Assembly (NCBI GenBank): GCA_029932675.1 | Contig: JAOZPP010000022.1 | Span: 1 to 40,432 of the forward strand | DNA from: a bacterium | GTDB taxonomy: Bacteria > SM23-81 > DAOVCL01 | Reading direction: 5' to 3' | Length of the DNA stretch: 40,432 nucleotides | In this document: one piece after another, positions 1 to 40,432 of the stretch | Layout: each line of letters starts with the position of its first letter | Position numbering within the stretch: the first letter of the stretch is position 1 | Position numbers and translations under genes: made by a program | The notes under the pieces: generated by a model | Told to the model about the DNA's origin: nothing | The model's database searches: none | Seen by the model: the letters and a program-made list of their open reading frames with translations, nothing else

Positions 1-155
1 AAGATATTACCATAATACCCAGGGGTGAATGGCAACTTTTTCATAGGTGACCCCAATGGTCTTTCTTATGCTGTTTAAAGAAAGGAGTTGCTTTATTTAT
101 TTGGGTGGCGTAGTCAAAATAGCGAAGTTAACCCTCAAATCTAAAAGGAGGGAAG

Positions 156-3100
156 ATGAAAGGGTTATGTAGGATTACAATAGTGAGCCTGGCCCTGTTA
201 CTTTGTGCTTCATTCGCCGGGGCAAAAGAGTGGCATGTGGGCCCAGGGCAGGAGTATGCTACTATTCAGGCAGCGGTGGATACTGCTAATTCCGGCGATA
301 CAATCACTGTGCATAACGGGACATATAATGAGAATGTGGAGGTGGATAAAGGATTGATGATACGCTCCCTAATGGGACCTGATTCCACGAGGGTCGAAGC
401 AGCAGATTCAAGCGAGTATGTGTTCCGTATAACGGCTGACAGTGTGAGGCTCAATGGATTTACAGTTACAGGAGCAACAAGGAGGGCTGGAATACGAGTT
501 GATAGTCTTGTGCAAAACTGCAAGATTACAGGCAATGTGGTGTTTAATAATTATCACGGCATTTTCTTATACCATGCGAGCAACAATAAAGTCGTAGATA
601 ATACTGTACATTCGGATAGTGCTGTTGGTCTCTACCTGTATTATACATACAATAACATGATCACAGGTAATACTGCAAACTCGAATGGCTACTACGGAAT
701 CTACTTGCGAGAAGCAAGCAATGACACCGTTACAAATAACACTGCAAATTCAAATAACTATCACGGTATCCTCTTATACTCATCGAGTGATAATATGATT
801 ACAGAGAATGTTGTAGATTCAAACAGTTCTGTCGGAATCTTTTTGTTGTATATCCCGGGAAGCAAGATACCTACAAAGATTGGCCTTAACAAGTTAAGCA
901 CTCCAGGGAATTTGGAGTTCCAAACTGGAGTTCCAAACTTGTTTGCAGAAAAGCTTAACAAGTTAAGCACATCAGGTAGTTGCTCAAACAATACTGTCAT
1001 AAATAACACTTTATCGAACAACTGCTGGGGTCTCTATTTATATCTCTCGGATGACAATACGATTTCAAATAATACTATAAATTCCAATGAATGGGGTATC
1101 ACACTGTATCAAACAAGTAACAACACAGTTACTGATAACCAATTCCAGAACTGCGGAATCTGGATGTGGGCTGAGGAAGTCTCTCAATGCAATACGCATA
1201 CAATAGAGGGGAATATAGTAAACGGAAAGCCACTCTATTACTACAAAAATGAAAGCGGCATAACTGTCCCCACTGATGCCGGTGAGGTAATTCTTGCCAA
1301 TTGTACCAATATGAAGGTTGAAAGCATTAATGCATCCTTTGGAACAGATGGTATAGAACTTCTATACACACACGGCTCGACAGTATCAAATAACACTGTA
1401 AATGGCAACGTGTTTGGGATCTATACAACCTTTTCAGATTACAATACTATATCCAACAATACAGCTATGTCAAATGAATATGGGGGAATAAGGTTGGATG
1501 ACGAAAGTGACTATAATACCGTGTCATATAATACAATTACTTCAACCGATACAATAGGGGCAGGACTACATGTGTGTTGGGGCAGTAGTAATAATATAGT
1601 CTCAGACAATACCGTCACTTTTAGCAAACGCAACGGTATCTGGATAGGGAGGCTTTCCACCAATAACATAATTCCAACCGGTAACACCATCCAAAATAAT
1701 ACAGTCACCTCAAATGATGAAAATGGGATATGCCTTACAGATAGCGCTATGAGCAATAGCCTGCTGAATAACAATATATCCAGTAGCGGATTTAACGGTA
1801 TTGCAATGCACCATTCACATAACAATACAATAAGGGCTAATACTCTACACTCGAATACTGACAACGGCATTTGGATGGATCCTTCCAACGGTAACACGAT
1901 TACGGACAATATCATCCGAAATAATGGTGCTTCTGGCATCGGCATGCATGCCTCAAACAACAACTCTATCAAGAACAACACTACAAACTCCAATGAGGGT
2001 GACGGCATCTGGACGGGATCTTCTTACAACAATCTCATTGAGGGCAATGAAGCTGATTCTAATTGCCAACACGGGATTTGCCTTTCAGACAACAGTGGAA
2101 ATAACAATGTGCTGAATAACAATGTGTCGAATAACGACGATGGCATTGGATTAAGAGAAAATGCTAATTGCAATAGAATAAGCGATAATACTGCTGAATC
2201 AAACACCTGGAGCGGTATTTATGTTAACTCTTCCAGCAGTGATACTATCTCCCACAACATAGTTACATTGAATAGTGGGGTGGGGGGGATTGAAATATCT
2301 GATGGCAGTGAGTATAATGTAGTCTCGGGTAATATTGCTGCCCACAATGGAGGAGGCGGGATCAGTGTTAATTCCAGCAGTAATAATACAATTATCGACA
2401 ACAGTGCATGTGGTAATAGTTGTAACGGAATCGGATTGGGAACCTCCCATAACAACCTATTTAATACTAATATAGCCGACTCAAACGAGTATAATGGGAT
2501 TTGCCTCGTGAATAATTGTACGGACAATACCATAATAAATAATACCCTGAGATACAACAATGCTAACGGTATTGGTATACACTGGAAGTCGTCCAATAAC
2601 TTCTTTGAGGATAATCAAATATGGGGCAATATTGATGCAGGAATATGCGTGTCAGATACATCGGACAGTAATACATTCACAGGAAACCTGATTACAGAAA
2701 ATAATGATGCTGGTATCAACATCGGGAGTTATTCATTCTACAATAGAATTTACCTCAATGACCTTGTAGCCAATAATGGGAATGCCTATGTTGACCCTAC
2801 CTCCCTGAACAATGTATGGAACTCTCCGGAGACAACCTATACTTACCGCGATAGTACATATACAAACTGTCTTGGCAACTACTGGGGTGATTACACAGGA
2901 AGCGATGCCAATGGAGACGGGATAGGAGAAACTCCCTATGATATACTGGAGGAGAATCACGATTACTACCCACTCGTGGAGCCTGCAGACAGCTTTGAAA
3001 TAGAAGGCATAAAGGAGCAAAACGGTTCTCGTCCTATCCCTTATGTCTTCCACCTTGCCCAGAACTACCCTAATCCATTTAACCCGATTACCAAGATCAA

Positions 3101-3305
3101 GTATACTCTACCCAAAGATTGTTATGTTAAGCTAACTATCTACAACATCCTTGGCCAGAGGGTGGCGAGTTTGGTTGATGAAAAGCAGAGGGCGGGATAC
3201 AAAACCGTTAGGTGGGATGCGGGGGTGCTTTCCAGTGGAATTTACTTCTATCGGCTTCAGGCGGGGGATTTTGTGCAGACGAGGAAGATGGCGCTAATCA
3301 GATAG
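156..3305 (+). CDS. Secreted right-handed beta-helix (NosD/CASH-like) protein with type IX-like sorting domain
   Basis: A 1049-residue exported protein. Residues 1-23 form a signal peptide (KGLCR, hydrophobic core, cleavage near AGA|KEW). Residues about 30-930 are many imperfect 22-24 residue turns of the type GIxLxxSSNNTIxxNTxxxN, the hallmark of NosD/CASH parallel beta-helices, often carbohydrate-binding or surface proteins. The last 80 or so residues, starting near [12 protein letters not shown] and ending in GIYFYRLQAGDF..TRKMALIR, are a Por/T9SS type A sorting domain, so export to the cell surface is likely. AAAAGGAGGGAAG just before the ATG is a good ribosome binding site. Residues about 232-275 do not fit the helix repeat and coincide with palindromic DNA (885-970), so they look like an in-frame insertion. 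No catalytic residues could be assigned and the ligand is unknown. It appears monocistronic. Confidence 0.9.
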   Translation: MKGLCRITIVSLALLLCASFAGAKEWHVGPGQEYATIQAAVDTANSGDTITVHNGTYNENVEVDKGLMIRSLMGPDSTRVEAADSSEYVFRITADSVRLNGFTVTGATRRAGIRVDSLVQNCKITGNVVFNNYHGIFLYHASNNKVVDNTVHSDSAVGLYLYYTYNNMITGNTANSNGYYGIYLREASNDTVTNNTANSNNYHGILLYSSSDNMITENVVDSNSSVGIFLLYIPGSKIPTKIGLNKLSTPGNLEFQTGVPNLFAEKLNKLSTSGSCSNNTVINNTLSNNCWGLYLYLSDDNTISNNTINSNEWGITLYQTSNNTVTDNQFQNCGIWMWAEEVSQCNTHTIEGNIVNGKPLYYYKNESGITVPTDAGEVILANCTNMKVESINASFGTDGIELLYTHGSTVSNNTVNGNVFGIYTTFSDYNTISNNTAMSNEYGGIRLDDESDYNTVSYNTITSTDTIGAGLHVCWGSSNNIVSDNTVTFSKRNGIWIGRLSTNNIIPTGNTIQNNTVTSNDENGICLTDSAMSNSLLNNNISSSGFNGIAMHHSHNNTIRANTLHSNTDNGIWMDPSNGNTITDNIIRNNGASGIGMHASNNNSIKNNTTNSNEGDGIWTGSSYNNLIEGNEADSNCQHGICLSDNSGNNNVLNNNVSNNDDGIGLRENANCNRISDNTAESNTWSGIYVNSSSSDTISHNIVTLNSGVGGIEISDGSEYNVVSGNIAAHNGGGGISVNSSSNNTIIDNSACGNSCNGIGLGTSHNNLFNTNIADSNEYNGICLVNNCTDNTIINNTLRYNNANGIGIHWKSSNNFFEDNQIWGNIDAGICVSDTSDSNTFTGNLITENNDAGINIGSYSFYNRIYLNDLVANNGNAYVDPTSLNNVWNSPETTYTYRDSTYTNCLGNYWGDYTGSDANGDGIGETPYDILEENHDYYPLVEPADSFEIEGIKEQNGSRPIPYVFHLAQNYPNPFNPITKIKYTLPKDCYVKLTIYNILGQRVASLVDEKQRAGYKTVRWDAGVLSSGIYFYRLQAGDFVQTRKMALIR
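885..970. repeat. Palindromic repeat insertion inside the beta-helix gene
   Basis: CTTAACAAGTTAAGCAC occurs at 885-901 and again at 954-970, and its core CTTAAC-AA-GTTAAG is itself a palindrome. Between them the 13-mer GGAGTTCCAAACT stands twice in tandem (914-926 and 927-939) and contains a TTGGAGTTCCAA palindrome. The encoded residues interrupt the SSNNT-type helix turns, and the reading frame continues afterwards. I infer an in-frame insertion of a hairpin element of roughly 130-140 bp (about 849-980). Confidence 0.7.
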
Positions 3306-3378
3306 AGACGAAAGGCGGAAATCTGAAAATGGAAAAGTCCAGAGCCGTGGTTCGTTGCTTGTGGATCATAGATCGATC

Positions 3379-3582
3379 CTGTCAGGTCAGGAGCCTGACA
3401 GCACAATTGAGTGCGTCAACTCCTGTTGACACAAGCTGGGACAGGAGTCACAGCACTCCAAATGGGCTAAGGCCCAGAAGAGGTTACCCCCAAGCTAAAG
3501 CTGGGTAGAAAAGCCTTAGGAACGGAGCCCCAGCTCTGTCCGAAAGTATTTCCCTGAACCGTCAGAACCCCGATTCTGACGG
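3379..3582. repeat. Hairpin-repeat cluster in the gene-free stretch 3306-3655
   Basis: This stretch has no convincing gene. Visible hairpins are CTGTCAGG/CCTGACAG (3379-3401), GTCAAC-TCCT-GTTGAC (3415-3430), GGGC/GCCC around 3467-3476, an AGCTAAAGCT stem near 3494-3508, and CCGTCAGAA/TTCTGACGG (3559-3582). Read on the minus strand, about 3405-3515 has the same order of stems and the same linker (TTTGGAGTG, TGTGACTCCTGTC) as the cluster at 33925-34020, so it is an inverted copy of that composite element. Confidence 0.75.
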
Positions 3583-3646
3583 CAGAGGTGACAGAAGAGG
3601 GCTTCCAACCACCTCATAAGCTGTAGGGTCAAATAGCTAACATAGG

Positions 3647-3665
3647 CCCCCTCTCTTAGAGGGGG
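3647..3665 (-). terminator. Stem-loop over the pccB stop codon
   Basis: CCCCCTCT (3647-3654) and AGAGGGGG (3658-3665) form an 8-bp stem with a 3-nt loop that contains the TAA stop of the carboxyltransferase gene. It lies where a terminator is expected for the minus-strand gene. No T-run follows, so it may instead protect the mRNA end. Confidence 0.35.
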
Positions 3666-5200
3666 ATGTTTCCGTGTTTCTTGGGGGGATTGGTGTCCCT
3701 CTTGTTCTCGATGAATTCAAGGGCCTCGATTAGCCTACGCCTCGTATCCCGGGGGGGGATTACATCGTCTATGTAGCCCTTGCTGGCAGTTATATAGGGG
3801 TTGGCAAATTTTTCCGTGTATTCCTTGACCAACTTTGACTTCAGGGCTTGGGGATCCTTTGCCTCTTTAAGTCGCTTCCTGTAAAGTATATTGACCGCAC
3901 CATCTGGGCCCATAACCGCAATCTCCCCGCTCGGCCAGGCGAAGTTGACATCTGCACGGGTATGTTTGGAGTTCATCACGCAATAGGCCCCTCCGTAGGC
4001 CTTCCTGGTAATCACTGTTAATCGGGGAACAGTAGCTTCACAGAAGGCATAAAGCAGCTTGGCACCATTTTTTATCACGCCACCCCATTCCTGAGCAGTG
4101 CCGGGGAGGAAACCAGGGACATCGACGAAGGTGACAATTGGTATATTGAAGCAATCACAGAATCTTACAAATCTGGCTCCCTTTGCCGCTGAGTTTATGT
4201 CCAGCACACCGGCAAGCACCGCTGGCTGGTTGGCCACTATGCCCACTGACCGGCCACCAAGCCTGGCAAATCCCACGATGAGGTTCTTGGCAAAGTGGGC
4301 GTGCACCTCCAAGAATTTTCCATCATCTATTACCCTTTTAATCACTTCCACCATATCATAGGGCTGAATCGGACTGGCCGGCACAATGGAGTCAAGCTCG
4401 GGGTCGCTCCGATTAGGGTCATCAGTGCATTCAACCATTGGTGGATCTTCAAGGTTGTTTTGCGGAATGTAACTTAAGAGCTCCTTAATTAGCTCTATAC
4501 ACTCGACTTCAGAGTTAGCAGCAAAATGGGCCACTCCAGACTTTTCATTATGCACCATAGCGCCCCCAAGCTCCTGAAATGTGACATCCTCATGGGTGGC
4601 AGCCTTAACCACATCCGGCCCGGTCAAAAACATATAAGAGGTCTCCTTTACCATAAACACAAAATCGGTCATTGCCGGAGAGTAGACTGCCCCACCGGCG
4701 CAGGGCCCCATTATGGCTGAAATCTGAGGGACAACTCCAGAGGAAAGGACATTGCGGAGGAATACATCTGTGTAACCAGCGAGTGAGTCAACCCCTTCCT
4801 GAATCCGGGCCCCACCTGAATCTTTTATGCCAATTATGGGGCATCCCCCCTTCATCGCCATATCCTGTAACTTGCATACCTTTTCTGCATAAGCCTTGGA
4901 GAGTGAGCCCCCGAATACGGTGAAGTCCTCGGAAAATACATAAACCTGCCTTCCGTTAACCCTTCCATATCCGGTTACCACCCCATCCCCCAGTATCTTC
5001 CGCTTATCCATATCAAAGTCGGTGCATCTGTGGGTGACAAACATATCCGTCTCCCGGAAACTGCCCTTATCAAGCAACAAATCGATCCTCTCCCGGGCGG
5101 TGAGCTTGCCACCGGCATGCTGCTTATCTATCCTCTCCTTACCCCCTCCGAGGAGGGCCTGCCTCCTTAGAGCCTCCAGTTCTTTAAGCTTATCTTCCAT
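3656..5200 (-). CDS. pccB: Acyl-CoA carboxylase carboxyltransferase (propionyl-CoA carboxylase beta / methylmalonyl-CoA decarboxylase alpha type)
   Basis: A 514-residue biotin-dependent carboxyltransferase that moves CO2 between carboxybiotin and propionyl-CoA or related acyl-CoAs. The N-terminus has [13 protein letters not shown], followed by the crotonase-fold oxyanion regions [18 protein letters not shown] and [12 protein letters not shown]. The C-terminal half has [25 protein letters not shown] and [15 protein letters not shown], and the length is normal for PccB/MmdA. An upstream extension of 16 codons is open, but AGGTGAGG just before the ATG at 5200 decides for MEDKLKEL. No biotin carboxylase or biotin carrier gene is in the window, so carboxylase and decarboxylase roles cannot be separated. 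The mutase genes beyond the toxin-antitoxin pair and MeaB further on suggest the propionyl-/methylmalonyl-CoA pathway. Confidence 0.9.
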
Positions 5201-5647
5201 TGCCCTCACCTGATAAAATCGGCCTTTTCTATCCCAAAACGGGCTCACCCAAATTGTTCACAGCAGATGGGCTCCCTTAAATAAAGGCGAGCTTGGGGAT
5301 ACGCTGATATCTATTTTAACGGGGTGAACACAGATTTCACAAATTAACCCGCTCTATTCATAACTTGCCGCTATTCATCCTCAACCACTGTGGCTGCCCC
5401 TTTGTAGGGACTCCGCCTTAGGGGAGTCCGAAAGGGCGAACAGACCTCTCAACCTCCGATAAATTCCGGTCTGTCTCTACGGGTGATACGAAAACTCCTA
5501 GATAACAAATTCAGTGCGAATAATCGGGCCAAAAACAAGATCTTGCAAAAGGGTAGTAGAAATATCTTTTGTCGACGAATCTCCTGTCCTGTTACAGGTC
5601 TTAAGTATACTCAAGCATCTACCGCAGCGTTAGCGGAAACTGGTAGG
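5201..5647. other. Gene-free stretch with a possible promoter and hairpins
   Basis: No gene is supported here. A possible minus-strand promoter for the carboxyltransferase gene is TTGTGA (5337-5342), 18 nt, TAAAAT (5313-5318), which is only fair. Hairpins include GGACTCC/GGAGTCC (5408-5429), ACAGACC/GGTCTGT (5440-5474) and CTACCGC..GCGG..GGTAG (about 5619-5646), the last directly beside the end of the DUF5615 reading frame. Confidence 0.5.
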
Positions 5648-6189
5648 CTATTCGCTTGCTCGCAAAGGGAGAAAACGCATCCGAATTCGCCCCTCGGCCA
5701 CACTCATGATCACGCCTCTCTCAAGGGTTTCCCCATGCTGCTCAATAATGCTTTTTAAGTAACGGTTGACCCTCTCAGAACGCATGTTGCGTAGGCGAAA
5801 CACAACAACACTGGGCAATTGGGCTCCACTCGCTGCTATCAACTCCCCGAAGTCCAAATCATGGGTCAGGAGAATACTCCTTTCTTCCCGTGCTTTTGTT
5901 AGAATCGCCGCATCCTCTAAGCGGTAAAGGCCCTCCTCGTAGAGATGCACCGCCTCATGCCCAAGTTCCCGAAGAAAAGCCACCGTTTTTAGAGAGATCC
6001 CCATAGAACTTAGCTCCCTTGCGGTCGCTAACTTCTCCAGAGGGCCTCACCGGCCCTATGGCGCTCCGCAATCCTATGCCAGCTCGGATTGCTCCGCTGT
6101 CACCCTTGAAGGGGGCATACCCCCTTCAAGCATCCCCCTACGTTTCGGAATTTCTTAGAAATTCCGAAACGTTCAGCCAGAAATTTCAT
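5648..6189 (-). pseudogene. DUF5615 PIN-like toxin, interrupted after codon 6 by a hairpin element
   Basis: The long part (5648-6004) encodes GISLKTVAFLRELGHEAVHL, then EERSILLTHDLDFGELIA and PSVVVFRLRNM, typical of DUF5615 (Mut7-C/PIN-like) proteins paired with DUF433. The family normally starts MKFLAD.GIS, and exactly such a start (MKFLAE) lies at 6189-6172, with its ATG overlapping the antitoxin TGA (ATGA). About 167 bp of hairpins then follow, with an in-frame stop, before the frame resumes at ATGGGGATCTC (6004). So the gene has been split by an insertion. AAGGGAG about 8 nt before the ATG at 6004 could allow translation to restart, but the product would lack the first beta strand and its acidic residue (D of LAD). 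The C-terminal residues RASE run into another hairpin. It is probably inactive. Confidence 0.75.
6005..6171. repeat. Multi-hairpin insertion in the DUF5615 gene
   Basis: Read on the minus strand, the insert begins with the perfect palindrome CGTTTCGGAATTTC-TAA-GAAATTCCGAAACG (6141-6171). It continues with CTTGAAGGGGG/CCCCCTTCAAG around a TATG loop, a GCAATCC/GGATTGC pair, GGGCC/GGCCC, and finally TTAGC..GCTAA next to the resumed reading frame. GAAC at one end and GTTC at the other may be terminal inverted repeats. No target duplication is obvious and no protein is encoded. The boundaries are inferred from where the toxin frame breaks. Confidence 0.7.
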
Positions 6190-6455
6190 GCCGTGGCTGG
6201 CTCCAAAGCGTAGAGGGCCTCCTCGGCCAACCACGCCGCATACCGTAAGGCCTGGTAGATATCTTCTGGCTCCAGGTAGGGATAAGCTTCGGTGATCTCT
6301 TCTACGGTCATTCCATTGGCGACCAGATTCAAAACCAAAGAGACGGTCACCCGCATCCCCCGAATGCAAGCTCGCCCCCCCATCACATTGGGGTCGAAGG
6401 TTATACGGTCAAATCCCGGTACTGAAATCCTCTTTGCTATAGACTCTTTCCTCAT
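6186..6455 (-). CDS. DUF433 antitoxin
   Basis: An 89-residue DUF433 protein, the usual partner of DUF5615 PIN-like toxins. The diagnostic core GRACIRGMRVTVSLVLNL followed by MTVEEITEAYPYLEPEDIYQALRYAAW is complete; this family forms an HTH-like fold thought to bind DNA and neutralise the toxin. GTG at 6470 and ATG at 6461 are possible starts, but AAGGG at a 7-nt spacing favours the ATG at 6455 (MRKESIAKR). The stop overlaps the original toxin ATG as ATGA, showing translational coupling before the toxin was broken. An ACAGAG/CTCTGT inverted repeat (6469-6490) just upstream could be its operator. The antitoxin is intact although the toxin is disrupted. Confidence 0.85.
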   Translation of the reverse strand: MRKESIAKRISVPGFDRITFDPNVMGGRACIRGMRVTVSLVLNLVANGMTVEEITEAYPYLEPEDIYQALRYAAWLAEEALYALEPATA

Positions 6456-6582
6456 AGTCATACCCTTCACAGAGTTTACTTACCCTCTGTAATAGCAGAG
6501 CTATATTGCACGTGGTGGACCTAATAAAACTCAAGTTAATTATCTAAGGGTCGGTACCATAAGATGGTTGTATCAACACCGC

Positions 6583-6683
6583 CCCTATATTTCTACCCGA
6601 CTTTCCCAACCCGTTCCGGTTCAGGACGGGTAGTCGGGGTCTTTAAGGCTTCAGCCCCATAGAGGGGGCCTAAAGGCCCTCAA
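6583..6683. repeat. Composite hairpin element
   Basis: CCCGACT (about 6597) pairs with AGTCGGGG (about 6632), and the loop holds a second hairpin CCCGT..GGACGGG. GGGGTC..GCCCC and GGGCCTAAAGGCCC follow. This repeats the order of stems seen at 32483-32573 and 33931-34064. It lies between the DUF433 gene and the end of the MBL hydrolase gene. Confidence 0.6.
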
Positions 6684-6696
6684 ATCTTCCCTTTGT

Positions 6697-7530
6697 TTAA
6701 GGGATGGGGTCCAACCTCAATTTGTCCCCCTCCTGGCTTAGGTAGCCCATACCGACCTGCGGATCATGTTCAAAGACGAGCAGCCAGCGCTCATTAAGTG
6801 CTCTATTTAATAGCTCCTTCTTTTTCTTCATTGTATCGAGGGGATAGAGATCGTAACCCATCACCCAGGGGGTCTTCAGGTGTGATGTCGTGGGAACCAG
6901 ATCCCCTAAGTAAAGGGCCTTCTTGCCCTTCGATTCCAGCAGCACCACTTGATGATTAGGGGTGTGCCCCCCGGTAACCATAACCCTCACCCCAGGGAGG
7001 AGCTCCCTTTCCCCCTCGATCAGCTCAAGTAGCCCTGCCTCTTGAATAGGGATTAGATTTTCTTTTAAATAACTTGCCCGAGTTCGTTCATTGGGACTTA
7101 TAGCATCCTCCCACTCCCCGCGTTGAATTATGTATCTTGCCTTGGGAAATGAAGGGACGATCTCCCCCCCTCCCCAACGGGTATTGCCCCCCGCATGGTC
7201 GAAATGGAGGTGGGTATTTATCACCATGTCTATCTCCTCCGCCCCCACCCCAACCCTCTGCAAGGAATCCAACAAACCGTTAGGTCTTTTGATCCTAAAC
7301 CTCTCCCTAAACTTCTCATCGAACTTGTCCCCAATACCTGTATCGACAAGTATCTTCTTACCCTCGATTTGAATTAAAAGGCAGTTCAGTCCAAGCTCAA
7401 TTCGATTCCATTCATCCGCGGGGTTGAGCTTATTCCAAACCGCCTTAGGAACCACCCCAAACATCGCCCCCCCATCCAGCCAAAAGGTCCCATCAGAGTG
7501 GAGGGAAATCTCCAGATCGCCTAATTTCAT
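6697..7530 (-). CDS. MBL-fold metallo-hydrolase
   Basis: A 277-residue metallo-beta-lactamase-fold hydrolase of the lactonase/thioesterase-like group, cytoplasmic (no signal peptide). The zinc motif HLHFDH is at residues 107-112 (H107, H109, D111, H112), followed by the third metal histidine in GGHTPNH, the bridging aspartate in YLGD, and a last histidine in FEHDPQ. The ATG overlaps the stop of the B12-binding mutase subunit as ATGA, so it is translated with the mutase. That coupling suggests a role linked to acyl-CoA or mutase metabolism, perhaps a thioesterase or clean-up hydrolase, but the substrate cannot be told from sequence. Confidence 0.85.
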
Positions 7531-7922
7531 CTCTTTACCGTCTCCTTAATCCATTCCACTATCTCCGTGGTCGGTGTCCCTGGGCCAAAGAGCTTCTTTA
7601 CCCCAAGCCTCTCTAACTTCTCCATGTCTTCCTTGGGGATTATACCGCCGCCGGAGACGATTATATGGCCTGCTCCTTTCTCCTGAAGCAACTTGAGGAT
7701 CCGCGGAAATATGGTCATATGAGCCCCGGAGAGGATGGATATACCAATGAGGTCAACATCCTCCTGAATTGCTGCTTCCACAATCTGTTCAGGTGTCTGA
7801 TGGAGACCAGTATATATAACCTCCATACCCGCATCTCTGAGGGCAGCGGCCACCACCTTTGCTCCTCTATCATGGCCATCAAGGCCAGGTTTGGCCACCA
7901 AGACCCTTATCTTTCCCTCCAT
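7527..7922 (-). CDS. Methylmalonyl-CoA mutase B12-binding (small/C-terminal) subunit
   Basis: A 131-residue cobalamin-binding subunit of a split acyl-CoA mutase. The base-off/His-on motif D15-G-H17-D-R-G20 (in [14 protein letters not shown]) binds the cobalt through H17; the nucleotide-tail pocket residues SGG (in IIVSGGGII) and GPGTP are present. A TTG at 7943 extends the frame, but AAGGGGGAG just before the ATG at 7922 fixes the start. It lies directly downstream of the catalytic subunit gene and overlaps the MBL gene by ATGA. The protein carries adenosylcobalamin for radical rearrangement together with the large subunit. Confidence 0.93.
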
Positions 7923-7939
7923 ATCTCCCCCTTGGCTAA

Positions 7940-9586
7940 TCAAAATATGATTGGCTCCTCATACTCGCCAAATTCCTCCTTCAAGACCCCGCACATCTCA
8001 CCGAGGGTAGCGTAAGCCCGCACAGCGTCAAGTATTCTGGGCATAAGGTTGGCTCCATTATGTGCTGCCCGCCTTAGCTCCCTCAGGCTTTCTTTAACCT
8101 TCTGATTATTTCTCTCCTTCCGAACTTCGTTCAGCCTTTCGATCTGATGCCTCTCCACCTCTGGTCGAATCTTGAGCAGTTCTATTTTAGGCTCCTCCTC
8201 CTCAATGAAGTCATTCACCCCCACAACGATCTTTTGCCTCTTTTCTACATCCCTTTGATACCGATAAGCAGACTCAGCAATTTCCCGTTGAAAGAAACCG
8301 GTCTCTATCGCCGGAATCACTCCACCTAATGAGTCGATCCTCTCAAAGTATTTGTAAGCCTGCTCTTCAAGCCTGTTGGTCAATGCCTCTACATAGTAGG
8401 AACCCCCCAGGGGGTCAATAGTGTTGGCTACCCCAGTCTCGTGGGCAAGAAGCTGCTGAGTCCTTAGGGCAATCTTCACTGCCTTCTCTGTGGGGAGGGC
8501 ATAGGTCTCATCCATCGAGTTGGTGTGCAAACTCTGGGTCCCCCCAAGAACTGCTGCCAATGCCTGAAAGGCTACTCTAACGATGTTGTTCTCTGGCTGT
8601 TGAGCCGTCAAAGTGCAACCCGCGGTTTGGGTATGGAATCTCATCAGCCAAGACCTGGGATCTTTTGCCCCATAGCGGTTCCGCATCTCCCTTGCCCATA
8701 TGCGTCTGGCAGCCCTATACTTGGCTATCTCCTCGAAGAAATCGAGGTGGGAATTGAAAAAGAAGGAAAGTCGGGGGGCAAACTTATCTACTGGAATACC
8801 AGCCTTGATCCCATAATCAACATAGGTGAACCCGTTTGCCAAGGTAAAGGCAAGTTCCTGGACCGCTGTAGCTCCAGCCTCCCTTATGTGGTAACCGGAG
8901 ATGGAGATGGTGTTCCACTTGGGAACCCGTTCTGAACAATAGCTGAGTATGTCCGTAATGATTCGCATCGAAGGCTCTGGCGGATATATCCAAGTTTTCT
9001 GCGCCTGATATTCCTTGAGCATGTCATTCTGGATGGTTCCAGTGAGACGCTCTGAGGGAACACCTTGCTTTTCGCCCACAGCTATATACATCGCGAGTAA
9101 CATCGCCGCAGGAGGGTTTATGGTCATCGATGTGGAGATGCTCTCCAGTGGGATTCCATCGAATATTATCTCCATATCACGGAGCGTATCTACTGCCACC
9201 CCACACCGACCCACTTCCCCTGCCGAAAATGGGTCATCCGAATCCCGACCATAAAGGGTAGGAAAGTCAAAAGCGACTGAAAGGCCTGTCTGCCCATGCT
9301 CCAAAAGATATTTATACCTCCTATTTGTGTCTTCTGGAGTGCCAAACCCGGAGAATTGACGCATAGTCCACAGTTTCCCCCTGTACATATTCACGTATAC
9401 CCCCCGGGTAAAGGGGTATTTACCCGGAAAGCCAAGATCACGCAAATAATCTAAGTGCTTGATCTCCTCCGGGGTGTACAAAATATCCACTGGTTCCCCT
9501 GAGACCGTCTCAAATCGATAACTTCTCTCTTTAAAATTATTTACCTCCCTATTCCAATCATCTCTGGCTTTCTTTATCTCGCTCAT
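7940..9586 (-). CDS. mcmA: Methylmalonyl-CoA mutase-type catalytic (large) subunit
   Basis: A 548-residue TIM-barrel subunit of an adenosylcobalamin-dependent acyl-CoA mutase, most likely (R)-methylmalonyl-CoA to succinyl-CoA. Seen are [49 protein letters not shown] and [10 protein letters not shown] (catalytic His region). The carboxylate-binding Arg of methylmalonyl-CoA mutases (R207 in Propionibacterium numbering) is present as R208, but the Tyr89 position is Phe (F78), as in isobutyryl-CoA mutases. So methylmalonyl-CoA is the best guess, with some doubt about substrate range. The start [11 protein letters not shown] has GGGGAGGAG upstream and a promoter close by (9611-9638). The B12-binding half is a separate gene just downstream, as in archaea and many anaerobes. 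MeaB at 20.6-21.5 kb would serve it. Confidence 0.93.
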
Positions 9587-9610
9587 TGGCTCCTCCCCAT
9601 ATTGGGTATA

Positions 9611-9638
9611 ATTTTATATCCAAAATTCAAAAAGTCAA
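9611..9638 (-). promoter_or_regulatory. Promoter of the mutase/MBL operon
   Basis: On the minus strand TTGACT (9638-9633), 16 nt, TAAAAT (9616-9611). The predicted start near 9604 leaves a leader of about 18 nt with GGGGAGGAG before the ATG at 9586. It is divergent from the promoter at 9701-9729. Confidence 0.65.
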
Positions 9639-9700
9639 GCTATAATGAGGGAATTTTAGCCCTGGGAGAGCAAAAATGCACCATCAGGAAAATAAAGACC

Positions 9701-9729
9701 TTGACAACCCCTTTCGGGAAACTTATAAT
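9701..9729 (+). promoter_or_regulatory. Perfect-consensus promoter of the acyl-CoA dehydrogenase block, with long leader
   Basis: TTGACA (9701-9706), exactly 17 nt, TATAAT (9724-9729); a small CCC-CTTTC-GGG hairpin lies in the spacer. Transcription from about 9736 gives a leader of roughly 210 nt before the dehydrogenase at 9947. In the leader there is a GGGGACCGATCCCC hairpin but no riboswitch that I recognise. The stretch 9587-9946 has no gene. Confidence 0.75.
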
Positions 9730-9946
9730 AGTTCGAAAATTATAAAAACATCCATAGAGAGAATTTCCTTATCAAGAAAGGCTCTATCTATAAAGTTTTT
9801 CAGCTATTTAGAATTTAGCTTTTTATCTACTGGTATCGGAATCTAAATTGAGGAGCCTCCCTCCGATTCAGTGGGGGACCGATCCCCATATTCCCGGGGA
9901 GTTGATAGCCAAAATCTATGGATAAAAACACTTAGAACTGGGATCG

Positions 9947-11071
9947 ATGATGAAATTAACATCTGAACAAAGGCTTATCCAGGATATGGTACGCAAGTTT
10001 GCCTCAACTGAGTTACAACCCCTGGTTCCAGAGATTGATAAAGAGGCTACTTTCCCTCATGAAGTGATCAAGAAGCTTTCAGAGCTTGGTTTCTTGGGAA
10101 TAATTATTCCCGACAAATATGAGGGCGCCAACCTCGATACCCTAAGTTACTGCATAGTTATTGAAGAGCTATCTAAAGTCTGTGGTTCAGTGGGGATAAT
10201 TCTTATTGCCAACAACGCACTGGTTGCCCATTCCATTCTGAGGTACGGGAAGGAATCTCAAAAGAGCCATTGGCTTCCCTCACTGGCCAAAGGTAAGGTT
10301 ATCGGAGCATTTGCCCTTGCCGAGGAATTGGGAAGCTCCCTTTCTCCTGAGGTGGAGACCAGGGCAGAGAGGGTAAATGGTTATTACATAATCTCAGGTA
10401 GAAAGAGTTTCGTTGTCAATGCCCTCGCTGCAGAGCTATTTATCGTCTTCGCCACAACAGAGAAGGGACCAACCGCCTTATTGATAGAGAGGGGAACCCC
10501 GGGATTCAAGGTCACAGAAAAAGAGGAAACCTTAGGGGGACGCTCCTCCGGGATAGGCAACTTGGAGCTTAAAGAAGTTAAGGTAAATGAGGATAATCTC
10601 TTAGGCAAAGAAGGTGATGGCAAGCAAATCTGGGAAGACGCCCTTGATATGGCTGATATAGGAATAGGAGCTCTGGCTGTGGGGATTGGGCAGGCAGCCC
10701 TTGAGGATTCCATTCGGTATGCAAAGGAACGCCATCAATTCGGACGTCCCATAGGTGAGTTCCAGCTCGTCCAGGATATGCTTGTCGGGATGAAGACGAA
10801 GGTAGAGGCAGCAAAACTCCTCGTTTACGATGCCGCCCGTAAGGGGGACACAAAGGGGCACTTCTCAACGGAAGCATCAATTGCCAAACTCTTTGCTACT
10901 GATGCCGCCTTATTTGCCGGCACCAAGGCCATTCAGGTTCACGGGGGTTATGGCTATATAAAGGATTATCCCGTGGAGAGGTATTTTCGGGATGCCCAAT
11001 TTGCCCAAATCTGGTGTGGCCCTTCGTCTTGGCAAAAGGCCAAAATAGCAAAAACATTACTTGAAACATAA
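9947..11071 (+). CDS. Acyl-CoA dehydrogenase family protein lacking the catalytic glutamate
   Basis: A 374-residue protein with the full acyl-CoA dehydrogenase fold: N-terminal helical domain, middle beta domain and C-terminal domain (ERHQFGRPIGEFQLVQDM, IQVHGGYGYIKDYPVERYFRDA). Key residues differ from the two paralogues downstream. The YEGTSEIQ motif carrying the catalytic Glu is replaced by WCGPSSWQ, putting C357 where Glu stands. The flavin-contact stretch TEPxAGSD is AEELGSSL, and NGTKRFIT is SGRKSFVV. It therefore may not oxidise acyl-CoA in the usual way; a structural partner or a changed reaction is possible. The two ATGs at 9947 and 9950 cannot be told apart. It is first in the block behind a perfect promoter, so it is probably well expressed. 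Confidence 0.85.
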   Translation: MMKLTSEQRLIQDMVRKFASTELQPLVPEIDKEATFPHEVIKKLSELGFLGIIIPDKYEGANLDTLSYCIVIEELSKVCGSVGIILIANNALVAHSILRYGKESQKSHWLPSLAKGKVIGAFALAEELGSSLSPEVETRAERVNGYYIISGRKSFVVNALAAELFIVFATTEKGPTALLIERGTPGFKVTEKEETLGGRSSGIGNLELKEVKVNEDNLLGKEGDGKQIWEDALDMADIGIGALAVGIGQAALEDSIRYAKERHQFGRPIGEFQLVQDMLVGMKTKVEAAKLLVYDAARKGDTKGHFSTEASIAKLFATDAALFAGTKAIQVHGGYGYIKDYPVERYFRDAQFAQIWCGPSSWQKAKIAKTLLET

Positions 11072-11159
11072 GATCGGTTTGGATATACAAATAAAAAACA
11101 GTACCTTCAACTTTTCATTTATCGCCAAACGGGAGGAATAAGAACTTACAAAATCAATT

Positions 11160-11342
11160 ATGGAAGAGAAAGCTGTATATACAACAAAGGAAGCTGCTGA
11201 CTACTTCGGAGTAAGCAAATCCACTATCTATCGCTTGGAAAAGCGAGGTTTGCTTTCTCCTATGAAGACTGCAGGGGGGCAAAGACGCTTTAGCCAAGAA
11301 ACCCTTGAAGAATGTTTGAGGAAAATAATGCTTATATTCTAA
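11160..11342 (+). CDS. Small MerR/excisionase-type HTH protein
   Basis: A 60-residue protein that is nearly all one winged helix-turn-helix: YTTKEAADYFGVSKSTIYRLEKRG followed by the wing GGQRRFSQETL. This is the HTH_17/MerR-like fold without an effector domain. It could act as a local regulator of the acyl-CoA dehydrogenase genes on both sides. GGGAGGAATAAG lies about 20 nt upstream of the ATG, further than ideal, so the start is uncertain. It stands alone between genes in the same direction. Confidence 0.7.
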   Translation: MEEKAVYTTKEAADYFGVSKSTIYRLEKRGLLSPMKTAGGQRRFSQETLEECLRKIMLIF

Positions 11343-11369
11343 GCATAAATTGTATTAAAAAAGAGGAAG

Positions 11370-11606
11370 GTGAGATTTACAAGCAGTAATTTAGTAATAG
11401 CCTGTGTGCATGTGTTGAAAGGGGAACCTGTTTATCATCAAACTGAAAGGCACACCCTTTGTGAGAGGTGCTTTAAACATTATGATAGTTACGGATATGA
11501 TGAAAATGGGTATTGGAAAATTCCCGAAGATGAGAACCTTACGAACTTGAGGAGTGTTTGCAGGTCATGTTTAGATCAGATTATGAAAAACAACCGGAAA
11601 AGATGA
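11370..11606 (+). CDS. Small Cys-rich (two CxxC) protein of unknown function
   Basis: Up to 78 residues from a GTG at 11370. Two CxxC pairs (TLCERCFKH and RSVCRSCLDQ), about 28 residues apart, suggest a zinc ribbon or treble clef. The second half (ENLTNLRSVCRSC) recalls the end of HNH nuclease domains, but their active-site histidines are missing. The start is unsure because AGAGG is very close to the GTG. It is 27 nt after the HTH gene, so the two may form one small unit. Function unknown. Confidence 0.5.
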   Translation: MRFTSSNLVIACVHVLKGEPVYHQTERHTLCERCFKHYDSYGYDENGYWKIPEDENLTNLRSVCRSCLDQIMKNNRKR

Positions 11607-11613
11607 CAGGAGG

Positions 11614-11697
11614 ATGGCTAAATTTTGTAAGGAAATTTTTAATATCTACGACAAATATGGGATAAACAGCCATATAAAGACTCCCACGGGTAAATAG
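11614..11697 (+). CDS. Possible 27-residue peptide or gene remnant
   Basis: An ATG directly after AGG AGG opens a frame of 27 codons (MAKFCKEIFNIYDKYGIN.. to TAG). The SD-ATG spacing is too short for efficient initiation, and I recognise no family. It may be a gene fragment or chance. Confidence 0.2.
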   Translation: MAKFCKEIFNIYDKYGINSHIKTPTGK

Positions 11698-11808
11698 CGG
11701 TCATTTACTCTCTGGTTTCCTGCTCTCAGCACTCCATTTAGATTACTCTGATTTCAGATATGCTCATTGCTATGTGAGTGAGATACCAAGAATTCGGAGG
11801 ATTATTTA

Positions 11809-12933
11809 ATGATACTAAGTGAATCACACAAGAAATTCCAGGAAAAGGTGAGGGATTTTGCCCAAAATGAGGTGGCTCCACTCTCCAGGGAATTGGATAA
11901 AGAAGCCAAATTCTCCTGGGAGCTCTTCCATAGGATGGGGGAGTTGGGCCTCTTGGGCATTCCCATACCGAAAAAATATGGAGGAGCAGGTCTTGATACT
12001 CTCTCCTATGCTATAGCAGTGGAGGAGGTAGGGCGGGTCTGTGGTTCCAACGGGATAGTGCTCGCCGCTCATACATCACTGGCTTGTTATCCAATATTTC
12101 TTGCCGGCAGTGAAGAGCAGAAGAAGAAGTGGCTTGTCCCCCTAGCCAGGGGGGAAAAGGCAGGAGCTTTTGGATTGACAGAGCCAGATGCAGGTTCAGA
12201 TGCTGCTGCTACAAAGACCACAGCCAAACTGGTTGATGATAAATATGTAATAAATGGGACCAAAAGGTTTATAACCTCCGGATATATAGGGGAAATAGTT
12301 CCCTTTGTGGCCACTGAGGACCCCTCAAAGCGTCACCATGGGATATCCGCTTTTGTGGTTGAGAAAGGGACTCCTGGATTTTCCCCGGGGAAGGACGAGG
12401 ACAAACTCGGGCTGAGGGGTTCTTATACATCTGAACTCATCTTTGAGGATTGTGTCATACCGAAAGAGAACAGGTTGGGGGCTAGTGGAGAGGGATTCAA
12501 GATATTTATGCAGACCCTTGATGGGGGGAGGATATCCATTGGTGCGCTTGCCTTGGGGATTGCCCAGGGAGCTTTCGATGCTTCGCTCAAGTATGTAAGG
12601 GAACATGAATCCTTAAAGAGATCCCAATTTATTCAGGGCCTCTTAGCCGATATGGGAACCTATATTGAGGCAGCCCGCGGGTTAATCTACGATGCAGCAG
12701 TATTAAAGGACAGAGGGCTACCACTTACCAGAAAGGCGGCTATGGCAAAACTCTACGCTTCCGAGATTGGGATGTGGGTCTGTTCCAAGGCAGTAGAGCT
12801 GCACGGGGAAGCTGGTCTCACTAACAGATACCCTGTAGAGAGGTTCCTTAGAGACGAGAAGCTAATGGAAATCGGCGAAGGAACCTCGGAGATTCAGCGG
12901 ATAGTTATTGCCCGGGAGATCCTCGGGAGATAG
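11809..12933 (+). CDS. Acyl-CoA dehydrogenase
   Basis: A 374-residue FAD-dependent acyl-CoA dehydrogenase (acyl-CoA to trans-2-enoyl-CoA, electrons to ETF). All key motifs are present: AFGLTEPDAGSDAA and NGTKRFITSG for flavin and substrate, then EIGEGTSEIQR with the catalytic glutamate E357. GGAGG 8 nt before the ATG supports the start. Residues after DASLKYVREHE are shorter than usual in the GRPI region (ESLKRSQFIQGLLADM), so chain-length preference may differ from the next gene. It is followed 54 nt later by a second active-looking paralogue and then by etfBA, its likely electron acceptor. Confidence 0.92.
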   Translation: MILSESHKKFQEKVRDFAQNEVAPLSRELDKEAKFSWELFHRMGELGLLGIPIPKKYGGAGLDTLSYAIAVEEVGRVCGSNGIVLAAHTSLACYPIFLAGSEEQKKKWLVPLARGEKAGAFGLTEPDAGSDAAATKTTAKLVDDKYVINGTKRFITSGYIGEIVPFVATEDPSKRHHGISAFVVEKGTPGFSPGKDEDKLGLRGSYTSELIFEDCVIPKENRLGASGEGFKIFMQTLDGGRISIGALALGIAQGAFDASLKYVREHESLKRSQFIQGLLADMGTYIEAARGLIYDAAVLKDRGLPLTRKAAMAKLYASEIGMWVCSKAVELHGEAGLTNRYPVERFLRDEKLMEIGEGTSEIQRIVIAREILGR

Positions 12934-12987
12934 GTTATGGACAAATGTAAGGGAAGTTCGCTCTTGAGCTAAGAAAGGGAGGGTAAG

Positions 12988-14130
12988 ATGGATTTTGACC
13001 TAACTACTGATCAAAGGATGCTCCAGAAGATGGTGCGGGAAATCGCTACCAAGGAGTTGGAACCAGTTGCTTCGGAAATTGATCAGTCCGGTGAGTTCCC
13101 TTGGGAGAACATCAAGAAGCTTGCCAAACAGGGACTCTTGGGGGTGATAGTTCCTGAAAAATATGGCGGTGCAGGGTTCGACTTCATCTCGCTGGCTATC
13201 GCCATCGAAGAGATATCAAAGGTTTGTGCTACAACAGGGGTAATTGTTGCGGTCAACAACTCCCTTGCTGCTTACCCCATTTACCAGTTTGGAAATGAGG
13301 AGCAGAGAAAAAAATGGTTGCCCCTTTTGGCCAGTGGAGAAAAATTAGGCGCTATCGCCATAACCGAACCTAATGCCGGTTCTGATGTTGCCTCAATGGA
13401 GACCACTGCCCGGCTGGAGGGGGATTACTGGGTGCTCAATGGGACAAAGAGGTTCATCACCAATGGTGGCGAAGCAGGTATCTATGTGGTATTTGCCTAT
13501 ACCAACAAGGAATTACAGCATCGGGGTATATCCGCCTTTATCGTGGAAAGGGAAACCCCGGGGTTCTCTCTGGGGAAGCACGAGGATTTGATGGGCATTA
13601 GGGCAACTGCCAATTGTGAACTAATATTTGAGGACGCCAAGATCCCTAAGGATAACCTCTTGGGCGAGGAAGGCCAAGGTTTTAAGATCTGCATGCACAC
13701 CCTTGATGTTTCCAGGATTGACATCGGAGCCCAAGCTGTGGGGTTGGCCCAAGGCGCCTTAGACGCAGCCATTAGTTATGCCAAGGAGAGAAAGGCGTTT
13801 GGAAAACCCCTCTCTGAATTTGAAATGATCCAGTCAATGATTGCGGAGATGGCCACCCAGATACAGGCAGCAAGATTACTTGTTTACTATGCAGCATACT
13901 GCAAAGACAAGGGAATGTCCAGATTCTCCAAGGAGGCCTCTATGGGGAAGTGGTTTGCCTCGGAGGCCGCTGTCAATGCCACGAAGATGGCTGTTCAGAT
14001 TTATGGAGGGTATGGGTATACGAAAGACTACCCAGTGGAAAGATTTTACCGCGATGCCAAGATAATGGAGCTCTACGAGGGGACCTCAGAGATCCAAAAA
14101 ATTGTAATTGCCAGATCCCTCTTAAAGTAA
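12988..14130 (+). CDS. Acyl-CoA dehydrogenase (butyryl-CoA dehydrogenase-like)
   Basis: A 380-residue acyl-CoA dehydrogenase closest in look to bacterial short-chain enzymes. It has AIAITEPNAGSDVASM, NGTKRFITNGGEAGIY, ERKAFGKPLSEFEMIQSM, VQIYGGYGYTKDYPVERFYRDA and LYEGTSEIQK with catalytic E364. GGGAGG before the ATG marks the start. It stands 74 nt before etfB and probably feeds electrons to EtfAB. Together with the paralogue upstream it may cover different chain lengths or branched acyl-CoAs. Confidence 0.93.
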   Translation: MDFDLTTDQRMLQKMVREIATKELEPVASEIDQSGEFPWENIKKLAKQGLLGVIVPEKYGGAGFDFISLAIAIEEISKVCATTGVIVAVNNSLAAYPIYQFGNEEQRKKWLPLLASGEKLGAIAITEPNAGSDVASMETTARLEGDYWVLNGTKRFITNGGEAGIYVVFAYTNKELQHRGISAFIVERETPGFSLGKHEDLMGIRATANCELIFEDAKIPKDNLLGEEGQGFKICMHTLDVSRIDIGAQAVGLAQGALDAAISYAKERKAFGKPLSEFEMIQSMIAEMATQIQAARLLVYYAAYCKDKGMSRFSKEASMGKWFASEAAVNATKMAVQIYGGYGYTKDYPVERFYRDAKIMELYEGTSEIQKIVIARSLLK

Positions 14131-14204
14131 AAATACAAAATTGAGAACCCATAGGAAGAGATCAATAACAGAAGGGATTGTCTTTAACTAAAGAAGGGGG
14201 GATA

Positions 14205-14978
14205 ATGGACATCGTCGTCTGCATAAAGAGGGTTCCGGAGACGGCAGAGGCAGAAATTAAAGTGGATAGCTCAGGAAAGGACATACTTAAGGAGAGGTTA
14301 ACCTTTGACATAAATGAATCAGATAATTACGCCCTTGAGGAAGCCATCCTTCTCAAGGAAAAACGGGGGGGAACGGTGACCCTCATCTCCGTTGGGCCCC
14401 CGGAGTGTGAGGACACCATAAGGATGGGACTGGCCAAGGGGGCAGATCAGGCGATACGGGTATCCAATGAGGGGTTCGGCGAACTCGATGGATTCGCCAC
14501 CGCGGAGATATTGAAAAACACAATCCAGGACCTAAGCTATGACCTCATCCTCACCGGCTGTATGGCCACAGACGATGGATATTCGCAGGTGGGCCCAACT
14601 CTGGCTGAGCTTCTTGGTATACCCCATGCTGTCCTGGTCACCAAGGTCGATCTGCAAGATGGAAATGCCAGGGTGGAAAGGGAACTTGAAGGGGGATTAC
14701 TGGAAGCCCTGGAGATAAAGCTCCCCGCTCTTTTTGCCATTCAGACGGGGATAAATGAACCAAGATATGCCTCCCTCATCGCCATAAGAAGGGCAGCGGC
14801 AAAGGAAATTAAGGTGCTCAATGCCCAAGCCATTGGCTTAGAAAGGCCAACCTTGAGGACAAGAGTAGAAAACCTCTTTCCTCCACCGGTGGGAAAGAGG
14901 GCAGAGATCCTAAAGGGGGGAGCAGAAGAAACCTCTAAAAGGCTAGCACAAATCTACAAATCAAAAGGGATAATATAA
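14205..14978 (+). CDS. etfB: Electron transfer flavoprotein beta subunit
   Basis: 257 residues. MDIVVCIKRVPETAEAEIKV, then LTGCMATDDGYSQVGP, and the EtfB signature VERELEGGLLEALEIKLPAL..QTGINEPRYASL. A TTG at 14178 lengthens the frame, but AAGGGGGG before the ATG at 14205 decides the start. With EtfA it accepts electrons from the acyl-CoA dehydrogenases. Whether this ETF is bifurcating cannot be settled by eye; the Hdr-like genes right after it make an iron-sulphur flavoprotein the likely next carrier. Stop and etfA start are adjacent. Confidence 0.94.
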   Translation: MDIVVCIKRVPETAEAEIKVDSSGKDILKERLTFDINESDNYALEEAILLKEKRGGTVTLISVGPPECEDTIRMGLAKGADQAIRVSNEGFGELDGFATAEILKNTIQDLSYDLILTGCMATDDGYSQVGPTLAELLGIPHAVLVTKVDLQDGNARVERELEGGLLEALEIKLPALFAIQTGINEPRYASLIAIRRAAAKEIKVLNAQAIGLERPTLRTRVENLFPPPVGKRAEILKGGAEETSKRLAQIYKSKGII

Positions 14979-14990
14979 ATGGGGGGAGAA

Positions 14991-15965
14991 ATGGGGAAGA
15001 TATTTACCCTTGTGGAGCACAGAAGGGGCCAGATCCATGACATAAGCTTTGAACTACTCACTAAAGGAAGGGATCTGGCTGCGCAATTGAACAGCGAAGT
15101 GGTCGCCTTGGTCCTTGGGCATGGCACAGAGGAGGTCGTAGAGAGGGTTAAGGGGGAGGCCCATCAGGTGCTTTGGGTAAAGGGGGAATCGCTTAAGGAA
15201 CCTAACGCGGAGGCTTACCAGATCGTCCTCTCCCATATATTGAAGGAATACAACCCCTTTCTTACCCTCATCGGTCATACCGCTCTCGGTATGGACCTAG
15301 CCCCCCCGCTGGCTGCCTCTCTGGACATCCCCCTGGCCACCGACTGCGTGGGGATTGAACTGGAGGATAAAAGGGTTATCACCATCAGACAGCCTTACAA
15401 TGGCAAGCTCAACGCCAGGGTCTCATTTGCTGATGCCCCTGCCTTTATGATCACCCTTAGACAGGGCTCTTTCCCTTCCGAGGAGGGGAACCTAACAGGG
15501 AAGGTTGTAGATATCCCCTCGCCGCTTGAGAAGGAACCCGATTACCGGAGGTTTGTTGAGTATATAGAAGCGGCAGTAGGGGAGGTGGATATAACCCAAG
15601 CAGATGTGATAATCGCCGTGGGTAGAGGAATAAAGGAAAAGGAGAACTTGGCTCTCCTCGAAGACCTTGCCGATAGCTTGGGGGGCGTTCTGGCCTGTTC
15701 AAGGCCTATTGTAGATGAAGGCTGGTTGTCCAAGGATAGGCAGGTGGGCAGTTCGGGAAAGACAGTGAAACCAAAATTGTATATGGCCATTGGGATATCA
15801 GGGGCTTTCCAGCACATTACGGGAATGAAGAATGCCGATACAATAGTGGCCATCAACAAGGACCCGAACGCACCTATCTTCAATGTCGCCCACTATGGAA
15901 TAGTCGATGACCTATTCAAGGTCGTCCCCGTGCTCAAGAAGAAGATATTGGAGCTAAAAGGATAG
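14991..15965 (+). CDS. etfA: Electron transfer flavoprotein alpha subunit
   Basis: 324 residues from the ATG at 14991 (MGKIFTLVEHRRG), which has GGGGGAGAA before it; an ATG at 14979 directly after the etfB stop would add four residues. The C-terminal FAD domain is clear: VGRGIKEKENL, LGGVLACSRPIVDEGWLS, VGSSGKTVKPKLY and IGISGAFQHITGMKNADTIVAIN, then FNVAHYGIVDDLFKVVP. It forms the ETF heterodimer with EtfB. Only 4 nt separate it from the HdrA-like gene, so the two are almost certainly co-transcribed. Confidence 0.94.
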   Translation: MGKIFTLVEHRRGQIHDISFELLTKGRDLAAQLNSEVVALVLGHGTEEVVERVKGEAHQVLWVKGESLKEPNAEAYQIVLSHILKEYNPFLTLIGHTALGMDLAPPLAASLDIPLATDCVGIELEDKRVITIRQPYNGKLNARVSFADAPAFMITLRQGSFPSEEGNLTGKVVDIPSPLEKEPDYRRFVEYIEAAVGEVDITQADVIIAVGRGIKEKENLALLEDLADSLGGVLACSRPIVDEGWLSKDRQVGSSGKTVKPKLYMAIGISGAFQHITGMKNADTIVAINKDPNAPIFNVAHYGIVDDLFKVVPVLKKKILELKG

Positions 15966-15969
15966 CAAA

Positions 15970-18900
15970 GTGGATAACATAGGCGTATTCGTCTGCCACT
16001 GTGGAATAAACATTGCAGCAACCATAGACATCAAAAAGGTCGTTGAGGAAATAAGGCATTATCCGGGGGTAGCCCATGTGGAAGATTACATCTATATGTG
16101 TTCAGAACCCGGCCAGAACCTCATTAAGGAAAGGATAAGGGAGAAAGGGCTGAAGGGAGTAATAGTTGCTGCCTGCTCACCTACCCTCCATGAAGTCACC
16201 TTTAGAAGGACGGTGGCCTCAGCAGGCCTCAACCACTACCTTTTTGAGAATGCCAACATTCGTGAGCAATGCTCCTGGGTGCATGAAAATCGTCTCTGGG
16301 CCACTCAGAAGGCAATAAGGATTATCAGGTCCGTAGTTGAAAAGTTGAAGCTAAATGAGGCTTTGATGCCGATAAGGACACCGGTTACCAGGCGAGCTTT
16401 GGTAATCGGTGGTGGTATAGCAGGAATACAGGTATCACTTGATATAGCAGATGCTGGTTATGAGACGATCCTTGTGGAAAAGGAACCCTCCATAGGTGGC
16501 CATATGGCCCAGCTCTCTGAAACCTTCCCTACGCTTGACTGCTCCCAGTGCATACTCACTCCCAAGATGGTGGATGTGGGGCACCACCAAAAGATCAAAC
16601 TCTACACTTATTCCGAGATAGAGGAACTCTCCGGATATTTGGGCAACTTCCGGGTCAAGATCAGAAAGAAGGCCACCTTCGTGGATTGGGATAAGTGCAC
16701 TGGATGTGATGAGTGTACAGAATCCTGTCCGGTGAACATAAAAAGCGAGTTTGAAGTTGGGCTAACCGCGCGCAAAGCAATATATAGACCATTCCCCCAG
16801 GCAATTCCCAACAAGTTTGCCATAAGCAAATTTGGCATTCCTCCCTGTAAGGATGCTTGCCCAGCAGGGGTAAATGTCCCCGGCTATATCAACCTTGTCA
16901 AAAAAGGGAAATATAAGGAGGCCCTTGCTTTGGAGAGGGAGAAAAATCCCTTCCCCGCGGTATGTGGTCGGGTGTGCACCCATCCATGTGAGACAAAATG
17001 TAAGCGCGGCGAGATCGACGCCCCCCTTTCCATAAGGGCGCTAAAGAGATTTATAGCTGACCGGGAGGCAGTTAGAGAACCCCTGGAACTTCCTCCCCCA
17101 AGGGAAGGAAGGGTGGCGATAGTGGGCTCCGGACCATCTGGGCTTTCCTGTGCCTATGTACTTGCTAAAAAAGGATATAGGCCTACAGTCTTTGAAGCAC
17201 TCCCGATAACCGGGGGGATGCTCAGGATTGGGATTCCAGAATTCAGGTTGCCCAAGGAGGAACTAAAGAAAGATATCGATTACATCAGAAGCTGGGGGGT
17301 AGAGATTAAGCCAAATACCCCGGTAAAGGACCCGGAAGGTCTGCTAAAGAATGGTTATGATGCGGTCTATATAGCCACCGGGGCACATATTGAAAGGAGA
17401 CTCCCGGTCGAGGGCGAAGATTTAGAAGGGGTTTACTACGGCGTAGAATTCTTGAAGAAAGTAAATATGGGAGAGAAGGTAGCGGTGGGGGCTAAGGTAG
17501 CCATAATTGGTGGAGGGAACTCAGCAGTTGATGCAGCAAGGACAGCATTGAGATTAGGGGCGGAAAAGGTAACGATCATATATCGCCGGTCAAGGGTAGA
17601 GATGCCCGCAAATGATGAAGAGATAGAAAGGGCGGAAAAAGAGGGGGTGCAGATAGAATACCTTACAAACCCCAAACGGATAATCGGAAAGAACGGGAAG
17701 GTGGCGAAGATTGAATGCCTACGGATGAGGCTAGGAGCTCCGGATGCTTCAGGGAGGAGAACTCCCATTCCCATACCGGGCTCCGAATTCACCATACCAA
17801 TCGACACGATAATCCCGACAATTGGACAAACTCCGGATACCTCTTTTCTTCCAAAGAATACAAGGCTCAAACTGAGCGAAAGGGGGAACCGCTTTGTAGT
17901 CGATGAGGCCACATTGCAAACCACTGTTCCCGGCATATTTGCCGGTGGTGATGCCGTATTGGGGCCAGCCACAGTAATAGAGGCCATCGCTCAGGGAAAG
18001 AGAGCAGCAATTTCCATAGATAGATATCTGAGCGGGATGGGCCTCGAGGAGGGGAGAAAAGAGGAGCCCAAAAGGGTGGCCGAACCCAGCCTTATCGAGC
18101 TAAAGGGTATAATCCCCCAAGAGAGGGAGGAAGGGATAGTGCTGGAGGTGGCCGAGTCGATAAGCGGATTTGACGAGGTAGAGCTGGGTTTGACTGAGGA
18201 ACAGGCAAAGAGGGAGGCAGAGAGGTGCCTCAACTGTGGGGGGTGCTGTGAATGTATGGAGTGTGTGAGCGCCTGTGAGGCTGAAGCCATCATTCATGAC
18301 CAAAGGGATGAAATTCTGGAAGAGGAAGTCGGCGCCATTGTAGTTGCTACGGGGTATGAGTTGTATTCAGTGGAGAAAATGGCAGAATACGGCAGAGGGG
18401 AGTATAAAGATGTCCTAAACGGACTACAATTCGAGAGGCTCCTTTCTGCCTCCGGACCAACCCAAGGGAAGATTAGGAGACCATCAGATGGCAAGATCCC
18501 GAAGACAGTAGCCTTCATCTCTTGCGTTGGCTCCCGGGACCCGGAACACCATCTTCCTTACTGCTCAAAGATATGCTGCATGTATACGGCAAAGCACGCC
18601 CTTTTGTATAAGCATCATGTCCCAGATGGAGAGGCAATCGTCTTTTATCTGGACACGAGAACGGCGGGAAAGGACTACGAAGAGTTCTTCACCCGGGTAA
18701 GGGAAGAGGGGAAAGTGGCCTACATCAAAGGGAAACCCTCAAGGATCATAAAAGAGGGGGATGACCTGGTGGTGTGGAGCGTAAACCAACTCACCGGAGA
18801 GAAAATCCAGGTAAAGTGCGATATGGTTGTCCTCTCCACGGCCATAGTGCCATCCGGGAACGCCTTGGAGCTGGCCAAAAAGCTAAAGATCCACACCAAT

Positions 18901-19317
18901 CCTCATGGGTTCTTCTCCGAAGCACATCCCAAGCTACGACCAGTAGAATCGCTTGTCCCCGGATTCTACCTGGCAGGGTGTGCTCAAGGGCAGAAGGATA
19001 TCCCGGAGACGGTTGCCCAGGCATCGGGGGCTGCCTCTAAGGTTCTCGATATCTTCTCCCAGGAGGAACTCGCCCACGAGCCAATTGTGGCCACAGTCGA
19101 TGAAGAGATCTGCAGCGGATGTGAGATATGCATATCCGTATGCCCCTATGAGGCGAGGGAGATAAAGATGAGGGACGGAAGGAGAATAGCTGAAGTGAAT
19201 GAGGTATTATGCGAGGGATGTGGTGCCTGCGTTGCTGCCTGCCCATCTGGGGCCACCGAGCAGAGAAACTTCAGGGACCTCCAACTCTCTAAAATGGTAG
19301 AAGCCGCGTTTAAATGA
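15970..19317 (+). CDS. HdrA-like iron-sulphur flavoprotein with an inserted GltD-type NAD(P)H-binding module
   Basis: 1115 residues, GTG start with AAAAGGA upstream. Order of domains: HdrA N-terminus (IGVFVCHCGINIA, VIVAACSPTLHE); first FAD loop near residue 144 (VIGGGIAGIQ) with the HdrA motif HMAQLSETFPTLDCSQCILT; a 4Fe-4S site CTGCDECTESCP near 243. Then comes a GltD/glutamate-synthase small-chain-like module: PPCKDACPAGVNVPGYI near 292, CGRVCTHPCETKC, FAD loop VGSGPSGLSCAY near 382, NAD(P)H loop IGGGNSAVDAARTA near 511 and FAGGDAVLGPATVIEAI near 659. HdrA resumes with CVGSRD..YCSKICCMYTAKHA near 852 and ends with two ferredoxin clusters (CSGCEICISVCP, CEGCGACVAACP). I infer a hub joining ETF, NAD(P)H and ferredoxin electrons with the HdrBC protein encoded next. 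Flavin-based bifurcation or confurcation is plausible but not proven. Confidence 0.88.
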   Translation: MDNIGVFVCHCGINIAATIDIKKVVEEIRHYPGVAHVEDYIYMCSEPGQNLIKERIREKGLKGVIVAACSPTLHEVTFRRTVASAGLNHYLFENANIREQCSWVHENRLWATQKAIRIIRSVVEKLKLNEALMPIRTPVTRRALVIGGGIAGIQVSLDIADAGYETILVEKEPSIGGHMAQLSETFPTLDCSQCILTPKMVDVGHHQKIKLYTYSEIEELSGYLGNFRVKIRKKATFVDWDKCTGCDECTESCPVNIKSEFEVGLTARKAIYRPFPQAIPNKFAISKFGIPPCKDACPAGVNVPGYINLVKKGKYKEALALEREKNPFPAVCGRVCTHPCETKCKRGEIDAPLSIRALKRFIADREAVREPLELPPPREGRVAIVGSGPSGLSCAYVLAKKGYRPTVFEALPITGGMLRIGIPEFRLPKEELKKDIDYIRSWGVEIKPNTPVKDPEGLLKNGYDAVYIATGAHIERRLPVEGEDLEGVYYGVEFLKKVNMGEKVAVGAKVAIIGGGNSAVDAARTALRLGAEKVTIIYRRSRVEMPANDEEIERAEKEGVQIEYLTNPKRIIGKNGKVAKIECLRMRLGAPDASGRRTPIPIPGSEFTIPIDTIIPTIGQTPDTSFLPKNTRLKLSERGNRFVVDEATLQTTVPGIFAGGDAVLGPATVIEAIAQGKRAAISIDRYLSGMGLEEGRKEEPKRVAEPSLIELKGIIPQEREEGIVLEVAESISGFDEVELGLTEEQAKREAERCLNCGGCCECMECVSACEAEAIIHDQRDEILEEEVGAIVVATGYELYSVEKMAEYGRGEYKDVLNGLQFERLLSASGPTQGKIRRPSDGKIPKTVAFISCVGSRDPEHHLPYCSKICCMYTAKHALLYKHHVPDGEAIVFYLDTRTAGKDYEEFFTRVREEGKVAYIKGKPSRIIKEGDDLVVWSVNQLTGEKIQVKCDMVVLSTAIVPSGNALELAKKLKIHTNPHGFFSEAHPKLRPVESLVPGFYLAGCAQGQKDIPETVAQASGAASKVLDIFSQEELAHEPIVATVDEEICSGCEICISVCPYEAREIKMRDGRRIAEVNEVLCEGCGACVAACPSGATEQRNFRDLQLSKMVEAAFK

Positions 19318-20546
19318 TGGAAACTTCAACCACACCGATCTGGGAGCTGAGGGATATCATCATAGAGGCTGGGGCGACGGACATCTATAAGTGCTACCAA
19401 TGCGGGAAGTGTGCAAGCGTCTGTCCCTGGTACCAGACGGAGGCCGTTAATTTTCCCACCTATAAGTTCCCTTTAGCTGCCCAATTAGGAAGGATAGCCA
19501 GTAGTGAGGGGAAGGAGGAGTTGGCCAGGGAGGTAGAGGAGGTATATAGGTGCGTGGGGTGTGAGGCCTGTGTGGAACAGTGCCCTCAGGGAGTGAACAT
19601 CCCCAATACCCTGAGAGCTGTGCGCAGGATCCTTGTGGACTATGGTTCCTATCCAGATACCCTTAAGCCCGTTGTCTCTAAAATTCATAATGTGGGTAAT
19701 CCTCTCGGAGAACCAGGGGAGAAACGGAGGGATTGGGCCAAGGATCTGGCCATCCCCTTATTTCAACCAGGTATGGAGTACCTCTATTTCCCTGGCTGTT
19801 TTCCAGCCTATGACCCTCGGCTGCGCAAGGTAGCCACCTCCACGGCAAAGGTCCTAAAGAAAGCAGGGGTTTCTTTTGGAATATTGGGGGAGAAGGAATG
19901 GTGCTGTGGGGAGGCTATCAGAAGGGCAGGGGCAGAGAAGATCTTCCAAGAAGCAGCCCAATCCAACATCAGCGCATTTAGGAATGCTGGGGTGAAAAAG
20001 GTTGTGGTCACCTCCCCCCACTGTTATACCACATTCAAGAACGAATACCCCCTCCTGGGTGCAGACTTTGAGGTCTTCCATATCACCCAGCTTTTCTATC
20101 AACTTATAGAAGAAGGCAAACTCAAACCCCATCAACTGAGCCAACTCCCTGAACTGGGAGAACCCAACGACTCAAAGAGCCAAAGAGCCAAAGACCCCAT
20201 AAAAGTTGTCTACCATGATCCCTGCACCCTGGGAAGACAGAATGGCATCTATGAGGAGCCAAGGGGGGTCCTGAAGAACATCCCTGGCTTGGAGCTTCTG
20301 GAAATCGGGGATTTCTCCCACCAGTTCGCCCTCTGCTGTGGGGGGGGAAGTGGAGGACTTTGGCTTGATTGGCCCAAGGGGGAGAGAATGGCTGATATAA
20401 GGGTCCAGCAGGCCATAGAAACGGGAGCCAAGGTCCTCGCTGTCGCCTGCCCTTACTGTCTGCAAATGTTTGAGGACAGTGTTAAAACGATGAACCTCGG
20501 CCTTAAGGTAATGGACATCGCTGAACTCTTGGCCGAGTCATTGTAG
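19314..20546 (+). CDS. HdrC-HdrB fusion, heterodisulfide reductase-like Fe-S oxidoreductase
   Basis: A 410-residue soluble protein whose ATG overlaps the HdrA-like stop (ATGA). The N-terminal HdrC part has two 4Fe-4S sites, CYQCGKCASVCP and CVGCEACVEQCP. The HdrB part has two CCG domains: YFPGCF..EWCCGEAIRRAG and HDPCTLGR..FALCCGGGSGG..CPYC, which in the family hold non-cubane clusters that split disulfides. A hydrophilic linker with repeated SQRAK-like residues separates the CCG domains. No membrane helices are visible, unlike the membrane-bound Fe-S ETF oxidoreductases. It is probably the electron-accepting partner of the HdrA-like protein; the final acceptor is unknown. Confidence 0.88.
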   Translation: MMETSTTPIWELRDIIIEAGATDIYKCYQCGKCASVCPWYQTEAVNFPTYKFPLAAQLGRIASSEGKEELAREVEEVYRCVGCEACVEQCPQGVNIPNTLRAVRRILVDYGSYPDTLKPVVSKIHNVGNPLGEPGEKRRDWAKDLAIPLFQPGMEYLYFPGCFPAYDPRLRKVATSTAKVLKKAGVSFGILGEKEWCCGEAIRRAGAEKIFQEAAQSNISAFRNAGVKKVVVTSPHCYTTFKNEYPLLGADFEVFHITQLFYQLIEEGKLKPHQLSQLPELGEPNDSKSQRAKDPIKVVYHDPCTLGRQNGIYEEPRGVLKNIPGLELLEIGDFSHQFALCCGGGSGGLWLDWPKGERMADIRVQQAIETGAKVLAVACPYCLQMFEDSVKTMNLGLKVMDIAELLAESL

Positions 20547-20593
20547 CAAGGGAACGAAGGCTATCTGTTTTGGTAGGCAAATCCTCTTAGGTG

Positions 20594-20619
20594 GCCAGAG
20601 GGATTTAAGCCCCTCTGGC
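20594..20619. terminator. Stem-loop between convergent genes
   Basis: GCCAGAGGG (20594-20602) and CCCTCTGGC (20611-20619) form a strong 9-bp stem between the convergent HdrBC-like and MeaB genes. No T-run follows on either strand, so efficient intrinsic termination is uncertain. Confidence 0.45.
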
Positions 20620-21552
20620 TTAGTTGATAACCTGCCTCACTATCTCGTCTGCTATCCTGAAGGGATTTAACTCCTTCCTATATATCCTCTCTATTGCCTC
20701 TTCAAGCTCCCCCTTCTTAAACACTTGCCTTCTCAGCCGTTCCCTAATCTTTTCCTCGATAAGCTCGGTTATCCTCACCCTTATTCTCTCCTTCCGTTTA
20801 TCCTTCAGGCTGCCGCTGCCCTCCGCATAGTCCCTGTGGGAACCGATTGTTATGCCTAACAGCTCTATCCCCTCCCCTCTGGTAGCCACTGTCTGCAAAA
20901 TGGGATATTTCCACTTCCCCTTTTCCGAGCGCAGTTCATAGGTGAACTTGAGCTCGGTGACCATCCGATCTGCCCCTTCCCTGTCTGCCTTGTTCACCAC
21001 GATGATGTCCGCGATCTCCAACAGCCCCGCCTTCATTGCCTGAATCGAATCCCCCGATTCGGGGACCAGGACCACTATAGTGGTATCGCAGAGTTGGGCA
21101 ATATCGAGCTCCACCTGGCCAACCCCTACTGTTTCGATAATTATATAATCCATCCCATACGCATCGAGGACGAGGGCAACATCCTTGGTGGCTCGCGCAA
21201 TCCCTCCCAAGCTCCCCCTTGAGGCCATACTCCTGATGAAAACGCCCTCTTTTCCGGTAAGGGCCGACATCCTCACCCTGTCCCCAAGCAGTGCTCCCCC
21301 AGAGAATGGCGATGTGGGATCAACAGCGATGATGCCCACCCTCTTGCCTTCCTCAACGAACTTGGCAGTAAGTTTATCGACAAGCGTGGACTTACCTGCT
21401 CCCGGAGGGCCAGTTATGCCGATGTGGTAGGCTTGGCCGGAATAAGGGAAGAGGGCCTCTAAAATAGGTGCTCCCTCGCCATTCTCTACCCGGCTGATGG
21501 CCCGGGCAAGGGAGATCTTATCCCCTTTGAGCAGCCTGTTTACGATCTCCAT
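20620..21552 (-). CDS. meaB: Methylmalonyl-CoA mutase-associated GTPase MeaB (ArgK family)
   Basis: A 310-residue G3E-type GTPase that guards and reloads adenosylcobalamin mutases. Walker A GPPGAGKST is at residues 48-56; then AVDPTSPFSGGALLGDRVRM, IETVGVGQVELDIA (switch/Walker B) and VVNKAD (guanine specificity), with a C-terminal dimerisation arm rich in charged helices. Length is normal. It lies convergent to the electron-transfer block, about 11 kb from the mutase genes on the same strand. It is the expected chaperone for the split mutase here. Confidence 0.93.
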   Translation of the reverse strand: MEIVNRLLKGDKISLARAISRVENGEGAPILEALFPYSGQAYHIGITGPPGAGKSTLVDKLTAKFVEEGKRVGIIAVDPTSPFSGGALLGDRVRMSALTGKEGVFIRSMASRGSLGGIARATKDVALVLDAYGMDYIIIETVGVGQVELDIAQLCDTTIVVLVPESGDSIQAMKAGLLEIADIIVVNKADREGADRMVTELKFTYELRSEKGKWKYPILQTVATRGEGIELLGITIGSHRDYAEGSGSLKDKRKERIRVRITELIEEKIRERLRRQVFKKGELEEAIERIYRKELNPFRIADEIVRQVIN

Positions 21553-21691
21553 ATCATACCAGTCTCTCCTGCAAAGGCCATCTTATCGACCTCTTTGCAG
21601 GGGAACCATCCCATAATCGATCCTCTTCCTCTGTAAGAATCCCCCTCCCTATTTAGGATCTCTCCGGAAACTACCAAAATTGGAACGTTCC

Positions 21692-21706
21692 CGTCATTGC
21701 GAGCGA
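21692..21706. repeat. Fragment of a common dispersed repeat
   Basis: CGTCATTGCGAGCGA, a string common in intergenic repeats of many bacteria, stands alone in the short gap between meaB and the DUF3857 gene. The rest of a typical copy is missing, so it is probably a remnant. Confidence 0.4.
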
Positions 21707-21731
21707 CTGAAACTGAAATTCCGGACAGACA

Positions 21732-23633
21732 CTATTTAGCCCTTTCCAAGATAAGGAGGCTGTTCTGGGGATGGGTAAACTCCTCATAAAGCCCTTTAAA
21801 CTGAGGGTATTCTTCGGGGGAAACCTCCCTCTTCTCTAAGGTGAATTTGGCATGGAAGGTAACCCTTTGCCCCTCTTGTTGAAAACTCTGGCTGAAGTAG
21901 CCCACCCCATTTACCTCCTCCCTTTCCGGGGGTAGGTAATCGACCTTATAACCGGGGGGAATCGTTATGCTCCCCTCCACCACTAAGGTCAAGGGCTGAG
22001 GGGAGAGGAGCGGATATCTCCTCTGCGAAAGCTTCGGGGAAACCGGAATGTCGGCAAAAGGGAAGGGGTTAGGGGGAACCTTCACCAACATCAGATCCCC
22101 TTCCTTGATACCATATTGGGGGGTGCGGAAGATAAATTGTAGAGTATCACCCCAGGTAAGATCTTGCAGTTTGGAGAGCTTATACCCCTTCAATTCCGTG
22201 CCCTCGGCAAGGCGGTTGGCCGCCTCCTCAAATAGCATCTTACGCAGTTGTGGGGTAAGATCCTTGAGCTTCTCCCTCGTCCTTAGGTCGAAATAGCCAG
22301 AGGGGAGAAACCTTAGCTCTCCCGAGGCGGAGCCATCCCCCTCCAAGGTTATCTTCAACCTTCTGGTGGCTTGGTTCTCAGCGGCTGATGAGGCCCAGGT
22401 TTGGGTTAACCTTCCCCCCTTTCGGCTCACCAAAAGACATCTCTGACCATTCCCAAAAGGTAGGTAACCATAGGGGGAGTTCTGGGCGAATGGGTCAAGC
22501 CAGATGGCCCTCCCTGGCCGAGGAACCATCACCAGGAGCCCATCGAACTGGCCAGGGGAGGGAATTTCCTCAACCAACTTTTCGTTGGAGTTGTTAACCA
22601 AGACAGGCAAGGCCTCAATCCCTTCAGCCTTTAAAAGGCTTATCAAGAGGATGCCCTTGTCCCTGGGGTCGCCGTATCTGTTATGGAGGACCAGGGAAGC
22701 AGAATGGGGGGTGTATCCCCCATCCCCTAACCTAAGCGGGATATTCCTCACCTGAGTAGCCACCCAGAGGAAGATCTCTTTAATCCTCTCCTCCTCTAAA
22801 CTCAGCCCCCGGCATAGCTCCGCGGCCTTGACCTGCACCCCCCCTGCTGTCTCTACCCCAGGAAAGAACTTACCTCCTAACCATCTACCCACCGCCTCCC
22901 AGGAGTCAAAGGAGGAATAGATAAGCCGGGGGACAACCTCCCCTAAAGGGGGCATAGATGGCTCTGGGGTGAGCTGGGGAGAATCGGATACCCTCCAGGT
23001 ATATTTTACCCTTCCCCCCAACCTCTCCACCTCGGGTTGGGATAGACCATTGAGTAGTTTATACTTAAACTCCTTCCCCTGAGGGAGGGAAATGGTAAAC
23101 TCCTTTTTTAAGATGGGCTCATATCCCCCAAAGGGCTCACTCCCCCAAAAGAACCTATCCCCTAAGGGCCTTTCGCTCTTCAACCTGGCCTGATAATCGA
23201 TTATGGAGTTCTCCTCGAGGCCAGGAAAGGAGACGACCAACTGCCTCACATTAGCGTAGATAGTTGCATCAGATAGTTCAGGGGGGGTGATGATGTTCTT
23301 GGCATTCTCAGGAACCTCTATCACCGTTCCATCCCCTTTAATCGTGCGCGCCCTATCCACAGTCATCCTCTCCCATCTCTGGTCGAACCTCCTCTTTATA
23401 TCCCCAAATTCCCTCTTCCCGCGATCGTTGAATACCTTCACTACCAGATGCTCCTCCACCTCCCAGTTCCCTTGCTCATCAACCCTAAGGTCCTTCTGGT
23501 GGAGCAGGACTAAGGCCCCGGCATTGGGATACTGCTCTGCCCCTGGGCTGTCCTTCATTATACCCTCAGCCCAGGCCCATAGGGGGAGGCAAAGGATCAT
23601 AGGGATAAGAAAGGATAGCTTCCTCTTGGTCAT
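21732..23633 (-). CDS. DUF3857 / transglutaminase-like protein, predicted pseudoenzyme
   Basis: 633 residues with a signal peptide (MTKRKLSFLIPMILCLPLWAWA), so secreted or periplasmic. A DUF3857 beta domain comes first (VEEHLVVKVFNDRGKREFGD, GLEENSIIDYQARLK), then a transglutaminase-like domain, then a C-terminal beta domain. In active members the Cys lies in YGDCKDKA; here the sequence is NRYGDPRDKG, with P323 at the Cys position, and the His of FNH is Gly (G365 in FDGLLVM). Only the Asp (D380) remains. A catalytic thiol is thus absent; it probably binds a peptide or a partner. GGAGGTG before the ATG at 23633 fixes the start, closely following the intact paralogue. Confidence 0.85.
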   Translation of the reverse strand: MTKRKLSFLIPMILCLPLWAWAEGIMKDSPGAEQYPNAGALVLLHQKDLRVDEQGNWEVEEHLVVKVFNDRGKREFGDIKRRFDQRWERMTVDRARTIKGDGTVIEVPENAKNIITPPELSDATIYANVRQLVVSFPGLEENSIIDYQARLKSERPLGDRFFWGSEPFGGYEPILKKEFTISLPQGKEFKYKLLNGLSQPEVERLGGRVKYTWRVSDSPQLTPEPSMPPLGEVVPRLIYSSFDSWEAVGRWLGGKFFPGVETAGGVQVKAAELCRGLSLEEERIKEIFLWVATQVRNIPLRLGDGGYTPHSASLVLHNRYGDPRDKGILLISLLKAEGIEALPVLVNNSNEKLVEEIPSPGQFDGLLVMVPRPGRAIWLDPFAQNSPYGYLPFGNGQRCLLVSRKGGRLTQTWASSAAENQATRRLKITLEGDGSASGELRFLPSGYFDLRTREKLKDLTPQLRKMLFEEAANRLAEGTELKGYKLSKLQDLTWGDTLQFIFRTPQYGIKEGDLMLVKVPPNPFPFADIPVSPKLSQRRYPLLSPQPLTLVVEGSITIPPGYKVDYLPPEREEVNGVGYFSQSFQQEGQRVTFHAKFTLEKREVSPEEYPQFKGLYEEFTHPQNSLLILERAK

Positions 23634-23648
23634 CTTCACCTCCATCTC

Positions 23649-25643
23649 TCAGGGCTTTGCTGATTTCTCCAGCACAACCAATCCCTTGGCTGAGCGGGAG
23701 GAGGCCTGGAGGATCTCCCTTAACAACGGGTAGTCCTCAGGAGGAACCTGGGGTTCCCCTATAAGGAGCTCCTTATGATAGACAACCTCACCCTTCCCCT
23801 GCTCATAAAACATCCGATAAGAGAGTTTAGGATGGTGGATCCTTACCGAATCCGGGAGCGCCCTCACCCTATAGGATGAGGGGAAGCGGATGGTCTCCTC
23901 CTCTGCTGAGCCAAATGTGGTCCAGAGGTCAAGAGGATACCTCCTCTGGGGGAGCTTGGCATTTCGGAAGAAGTAATGGGAGAGGATGGCCAGTTTCCCA
24001 GAGGAGAGGGGAGAGGAGAAGACGAAGAAATCCCCGGCATGGTAACCACAGTTAGGGGCCTCATACTCCAATCTGATCTCTATCGGCTGGTAAAGATCGC
24101 TAACCGGCTGGGGGGAGACCGAGAACTTGAGGAGCTTGGCCCCGGGAAATACCTCCTGGAGCTTCCGTTGCCAATAGATCTTCCTCTCCTCAGGGGATCT
24201 TCTCCTCATAGTAGAGCGGAGGACTTCGTCGTAGAAGCCGTTTCCCGTAATTGTCACCCGCGATCTCAGGGTTCCCCCTGCGGTGAGCTCCGAACTGGCC
24301 ACAATCCTCCCCATATTTCTTTGCGGGGGAGGAATAGGGGTAAAGTCTATATCCGCCCCCTCTTTAGTGGAGAGCAAAATCCCTTTGTCCCCTTCATAGG
24401 CGGGGAGAAAATCCCGACAGAGATCATCGGTAGGGTCTAAATAGCAGTAGGTTCCATCCTTCCTTCTCACCGCAGTGATTACATGGTTGAACTGATCGGT
24501 GGCCACCTGGGGGACAACCCTGGTCTCCGGATTGGTGAGGACATAGTAGGCATCCAGCCCTGCCTCCCTAAGCATAGCCACCAAAAGGGCGGACTTGTCC
24601 TTGCAGACACCCTGCCCATTCTTGAAGGTCATCGTGACCGGATGAGGCTGGAGCCCCTCCTTTTTGCCAAAGGAGAGGCCCACATATCTTACCTTCTGGG
24701 CCACCCAATAATAGATGGCCCTGATCTTCTCCTCCTCCGTTTGCAGGCCCTTGGTGAGCTCAGCAACTTTTTCCCTTATCTGCTCATCGGTCTTGAGCAT
24801 TGGCTCACAAAGCCTATAGGAATCCCGCGAGGCCTTCTTCCAAGTATTGGTGGTCACCAGAAGCCTCCTGGCTACCTCTCCCAAGGGGGGCATCCCCGGT
24901 TCCTCTACTATCTGAGCCACATCCTTGGCCACCCATTGGTATATAATTTTGCCCCCCTCCTCCCTTTGGGAAAACTTGACCTTCCCATCCTGGTTCTGCG
25001 TGCAGAACCAGGAGAGCTGCACATCCCGCGGGCCTATGAGGGTCTCCTTAACCATCAGCTTCGGCTCCTTTCCCTGGAACCAGTTGCCCCAGTCAAAGAC
25101 CCCCTTTATGGCCGGCTGCTTGGCCAGATAGCAGGCCCGGTATTCAATTGCTGAGCCTACCCTTAGGTTGGGAAAGGTAATTACCTTCTCCCGGCTGCCC
25201 GACCAATAAATGCTCATCTCTGCATCTTCAGACTGGTTGATGTCCTTAATGGTAGAGTCAGGGACATTGGTGATGGAACCATCGGGGGCAATTACCCGCG
25301 CTTGCGTAACCACTAAGGAGTCGTATAACCTGTCGTATTGTAGCTTCACCACTCCAAAATCCTCTTTCCCCTTCTCATTGAGTATCTTCACCAAGATGTG
25401 GATATGTGCCTCATAGAGACCTGATTTCTGGAAGATGGTGGAGTCCTCATCAGCGATATAGATGGCGTTTGCATTGGGATGTTCGGCAGAGGTCCCCGCC
25501 TGGTGGATAAGCTTGAGCAGTTGCGGGGGAGCTTGGCTCTCCAGTGGATACCTGAATATTGACCTCTGAGGGGGTTTCCCAAAGCATCCCCAAATTGCCC
25601 AGGTCAGGCCAACTGTAATAATAAGTAGGTGCTTTAGCTTCAT
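23649..25643 (-). CDS. DUF3857 / transglutaminase-like protein, intact triad
   Basis: 664 residues, exported; the N-terminus MKLKHLLIITVGLTWAIWGC may be a lipoprotein signal with a non-ideal lipobox (IWG|C). The DUF3857 domain includes AHIHILVKILNEKGKEDFG and LRVGSAIEYRACYLAKQP. The transglutaminase-like domain has a full triad: C347 (GVCKDKSALL), H387 (FNHVITAV) and D403 (YLDPTDD). The real reaction of these proteins is not established; protein cross-linking, peptidase or amidase roles are possible. A good promoter is at 25676-25704, and the gene is followed by its pseudoenzyme paralogue, suggesting the two work as a pair at the envelope. Confidence 0.87.
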   Translation of the reverse strand: MKLKHLLIITVGLTWAIWGCFGKPPQRSIFRYPLESQAPPQLLKLIHQAGTSAEHPNANAIYIADEDSTIFQKSGLYEAHIHILVKILNEKGKEDFGVVKLQYDRLYDSLVVTQARVIAPDGSITNVPDSTIKDINQSEDAEMSIYWSGSREKVITFPNLRVGSAIEYRACYLAKQPAIKGVFDWGNWFQGKEPKLMVKETLIGPRDVQLSWFCTQNQDGKVKFSQREEGGKIIYQWVAKDVAQIVEEPGMPPLGEVARRLLVTTNTWKKASRDSYRLCEPMLKTDEQIREKVAELTKGLQTEEEKIRAIYYWVAQKVRYVGLSFGKKEGLQPHPVTMTFKNGQGVCKDKSALLVAMLREAGLDAYYVLTNPETRVVPQVATDQFNHVITAVRRKDGTYCYLDPTDDLCRDFLPAYEGDKGILLSTKEGADIDFTPIPPPQRNMGRIVASSELTAGGTLRSRVTITGNGFYDEVLRSTMRRRSPEERKIYWQRKLQEVFPGAKLLKFSVSPQPVSDLYQPIEIRLEYEAPNCGYHAGDFFVFSSPLSSGKLAILSHYFFRNAKLPQRRYPLDLWTTFGSAEEETIRFPSSYRVRALPDSVRIHHPKLSYRMFYEQGKGEVVYHKELLIGEPQVPPEDYPLLREILQASSRSAKGLVVLEKSAKP

Positions 25644-25675
25644 CTATGCTCCTTTTACCTCTTAATGACCCTCTA

Positions 25676-25704
25676 AACATAGTCTCCCTTAACTGGGGTG
25701 TCAA
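25676..25704 (-). promoter_or_regulatory. Promoter of the DUF3857 gene pair
   Basis: On the minus strand TTGACA (25704-25699), 17 nt, TATGTT (25681-25676), about 30 nt upstream of the ATG at 25643. Confidence 0.7.
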
Positions 25705-25740
25705 GCCAAATGTTAGGGAAAATGGATCATCTCCACACCT

Positions 25741-26019
25741 CCCTCCCCCGCATACTCATAAAAGGAAACCTCCCGCAGACTACAAATCCGCAGGAGGCTG
25801 CAATCATAACACACTTCCCAACCTCGCCTACAGTGCCTCTACCTTTAAGGGGAAGCTGTAGGGACAGGGCTTCCGCCCTGTCCGAAACTCCTTAATTGCT
25901 TTAAGAGCCCTTCTTCCTGTGCTGTCAGGGCTCCTGCCCTGACAGCTCCATAACCTGTCAATATCTATCTATTTTCTGAGGGTGACCCAACCTTCTCCCA
26001 AATCTCCCTGCAAGCTGAG
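25741..26019. repeat. Repeat block left of the ParE pair (gene-free stretch 25705-26087)
   Basis: Contains GGACAGGGC/GCCCTGTCC near 25861-25883, CTGTCAGGGC/GCCCTGACAG near 25922-25945, a GCATACTCATAAAA string, and at 25978-26019 a 42-bp sequence (GAGGGTGACCCAACC.. to ..GCAAGCTGAG) that returns without a mismatch at 26960-27001. The same words occur in another order right of the toxin pair. No gene is supported. Confidence 0.8.
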
Positions 26020-26087
26020 GAAAAGTTACCTTACACCCTTAAGCTCAAGTCTTTGAGGGATAAACGACCTCCGTCCCTGAGCATATC

Positions 26088-26393
26088 TTAGGTATCGCTA
26101 AGATGCTCGAAAGAACCAAGAAGCCTTGCTCCGTGGTGAACCGTCAAAACCTCAACCTCATCGGGAAGCACTCGGTAAATAACCCTGTAGTTCCCTAAGA
26201 TGATCTCCCTTATATCCTCTCGGCCTATCTCCGGTACAATGCGCCCTGAAAGCGGAAATTGCCCAAGCCTTTCTGTCGCCACGAATGCCCGGTCAGCAAA
26301 TATCTCTGCATATCGTGGTGCATCTCGAGCAATGAAAAGACATATTGCTTCTAAATCATCAAGTGCCTGGTCAGTCCAGCTTACCTTAACCAC
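26088..26393 (-). CDS. parE: RelE/ParE family toxin
   Basis: A 101-residue ParE/RelE-fold protein: KVSWTDQALDDLEAICLFIA, then LGQFPLSGRIVPEIGR, IREIILGNYRVIYRV and VEVLTVHHGARLL, the full family pattern (ParE poisons gyrase; RelE cleaves mRNA). The C-terminal FEHL is also typical. The GTG start at 26393 overlaps the antitoxin end by 13 nt with GAGG just before it, a classic coupled order antitoxin-toxin. It looks intact. The pair lies between perfect 42-bp direct repeats. Confidence 0.9.
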   Translation of the reverse strand: MVKVSWTDQALDDLEAICLFIARDAPRYAEIFADRAFVATERLGQFPLSGRIVPEIGREDIREIILGNYRVIYRVLPDEVEVLTVHHGARLLGSFEHLSDT

Positions 26394-26563
26394 TTCCTCA
26401 TCCGCTCTTTTGCTTCTTCTTGAGATACTTTTTGACCAGCATCTGCCTGTTTGATCCCTTGCTCAACTTTATAGAGGAGATACAGCCTTTCCATAGCCTC
26501 TTCAATGGATGCATCCTGGGGAAGCTCTTGAACGACCTTCAAAACCTGTTCCTTCACATTCAT
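26381..26563 (-). CDS. Antitoxin of the ParE/RelE pair
   Basis: A 60-residue, largely helical and charged protein (KEQVLKVVQELPQDASIEEA, MERLYLLYKVEQG, SQEEAKERMRKWLR). Position upstream of and overlapping the ParE gene identifies it as the antitoxin; its C-terminus is the likely toxin-binding part. No clear ribbon-helix-helix or HTH could be assigned. It has its own promoter (26600-26628), which it may autoregulate. Confidence 0.8.
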   Translation of the reverse strand: MNVKEQVLKVVQELPQDASIEEAMERLYLLYKVEQGIKQADAGQKVSQEEAKERMRKWLR

Positions 26564-26599
26564 AAATATCCGCCTCCCATAAATTGTTTAGTTTCAACC

Positions 26600-26628
26600 A
26601 ATATATGCTTTTGGGGAGCAGATGTCAA
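26600..26628 (-). promoter_or_regulatory. Promoter of the ParE/antitoxin pair
   Basis: On the minus strand TTGACA (26628-26623), 17 nt, TATATT (26605-26600), followed by GGGAGG before the antitoxin ATG at 26563. Confidence 0.75.
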
Positions 26629-26711
26629 CAATTATTGGGCTGGTACTACTTGATAATATAAACAAACGGGATAATATGGTAAGTGAACCTCATCCTCTGC
26701 AAGGGAGAAAA

Positions 26712-27001
26712 GGCCTCCTCCCCCTTGATGGGGAAGGAGTAAGGAGAGGTGAGTCCGTGCCCCCAGGCCCCCTGCCCTTAAATATGCTGAGGTGGCAGAA
26801 ACCCCTTTCTGCCACCTCTAATGTGCTGTCAGGGCTTCAGCCCTAACAGCTCCATTATCTCCCTCTCCCGCATACTCATAAAACAGCTGTAGGGACAGGG
26901 CTTCAGCCCTGTCCGAAACTCCAAACATCTCCTCCCCCTTGATAGGGAAGGACTAAGGAGAGGGTGACCCAACCTTCTCCCAAATCTCCCTGCAAGCTGA
27001 G
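26712..27001. repeat. Repeat block right of the ParE pair (gene-free stretch 26629-27096)
   Basis: Two copies of a CCCCCTTGAT-GGGAAGGA-TAAGGAGAG string (about 26721 and 26934), a GGTGGCAGAAA..TTTCTGCCACC hairpin near 26790-26817, CTGTCAGGGC..GCCCTAACAG near 26824-26848, GGACAGGGC/GCCCTGTCC near 26893-26915, and the second perfect copy of the 42-bp repeat (26960-27001). No gene is supported. Confidence 0.8.
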
Positions 27002-27096
27002 CGCCTTCATTTTGCTTTAAGAGCCCTTAACTCCTCAAGCTGACAACCGACACCTGACCGCTGACACCTGATAATCATTTACGATCTACGGCTTCT

Positions 27097-30000
27097 TCAT
27101 CTGATTAGCACCATCTTCTTTGTCTCTACAAAGTCCCCCGCTTCGAGCCTATAGAAGTAGACACCGCTGACCACTTCATTGCCTGATTGGCTCCTTGAGT
27201 CCCAGCGGACTATCTTGTATCCTGCCCTCTGGGACTCATTCACCAAGGTGATCACCTTTTGACCCAGGACGTTGTAGATGGAGAGCTTGACATAGCACTC
27301 CTCTGGCAGAGCATATTTGATCTCGGTAATCGGATTGAAGGGGTTAGGGTAGTTCTGACTCAAAGAGAAAACCTTTGGCAATCCACTCAAAACCCTGTTT
27401 CCCCCCACACCTACATATAAATAGTTTGATAGACCGGACCAGTTGAAAACCTCATCCGCAGTTTTCATGGCGAAGTAGTAGGTAGTGTCCAATGATAAAT
27501 CGGTTACCATGCAGCTATCTTTGGACCCTGCAGGAGAGGGTGTAGGCTCGCCCGATACTGTGTCTGCGTCAGCCCACCAGATGCTATCAGGAACAGTCCC
27601 TAATTCCAAAGTCGAATAACGAATATCATAACAGTAAGCCGTGCCAGTATTTCCGTTATCCCCAGGGGCAGTCCAAATCAAGGTGACCGTACTATCAACA
27701 GGGCCAGTAGTGGCTAAATCCGCTATTGAAGCCGGAGGCGTGGTGTCTATAAGACTAAAGCTCCAATTTAACTGCTGGCACTGCGTTTCCAGCCCATAAC
27801 TATCATAAGCTTTAACTTTCCAATAGATTACAGAATTACCCGGTAATTGGCTTGGGGTTGCATCCGATGCCTGATACTGGCTTTCCTTTAAGCTATATAC
27901 AACGCTTGTTGAACCTGGATTGTAAACCGAACTTGTTCCAAAATAAAGCGTATAGTAGACGCTGTCGTCGGGATCGGATACGAAAGCCTCTTCCCAATCA
28001 AAGGTCAATGTATCGGTATAAATTGTCAGCCCACTATCTGGATAAATAAGGTTAAAAGTGCTTGGTGGCGATTTTATAGTCAAGTGGAGTGGGATTTCAA
28101 AGGAGTTGGAGGAAGTGGAGACATTGACGGTAGCGTAATACTCGCCTGTGGCTATGGTATCGGGGACAAGGATATAACCCTCAATTAGCATAAGAGAATC
28201 TGCCATAAGGTAGGTTGAAGGCAAGTCCGTGGTAATGTTTTCAGAGGGAATTAAATTACCAGCAGAATCCACTATGTCGGAGAAGGTGACGGATATGTCG
28301 CTTACATCCTGCTGCTCGCCAATTTCCTTTATGCCGAAATAGAAACACAGCGAATCCCCCGGAAAAGTCAATTCATCAATCCTGCTGCAAGTGGGTCTTA
28401 ACACAGCGGGGTGAGTCCCGATCTCCGTAAGGTTAACCGAGAAGAAGTCCGAGTCCGTAACAGCCACTCCCTTGACAACTACCTCAAATGTCTTACCTCC
28501 AGATTGAGGAATTCTGATGACTTCTGGATTGGTTCCTGAGCCGGAATAATAGGCTCCGGGTATTTGGACTTCGGGCTCGCCAGTGCTATAGTTCTGCCCA
28601 ACATGTAAACTGTCTTCATCATAGATATGCAGATCCAAGTCACTTCCCTGGAATGTAAGTGAGAATTCTGATGTCACAATGTCCGGGGGGGTTGAAACCG
28701 AGTCGACCACACTTTCACCTTGATGAATAAAGCCTTCAGCTATATTCTGAAACTGATCAGCAGCGCCCAAAATGGCACACCAATATGGAGTAAGACACTT
28801 GAATTCAGTTTTGAAGGGGTATACGTTACCGCTGGTTATGACACGAAAATCAACTAAGTACTTGTCTATCCCTAAAAGGGAATTGCGCGGAAAGGTATAG
28901 GATATTTCAATGTCCTTCTGCTCGTTTGGCTGGAATTCCACAACATCGCTTTTGAGAAAGCCAAGATATTCGACTTCATCCCCCCATATACCACTGCTCA
29001 CTTGGGAAACACCCATAACTACCTGTGCCGTTCCGCTTTTGACCGGGTCGAGGTTGTGAACGGTCACGGTGGCTGTTTGTGTGCCGATATCATTATCGGT
29101 GCAAATATCAGGAGTGTTTGGTGCAGAAATTTTCCATGTCGTCGAGCAGTCATTGAACTGAGGATTCTCTATCGAGCTTTCCACCTCATCCAAGATAGTA
29201 AAATAGAGGCTCATGGCGTTCGCTACATCATCAGGCCAGGAGGCGATCAACTTAGTCAAGAAAATTGCCAAATCTATTTCGCCTTTGAATTGAAGGATTT
29301 CAATAAAATCTGAGGCCAGACAACCTGCTGACCAAGCAAAGAAAACTGCCTCACCCACAGGGCCTGCCACTACAGTGCCAGTAAGCTTGGCAATCAGACC
29401 ACCTGCTTGGCCGGCAACGCAGACGAAATTTTTAACTTCTTTAATTTTCTCCATAGTTTCCAGTTTTTCCTTCTGGTCATGATAGTAATTAACCTGTGTC
29501 CCCGTAGCTCCTAATATCGCATGTTCACTGTTGTCTATGTCACATCTACCTGGCAATCGCCAGTAAGCGGGAACTTCAACATTGCGCGGTCCTCCACCAG
29601 GCTTGGCAAGGGAATAGAAATTCGCAACCTTGTTAATTCTCTCAATCACATCCTCTAATGGGTATGTTTTAGACACAAAAGGAGGGATATTTAGGTTTGC
29701 ATTATAGCTCGCAATTTCGTCTAATGCCTCGCCATACGAGAGGTTCAGTGCTCTATCTTCCAGGATAATCCTAGTCTGGGTATGAAATTCTTCCAGGAGA
29801 AAATTCTGCTTTTGAAATTCAGAATAATTGGCAAAACCTGGCTCGAGGCTATTTTCCAGAAGCTGGACCAATCTGTCCTTCTCTAAGTTCAATATCAATT
29901 TCTTAATTAGCCACACAAGCCCCCCAGAATATGCCATCAAATTACCTCCAGTTACTCCTCTTATTTTCAATAGCTTAGAGATATAGTCTGCACTTATTCT

Positions 30001-32397
30001 TAATCCCGTCAAACTCATTAACTCGCCCAAGAAATCCTTGCCATAGTGATTATTCTCTGACTCATACAGTTGGTGAAAACCGCTACCTGACACATTTGCA
30101 GCCGCACTAACAGTTTCAACTATGTAGTTGTGCACTTTAACTTCTAACTGCTGCAGTGCAAGTACCAAAGGTTCCGTTGAGATGCTGTCAACTGCGCCAA
30201 ACTTGGCCACAAAGGCATCATGATTCCCTCCTGCATAGTCGCTTTGGTAAGGGTTGACCATGGGGAAGTCGGTGGATTTAGTTTCTCCCGTCACATAGGC
30301 GCAGCCTTCGCCATCCACTGCTATGCCACGACCCCAATCATTACCACTCCCCCCCAGGTAGGTGCTGTAGATAAGCGAGGTACCAAAGGCCGATAGTTTG
30401 GTTACGAGGACATCTTCGTCGCCATTTAAATTTCCCTGGTAAGGGTTGACCATGGGGAAGTCCGAAGATGTGGTGAATCCCGTCACATATGCGTTACCTG
30501 AGCCATCCACTGCTATGCCACGACCCCAATCATTACCACTCCCTCCCAAGTAGGTGCTGTAAACGAGGGAATTGCCAGAGGTTGAGAATTTGGTTACAAA
30601 AGCATCAATAGAGCCATCCAAAGTTCCATCATAAGGGTTGGCCGTGGGGAAGTCGGAAGAGTAAGTTTCTCCCGTCACATAGGCGCAGCCTTCTGCATTC
30701 GCCGTTACGCCATAGCCCCTATCTCTACTGCTCCCACCCAGATAGGTGCTGTAGACAAGGGAGATGCCAGAGGCCGAAAGCTTGGTTACAAAAATATCCT
30801 CATAACCATTGAAACCCTCATCATAAGGGTTGACCATGGGGAAGTCGGAGGACTCAGTGTATCCCGTCACATATGCGTTACCTGAGCCATCCACTGCTAT
30901 GCTATAGCCCTCATCGTAATCGCTCCCACCCAGATAGGTGCTGTAGACAAGGGAGCTACCAGAGGCCGAAAGCTTGGTTACAAAACTATCCCAAGCTCCA
31001 TTGTAACTGCCATCGTAAGGATTCTCAGTGGGGAAGTCGGAGAATCCAGTTGCTCCTGTCACATATGCATTGCCTGAGCTATCCACCGCTATGGCATTAC
31101 CCCACTCACCACCGCTCCCCCCCAAGTAGGTGCTGAAGATGAGGGAACTACCAGAGGCCGAAAGCTTGGTTACGAAAGCATCTGCGCCGCCATCCAAGCT
31201 TCCCTGGTAAGGGTTGGCCGTGGGGAAGTCGGAAGAGTAAGTAGCTCCCGTCACATAGGCGCAGCCTTCTGCATTCGCCGTTACGCCATAGCCCGCATCC
31301 CCACTGCTCCCACCCAGATAGGTGCTGTAGACAAGGGAGCTACCAGAGGCCGAAAGCTTGGTTACAAAACTATCCCAAGCTCCATTGTAAGTTGTATCGT
31401 ACCCGCCGGGTGTAGTGGGGAAGTCGAAGGAACTAGTCATTCCTGTCACATATGCATTGCCTGAACTATCCACCGCTATGGCATAGCCATAATCATCGCC
31501 ATAGCCCCCATCAGTGGGGCTCCCACCCAGGTAGGTACTGTAGACAAGCTCCGGATCAATATACAACGGTTGGCTTCGATCGTAATCGTTATCTAAAACA
31601 AAACCAAACTTGGTTCCATCCAAGATTACATAGCGACAGGGTATTTCCCGCCTCTTGCCCCCGATCTTCTGATAGGCATAAGGCACCCGCTCGATGACAT
31701 CACCAAATTTGGTGGAAACCACCAGTTCACCCTGGGTATTAACCGAGAGCGAATTTACGCCATCATACTCTATCCGTATCCGGGAGGGATCAGCGCCCGG
31801 GTTGACGATGAAGTCATACTTCAGGGAATGACCATCGCCGTAATACTTCAGGTCTATCCCCGGGTAGATATCCCGATATTTCACCGCAGAGTAGTTGGGG
31901 ACATCAGTGCGCCACTTGGATGGGTCGTTGCCTAAAAAGTAGTTGCACTTATGGGGAAGCATCCCTTCACCAATGACCTCAGCATCGGGATTGGCCCCCA
32001 CAAACCTGGCCCGAACCAGAAGCCCCTCTCTCTTGTAACGAGGTCTGCGGAATTTGTCCAGGGGATCTGGCATACCAGAGACGCTTGCCCAAGGCCCCAG
32101 TGGTTCATCTATGAGCTCGTCGGTCTCTCGGCTGAAAAGATAAGCTACCTCACCGCCGGCAAAATAGAATGTCGCCCCCGGAGCATTACAGCGGAACTTG
32201 GTCCTCTCCCCAAACTGCCCCTGATTCTCAGTGAACGACAGCGGCATAGAGGACAACTTGGAAACAACCAATTGCCTCTGTGTGGGGGTAGGCTCATTGG
32301 CAAGATTGCTGCCTGGGGCGAGCCTTGCTGCCATAGCACTCCCAACGAGTGCTACGCTCAAAATACAGAGCATTCCTATTAAAAGTCCCTTTTTCAT
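27097..32397 (-). CDS. Large secreted SBBP beta-propeller protein with DUF7948, FnIII and type IX-like sorting domain
   Basis: 1766 residues. Signal peptide [23 protein letters not shown]; a DUF7948-type domain (about 45-290, [38 protein letters not shown]); seven SBBP repeats of about 64 residues ([38 protein letters not shown]), expected to form a beta-propeller. A long helical middle region is of unknown role. Then come Ig-like segments, a fibronectin type III domain ([20 protein letters not shown]) and a C-terminal Por/T9SS sorting domain ([28 protein letters not shown]). The start has GGGGGAAGG upstream. This is a surface or adhesion-type protein, likely exported by the same system as the beta-helix protein at the window start. 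Confidence 0.9.
30180..31560 (-). repeat. Coding tandem repeats (SBBP units)
   Basis: Seven units of about 192 nt (the STYLGGS codons recur at about 189-207 nt steps) with very similar DNA. Two subtypes exist: [13 protein letters not shown] (units 1, 3, 4, 6) and [13 protein letters not shown] (units 2, 5). Unit 7 ([13 protein letters not shown]) combines both. The order suggests that units 2-4 and 5-7 arose by block duplication. Confidence 0.85.
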
Positions 32398-32437
32398 AAT
32401 CCTTCCCCCTCGTTTTGAAAGCTTTTTAGTGTAGTCC

Positions 32438-32573
32438 GTTCCTTTTGGGCAGGGCTGAAGCCCTGTCCCTACGCCTTTTCCACCCAGCTTTAGCTGGGGT
32501 TGTGGGGCTTTAGCCCCATCTTGCGGGCAGGGAGAAAGGGGCCTGAAAGGCCCTTAACCCTGCACTAAAGTGC
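32438..32573. repeat. Composite multi-hairpin element (in gene-free stretch 32398-33017)
   Basis: Five hairpins in about 135 bp: GGCAGGGCT/AGCCCTGTCC (about 32448-32468), CCCAGCT-TT-AGCTGGG (32483-32498), GGGGCT-TT-AGCCCC (32504-32517), GGGCCT-GAA-AGGCCC (32539-32553) and GCACT-AA-AGTGC (32562-32573). The last four recur in the same order at 33931-34064. The rest of the stretch shows a GCAGAAGCCCTCTTCCGC hairpin (about 32956) and the direct repeat listed separately. Confidence 0.8.
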
Positions 32574-32715
32574 GGTAGATTGATTTCAGGGCAGGGGCTC
32601 TCACGCACCGCTCATCTTTCCCATCCCAGACGATCGAGTGCCCTCTACCCCTCCTTCTCCCCCAAAATGTTACAGCTTTAAGCTAACTGCTGATTGCTGA
32701 AGGCAGTATCAGAGT

Positions 32716-32772
32716 CAAAGGGGTCAGGTCTACACATTTGACAATCCGACTCTTTTCTCCTATTCTTGCAAC
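32716..32772. repeat. Direct repeat left of the UPF0175/DUF3368 pair
   Basis: About 56 bp starting AAAGGGGTCAGGTCTACAC and ending TATTCTTGCAAC; the second copy is 33726-33781 with three mismatches. GGGGTCAGGTCTTGC starts again at 32780. Strings of the GGGGTCAGGTCT type are, from memory, often seen beside IS200-like/REP-associated transposons; no transposase is present here. Confidence 0.8.
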
Positions 32773-33017
32773 AAAGTAAGGGGTCAGGTCTTGCTTTTTG
32801 CTATCCTGAGACTACCCTACTTACGCTTGAGTGCTGAACCCCAAAAATCCCCCAACTTCCCTCAGACTCTATCCACTCCCACAGAAAATATCAAGGAAAT
32901 TTCGTCCCTCTACCCTTAGCAAGAGTGTGAACCTGTTCCCTGGATAGCTTGATGTAGCAGAAGCCCTCTTCCGCCATCCATTAACTTTGGCATGCTTTGG
33001 TTAGGGAAGTGTATCAA

Positions 33018-33470
33018 TTATTCATCAGCTAATCTCATTACTTCCTCTTCCATCGCTTCTGAAATCCTAAACTTTGCACATTTGAGCTTTTCTAATACAG
33101 CCTTCACAGAATTTATAATCCCCTCCTGTTTAGCCTTCAAAATAACACCCAATAATCCAGTGAATCTCAAATCCAAATTTTTGGCTAACTTCCTTGCTTT
33201 TTGATCATCCAATATCATCAAACTATCTTCAATCTCGAGAGAAAGGGCTATTGTACTGGCTTCGCCCAAGTCTATCAAATTATTCAATATCTGCAGGTAC
33301 TTCCTGTCTGAAACTTCCTTAATCTCAATCCAATCTGCTAAACTTCTGCCAAACTCATCAAAAACTTCTTCAGTGATATAGATTCTTCCATAAAGCTCTC
33401 TCAATATAGACATCATACCAATATTATCCAAAGTAATCAAACAGCTCGAATTGGAAATCACATTAGGCAT
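33018..33470 (-). CDS. DUF3368 PIN-domain toxin
   Basis: A 150-residue PIN-fold protein of the DUF3368 group: ISNSSCLITLDNIG at the N-terminus (the first acidic residue of the usual xSDxSPLI is Asn), then YITEEVFDEFG, LGEASTIALSLE, LMILDDQKARKLA and LRFTGLLGVILKAKQ. These proteins are predicted RNases paired with UPF0175 antitoxins, which is exactly the neighbour here. ISNSS instead of ISDTS could weaken metal binding. Its start overlaps the antitoxin end by 8 nt. The pair is bounded by direct repeats. Confidence 0.85.
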   Translation of the reverse strand: MPNVISNSSCLITLDNIGMMSILRELYGRIYITEEVFDEFGRSLADWIEIKEVSDRKYLQILNNLIDLGEASTIALSLEIEDSLMILDDQKARKLAKNLDLRFTGLLGVILKAKQEGIINSVKAVLEKLKCAKFRISEAMEEEVMRLADE

Positions 33471-33690
33471 GTTTAAAATCCTTCTCTATTTCTTCTACAT
33501 CATAATTGAAAAGCGAAACCCCATAATCACCAAGTAATTCCATAAAGGTTCGTTTGGAAACTCCCGCTAAGTCCGCGGCTTGTCCAAGGGAGAGTTTCCC
33601 TTCTTCATATAATCTTGAGGCTATGATAAGGGTCAACTCTCTTGGCTCAACATCTACAAAGTCTGGTATACTGATCTGTATCGTCTGCAT
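33463..33690 (-). CDS. UPF0175 antitoxin
   Basis: A 75-residue UPF0175 protein: IPDFVDVEPRELTLIIASRL, YEEGKLSLGQAADLAGVSKRTFMELLGDYGV, an HTH of the family that pairs with DUF3368 toxins and probably represses the operon. AAGGAGG stands 7 nt before the ATG. A clear promoter was not found in the short upstream stretch, which joins the direct repeat at 33726-33781; part of the promoter could lie in that repeat. Confidence 0.88.
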   Translation of the reverse strand: MQTIQISIPDFVDVEPRELTLIIASRLYEEGKLSLGQAADLAGVSKRTFMELLGDYGVSLFNYDVEEIEKDFKHA

Positions 33691-33725
33691 GATGAATCCT
33701 CCTTACCTCTGTTTCTTTGATATTT

Positions 33726-33781
33726 AAAAGGGTCAGGTCTACACATTTGACAATCCGACCCTTTTCTCCTATTCTTGGAAC
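33726..33781. repeat. Direct repeat right of the UPF0175/DUF3368 pair
   Basis: Second copy of the repeat at 32716-32772 (AAAAGGGTCAGGTCTACAC.. to ..TATTCTTGGAAC), offset about 1.01 kb, same orientation, three mismatches. Confidence 0.8.
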
Positions 33782-33894
33782 CGCCTTTCTATATCCACAA
33801 TCTTTTGCCAACTGGCATGAATTGGGGTCAAACCTCTAAATGCCAATTAACACTCTGCACTACGTCTGCTTAATCATATCTATCCGCCCCCTTT

Positions 33895-34064
33895 GGACTC
33901 CGGTAAATCGGAGTCCCTGCGGTTTTTCTACCCGGCTTTTAGCCGAGGGTTGATAGGGTTTTAGCCCGTTTGGAGTGTTGTGACTCCTGTCACAGTATGC
34001 GTCAACAAGAGTTGACGCACACCATAGAGGGCCCCAAAAGGCCCTCAACCCTGCACTAAAGTGC
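33895..34064. repeat. Composite multi-hairpin element (fills most of gene-free stretch 33782-34092)
   Basis: Seven hairpins in about 170 bp: GGACTCCG/CGGAGTCC (33895-33916), CGGCT-TTT-AGCCG (33933-33945), GGG/CCC (33956-33967), TGTGAC-TCCT-GTCACA (33979-33994), TGCGTCAAC/GTTGACGCA (33998-34019), GAGGGCC/GGCCCTC (34027-34046) and GCACT-AA-AGTGC (34053-34064). The order matches 32483-32573 and, inverted, 3405-3515. Confidence 0.85.
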
Positions 34065-34092
34065 AGAATCAGTTCACTTCGGTCCGCTTATT

Positions 34093-34558
34093 TCAATTGG
34101 GGAAACTGCCCAATTTATTCCTAACCTTAAACGGATTGATGAATTCAACTCCTTCAATAACTCGTCCACTTGGGAAATCCTCGGTATAGATCCTTTTGAC
34201 GTCTGCCCTTTTAGCCGCTGCCCAAATTAACGCATCCCAAAAAGAGAATTGGTATTCTATTCTGCCTCTGATAGCCTCCATAACCATTTGAACATAAGGG
34301 GAAATGACCCTCCAGTTAGAGGACAAGGTTCTCTATAATAGATTTAGTATCAGATTTAGTATCTTCCAAGCTGATAATAGGGCTACCAGCGCGTGTAGCT
34401 TCCACAAAAAACTCACACAGCACCTGAATGCTAATCACACCAATAACCTTGTCCCAACACTGCCGCATTAACCCCTTGGCAATCTTTTGTTTAATACCGG
34501 CATCACGGTCATAAGCATAGAGGAGAATATTGGTATCAATAAAGACGCTATCTCACAT
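34093..34558 (-). pseudogene. VapC-type PIN toxin, broken by a stop codon and a frameshift
   Basis: Translating the minus strand from 34552 gives DSVFIDTNILLYAYDRDAG, a typical PIN-domain start with the metal Asp (FIDTN), then IAKGLMRQCWDKVIGVIS and IQVLCEFFVEATRAG. The frame stops near 34322 (IIENLVL-stop) and continues in another frame with SNWRVISPYVQMVMEAI, YQFSFWDALIWAAA and IYTEDFPSGRVIEGVEFINPF, the C-terminal half with its own metal-site residues. The only upstream ATG (34558) is directly followed by TGA; a former CGA (Arg) codon changed by one transition would explain it. With both a nonsense codon and a frameshift the toxin is surely inactive. The antitoxin gene upstream is intact. 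Confidence 0.85.
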
Positions 34559-34769
34559 GGAGTTCATCCCGTGAGCGGTAGTATGACCCACCGCCAAGTT
34601 GAAAGCCCCGATCCATCCGTTCCAACTCCTGTTTCATGGCGACAATGTAAGATTGGTTTCTCTCCTTCTCATCATGAAAGATAACTTCTACCTCAACTCC
34701 CTCTTTTGCCTTTACAGGTTCAAGCAATTCAACAGATTTTCCTCTATATACGCCCTTTACTATGGCCAT
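34548..34769 (-). CDS. DUF104/AF2212-like antitoxin
   Basis: A 73-residue protein beginning MAIVKGVYRGKSVELLEPVKAKEGVEVEVIF (split here for reading: MAIVKGVYRGKSVELLEP, then VKAKEGVEVEVIF), the signature of DUF104 antitoxins that pair with VapC-like toxins. A TTG at 34784 is possible, but GAGGGG 8 nt before the ATG at 34769 supports this start. It overlaps the broken VapC. Intact and with its own promoter, it may persist as a solitary antitoxin. Confidence 0.85.
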   Translation of the reverse strand: MAIVKGVYRGKSVELLEPVKAKEGVEVEVIFHDEKERNQSYIVAMKQELERMDRGFQLGGGSYYRSRDELHVR

Positions 34770-34830
34770 AGTTGTTCCCCTCAATTAAAGAACCTTAATT
34801 CACCCAATTCCTCTTGAACCTTACCTCTAT

Positions 34831-34859
34831 AATTTAAGTAAACTCCTGTGATTTGTCAA
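34831..34859 (-). promoter_or_regulatory. Promoter of the DUF104/VapC pair
   Basis: On the minus strand TTGACA (34859-34854), 17 nt, TAAATT (34836-34831), about 60 nt before the ATG at 34769. Confidence 0.7.
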
Positions 34860-34915
34860 CAGATTCTCTTTACAATCTTGATTGAATCCCCACGAGATAA
34901 TCAATCCAGGGAAGA

Positions 34916-35170
34916 GGTGGCAGAAGCCCTCTTCTGCCACCTTCTCCTTTGCCGTTAGAACAGGGGTTCTGACGATTCAGGGAGGGAGTTCTAACCGCTC
35001 AGCCGCCATAACCCTGCACTAAAGTGCGGTAGAACCCCTTCTACTCGGTTTTAACTCTTGGTTCCTCGGAGGGTGGCAGAAGCCCTCTTTTGCCGTCAGA
35101 ATCGGGGTTCTGACGGCTCAGGGCTATTTTCTATTTCCCATCTTTTGGGGGAGGAACCCTGACGGCACTG
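34916..35170. repeat. Hairpin cluster (part of gene-free stretch 34860-35738)
   Basis: GGTGGCAGAAG-CCCT-CTTCTGCCACC (34916-34941, 11-bp stem), a second GGTGGCAGAAGCCCTC near 35072 that runs on into TTGCCGTCAGAA..TTCTGACGG, and ACCCTGCACTAAAGTGC (35011-35027), which also occurs at 34048-34064 and 32557-32573. Between 35400 and 35563 I see nothing but AT-rich sequence; 35678-35738 is short and plain. Confidence 0.75.
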
Positions 35171-35187
35171 GTCCTGCAATGCAGCTA

Positions 35188-35231
35188 AAAAAACCGGCCT
35201 GCCTTGATTTAATCCTTCGGCAGCCCGGCTA
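35188..35231 (-). terminator. Intrinsic terminator of leader 1
   Basis: GCCGGGCTGCC (35230-35220) pairs with GGCAGGCCGG (35204-35195), then seven T on the minus strand. The 5' strand is also the 3' strand of the proposed aptamer. Confidence 0.75.
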
Positions 35232-35354
35232 TATGATGTTATTTGACCAGCAGCTCAAGGATACCACCTTGAGCCCTGTGGCTTTGTCCCTCCTGATTCC
35301 TCCCTCTCCCGCTTTGTTTGCCGAGAAAGTTGTGATCTTTAATCATCGGAATCT
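35188..35354 (-). ncRNA. Structured leader RNA 1, GEMM-I (c-di-GMP) riboswitch-like, with terminator
   Basis: Transcribed leftward from the promoter at 35361-35389. Conserved blocks shared with leader 2: CTCGGCAAAC, GGAGGGACAAAGCC, ACAGGGCTCAA, AGCCGGGCTGCCGAAGGA. CTCAAGG/CCTTGAG forms a stem, and CGGCA near the 5' side can pair with TGCCG at the 3' side. The 3' strand can alternatively pair with GGCAGGCCGG, followed by TTTTTTT (35188-35194), a typical riboswitch-terminator switch. The GGCAAAC, ACAAAGCC and GCCGGG-TGCCG elements recall GEMM-I aptamers, but the usual GGGACGCAAAGCC is shortened and the P1b hairpin is not clear. The next gene leftward, at 34769, is about 400 nt away and has its own promoter. 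Confidence 0.5.
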
Positions 35355-35360
35355 ATGTTA

Positions 35361-35389
35361 AAATAGCAAACTACCACCTCTCTGTCAAG
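35361..35389 (-). promoter_or_regulatory. Promoter of leader 1
   Basis: On the minus strand TTGACA (35389-35384), 17 nt, TATTTT (35366-35361). Confidence 0.75.
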
Positions 35390-35562
35390 AAATTTTCACA
35401 TTCAGACTCATTTCTTATTAATCCGTTGGAAAACAGTGAGATATGGGTTCATAATTTGGCAATAGAGGGGAAGCTTTTTGAGTGTTTTGGGCATCTCTCC
35501 AATAAAAATAAAGCAGACAAGAGATCTCCAACTATGGCAACCTCAACGCCCTATCCCTCAGA

Positions 35563-35677
35563 TCTATTCTGGACACATATAGATCCAGATTTTGCAATCA
35601 CTCCAATGGGGGAAAGCTTCGTCAGGGCAGGAGCCCTGACGACACGGAGGAAATCTCAATGACTTGAGTTAATCTGC
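35563..35677. repeat. Direct repeat left of the DUF2283 pair
   Basis: About 115 bp; the first 44 bp (TCTATTCTGGACACATATAG.. to ..CACTCCAA) are identical to 36524-36567, and similarity runs on to AATCTGC. Contains the hairpin CGTCAGGGC-AGGA-GCCCTGACG (35620-35641). Confidence 0.88.
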
Positions 35678-35738
35678 ATCCCATAAGGTTTACCAAAAAA
35701 GCGAAATTCAATTAAGCGGGTTCAAATTACGCTATATC

Positions 35739-35969
35739 CTACTTCTCCGATATACTCTTGGCATTTAAAACAGTCACCCCAACAAGTTGCTCCCCATCGT
35801 AATGGTAAATAAAATTCCCTTCCATAATACTATCATCGGCACATTGAGGCTTCCGAAAACTAATATACAGGGTATCCGTCTCTTCATCATAATCGACCCA
35901 ATAATGGTTTCCGTCAAGTTTTAAAAGATGAGGAATAACAGATGTATCGAATTCTTTTACTTTGCCCAT
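35739..35969 (-). CDS. DUF2283 protein (probable antitoxin)
   Basis: A 76-residue DUF2283 protein: WVDYDEETDTLYISFRKPQ, DDSIMEGNFIYHYDGEQLVGVTVLNAKSI, the family's compact beta fold. DUF2283 proteins often accompany small RNase-like toxins. Its ATG lies inside the end of the upstream gene (overlap 13 nt), so the order is toxin-like gene first, the reverse of the other pairs here. Confidence 0.85.
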   Translation of the reverse strand: MGKVKEFDTSVIPHLLKLDGNHYWVDYDEETDTLYISFRKPQCADDSIMEGNFIYHYDGEQLVGVTVLNAKSISEK

Positions 35970-36289
35970 ACAACTCCCCTCCTCTTAATTGTTCCGGGCC
36001 TGGAAGTCAAGAAGGCTGTAATGATAAACCCCTCTTCTTTATCCTCTCTGTAAACAACAACACAGTACTTTTGTGTGATATTCGTTTCGTCATAATACTT
36101 TAAGGCAAGAAGTTCACCTTTTAGACCTTCTACAATGCAGTCTGGTGAACTTACTGTCTCCATAATTTTGTCTATATTCCCCGCCATATAGTCATGAGAT
36201 TCGACAATATGAAACCACTGCTTGAGGGTCAGACGGATTGCCTTACCAGAGACGGATTTCGTAGTTTCAAGGATTTCTATCTTCTGCAC
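35957..36289 (-). CDS. Putative BECR-fold RNase toxin (DUF4258/PBECR-like)
   Basis: A 110-residue protein: IRLTLKQWFHIVESHDYMAG (H in a WxHI..H context), NIDKIMETVSSPDCIVEG, KYCVVVYREDKEEGFIITAFLTSR. This arrangement (early His, C-terminal TAF.TSR strand) recalls Barnase-EndoU-ColicinE5-RelE-like nucleases. The family assignment is from pattern memory and not secure. GTG start at 36289; an in-frame TAA lies 9 nt upstream, so no longer form exists. Promoter at 36371-36400. Partner: the DUF2283 protein overlapping its end. Confidence 0.7.
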   Translation of the reverse strand: MQKIEILETTKSVSGKAIRLTLKQWFHIVESHDYMAGNIDKIMETVSSPDCIVEGLKGELLALKYYDETNITQKYCVVVYREDKEEGFIITAFLTSRPGTIKRRGVVWAK

Positions 36290-36370
36290 TCCCTTTTACT
36301 CACCCTGTTTATCCTTTTCCCATCAAGAGATATCATACAATCTTCTCCTACAAATTCTCCTCTTCTACTA

Positions 36371-36400
36371 AATATACACCCTATTGCCCTAAAATGTCAA
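36371..36400 (-). promoter_or_regulatory. Promoter of the DUF2283 pair
   Basis: On the minus strand TTGACA (36400-36395), 18 nt, TATATT (36376-36371); leader of about 75 nt to the GTG at 36289. Confidence 0.7.
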
Positions 36401-36523
36401 GATCCTTCATGGGGCTTCAATCTGTGTTCCATCACAACCTACGAGGTCGGAGCTGCAGTTCACCTCCCCTTAGTCCTCCCCCATCAAGGGGGAGGGAATC
36501 GTCCGGAAGGCCAGGAAGTCATT

Positions 36524-36629
36524 TCTATTCTGGACACATATAGATCCAGATTTTGCAATCACTCCAAGGGGGGAAAAGCCCCGTCAGGGCAGGAGCCCTG
36601 ACGGCACAGAATGACTTGCGTTAATCTGC
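36524..36629. repeat. Direct repeat right of the DUF2283 pair
   Basis: Second copy of 35563-35677, same orientation, offset 961 bp, including the CGTCAGGGC/GCCCTGACG hairpin. The stretch 36401-36782 otherwise holds a CCTCCCCC-ATCAA-GGGGGAGG hairpin near 36476-36496 and the promoter at 36688-36716. Confidence 0.88.
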
Positions 36630-36687
36630 CCCGATTTCACCCAATGAGATACCTATGCAACCTTCCCTTCCGACTCTCCTCTTCCAA

Positions 36688-36716
36688 TGAATATCCCCCA
36701 TTGCCAAGGATGTCAA
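36688..36716 (-). promoter_or_regulatory. Orphan promoter facing the direct repeat
   Basis: On the minus strand TTGACA (36716-36711), 17 nt, TATTCA (36693-36688). No gene starts between it and the repeat at 36524-36629; it resembles the promoter at 36371-36400 in its flanks (GGCAAT.GGG before the -10 box). Confidence 0.55.
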
Positions 36717-36782
36717 GACTCTTTGGGGAAAATGCTAAGGTTGGATGTTATAGTGGGTTAGGCTGAGGGTAGGTAGCTCACA

Positions 36783-37215
36783 CTATGGGCGCTCCAATAG
36801 AACTTCTCCGATAGCATAGTCGCAGATTAGGCGAAAACGGTTGATAATATCGCGGCCTAGGACCGAGGGAAGTGGCAAGAGCCGGGAAACTTCCCCAGGG
36901 GTAACTGATCAAGGTCATGTTGGGTGACCCAAATGTCCTGCTGAAGCAAGAAGTCGCCTTCACTCGTGGCAAAAGCTATCTCTACATCCCGCAAAACGAA
37001 TGAACGGACGCTCCCTCCGATCCCAACAATAGGTATCTCCGCGGGCACCAGTGCCTTCAGAGGAATCCCCAGAAGTTTTATATCACGGTCAAGAAGCGTG
37101 GTCCTGGCTGCGCACCCGTGTCAGCCAAAAGCCAACTTGTTCCTTCAAACCAAACTGACCTAAGATGAACTGCAAAATATGGTGCATCGGCAACGAAATG
37201 TCCACGAATAATCAT
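36783..37215 (-). pseudogene. Retropepsin-like aspartyl protease, two frameshifts
   Basis: The gene starts MIIRGHFVADAPYFAVHLRS (ATG at 37215), reaches the catalytic motif LLADTGA, and is then shifted by one base. The next frame gives RTTLLDRDIKLLGIPLKALV, PAEIPIVGIGGSVRSFVLRD and LQQDIWVTQHDLDQLPLG; after a second one-base shift near 36895 it ends RLLPLPSVLGRDIINRFRLI..VLLERP-stop. This is a complete single-domain retropepsin-like protein (DTG, then LGRDII) split over three frames. The ATG overlaps the stop of the DUF5678 gene (ATGA). Sequencing error is possible, but two shifts make decay likely. Confidence 0.85.
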
Positions 37216-37442
37216 AGAATCATCTCTAAGGGCTCGCGGGTTATGAACTCTATACAGGTATGCGCAGGATTTGACAACTTATTCCTCAATCTCATTAAAT
37301 CAGAGTCACTTGCAATAACCTGATAATTCCTCACCCCAATCCATTGATCAGCATATTTCTCAAACAAATCATCAAAATTCTCATATACCCAAATGTGGTC
37401 ACTTTCAAAATCGAGAATCTCCTTAGTCAATTGCTCAGCCAT
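37212..37442 (-). CDS. DUF5678 protein, partner of the retropepsin-like gene
   Basis: A 76-residue protein: MAEQLTKEILDFESDHIWVY, ENFDDLFEKYADQWIGVRNYQVIASDSD, LMRLRNKLSNP, matching DUF5678 (ENLEELxEKYxGKWVAI..KVIA). The frame is open to 37601, but AAGGAGG 7 nt before the ATG at 37442 fixes the start. DUF5678 genes often stand before aspartyl-protease-like genes, as here with ATGA coupling. The pair's function is unknown; a toxin-antitoxin-like arrangement is an inference. Confidence 0.8.
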   Translation of the reverse strand: MAEQLTKEILDFESDHIWVYENFDDLFEKYADQWIGVRNYQVIASDSDLMRLRNKLSNPAHTCIEFITREPLEMIL

Positions 37443-37685
37443 GCTAAAGCCTCCTTGTTTAGTAAATACCTTTAATGTGGGGCTCTCTGGAAGTGTGTGG
37501 GAATAACCTGCTTTATTAACGGGATAGAATAGCATTGGTATAGTTCTCCTCTCTGGTGATGGGAGAGAATTAGATAAAAAACGGGTATCACCCTCACCCA
37601 CCCATCAAGGGAGAAGAGGCTGTTTCGGATGCCCACCCTACAGGAGAGAAGTTAACTGTCGGGTCAACTTTCCAGGTCTCTCAGA

Positions 37686-37845
37686 TGAAAGAAAAGCCTG
37701 CCTTAATTTGGTCCTCCGACAGCCCGGCTGTCGTGTGCTATTGATTTCCGACCCAAAGAGATATTGTTGAGCCCCATGGCTTTGTTCCTCCTCAACCATT
37801 TCCCCCCTTTGCCAGGAAACTCTTCGTCTTTATCCTCGGGATCTG
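37686..37845 (-). ncRNA. Structured leader RNA 2, GEMM-I (c-di-GMP) riboswitch-like, with terminator
   Basis: Same architecture as leader 1: promoter (37852-37880), AGATCCCGAGGATAAAGA near the 5' end, CCTGGCAAAG, GGAGGAACAAAGCC, ATGGGGCTCAAC, AGCCGGGCTGTCGGAGGA. GTTGAG/CTCAAC forms a stem. TCCT..GGCA can pair with TGTC..AGGA, changed from leader 1 in a way that keeps pairing (G-U and G-C). AAGGCAGGCT followed by TTTCTTTC gives the alternative terminator (37686-37730). The DUF5678 gene is about 245 nt downstream and could be the controlled gene. Confidence 0.5.
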
Positions 37846-37851
37846 AAATTA

Positions 37852-37880
37852 AAGATAGTAACTTCTTTCCGCTTTGTCAA
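37852..37880 (-). promoter_or_regulatory. Promoter of leader 2
   Basis: On the minus strand TTGACA (37880-37875), 17 nt, TATCTT (37857-37852). Confidence 0.75.
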
Positions 37881-38443
37881 GATTTTTTGGACGGCTAAGC
37901 CGGCGGAGGTTACTATGGCTGGAGGGGAAAAGTTAGGGGAGAAGCGACAAAATCCTCACCCTCCCCCTAAAGCCGGGTAGAAGAACACCTGGTGCTGATT
38001 AATTTTTGATAAGTGAAGATCAATGCCCATATTAGCTTATGGATCTCTTGGAATCAATAATCTTTAGAAGAAGTTGAGTTGAAGTATGGCAGGGCAATTG
38101 AGAGGGTAGGGCTTGCTTTTTGCCATCTTAGTTCCTCTCGGAGGAGCTGTAGGTCTATACCTCCGGGTTTAGAGTGCTGTCACTCCGGTCACAGCAAAGT
38201 ATCCTTGCCTGTCGGACAAAGGCCCATACAGCACTACCGATCGAAACAAAGACTCATCTACCTTTCCGGGTTATTGAATTTTAGCCCAGAAAGTGTTCTT
38301 TAGCCCCCCTGACTTTCCCCCCTCCGATTCCTCCACCCATTTCGTTTATCCATAATATGACCAAATTCCTGACAAGGGAAGGTAGGGACGCTGTCACTCA
38401 CTGAAAAGCCGAGGCAGCCAGACAGGCTTCTGACTTTGCTTTT
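37881..38443. other. Gene-free stretch with hairpin remnants
   Basis: No gene is supported. GTTTAGAGTGCTGTCACTCC with GTCACAGCA (about 38167-38206) is a partial copy of the E part of the composite hairpin element. On the minus strand at about 38296-38395, GGAGGAATCGGAGGGGGG and GGGGGGCTAAAG resemble a decayed third copy of the leader RNAs. The region also serves as the 3' end of the DUF3857 gene that follows. Confidence 0.5.
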
Positions 38444-40381
38444 CTATCCACTAGGGTGAAAAAGGGTTACATTCCTGCGCTCAGAGGCCAAAATGGATTC
38501 AAAGAATGACTTGACCTCCTCGTAATTTTCCTTCGAAACCTTACTTCTGTTGAGGGAAAGCTGTTTATTCAAAATAACCCTCTCCCCGTCTACGGTACAG
38601 GAGTAAAGGTAATCCCCAAAACTGGATGATCTGGTCAGGACATCGGGAATGGCCTTAATGGTGAAACCCGTAGGTATCCCTATGTTTATAATGTCGATTA
38701 AGGATCTACGGAAACCAAAGACTATGGTGTGCTCCCTGTTCTTTCTGGTAAGCTTCGCAACCATCTGATTTCTTAAGACACTTGGGCTAAAAACGAAGAG
38801 ATCTTCGATTTGCTGTGCATACTGGGGGAGCCGATACCGGTAATTGAGGATCAAAGGTTGGGAGAGTTCGAAGAGCCCAGAGATTGAGTACTCCTCCAGT
38901 ATCGCCCCTGGAGAGGCAGATGAGAGGGCATTCTCGAGCCATTCCTTCTGTTCCCTTTCCCCAAGGGGCTGTAAGAAGGAGCGCGCCAAGGCTGCCTCTT
39001 GCCCGGTCTTTGTGCTCTGCACAGAGCAGAGCAAGGATCCATCCTCCTTAATATCTACCTGACATTCATGGATTGTCCTATTAGCACTCGCCGGTGAAGA
39101 GGGAATGGCAATCAATTTGCTCCCTTTTTCTTTAATGAATAGCCCCTTTGTATCTTCCAGGTACCAAGGTATTTTCCCAAACGGGGTAGCCCGAGACGTG
39201 GCATCTAAGAGTATGTAATCATCGCTGGAAGTATATTCCTTTTCACCTTTAATTACTACCCCCTCATAGCCTTCCATACCGGAAAAATAATCTGCCGGAA
39301 TAGCTACCACCATATGGTTAAACTGTTGAGCAGATATAAACTGTTCATTCACCTCCCCGGAGGTGTTTGTCCGAGCCAGCACTGGATAGGCATCTACCCC
39401 AACCTCTTTTAACATAGTAATGAAGAGAAAGGCCTTGTCCTTGCAGTCTCCATACCTATTTGCAAAGACCTTGGCCGGCTTGTGAGGAATGACCCTATCT
39501 TCCTTTATCTCAATTGCTACATAACGAATTTTCGATTGGACAAAGTCGTATATCGCTGCTATCTTCTCCATTGGACCCATAGAGGATTCTGTAATCTCTT
39601 TCACCTTCGACTTGATAGCCTTGTCAGCTTTAATCTTCTCTTTCACCCGCAGCCAGTAGTTATGCCCCACGATTTCCCATGAGTCGCCTTCGATTGGAAG
39701 GGTCACTCCGAACATAGACAATGATGTGAGCGTAAAACAGATCCTTGTGGTCACCTCTGAGGGAGGGGGCATATAGGGTTCACGGACGATAGGAGGCGCG
39801 TTTCTCACTTTAAAAACGGCTTTTACCCTCCCTTGGGGGTGAGATACGACCTTCTCTACTTCAAGCCCTCTCTTCTTAACAAGCAAATAGTTATACTGCA
39901 AGAAGGGTGGAATGTCGAGGGTAAAGGAAGAGAGCAAGACAGGTTCTTCTCTCTGGAACTGCCAGGTGGAGGCAAGGGGAACTTTGTACAAGACAGAATA
40001 AGAGTATTCAATGACTGAACCAGGTTCTGCACCGGGCAGAGCAAAGACCTTGGCCTTAGAGTCAGTATAAAGAACATACTGGGGGAAGAGGGATTTCTCA
40101 TGTATATCCTCTGGTTGGAGTTCCACAACAGTTCCATCCCTCCGAATGGTTCTCCCCCTTATATTGCGTACCTCACTTCCTGAGGAGAAGGGAATCTGTA
40201 TGGTTGCGTACTTCAGTCCTGCCTCATTGAGAATTTTCGCCACTACATGCCTTGTGAAAACATAGTGCTCTGTGACAGAGAACTCGCCTTCGTCCATAAG
40301 AAATACTGCACTTGCGCTTGGATAATCCTCCTGTGTAGGCGTTTTACCCACATCGATCTCTTCCCAAGTTACCTTCTTCAA
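38444..40381 (-). CDS. DUF3857 / transglutaminase-like protein, intact triad, N-terminus uncertain
   Basis: 645 residues from a TTG at 40381. The DUF3857 domain includes YVFTRHVVAKILNEAGLKYA and GAEPGSVIEYSYSV. The transglutaminase-like part has C313 (YGDCKDKAFLF), H356 (FNHMVVAI) and D393 (ILLDATS). The two paralogues at 21.7-25.6 kb begin with signal peptides; here none is visible. Codons before the TTG (ESPNADFR) read like protein, but a TAG lies 12 codons upstream with no ATG between. So either the TTG is the start and the protein is not exported in the usual way, or the gene begins beyond the window and has a nonsense or frameshift change. The upstream end is at the window edge. Confidence 0.8.
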   Translation of the reverse strand: MKKVTWEEIDVGKTPTQEDYPSASAVFLMDEGEFSVTEHYVFTRHVVAKILNEAGLKYATIQIPFSSGSEVRNIRGRTIRRDGTVVELQPEDIHEKSLFPQYVLYTDSKAKVFALPGAEPGSVIEYSYSVLYKVPLASTWQFQREEPVLLSSFTLDIPPFLQYNYLLVKKRGLEVEKVVSHPQGRVKAVFKVRNAPPIVREPYMPPPSEVTTRICFTLTSLSMFGVTLPIEGDSWEIVGHNYWLRVKEKIKADKAIKSKVKEITESSMGPMEKIAAIYDFVQSKIRYVAIEIKEDRVIPHKPAKVFANRYGDCKDKAFLFITMLKEVGVDAYPVLARTNTSGEVNEQFISAQQFNHMVVAIPADYFSGMEGYEGVVIKGEKEYTSSDDYILLDATSRATPFGKIPWYLEDTKGLFIKEKGSKLIAIPSSPASANRTIHECQVDIKEDGSLLCSVQSTKTGQEAALARSFLQPLGEREQKEWLENALSSASPGAILEEYSISGLFELSQPLILNYRYRLPQYAQQIEDLFVFSPSVLRNQMVAKLTRKNREHTIVFGFRRSLIDIINIGIPTGFTIKAIPDVLTRSSSFGDYLYSCTVDGERVILNKQLSLNRSKVSKENYEEVKSFFESILASERRNVTLFHPSG

Positions 40382-40432
40382 CCTGAAATCGGCATTTGGG
40401 GATTCGATATTTTGCTAAGTGTCTATAGTGTA

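Follow-up and report, generated by a model that had tools for sequence, protein, structure and literature searches.

An operon that joins ETF genes to an HdrA/GltD fusion and an HdrCB protein, behind genes for acyl-CoA dehydrogenases, lies in the window, by which we mean the whole stretch of 40,432 nucleotides analyzed here. It is, in our judgment, somewhat better than an even bet that its products act as a reversible, soluble acyl-CoA/ETF-ferredoxin-NAD(P)H oxidoreductase in which HdrA is the bifurcating subunit. In such a complex, acyl-CoA dehydrogenase (Acd) would exchange electrons with a conventional, non-bifurcating EtfAB, and EtfAB would dock on HdrCB, which, as a soluble Fe-S wire resembling EtfD, would link it to the FAD of HdrA; the high-potential arm, elsewhere formed by HdrBC-heterodisulfide, would here be EtfAB-HdrCB. 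The mid-potential pair would come from GltD or NuoEFG; GltD would exchange hydride with NAD(P)(H), the probable cofactor being NADPH, and pass electrons through its clusters to the HdrA FAD. Ferredoxin would be the low-potential partner, and the C-terminal ferredoxin domain of HdrA its likeliest site. The net reaction could run either way: 2 NAD(P)H + enoyl-CoA + Fd(ox) = 2 NAD(P)+ + acyl-CoA + Fd(red).

The potentials involved are about -10 mV for enoyl-CoA/acyl-CoA, about -320 mV or lower for NADPH, and -420 to -500 mV for ferredoxin. At textbook potentials, NADPH-driven reduction of enoyl-CoA and ferredoxin would be downhill, and the reverse direction would be feasible only with a high supply of reduced ferredoxin, which Rnf could provide; Rnf is encoded in the genome of the window contig (3.03 Mb, 97% complete), which comes from an uncultured anaerobe of a small phylum.

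Gene order and surroundings

The genes acd-acd-acd-etfB-etfA-hdrA(GltD)-hdrCB make up a head-to-tail run, all on the plus strand, according to ORF calls and Pfam/NCBIfam matches. The three acyl-CoA dehydrogenases, at 9947..11071 (Pfam Acyl-CoA_dh N/M/C), 11809..12933 and 12988..14130 (both by Pfam), are followed by EtfB (ORF 14178-14978, likely ATG start at 14205; Pfam ETF) and EtfA (14979..15965; Pfam ETF and ETF_alpha). The HdrA/GltD fusion (15970-19317, 1115 aa) begins with a GTG located 4 bases past the EtfA stop, and HdrCB (19314..20546, 410 aa), with a Fer4 dicluster and two CCG domains, starts in a 4-base overlap with the HdrA stop. From etfB to hdrCB, neighboring genes are thus separated by gaps of 0-4 bases or overlap by 4 bases, and the contiguity of etfB-etfA-hdrA(gltD)-hdrCB behind acyl-CoA dehydrogenases, described in the first-pass annotation, is borne out by ORF coordinates and domain searches. 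The stretch 15970-20546 itself comprises hdrA and hdrCB only, with etfBA just upstream of its edge.

The third acyl-CoA dehydrogenase is 70-84% identical to the adjacent Acd of operons in the WOR-3 phylum, where the triple-acd arrangement is also found upstream of EtfBA. On the minus strand, the operon is adjoined by genes for the small and large parts of methylmalonyl-CoA mutase (7527..9586) and for an MmdA-like methylmalonyl-CoA decarboxylase alpha/carboxyltransferase (3656..5248), both recognized by domain searches, and for a MeaB GTPase (20620..21552; Pfam). Because of these genes, the neighborhood suggests propionyl-CoA or branched-chain acyl-CoA metabolism.

Anatomy of the HdrA/GltD fusion

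The anatomy of the operon's proteins is well supported. In the fusion, HdrA2 matches residues 4-299 and about 750-1112, and PRK12771/GltD matches residues 289-780 (Pfam/NCBIfam); residues 3-287 and 759-1115 align with Methanothermococcus HdrA (5odc_A) and keep the cysteines of its Fe-S motifs. By that alignment, the first HdrA part (residues 1-285; 15970..16824, plus strand) consists of the N-terminal Fe-S domain, the first half of the FAD domain, including C194 (equivalent to Cys197), and the 4Fe-4S motif C243-C253. The second (residues 758-1115; 18241..19314, plus strand) holds the other 4Fe-4S motif, C759-C769, of the inserted ferredoxin domain, the remaining FAD domain with E822 (E356) and K875 (K409), and a complete C-terminal two-cluster ferredoxin domain. 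Between them, Pfam/NCBIfam matches and alignments place the GltD insert at about residues 290-757 (16837..18240, plus strand), with Fe-S clusters C293-C344, a FAD fold, an NAD(P) fold and the C-terminal pair C753/C756. Its NAD(P)-binding Rossmann domain (residues about 476-625; 17395..17844, plus strand) is marked by GGGNSA at 514 and YRRS at 538. The protein has two pyridine-nucleotide/FAD folds and 40 cysteines, in agreement with the two dinucleotide-binding regions and several Fe-S sites first noticed in it. An AlphaFold model of the fusion has a pTM of 0.49, with pLDDT below 50 at the domain junctions.

The insert interrupts the inserted ferredoxin domain of HdrA, parting its two 4Fe-4S motifs, a position that is a trait of type III HdrA. 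The GltD CxxC (C753/C756) closes the insert at its C-terminal end, an arrangement shared with StnC and NfnABC, whereas NfnB bears its CxxC N-terminally; the C753/C756 pair directly precedes the HdrA cluster motif. Since they are covalently adjacent, the clusters of GltD and that of HdrA should be neighbors, judging from the sequence.

It has been argued that GltD blocks the normal ferredoxin site of HdrA (PMC12054007). In methanogen HdrA, low-potential electrons reach ferredoxin over the arm that the insert occupies here, so ferredoxin must be served by a different site or may play no part. The latter would correspond to a non-bifurcating NAD(P)H:ETF oxidoreductase, a linear GltD-HdrA-HdrCB wire that carries electrons from NADPH to ETF and enoyl-CoA, which we consider unlikely, if still the most serious competitor. 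The position of the insert on the ferredoxin-reducing arm (PMC12054007) speaks for such a wire, as does the lack of both MvhD and a ferredoxin gene from the ORF list of the window operon. Yet the residues named as key to HdrA bifurcation, E356 and K409 (PMC12054007), have equivalents in all ETF-linked HdrA proteins checked, as does Cys197, and keeping them together with a complete C-terminal two-cluster domain would be costly in a plain wire. Moreover, at textbook potentials a linear route makes oxidation of saturated acyl-CoA with NAD(P)+ impossible.

Recurrence of the ETF-HdrA linkage

Linkage of ETF and HdrA is present in at least 4 bacterial phyla, and because it recurs in independent genomes of these phyla, it is more than chance. 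EtfA relatives were collected from 55 of 147 genomes of the WOR-3 phylum (E<=1e-80), 5 of 17 genomes of the phylum of locus L009, and 27 of 395 genomes of Desulfobacterota (E<=1e-100). HdrA lies within 6.5 kb of ETFs of the window clade in 34 of 62 loci, which were picked by EtfA similarity rather than at random and some of which end at contig ends, and near none of 11 other ETFs, for which the flanks were about 1.5 kb. By group, HdrA adjoins in 4/4 loci of the window phylum, 14/37 of the WOR-3 phylum, 4/5 of the L009 phylum and 12/16 of Desulfobacterota. In the WOR-3 phylum, many EtfBA-HdrCB loci have no HdrA alongside, so that HdrCB may also function by itself or together with an HdrA encoded far away.

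Another genome of the window phylum (G003) has the order thiolase, hydroxyacyl-CoA dehydrogenase, Acd, Acd, HdrCB, EtfBA, HdrA(GltD), MvhD and enoyl-CoA hydratase; kinase and phosphotransacylase genes border the module. This butyrate-type cluster is compatible with either direction of the proposed reaction. Its MvhD gene, which follows HdrA in the L040 operon as well, raises another possibility, namely that the third port is of the MvhD type, for H2 or formate, rather than for free ferredoxin. Confurcation of ETF would then involve a partner hydrogenase or dehydrogenase whose genes lie elsewhere, for example in the Hdr/Mvh cluster on contig C9 of the window genome, a large hdr cluster that includes hydrogenase-like genes. 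We regard this as rather improbable, given that MvhD is absent from the window operon and from the fused operons of the WOR-3 phylum.

Exchange of the NAD(P)H unit

At one loop of HdrA, the NAD(P)H unit can be GltD, nothing, or NuoEFG. In otherwise syntenic operons of the WOR-3 phylum, HdrA carries GltD in six loci (L106, L110-L112, L146 and L147) and has no insert in four (L117-L120). In the loci L129 and L143, the split of HdrA falls within the inserted ferredoxin domain; its first half is joined to NuoE and its second to NuoG-like domains, and in L129 a NuoF gene comes next. In Desulfobacterota, the NAD(P) fold of GltD, corresponding to window residues about 476-625, is missing in all 7 operons that have NuoF upstream, although these do not amount to seven independent events because the operons are related; the fold is kept in L197, an operon without NuoF.

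The phylogeny of the fused HdrA, proposed as a check in the first-pass annotation, was run and requires at least 7 changes of the GltD label on well-supported branches, gain and loss being indistinguishable, so that a single origin of the insert is unsupported on the HdrA tree. On the GltD tree, the ETF-linked inserts form one clade separate from Desulfobacterales inserts, and this clade also takes in the inserts carried by double HdrAs in WOR-3 genomes.

ETF type and its putative acceptor

Bifurcating group 2 ETFs are characterized by RXGV and GXXSPTXV in the beta subunit and RPXFGG in the alpha subunit (PMC10734219). At these sites the window ETF has KERL, RTRV and RQPYNG, that is, 0/3 motifs, and throughout its clade KERL or KDRL stands for RXGV, SPTXV is lacking and RQxYxG stands for RPXFGG. 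The second ETF of the same genome (contigs C23/C96) has all three motifs (REGV, SPTQV and RPAFGG), as do the other controls. In an EtfA tree built by a quick method, all ETFs adjacent to HdrA are united in a single clade that excludes the group 2 references (SH-aLRT 100). A bifurcating ETF, for whose features a test had been suggested, is rejected on both grounds, the missing motifs and the tree position outside group 2, and EtfB and EtfA are accordingly assigned to the non-group-2 type. With a bifurcating ETF set aside, HdrA holds the candidate bifurcation flavin.

The closest solved relative of HdrCB is mycobacterial EtfD (9ojn), at 196 bits versus 31 bits for HdrC. An AlphaFold model made from six sequences (pLDDT 75) has EtfD as its top structure match (E 1e-22). 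HdrCB keeps the equivalents of EtfD C637, C672, C673, C709 and C712 and of the capping H583, and its 410 residues comprise Fer4 and CCG domains only, without the membrane heme b domain of EtfD/EMO. Capping by His583 renders the noncubane cluster of EtfD non-catalytic (PMC13083937); by homology, the histidine of HdrCB would cap its second cluster. An S-P-H-C sequence with the capping-type His is present in all ETF-linked HdrCBs, whereas that His is absent from the non-ETF-linked HdrCBs of L047, L020, L021, L028 and L037. In the window protein, the first CCG motif is short of one Cys (SPHC) and the second is complete, which departs from the two complete motifs of HdrB. Apart from those of the window and of the hdr cluster on contig C9, the genome yielded no CCG-domain protein, and Fer4_ETF_QO was not seen in it.

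HdrCB thus appears to be a soluble ETF acceptor rather than a disulfide reductase; with mycobacterial EtfD as its nearest relative and that protein's capping His in place, it is unlikely to hold a site for disulfide reduction. One operon does combine Acd/ETF, an HdrA bearing a GltD-type NAD(P)H unit, and an HdrCB-type Fe-S protein, as first annotated, but the disulfide-type site that was to complete the set gives way to an EtfD-like protein. An Hdr that reduces some new disulfide, with ETF as an extra partner, could draw on the CCG domains shared with HdrB and on the complete second motif; we give it very little chance, since every ETF-linked member has the capping His and an EtfD-like sequence and fold, and the equivalent EtfD cluster is described as non-catalytic (PMC13083937).

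The GltD flavin and cofactor

GltD has Lys359 at the position of StnC K170, where NfnB has Glu. A Lys at this proximal-cluster position is present in 13/13 fused proteins checked, and the NfnB-type Glu ligand is absent. As the StnC FAD is reported to be non-bifurcating, the HdrA FAD would be a better candidate than that of GltD for the bifurcating flavin. Two bifurcation sites, an NfnB-like one in GltD and a methanogen-HdrA-like one in HdrA, are conceivable from the homology of the insert to NfnB and have been suggested for ANME-1 HdrA9-11 (PMC9012536), but with this Lys in every fused protein checked, as in non-bifurcating StnC, and no NfnA partner in the operon, they are highly improbable.

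The NAD(P) fold, with GGGNSA (GxGxxA) and a double Arg as in NADPH enzymes, indicates that the cofactor is probably NADPH. The NAD-type GxGxxG motif reported for archaeal type III HdrA members (PMC12054007) is absent from the window protein, though that paper may mean another motif. Cofactor preference may vary among relatives, because L009 and L116 have His-Glu and His-Gln in place of the double Arg.

Relation to known systems and implications

The HdrA/GltD fusion itself is already known from HdrL, ANME-1 HdrA9-11 and type III HdrA. Type III HdrA of ANME-1 and Bathyarchaeota (PMC12054007) and ANME-1 HdrA9-11 (PMC9012536) have the same GltD/NfnB unit in the same ferredoxin domain. Type III HdrA is archaeal, however, with mvhADG described for Bathyarchaeota and no ETF mentioned in PMC12054007, whereas the window protein is ETF-linked. 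HdrL of Desulfobacterium autotrophicum (PMC2702500) is likewise a fusion of HdrA and glutamate synthase, with an NADH site described; it differs in that mvhD follows it and dsrABC comes after one copy, and related Desulfobacterales inserts belong to the separate GltD-tree clade. Mycobacterial EtfD (9ojn, PMC13083937) and EMO-type ETF:menaquinone oxidoreductases share with HdrCB the same region, cluster ligands and role beside ETF, but they are quinone-reducing membrane proteins with heme b, while HdrCB is soluble, has no membrane part and would feed HdrA. The partners proposed here, acyl-CoA/enoyl-CoA, NAD(P)H and ferredoxin, are also those of Bcd-EtfAB and EtfABCX, but there an ETF houses the bifurcating flavin; the window ETF lacks the motifs of that kind, leaving HdrA as the candidate site. 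In StnABC and NfnABC, a GltD domain that likewise has the Lys at its proximal cluster and a permuted CxxC feeds a separate bifurcating unit, which is NuoF/HydB-like instead of the HdrA proposed here. Furthermore, FlxABCD-HdrABC (Ramos et al. 2015), as cited in PMC6687939, joins Hdr to an NADH unit through a different NADH module, and Fix-HdrABC, as named for Asgard archaea in PMC9723677, likewise joins Hdr to an ETF-type unit.

No description of an ETF-HdrA(GltD)-HdrCB complex was found in the literature searchable without subscription. The initial suggestion of an unrecognized route may hold for the ETF-linked form and has to be given up for the fusion (PMC2702500, PMC9012536, PMC12054007).

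In the energetics of anaerobes, it has long been asked how the high-potential electrons released in acyl-CoA oxidation reach NAD(P)H, H2 or formate. Two answers are known, the bifurcating Bcd-EtfAB and the membrane-bound EMO/EtfD with quinone. If our reading is true, the operon would provide a third, fully soluble answer, in poorly known phyla, including the WOR-3 phylum, and in some Desulfobacterota. The chances seem to us evenly balanced that it represents a widespread and so far undescribed class of HdrA-based bifurcating or confurcating acyl-CoA oxidoreductases of anaerobes, in which the role of bifurcating flavin has passed from ETF to HdrA, a soluble EtfD-like protein stands in for the quinone-linked one, and the NAD(P)H unit is exchanged at one loop. 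In this class, the exchange of GltD and NuoEFG, together with the disappearance of an NAD(P) domain made redundant, would be a natural experiment on the entry of NAD(P)H electrons into HdrA.

Other genes of the window and its genome

Elsewhere in the window, 156-3305 and 27097-32397 encode secreted repeat proteins that bear sorting tails for type IX secretion (T9SS), and two ORFs stand in tandem on the minus strand (21732-25643), the first of which (21732-23645) carries DUF3857/DUF3858 domains. On another contig of the same genome, C9, a big hdr cluster (L047-L049) encodes several HdrAs, including a double fusion HdrA-GltD-HdrA of 1503 aa, together with hydrogenase-like and 2-oxoacid ferredoxin oxidoreductase-like genes.

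Variation among related loci

Among the compared loci from other genomes or contigs (L-numbers), many operons of the WOR-3 phylum have a beta-eliminating-lyase family gene after HdrCB, the soluble EtfD-like Fe-S protein, as at L111:12429-13916, and ORFs resembling it follow HdrCB in L106, L110, L112, L117, L118, L120 and L123. Acd-EtfBA-HdrCB or EtfBA-HdrCB occurs without a neighbouring HdrA in L121, L122, L123, L124, L131, L133, L134, L136-L140, L148 and L149.

At L129:7595-12554 and L143:942-4026, NuoE, NuoF and NuoG-like units split HdrA within its inserted ferredoxin domain. In some Desulfobacterota operons (L195, L196, L202, L203, L205, L207, L208), NuoF and a NuoG/formate-dehydrogenase-like protein precede EtfB-EtfA-Acd and a tandem pair of HdrAs; the GltD unit of the first HdrA has lost the NAD(P) domain.

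In the GltD inserts of L009 and L116, the double Arg is replaced by His-Glu or His-Gln, a substitution which suggests that their cofactor may be NADH rather than NADPH.

What the first reader, a model, noticed from the sequence alone, without database searches (positions are those of the whole stretch)
25978..36629. Three toxin-antitoxin pairs each sit between direct repeats offset by about 1 kb
ParE/antitoxin lies between 42-bp repeats (offset 982), UPF0175/DUF3368 between about 56-bp repeats (offset about 1010), and DUF2283/BECR-like between about 110-bp repeats (offset 961). The repeats differ between modules, but the design is the same: repeat, small operon with its own promoter, repeat. 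The DUF104/broken VapC pair also lies between copies of AACCCTGCACTAAAGTGC (34047 and 35010, offset 963). This suggests a capture or exchange mechanism for small operons that uses flanking hairpin repeats, for example recombination or non-autonomous transposition.
Basis: partly seen in the sequence, partly recalled or inferred. Interest (0 to 1): 0.75.

Follow-up and report, generated by a model that had tools for sequence, protein, structure and literature searches.

The report
Toxin-antitoxin islets bracketed by direct repeats
In this uncultured bacterium, small toxin-antitoxin gene pairs sit between two same-direction DNA copies about a kilobase apart far more often than chance allows, which suggests that these "addictive" gene pairs are gained and lost by recombination at the repeats, as is already known for restriction-modification genes.

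Summary
The repeats are real. ParE/antitoxin lies between 42-bp copies (100%, offset 982), UPF0175/DUF3368 between 56-bp copies (95%, offset 1009) and DUF2283/PBECR2 between 116-column copies (85%, offset 961). The AACCCTGCACTAAAGTGC repeat is weaker: a dispersed 6-copy element, three copies in this window. In 1.39 Mb sampled from this 3.03-Mb genome, intergenic regions under 3 kb apart share direct repeats about 16-fold above background (30 direct, 1 inverted; background 447:453). Two-gene TA-like units are bracketed in 9/24 cases against 7/289 other units (6/21 vs 7/280 without the window). In contigs not chosen for repeats, the direct-only excess holds (9:0) but the TA enrichment is not significant (1/7 vs 2/101). 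At two loci with orthologues in a same-genus genome, that genome lacks both module and repeats. In Microcystis, HicAB lies between 56-bp copies, and a relative has one copy and no HicAB; another TA-like module sits inside a 97-bp duplication of a toxin gene's 5' end. No attC-like boxes or shared ends were found. Best reading: TA islets gained and lost at direct repeats, akin to "insertion with long target duplication" of restriction-modification genes, and kept by addiction. The mechanism is inferred.

The parts
25978..26019 (.). Repeat X1, left copy (42 bp)
   Evidence: Identical to 26960-27001; no other copy in the genome at E<=0.001
26088..26393 (-). ParE toxin (101 aa)
   Evidence: PF05016 6.2e-19; RelE/StbE TIGR02385 just above its cut-off
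26381..26563 (-). 60-aa antitoxin-like partner, overlaps parE
   Evidence: ORF and coding score; no Pfam family above cut-off
26600..26628 (-). sigma-70-like promoter TTGACA-17-TATATT of the ParE operon
   Evidence: Consensus match only
26960..27001 (.). Repeat X1, right copy
32556..32573 (.). Dispersed 18-bp element AACCCTGCACTAAAGTGC, copy 1 of 3 in the window
   Evidence: 6 copies genome-wide with up to 2 mismatches
32717..32772 (.). Repeat X2, left copy (56 bp); holds TTGACA-17-TATTCT on the + strand
   Evidence: 95% identical to the right copy
33018..33470 (-). DUF3368 PIN-like toxin (150 aa)
   Evidence: PF11848 4.9e-13; PADLOC PDC-S70 1.2e-39
33463..33690 (-). UPF0175 antitoxin (75 aa)
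   Evidence: PF03683 1.2e-20
33726..33781 (.). Repeat X2, right copy
   Evidence: in the sample of this genome the motif GGTCAGSYCTNNACATTTGACA is matched without mismatch only at both X2 copies and one copy of the L076 repeat
34047..34064 (.). Dispersed 18-bp element, copy 2
34093..34555 (-). VapC-like PIN gene in pieces (34093-34326, 34316-34468)
   Evidence: PF01850 0.014 on one piece; no single open frame
34548..34784 (-). DUF104/AF2212-like antitoxin (78 aa)
   Evidence: PF01954 0.021, below cut-off
35010..35027 (.). Dispersed 18-bp element, copy 3
35563..35677 (.). Repeat X3, left copy: about 55 bp found only at this locus, then a dispersed GTCAGGGCAGGAGCCCTGAC palindrome, then a tail
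35739..35969 (-). DUF2283 protein (76 aa)
   Evidence: PF10049 4.9e-10
35957..36289 (-). PBECR2-like nuclease (110 aa)
   Evidence: PF18810 1.3e-4, below cut-off
36371..36400 (-). sigma-70-like promoter TTGACA-18-TATATT
   Evidence: Consensus match only
36524..36629 (.). Repeat X3, right copy

Best explanation
Each TA pair is a small accessory islet bounded by direct repeats that arose from, or were used in, its insertion. An incoming fragment that carries the operon joins the chromosome in an intergenic region by homologous or illegitimate recombination and leaves a 40-200 bp sequence on both sides, as described for restriction-modification units (insertion with long target duplication); for repeats that belong to a dispersed family, a crossover of a [TA + repeat] circle with a resident copy gives the same product. 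Recombination between the copies can delete the islet and leave one copy. Loss of a TA operon is costly to the cell (addiction), so TA islets survive between such repeats and build arrays. Shown: repeats, direct orientation, locality, TA enrichment in the sample, module and repeats both absent at two orthologous sites of a same-genus genome, filled and empty alleles plus duplication of coding DNA in Microcystis. Inferred: the molecular steps, their direction in this genome, and the role of addiction.
For: Direct 30 vs inverted 1 within 3 kb, about 16-fold over background, background 447:453; unselected contigs 9:0. Gene-direction bias of dispersed repeats is only 220:144, too weak to explain this. 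TA-like units 9/24 vs 7/289 bracketed, p=1.5e-7; without the window 6/21 vs 7/280, p=7e-5; flank-length-stratified permutation p=2.5e-4, window included. Arrays of different TA families between copies of one repeat (L120, L065). G001 orthologous sites: permease to next gene 48 bp where G000 has a 4.1-kb TA array; 125 bp where G000 has X-MNT/HEPN-X; no repeat detected in either. Microcystis L251/L264 carry HicAB between X copies, L270 has one X and no HicAB; L270 also has a 97-bp 99% copy of the DUF5615 5' end across a 72-aa/retropepsin module. Flanked TA-like operons average 40.5% GC against 49.4% for genes. The same signature is published for RM units (PMC3874152, PMC3031569).
Against: In the two readable G001 sites no single repeat copy remains, so the repeat was not a conserved target there, although intergenic divergence or later loss is possible. 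Several repeats belong to dispersed families (L064, L065, L069, L075), so repeat-to-repeat crossover may replace target duplication. Non-TA genes are bracketed too. Many sampled contigs were chosen because they carry repeats; in unselected contigs the TA enrichment is not significant (1/7 vs 2/101), and it is not significant for DUF433/DUF5615 loci of other phyla. No empty site is known for the window's own three modules. The Microcystis repeat at HicAB recurs in those loci, so its empty allele may be a deletion product.
Confidence: 0.55

Rival explanations
1. Survivorship: local direct duplications arise all over the genome by a TA-independent process (for example slipped or unequal recombination); segments between them are normally deleted, but segments with a TA pair persist because deletion is toxic. 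The TA link is then retention, not insertion.
For: Bracketed non-TA units exist, so the duplication process is not TA-specific. In a P. syringae plasmid, neutralising the TA systems raised deletions between two directly repeated MITEs about 50-fold (PMC6354349).
Against: Does not explain arrays of different TA families between copies of one repeat, nor the TA-like module inside a duplicated toxin-gene 5' end. Broken modules (L105 PIN pieces, the window's VapC) still have flanking repeats.
Confidence: 0.23
2. Coincidence of two intergenic tenants: TA pairs and REP/MITE-type repeats both collect in long intergenic regions, and flanking copies match by chance.
For: The genome is rich in dispersed palindromes (74 GGCAGAA-TTCTGCC matches in the sample, both strands counted, 72 intergenic) and has three Y1/RAYT-type transposase genes, one flanked by such palindromes. 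A mild gene-direction bias exists (220:144).
Against: Predicts nearly equal direct and inverted flanking copies; found 30:1 locally and 447:453 elsewhere. X1, L067, L068, L076 repeats have no other copy in the sample.
Confidence: 0.1
3. Tandem duplication of [repeat + TA] followed by loss of the second TA copy.
For: Gives direct repeats of any length with no special ends.
Against: Predicts tandem TA duplicates in the genome; among 23 TA loci tested the only near-complete DNA-level paralogue pair (85%) lies on different contigs. Arrays hold different TA families.
Confidence: 0.07
4. A dedicated cassette system (integron-like or an unknown recombinase) or a non-autonomous transposon moves the TA operons.
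For: Array layout and operons with their own promoters resemble TA cassettes of superintegrons. X2 and the L076 repeat, both around UPF0175/DUF3368, share a motif in the same orientation.
Against: No attC-like box pairs, no shared inner ends, unrelated repeats at different loci, variable distances from repeat to gene. The shared motif is weak (z 4.5 among many comparisons).
Confidence: 0.05

Closest known systems
Insertion with long target duplication of restriction-modification units (Nobusato 2000; Furuta 2010; summarised in PMC3874152 and PMC3031569)
   Same: Addictive two-gene unit between direct repeats of variable length, of the order of 100 bp, not linked to a known mobile element
   Different: Here TA pairs instead of RM genes; in the two G001 sites the empty allele lacks the repeat; some repeats are dispersed elements
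TA cassettes of Vibrio superintegrons (PMC2654758)
   Same: TA operons with own promoter in arrays separated by repeats; stabilisation argument
   Different: No attC-like boxes in ten tested repeat pairs, repeats unrelated between loci, module-to-repeat distances not fixed
TA systems that guard segments between directly repeated MITEs (P. syringae plasmids, PMC6354349)
   Same: TA between direct repeats that recombine, and TA opposes deletion
   Different: There a plasmid with a 228-nt MITE and an 8.3-kb interval; here intervals of about 1 kb on ordinary contigs, often with repeats of only two copies
REP elements and RAYT (Y1) transposases
   Same: Intergenic palindromes and three Y1_Tnp genes occur in this genome
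   Different: REPs alone predict both orientations; several module repeats are not REPs

Membership tests
Insertion with long target duplication | Direct repeats of tens to hundreds of bp on both sides of the unit | tested here: met
Insertion with long target duplication | Empty site in a relative holds one copy of the repeat | tested here: inconclusive
   Met for HicAB in Microcystis; not met at two G001 sites, which have no copy; untestable for the window's modules
Insertion with long target duplication | The repeat is target DNA, not a mobile element | tested here: inconclusive
   97-bp copy of a coding start in Microcystis; private repeats at several loci, but dispersed families at others
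Integron gene cassettes | attC sites with RYYYAAC / GTTRRRY boxes next to each gene | tested here: not met
   No box pair in either copy of ten repeat pairs
Integron gene cassettes | IntI integrase gene in the genome | not tested
Composite or non-autonomous DNA transposon | Common terminal sequences at the ends of the moved segment | tested here: not met
   Inner ends of ten modules share no sequence
REP/RAYT elements | Palindromic intergenic repeats present in many copies in both orientations | tested here: inconclusive
   True for the palindrome inside X3 and for L065/L069 repeats; X1, L067, L068, L076 have two copies only in the sample

The most novel reading that the evidence does not exclude
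TA pairs in repeat-rich bacterial genomes are a general class of self-retaining islets that move without any recombinase of their own: captured between direct copies of whatever DNA lies at the insertion point, assembled into arrays, and lost again by repeat recombination, so that local direct repeats give a family-independent signature of TA gain and loss.
Probability: 0.25. Interest if true: 0.75.

Novelty: new variant of a known kind. Interest (0 to 1): 0.5.

Why it matters
How chromosomal TA pairs enter genomes without a visible mobile element is an old open question. A direct-repeat signature makes it testable across genomes, links TA pairs to the published route for restriction-modification genes, and separates insertion from retention by addiction. 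In the library searched, five papers hold both terms 'toxin-antitoxin' and 'long target duplication'; in the three of them I read in part it is cited for restriction-modification units. I found none that reports it for TA pairs, but most subscription journals are not held.

Tried and rejected
Empty sites for the window's own modules: the flanking DUF3857 gene has no close relative in the genus-mate (best 27%). L120 and L076 flanks gave no usable orthologue in G001; ComM gave orthologues in G002 and G003 without similarity beyond the gene. X2 in viral contigs and plasmids: nothing. Site-specific cassette and transposon ends: rejected. Cross-phylum TA enrichment with DUF433/DUF5615: random windows gave 0/205, but a fairer control of other ORFs in the same loci gave 12/218 against 5/68 for TA, so that claim was dropped. 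Genomes G015 and G003 show no local direct excess; in G001, with little sequence, one of two cases lies beside a gene that looks like cas4 and has CRISPR-like repeats by eye.

Full report
Check of the observation. Pfam confirms ParE, UPF0175/DUF3368, DUF2283/PBECR2 (PBECR2 below its cut-off) and a weak DUF104 hit with a VapC in pieces. PADLOC names UPF0175/DUF3368 as the candidate defence pair PDC-S70. The 18-bp element at 34047/35010 has a third window copy at 32556 and six copies genome-wide, so it is a dispersed element rather than a private repeat. Promoter consensus matches sit between operon and upstream repeat in three of four modules.

Is it more than chance? The window is contig C84 of a 3.03-Mb genome. 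I took stretches of that genome, 1.39 Mb with the window, called genes with a simple hexamer model and compared all intergenic regions. Between different stretches, repeats of at least 45 bits occur in both orientations alike (447 direct, 453 inverted; about 0.034 per million base pairs squared each). Within 3 kb they are 30 direct and 1 inverted, about 16-fold above background. Dispersed repeats have only a mild bias relative to gene direction (220:144). Contigs not chosen for repeats give 9 direct and 0 inverted. Local direct duplication is therefore real here.

Is it tied to TA pairs? Two-gene units with proteins of at most 175 aa were used as a blind proxy for TA pairs. They are bracketed by direct repeats in 9 of 24 cases, other units in 7 of 289 (p = 1.5e-7); without the window 6/21 and 7/280 (p = 7e-5); a permutation within classes of flank length, window included, gives p = 2.5e-4. 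Outside the window the bracketed modules include CopG/PIN, MNT/HEPN (three), DUF104/VapC, UPF0175/DUF3368, DUF433/DUF5615, DUF5615, and a HicB-like gene with a nucleotidyltransferase (the last named by eye). Caveat: many sampled contigs were chosen because they carried repeat hits; in the unselected contigs the strict count is 1/7 against 2/101 (p = 0.18), partly because the L105 modules escape the proxy. Non-TA units are bracketed as well (rhomboid, T9SS-type proteins, YhcG nuclease, ATPases).

Anatomy. Repeats differ between loci and fall into two kinds: sequences with two copies only in the sample (X1, X2, most of X3, L067, L068, L076, L105b) and members of dispersed REP or MITE-like families (L064, L065, L069, L075). 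L120 and L065 are arrays in which different TA families alternate with copies of one repeat. Distances from repeat to operon vary from about 10 to about 1,460 bp. No attC-like boxes and no shared inner ends were found. Two TA paralogues (L064, L065; 85% DNA identity) are alike only over the operon and about 35 bp upstream. Bracketed TA-like operons are AT-rich (mean 40.5% GC against 49.4% for genes), as expected for acquired DNA. A 103-bp gene fragment (its reading as cas6-like is mine and found no Pfam match) brackets a DUF6036/HTH module at L091 131-2891.

Empty sites. In the genus-mate G001, orthologues of the genes on both sides of two modules could be read. The permease and the next gene are 48 bp apart where G000 carries a 4.1-kb array of three modules; and 125 bp separate the orthologous stretches where G000 carries X-MNT/HEPN-X. 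No copy of the repeats was detectable in either site. So module and repeats are gained or lost together there, and the repeat was not a conserved target. In Microcystis, found through the DUF433 search, two genomes carry HicAB between 56-bp copies (in one of them an OrfB/IS605-type gene lies within the module) and NIES-4325 has a single copy with no HicAB; in the latter a 72-aa/retropepsin module lies inside a 97-bp, 99% duplication of the DUF5615 toxin gene's 5' end. The second case is a long duplication of coding target DNA.

Mechanism and known systems. The signature matches insertion with long target duplication, described for restriction-modification units with variable duplications of the order of 100 bp (PMC3874152, PMC3031569). 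TA systems are known to oppose deletion between directly repeated MITEs (PMC6354349) and to stabilise superintegrons (PMC2654758). Makarova et al. (PMC2701414) report recent insertions or deletions of MNT-HEPN modules between close relatives, and a search of that text for 'repeats' found none. I therefore propose acquisition and loss at direct repeats with retention by addiction; which recombination route makes the repeats is not shown. Membership in the RM-type process is inconclusive, because the single-copy empty site was seen in Microcystis but not in G001.

Noticed in passing
window 37715-37807 and 35215-35313, - strand: Two diverged copies (67% over 202 bp) of a leader that matches c-di-GMP-I riboswitches below the gathering score (18.4 and 12 bits); a full c-di-GMP-I-GGC riboswitch (68 bits) lies at L077 13951-14039. 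They look like decayed riboswitches near the DUF5678/retropepsin-like and DUF104 genes.
   Followed up: partly
window 36778-37601, - strand: A retropepsin-like reading frame (my reading, apparently interrupted) next to a DUF5678 protein (PF18929, below cut-off), a fifth small TA-like module in the 32.4-38.4 kb gap.
   Followed up: no
window 30245-31548, - strand: Seven repeats of about 192 bp (64 aa) in tandem inside the 1766-aa protein with a T9SS-type C-terminal sorting motif.
   Followed up: no
L005 1-1000: A Y1/RAYT-type transposase gene flanked by direct copies of two palindromes (33/693 and 69/727), the likely source of the commonest intergenic palindrome family.
   Followed up: partly
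L293 948-1385: At the G001 site that lacks the MNT/HEPN module a GxxExxY-like gene is inserted nearby, flanked by CCACAGAG-type sequences in inverted orientation; the same intergenic region seems a hotspot.
   Followed up: no
L088 8616-8803 / about 11479: The one local inverted pair: a 188-bp element at 98.9% identity with about 16 other matches in the sample, probably a recently active MITE.
   Followed up: no

Follow-up and report, generated by a model that had tools for sequence, protein, structure and literature searches.

Changes to existing riboswitches are the presumed source of new classes, but intermediates are rarely seen. Changes in the binding pocket can switch the ligand of a GEMM riboswitch, as in the 3′,3′-cGAMP riboswitches of Geobacter (GEMM-Ib), which belong to the same clan as the c-di-GMP-I riboswitches and whose known change is at G20. 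The c-di-GMP-I class (GEMM-I; RF01051) combines a P1 stem, a tetraloop P2, a P3 with its receptor, and an interhelical Watson–Crick pair that is universally conserved; its contacts are G20, A47 and C92 (PMC4744006). The preference of this aptamer moves towards other cyclic dinucleotides with the changes G20A and C92U (PMC7288161). Canonical ON-type GEMM switches use one strand for both aptamer and terminator, so that the two exclude each other (PMC9262584).

The window, i.e. the whole stretch of 40,432 nt analysed here, carries on its minus strand a leader RNA (leader 2) 5′ of a short gene with an ATG at 37442, and a diverged relative of it (leader 1). We consider it moderately probable that leader 2 belongs to a family of promoter-proximal leaders that is confined to one genus and that would descend from c-di-GMP-I (GEMM-I) riboswitches and act as intrinsic-terminator attenuators.

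Shared motifs and promoters of leaders 1 and 2

The motif ACAAAGCCNNNGGGCTCAA occurs exactly at 35269–35287 and 37767–37785 on the minus strand, in leaders 1 and 2, and no third site was found in the window with up to three mismatches tolerated; 0.45 chance matches are expected, and two or more were seen in 8 of 100 shuffles. A further motif, AGCCGGGCTGNCGNAGGA, is exact at 35213–35230 and 37712–37729 (chance expectation 0.28). The initial annotation was thus right that the two leaders have diverged (61% identity over 159 aligned bases) yet keep the motifs that it quoted. A TTGACA-N17-TAT[T/C]TT promoter precedes each leader as it had described, but the distance from promoter to ACAAAGCC core, which it took to be the same, is similar rather than identical (101 bases in leader 1, 95 in leader 2). 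The RNA features of the window are as follows.

37852–37880, minus strand: leader 2 promoter, TTGACA-N17-TATCTT, with 10/12 consensus matches and the same position relative to the RNA in other copies
37828–37842, minus strand: 5′ strand of leader 2 P1′ (AUCCCGAGGAU...), the predicted RNA 5′ end; consensus stem
37787–37797, minus strand: 3′ strand of leader 2 P1′ (GGUUGAGGAGG), directly 5′ of the ACAAAGCC core
37767–37785, minus strand: leader 2 core ACAAAGCCATGGGGCTCAA, the equivalent of c-di-GMP-I J2/3 and the P3 5′ strand
37751–37772, minus strand: leader 2 P3′ hairpin, GCUCAA...UUGGGU, found in 5/5 type-A copies via G-C, G-U and A-U substitutions
37712–37729, minus strand: leader 2 region 3, AGCCGGGCTGTCGGAGGA, corresponding to the c-di-GMP-I P3 3′ strand and the terminator 5′ arm
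37687–37702, minus strand: eroded 3′ arm of the leader 2 terminator, GGCAGGCTTTTCTTTC, without CGG; pairing no better than shuffled
35187–35388, minus strand: leader 1, with promoter, P1′, core, P3′ hairpin and intact terminator (−21.1 kcal/mol, z −3.86)
38246–38384, minus strand: third leader copy of the same type, decayed, upstream of leader 2; found with model R2 only (E 0.0017 for the genome, 3e-05 for 54 kb)

The P1′ stem of leader 2 has two non-standard cells, or can be drawn as six pairs with an A bulge.

A leader family restricted to one genus

The genome to which the window belongs (G000; 3.03 Mb in 116 contigs) holds about 20 related promoter-proximal leaders, and a second genome of the same genus (G001) holds four, counting matches to our models R1 and R2 together with those made by RF01051 only, at C103 and G001 C120. 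Model R1 was seeded with four type-A leaders (leaders 1 and 2, the C3 copy and C93b), and in G000 it retrieved C93a, which lies outside the seed (E 1.4e-19), C85 (3e-9), C19 (2e-7) and others. Model R2, comprising ten sequences, adds C73, C112, G001 C1 and the third copy in the window; when held out, C73 and C112 were matched by R2 at E 1e-8 to 1e-12. The C57, C62 and C1 copies of G001 were found via R1 or R2, and C120 via RF01051.

The leaders fall into type A (leaders 1 and 2, C3, C93a and C93b), type B (C19, C2b, C11, C109, C34 and G001 C62) and type C (C2a, C90, C78 and G001 C57), with C46, C73, C112 and G001 C1 as further diverged relatives. The G000 copies form a gradient of divergence from canonical c-di-GMP-I riboswitches (C85, C103) through intermediates (C105 and type B) to the strongly diverged types A and C. 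The position of the promoter relative to the RNA is common to the family, and promoters are present in nearly all copies.

Outside the genus, searches with R1 in 98 genomes and R2 in 290 genomes returned no type A or C leader, and no family member was found in 288 other genomes beyond G000 and G001. Matches of R2 in G002 and G003 and AT-rich foreign matches were dismissed after inspection, and a scan of GTDB r220 with a type B/C motif pattern gave four matches only, which we judged to be chance. C93a and C93b (L011; G000 C93, 35111 and 36204) are 94% identical and about 1 kb apart. Many leaders in G000 and G001 are followed, past the terminator, by families of short palindromic repeats (GGGACAGGGCTTCAGCCCTGTCC, CCGTCAGAACCCCGATTCTGACGG, TTCTACCGCACTTTAGTGCAGGGTT); in the window these repeats occupy 34930–35180, and they flank most type B and C copies (e.g. 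L047, L048, L049).

Architecture and covariation

Folded separately with RNAalifold, types A and C gave the same architecture. A P1′ stem (UCCCGAU/AUCGGGA) near the predicted RNA 5′ end encloses a hairpin, P2′; 3′ of P1′ follow the core (ACAAAGC), the P3′ hairpin, a linker with a CAATAG-like motif, the A(G)CCGnnCUG strand and the terminator. For P1′ and the terminator in ten members, all from two related genomes so that the counts include shared inheritance, there are 12 double-change cells compared with a shuffled mean of 4.7 (0 of 500 shuffles), and seven pairs changed on both sides compared with 3.3 (3 of 500). The covariation score is 0.343 compared with 0.248 for shuffled alignments (0 of 500), and control structures in which the partner was slid by one to three columns scored 0.07–0.15, with a maximum of 0.152. 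As all sequences come from two related genomes, we take this covariation to be good evidence for selection, short of proof.

These data support the proposal that leaders 1 and 2 are diverged paralogues of a selected RNA. The initial annotation had named homologues without covariation as what would speak against its proposed stems, and covariation was found in P1′ as well as in the terminator. Its view that comparison of the two leaders is in itself strong evidence of structure was not confirmed, since two sequences alone carry no covariation signal; the small-seed check that it suggested is also uninformative by itself, with five of the seven core pairs invariant in a four-sequence seed and 246 of 500 shuffles doing as well. 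A leader-peptide (translation) attenuator was considered and rejected, as no ORF is conserved across copies and the indels are not in threes.

Relation to c-di-GMP-I riboswitches

At the gathering threshold, no Rfam family was reached anywhere in the window. In a permissive search, RF01051 aligned to leader 2 over its full length at 18.4 bits (cut-off 35), to leader 1 at 12–13 bits, and to the diverged leaders overall at 13.4–19.4 bits; in G000, leaders 1 and 2 belong to a sub-threshold tail of this family, which C85 (72 bits) and C103 (46 bits) head as canonical c-di-GMP-I riboswitches above threshold. The intermediate copies G001 C62, C105 and G001 C120 are matched by RF01051 at E 0.0014–0.0076. 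Other permissive Rfam matches (mir-2796, a frameshift site and c-di-AMP) were discarded as chance matches, being eukaryotic or viral families or having broken pairs and scores far below cut-off. In the C103 riboswitch (L014, about 4445–4756, minus strand), P3 apparently has an insertion of about 200 nt, and Rfam reports the halves as separate matches. The c-di-GMP-I-like leader of G001 C120 (2654–2743, minus strand; L059; 25 bits) has almost no P2 (GACAA-TAC-ACGCAAAGCC).

The reverse searches lead to the same class. R1 made six matches outside the genus at E <0.1 in the 98 genomes, four of which are above-cut-off c-di-GMP-I or c-di-GMP-I-GGC riboswitches (one in G034, three in G061). Likewise, five of nine foreign loci inspected among the R2 matches in 290 genomes are above-threshold c-di-GMP-I or c-di-GMP-I-GGC riboswitches, and the rest are AT-rich chance matches. 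Because the models match in both directions and because promoter position and terminator platform are common, the comparison speaks for descent of the diverged leaders from c-di-GMP-I, certainly no further than for the P3/terminator half; the resemblance lies mainly in that half, and homology of the whole RNA would be a wider claim than the matches carry.

The likeness can be followed to single elements. Like c-di-GMP-I, the leaders have a ACAAAGCC-A.GG core with A47, an AG bulge (A82-G83) and a CCGGGCUG strand at the position of P3, and the 3′ strand of the aptamer is also the 5′ arm of the terminator, as in ON-type transcriptional GEMM switches (pilM; PMC9262584). Unlike c-di-GMP-I, they have P1′ and P2′ (about 60 nt, without a GNRA loop) in place of P2, and a P3 with an extra hairpin and a linker of about 20 nt. 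The c-di-GMP-I-GGC family (RF03167) is the top Rfam family for C85 and for several of the foreign riboswitches found with R1 and R2, and it matches leader 1 weakly (12 bits), but the diverged leaders score far under its 59-bit cut-off and lack the P1 pairs.

With Vc2 positions inferred by hand from the Rfam alignment, type A retains some ligand contacts and has lost others. The predicted transcript, whose start was placed from the promoter, begins at P1′, so that the P1 stem (P2 5′ flank with P3 3′ flank) is absent and the CCGAAG strand has no 5′ partner. There is also no J1/2 before the P2-equivalent stem and hence no G20 contact; the GGCAAA of leaders 1 and 2 falls in the P2′ loop, where the C93 and C3 copies have TTGCAGA or TTGCACA. 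In contrast, the A47 contact is present, with ACAAAGCC in four of five type-A copies and AAAAGCC in C3. The C92 position, two bases after the P3 strand, is C in leader 1 and U in leader 2, C3, C93a and C93b. The C44-G83 interhelical pair is broken in type A, in which G83 is kept but position 44 is G or A in all copies; it is C in type B, which is closer to canonical c-di-GMP-I. No GNRA-closed P2 that could dock into a P3 receptor is found in type A, where P1′ encloses about 50 nt. Both leader 1 (13.4 bits) and leader 2 (18.4 bits) fail the gathering threshold of RF01051 that C85 and C103 pass.

Since the strand bearing G20 is missing, plain c-di-GMP sensing by type A appears unlikely, whereas a change of ligand is conceivable. 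GEMM-Ib differs in this respect, as types A and C are without the whole strand that carries position 20. The hint of a cyclic-dinucleotide riboswitch in the initial annotation therefore had a factual basis, in that models built from the leaders alone retrieve c-di-GMP-I riboswitches in unrelated bacteria, but sensing of c-di-GMP or cGAMP by leader 2 itself is not supported, given the absence of P1/J1-2 with G20, of C44-G83 and of C92.

Terminators and the damage in leader 2

Leader 1 and most family members have a U-tailed, GC-rich hairpin overlapping the conserved upstream structure; leader 2 does not. The duplex energy of the leader 1 terminator is reached by 0.4% of shuffles. The 3′ arm of leader 2 reads GGCAGGC-TTTTC compared with GGCAGGCCGG-TTTTT in leader 1, with CGG lost; its hairpin has a z of +0.60, and 36% of shuffles have a duplex energy as good. 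When terminator pairing was compared with shuffles, C93a and C93b were weak too, and for the other 13 sequences tested the fraction of shuffles doing as well was always ≤0.02. Examples of the arms are CCGGGCUG/CAGGCCGG, CCGGACUG/CAGUCCGG in C46, CCGAUUUGC/GCAGGUCGG in type C, and CCAAGCUG with UUGG in C93a.

The earlier claim that both leaders keep a 3′ terminator is thus borne out for leader 1 only, and the reading of leader 2 as a working switch with a terminator is not supported. Leader 2 has probably lost its off-switch. As part of its terminator is gone, it is most likely leaky or constitutively on, a decaying copy before a decaying two-gene locus.

Proposed mechanism

One strand, A(G)CCGnnCUG, serves two structures throughout the family, as it forms the 3′ side of P3 and also supplies the 5′ arm of the U-tailed terminator. 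By analogy, transcription would continue while the CCGnnCUG strand is held by an upstream partner or by the folded aptamer, and the terminator would form when the strand is free. For types A and B the candidate upstream partner is AGCC.CGG; type C would use AGUCGG, a sequence that also takes part in P1′. This antiterminator pairing is possible in most copies and, copy by copy, is never better than in shuffled sequence; the proposal comes from comparison of the copies. In types A and C, P1′ near the RNA 5′ end appears to have replaced the P1, J1/2 and tetraloop P2 of c-di-GMP-I, and because of this replacement any ligand that they have is probably something other than c-di-GMP alone.

A more far-reaching form of this proposal is that types A and C are a new riboswitch class which arose from c-di-GMP-I within one genus, with a new P1′/P2′ domain in place of the P1/J1-2 half, a different ligand, the old P3/terminator platform, and intermediates (canonical, B, A and C) in one genome; we think this unlikely. 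Canonical c-di-GMP-I riboswitches, intermediates and remodelled leaders with a common expression platform are found together in one genome of 3 Mb. Should the diverged types prove to bind a ligand, this series would allow a direct test of how riboswitch specificity changes; if they bind nothing, it is a record of the spread and decay of a second-messenger regulon.

Alternative readings

That the type-A leaders, leader 2 included, are true c-di-GMP-I riboswitches with unusual insertions, which bind c-di-GMP, cGAMP or, via C92U, an A-containing dinucleotide, is in our estimate rather improbable. The alignment of RF01051 to the whole length of leader 2 (18.4 bits) would fit such a reading, as would the retention of A47, C46 and G83 (and of C92 in leader 1), the retrieval of canonical c-di-GMP-I by the reverse model search, and the canonical riboswitches and GGDEF enzymes encoded in G000. 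However, the scores of 13.4–19.4 bits are far from 35, the predicted RNA begins at P1′ and so has no P1 or J1/2 with G20/G21, every type-A copy has G or A at C44, which breaks the interhelical pair, and leader 2, C3, C93a and C93b have U at C92.

We also give little credence to the diverged leaders being non-functional, drifting relics of a c-di-GMP-I leader that multiplied together with intergenic palindromic repeats. The compensatory changes seen among the diverged members in P1′ and the terminator, terminators that are mostly far stronger than shuffled, and promoters retained in nearly all copies speak against drift, even though palindromes past the terminator are common to type-B and type-C copies, leader 2, C93b, C112, G001 C1 and the third window copy have parts that are damaged or missing, and the genes after leader 2 are themselves frameshifted. 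It is very improbable that the RNAs are independent small RNAs, each with a promoter and a terminator to itself, and not leaders of the next gene. They are compact units of about 180 nt from promoter to terminator, often with 200–500 nt of repeats before the next gene, and the gene after leader 1 has a TTGACA promoter of its own; but the traced downstream gene is almost always codirectional and usually without an apparent promoter, and canonical c-di-GMP-I members of the family, a cis-regulatory class, occupy the same position. We judge the family of attenuator leaders to be real, selected, genus-level and c-di-GMP-I-derived, and new as a variant, with leader 2 among its weaker members.

Downstream genes and genomic context

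Two genes follow leader 2.

37212–37442, minus strand: first gene after leader 2, 76 aa, weakly DUF5678-like (PF18929, 19.4 bits; cut-off 23.2), with ATG at 37442 and AAGGAGG
36780–37219, minus strand, approximate limits: retropepsin-like aspartyl-protease gene, frameshifted, with DTG in one frame and its continuation in others

The two-gene locus that the initial annotation placed behind leader 2 is present, although its DUF5678 assignment is sub-threshold and the protease gene is broken; the middle fragment of the latter gave no Pfam match on its own. The breaks in this gene are frameshifts or assembly errors. G001 C1, a diverged RNA copy that has no terminator, stands before a broadly similar but unbroken gene pair in which the Asp_protease_2 domain is clear. 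No RNA was found at the one other DUF5678/protease-type pair in each of G000 and G001, and a special link of the RNA to such pairs was not adopted, on the ground that one of two pairs per genome is without it. The association of the RNA with the pair may be real but is thin.

Traceable downstream genes are codirectional with the leaders, except at the truncated C112, which faces a convergent gene. Many of the proteins have N-terminal signal-like sequences, including those at C85, C105, C19, C46, C73, C2b and G001 C120, and the best reading of the sequences is that exported proteins are the products of most downstream genes that could be traced. Small toxin–antitoxin-like genes (addiction-module/ParE-like, PemK, AF2212-like, HicB-like and weakly DUF5678-like) instead follow C90 and the majority of type-A copies; that several type-A copies stand before such genes and not before GEMM-type genes is a point against a c-di-GMP-I-derived family.

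Of the two C93 leaders, one is followed by an addiction-module antitoxin/ParE-like gene pair, the other by a DUF2281/PemK pair. A cluster of small toxin–antitoxin-like genes surrounds leaders 1 and 2 in the window (33018–38440, minus strand), comprising PBECR2 with DUF2283, an AF2212-like gene with a truncated PIN-like ORF, and an antitoxin-like/PIN-like pair at 33018–33690. Three large transglutaminase-like proteins are encoded at 21732–25643 and 38444–40381 (minus strand); DUF3857 and the transglutaminase core were confirmed by Pfam for the 38444–40381 protein only, and the other two were judged from their sequences.
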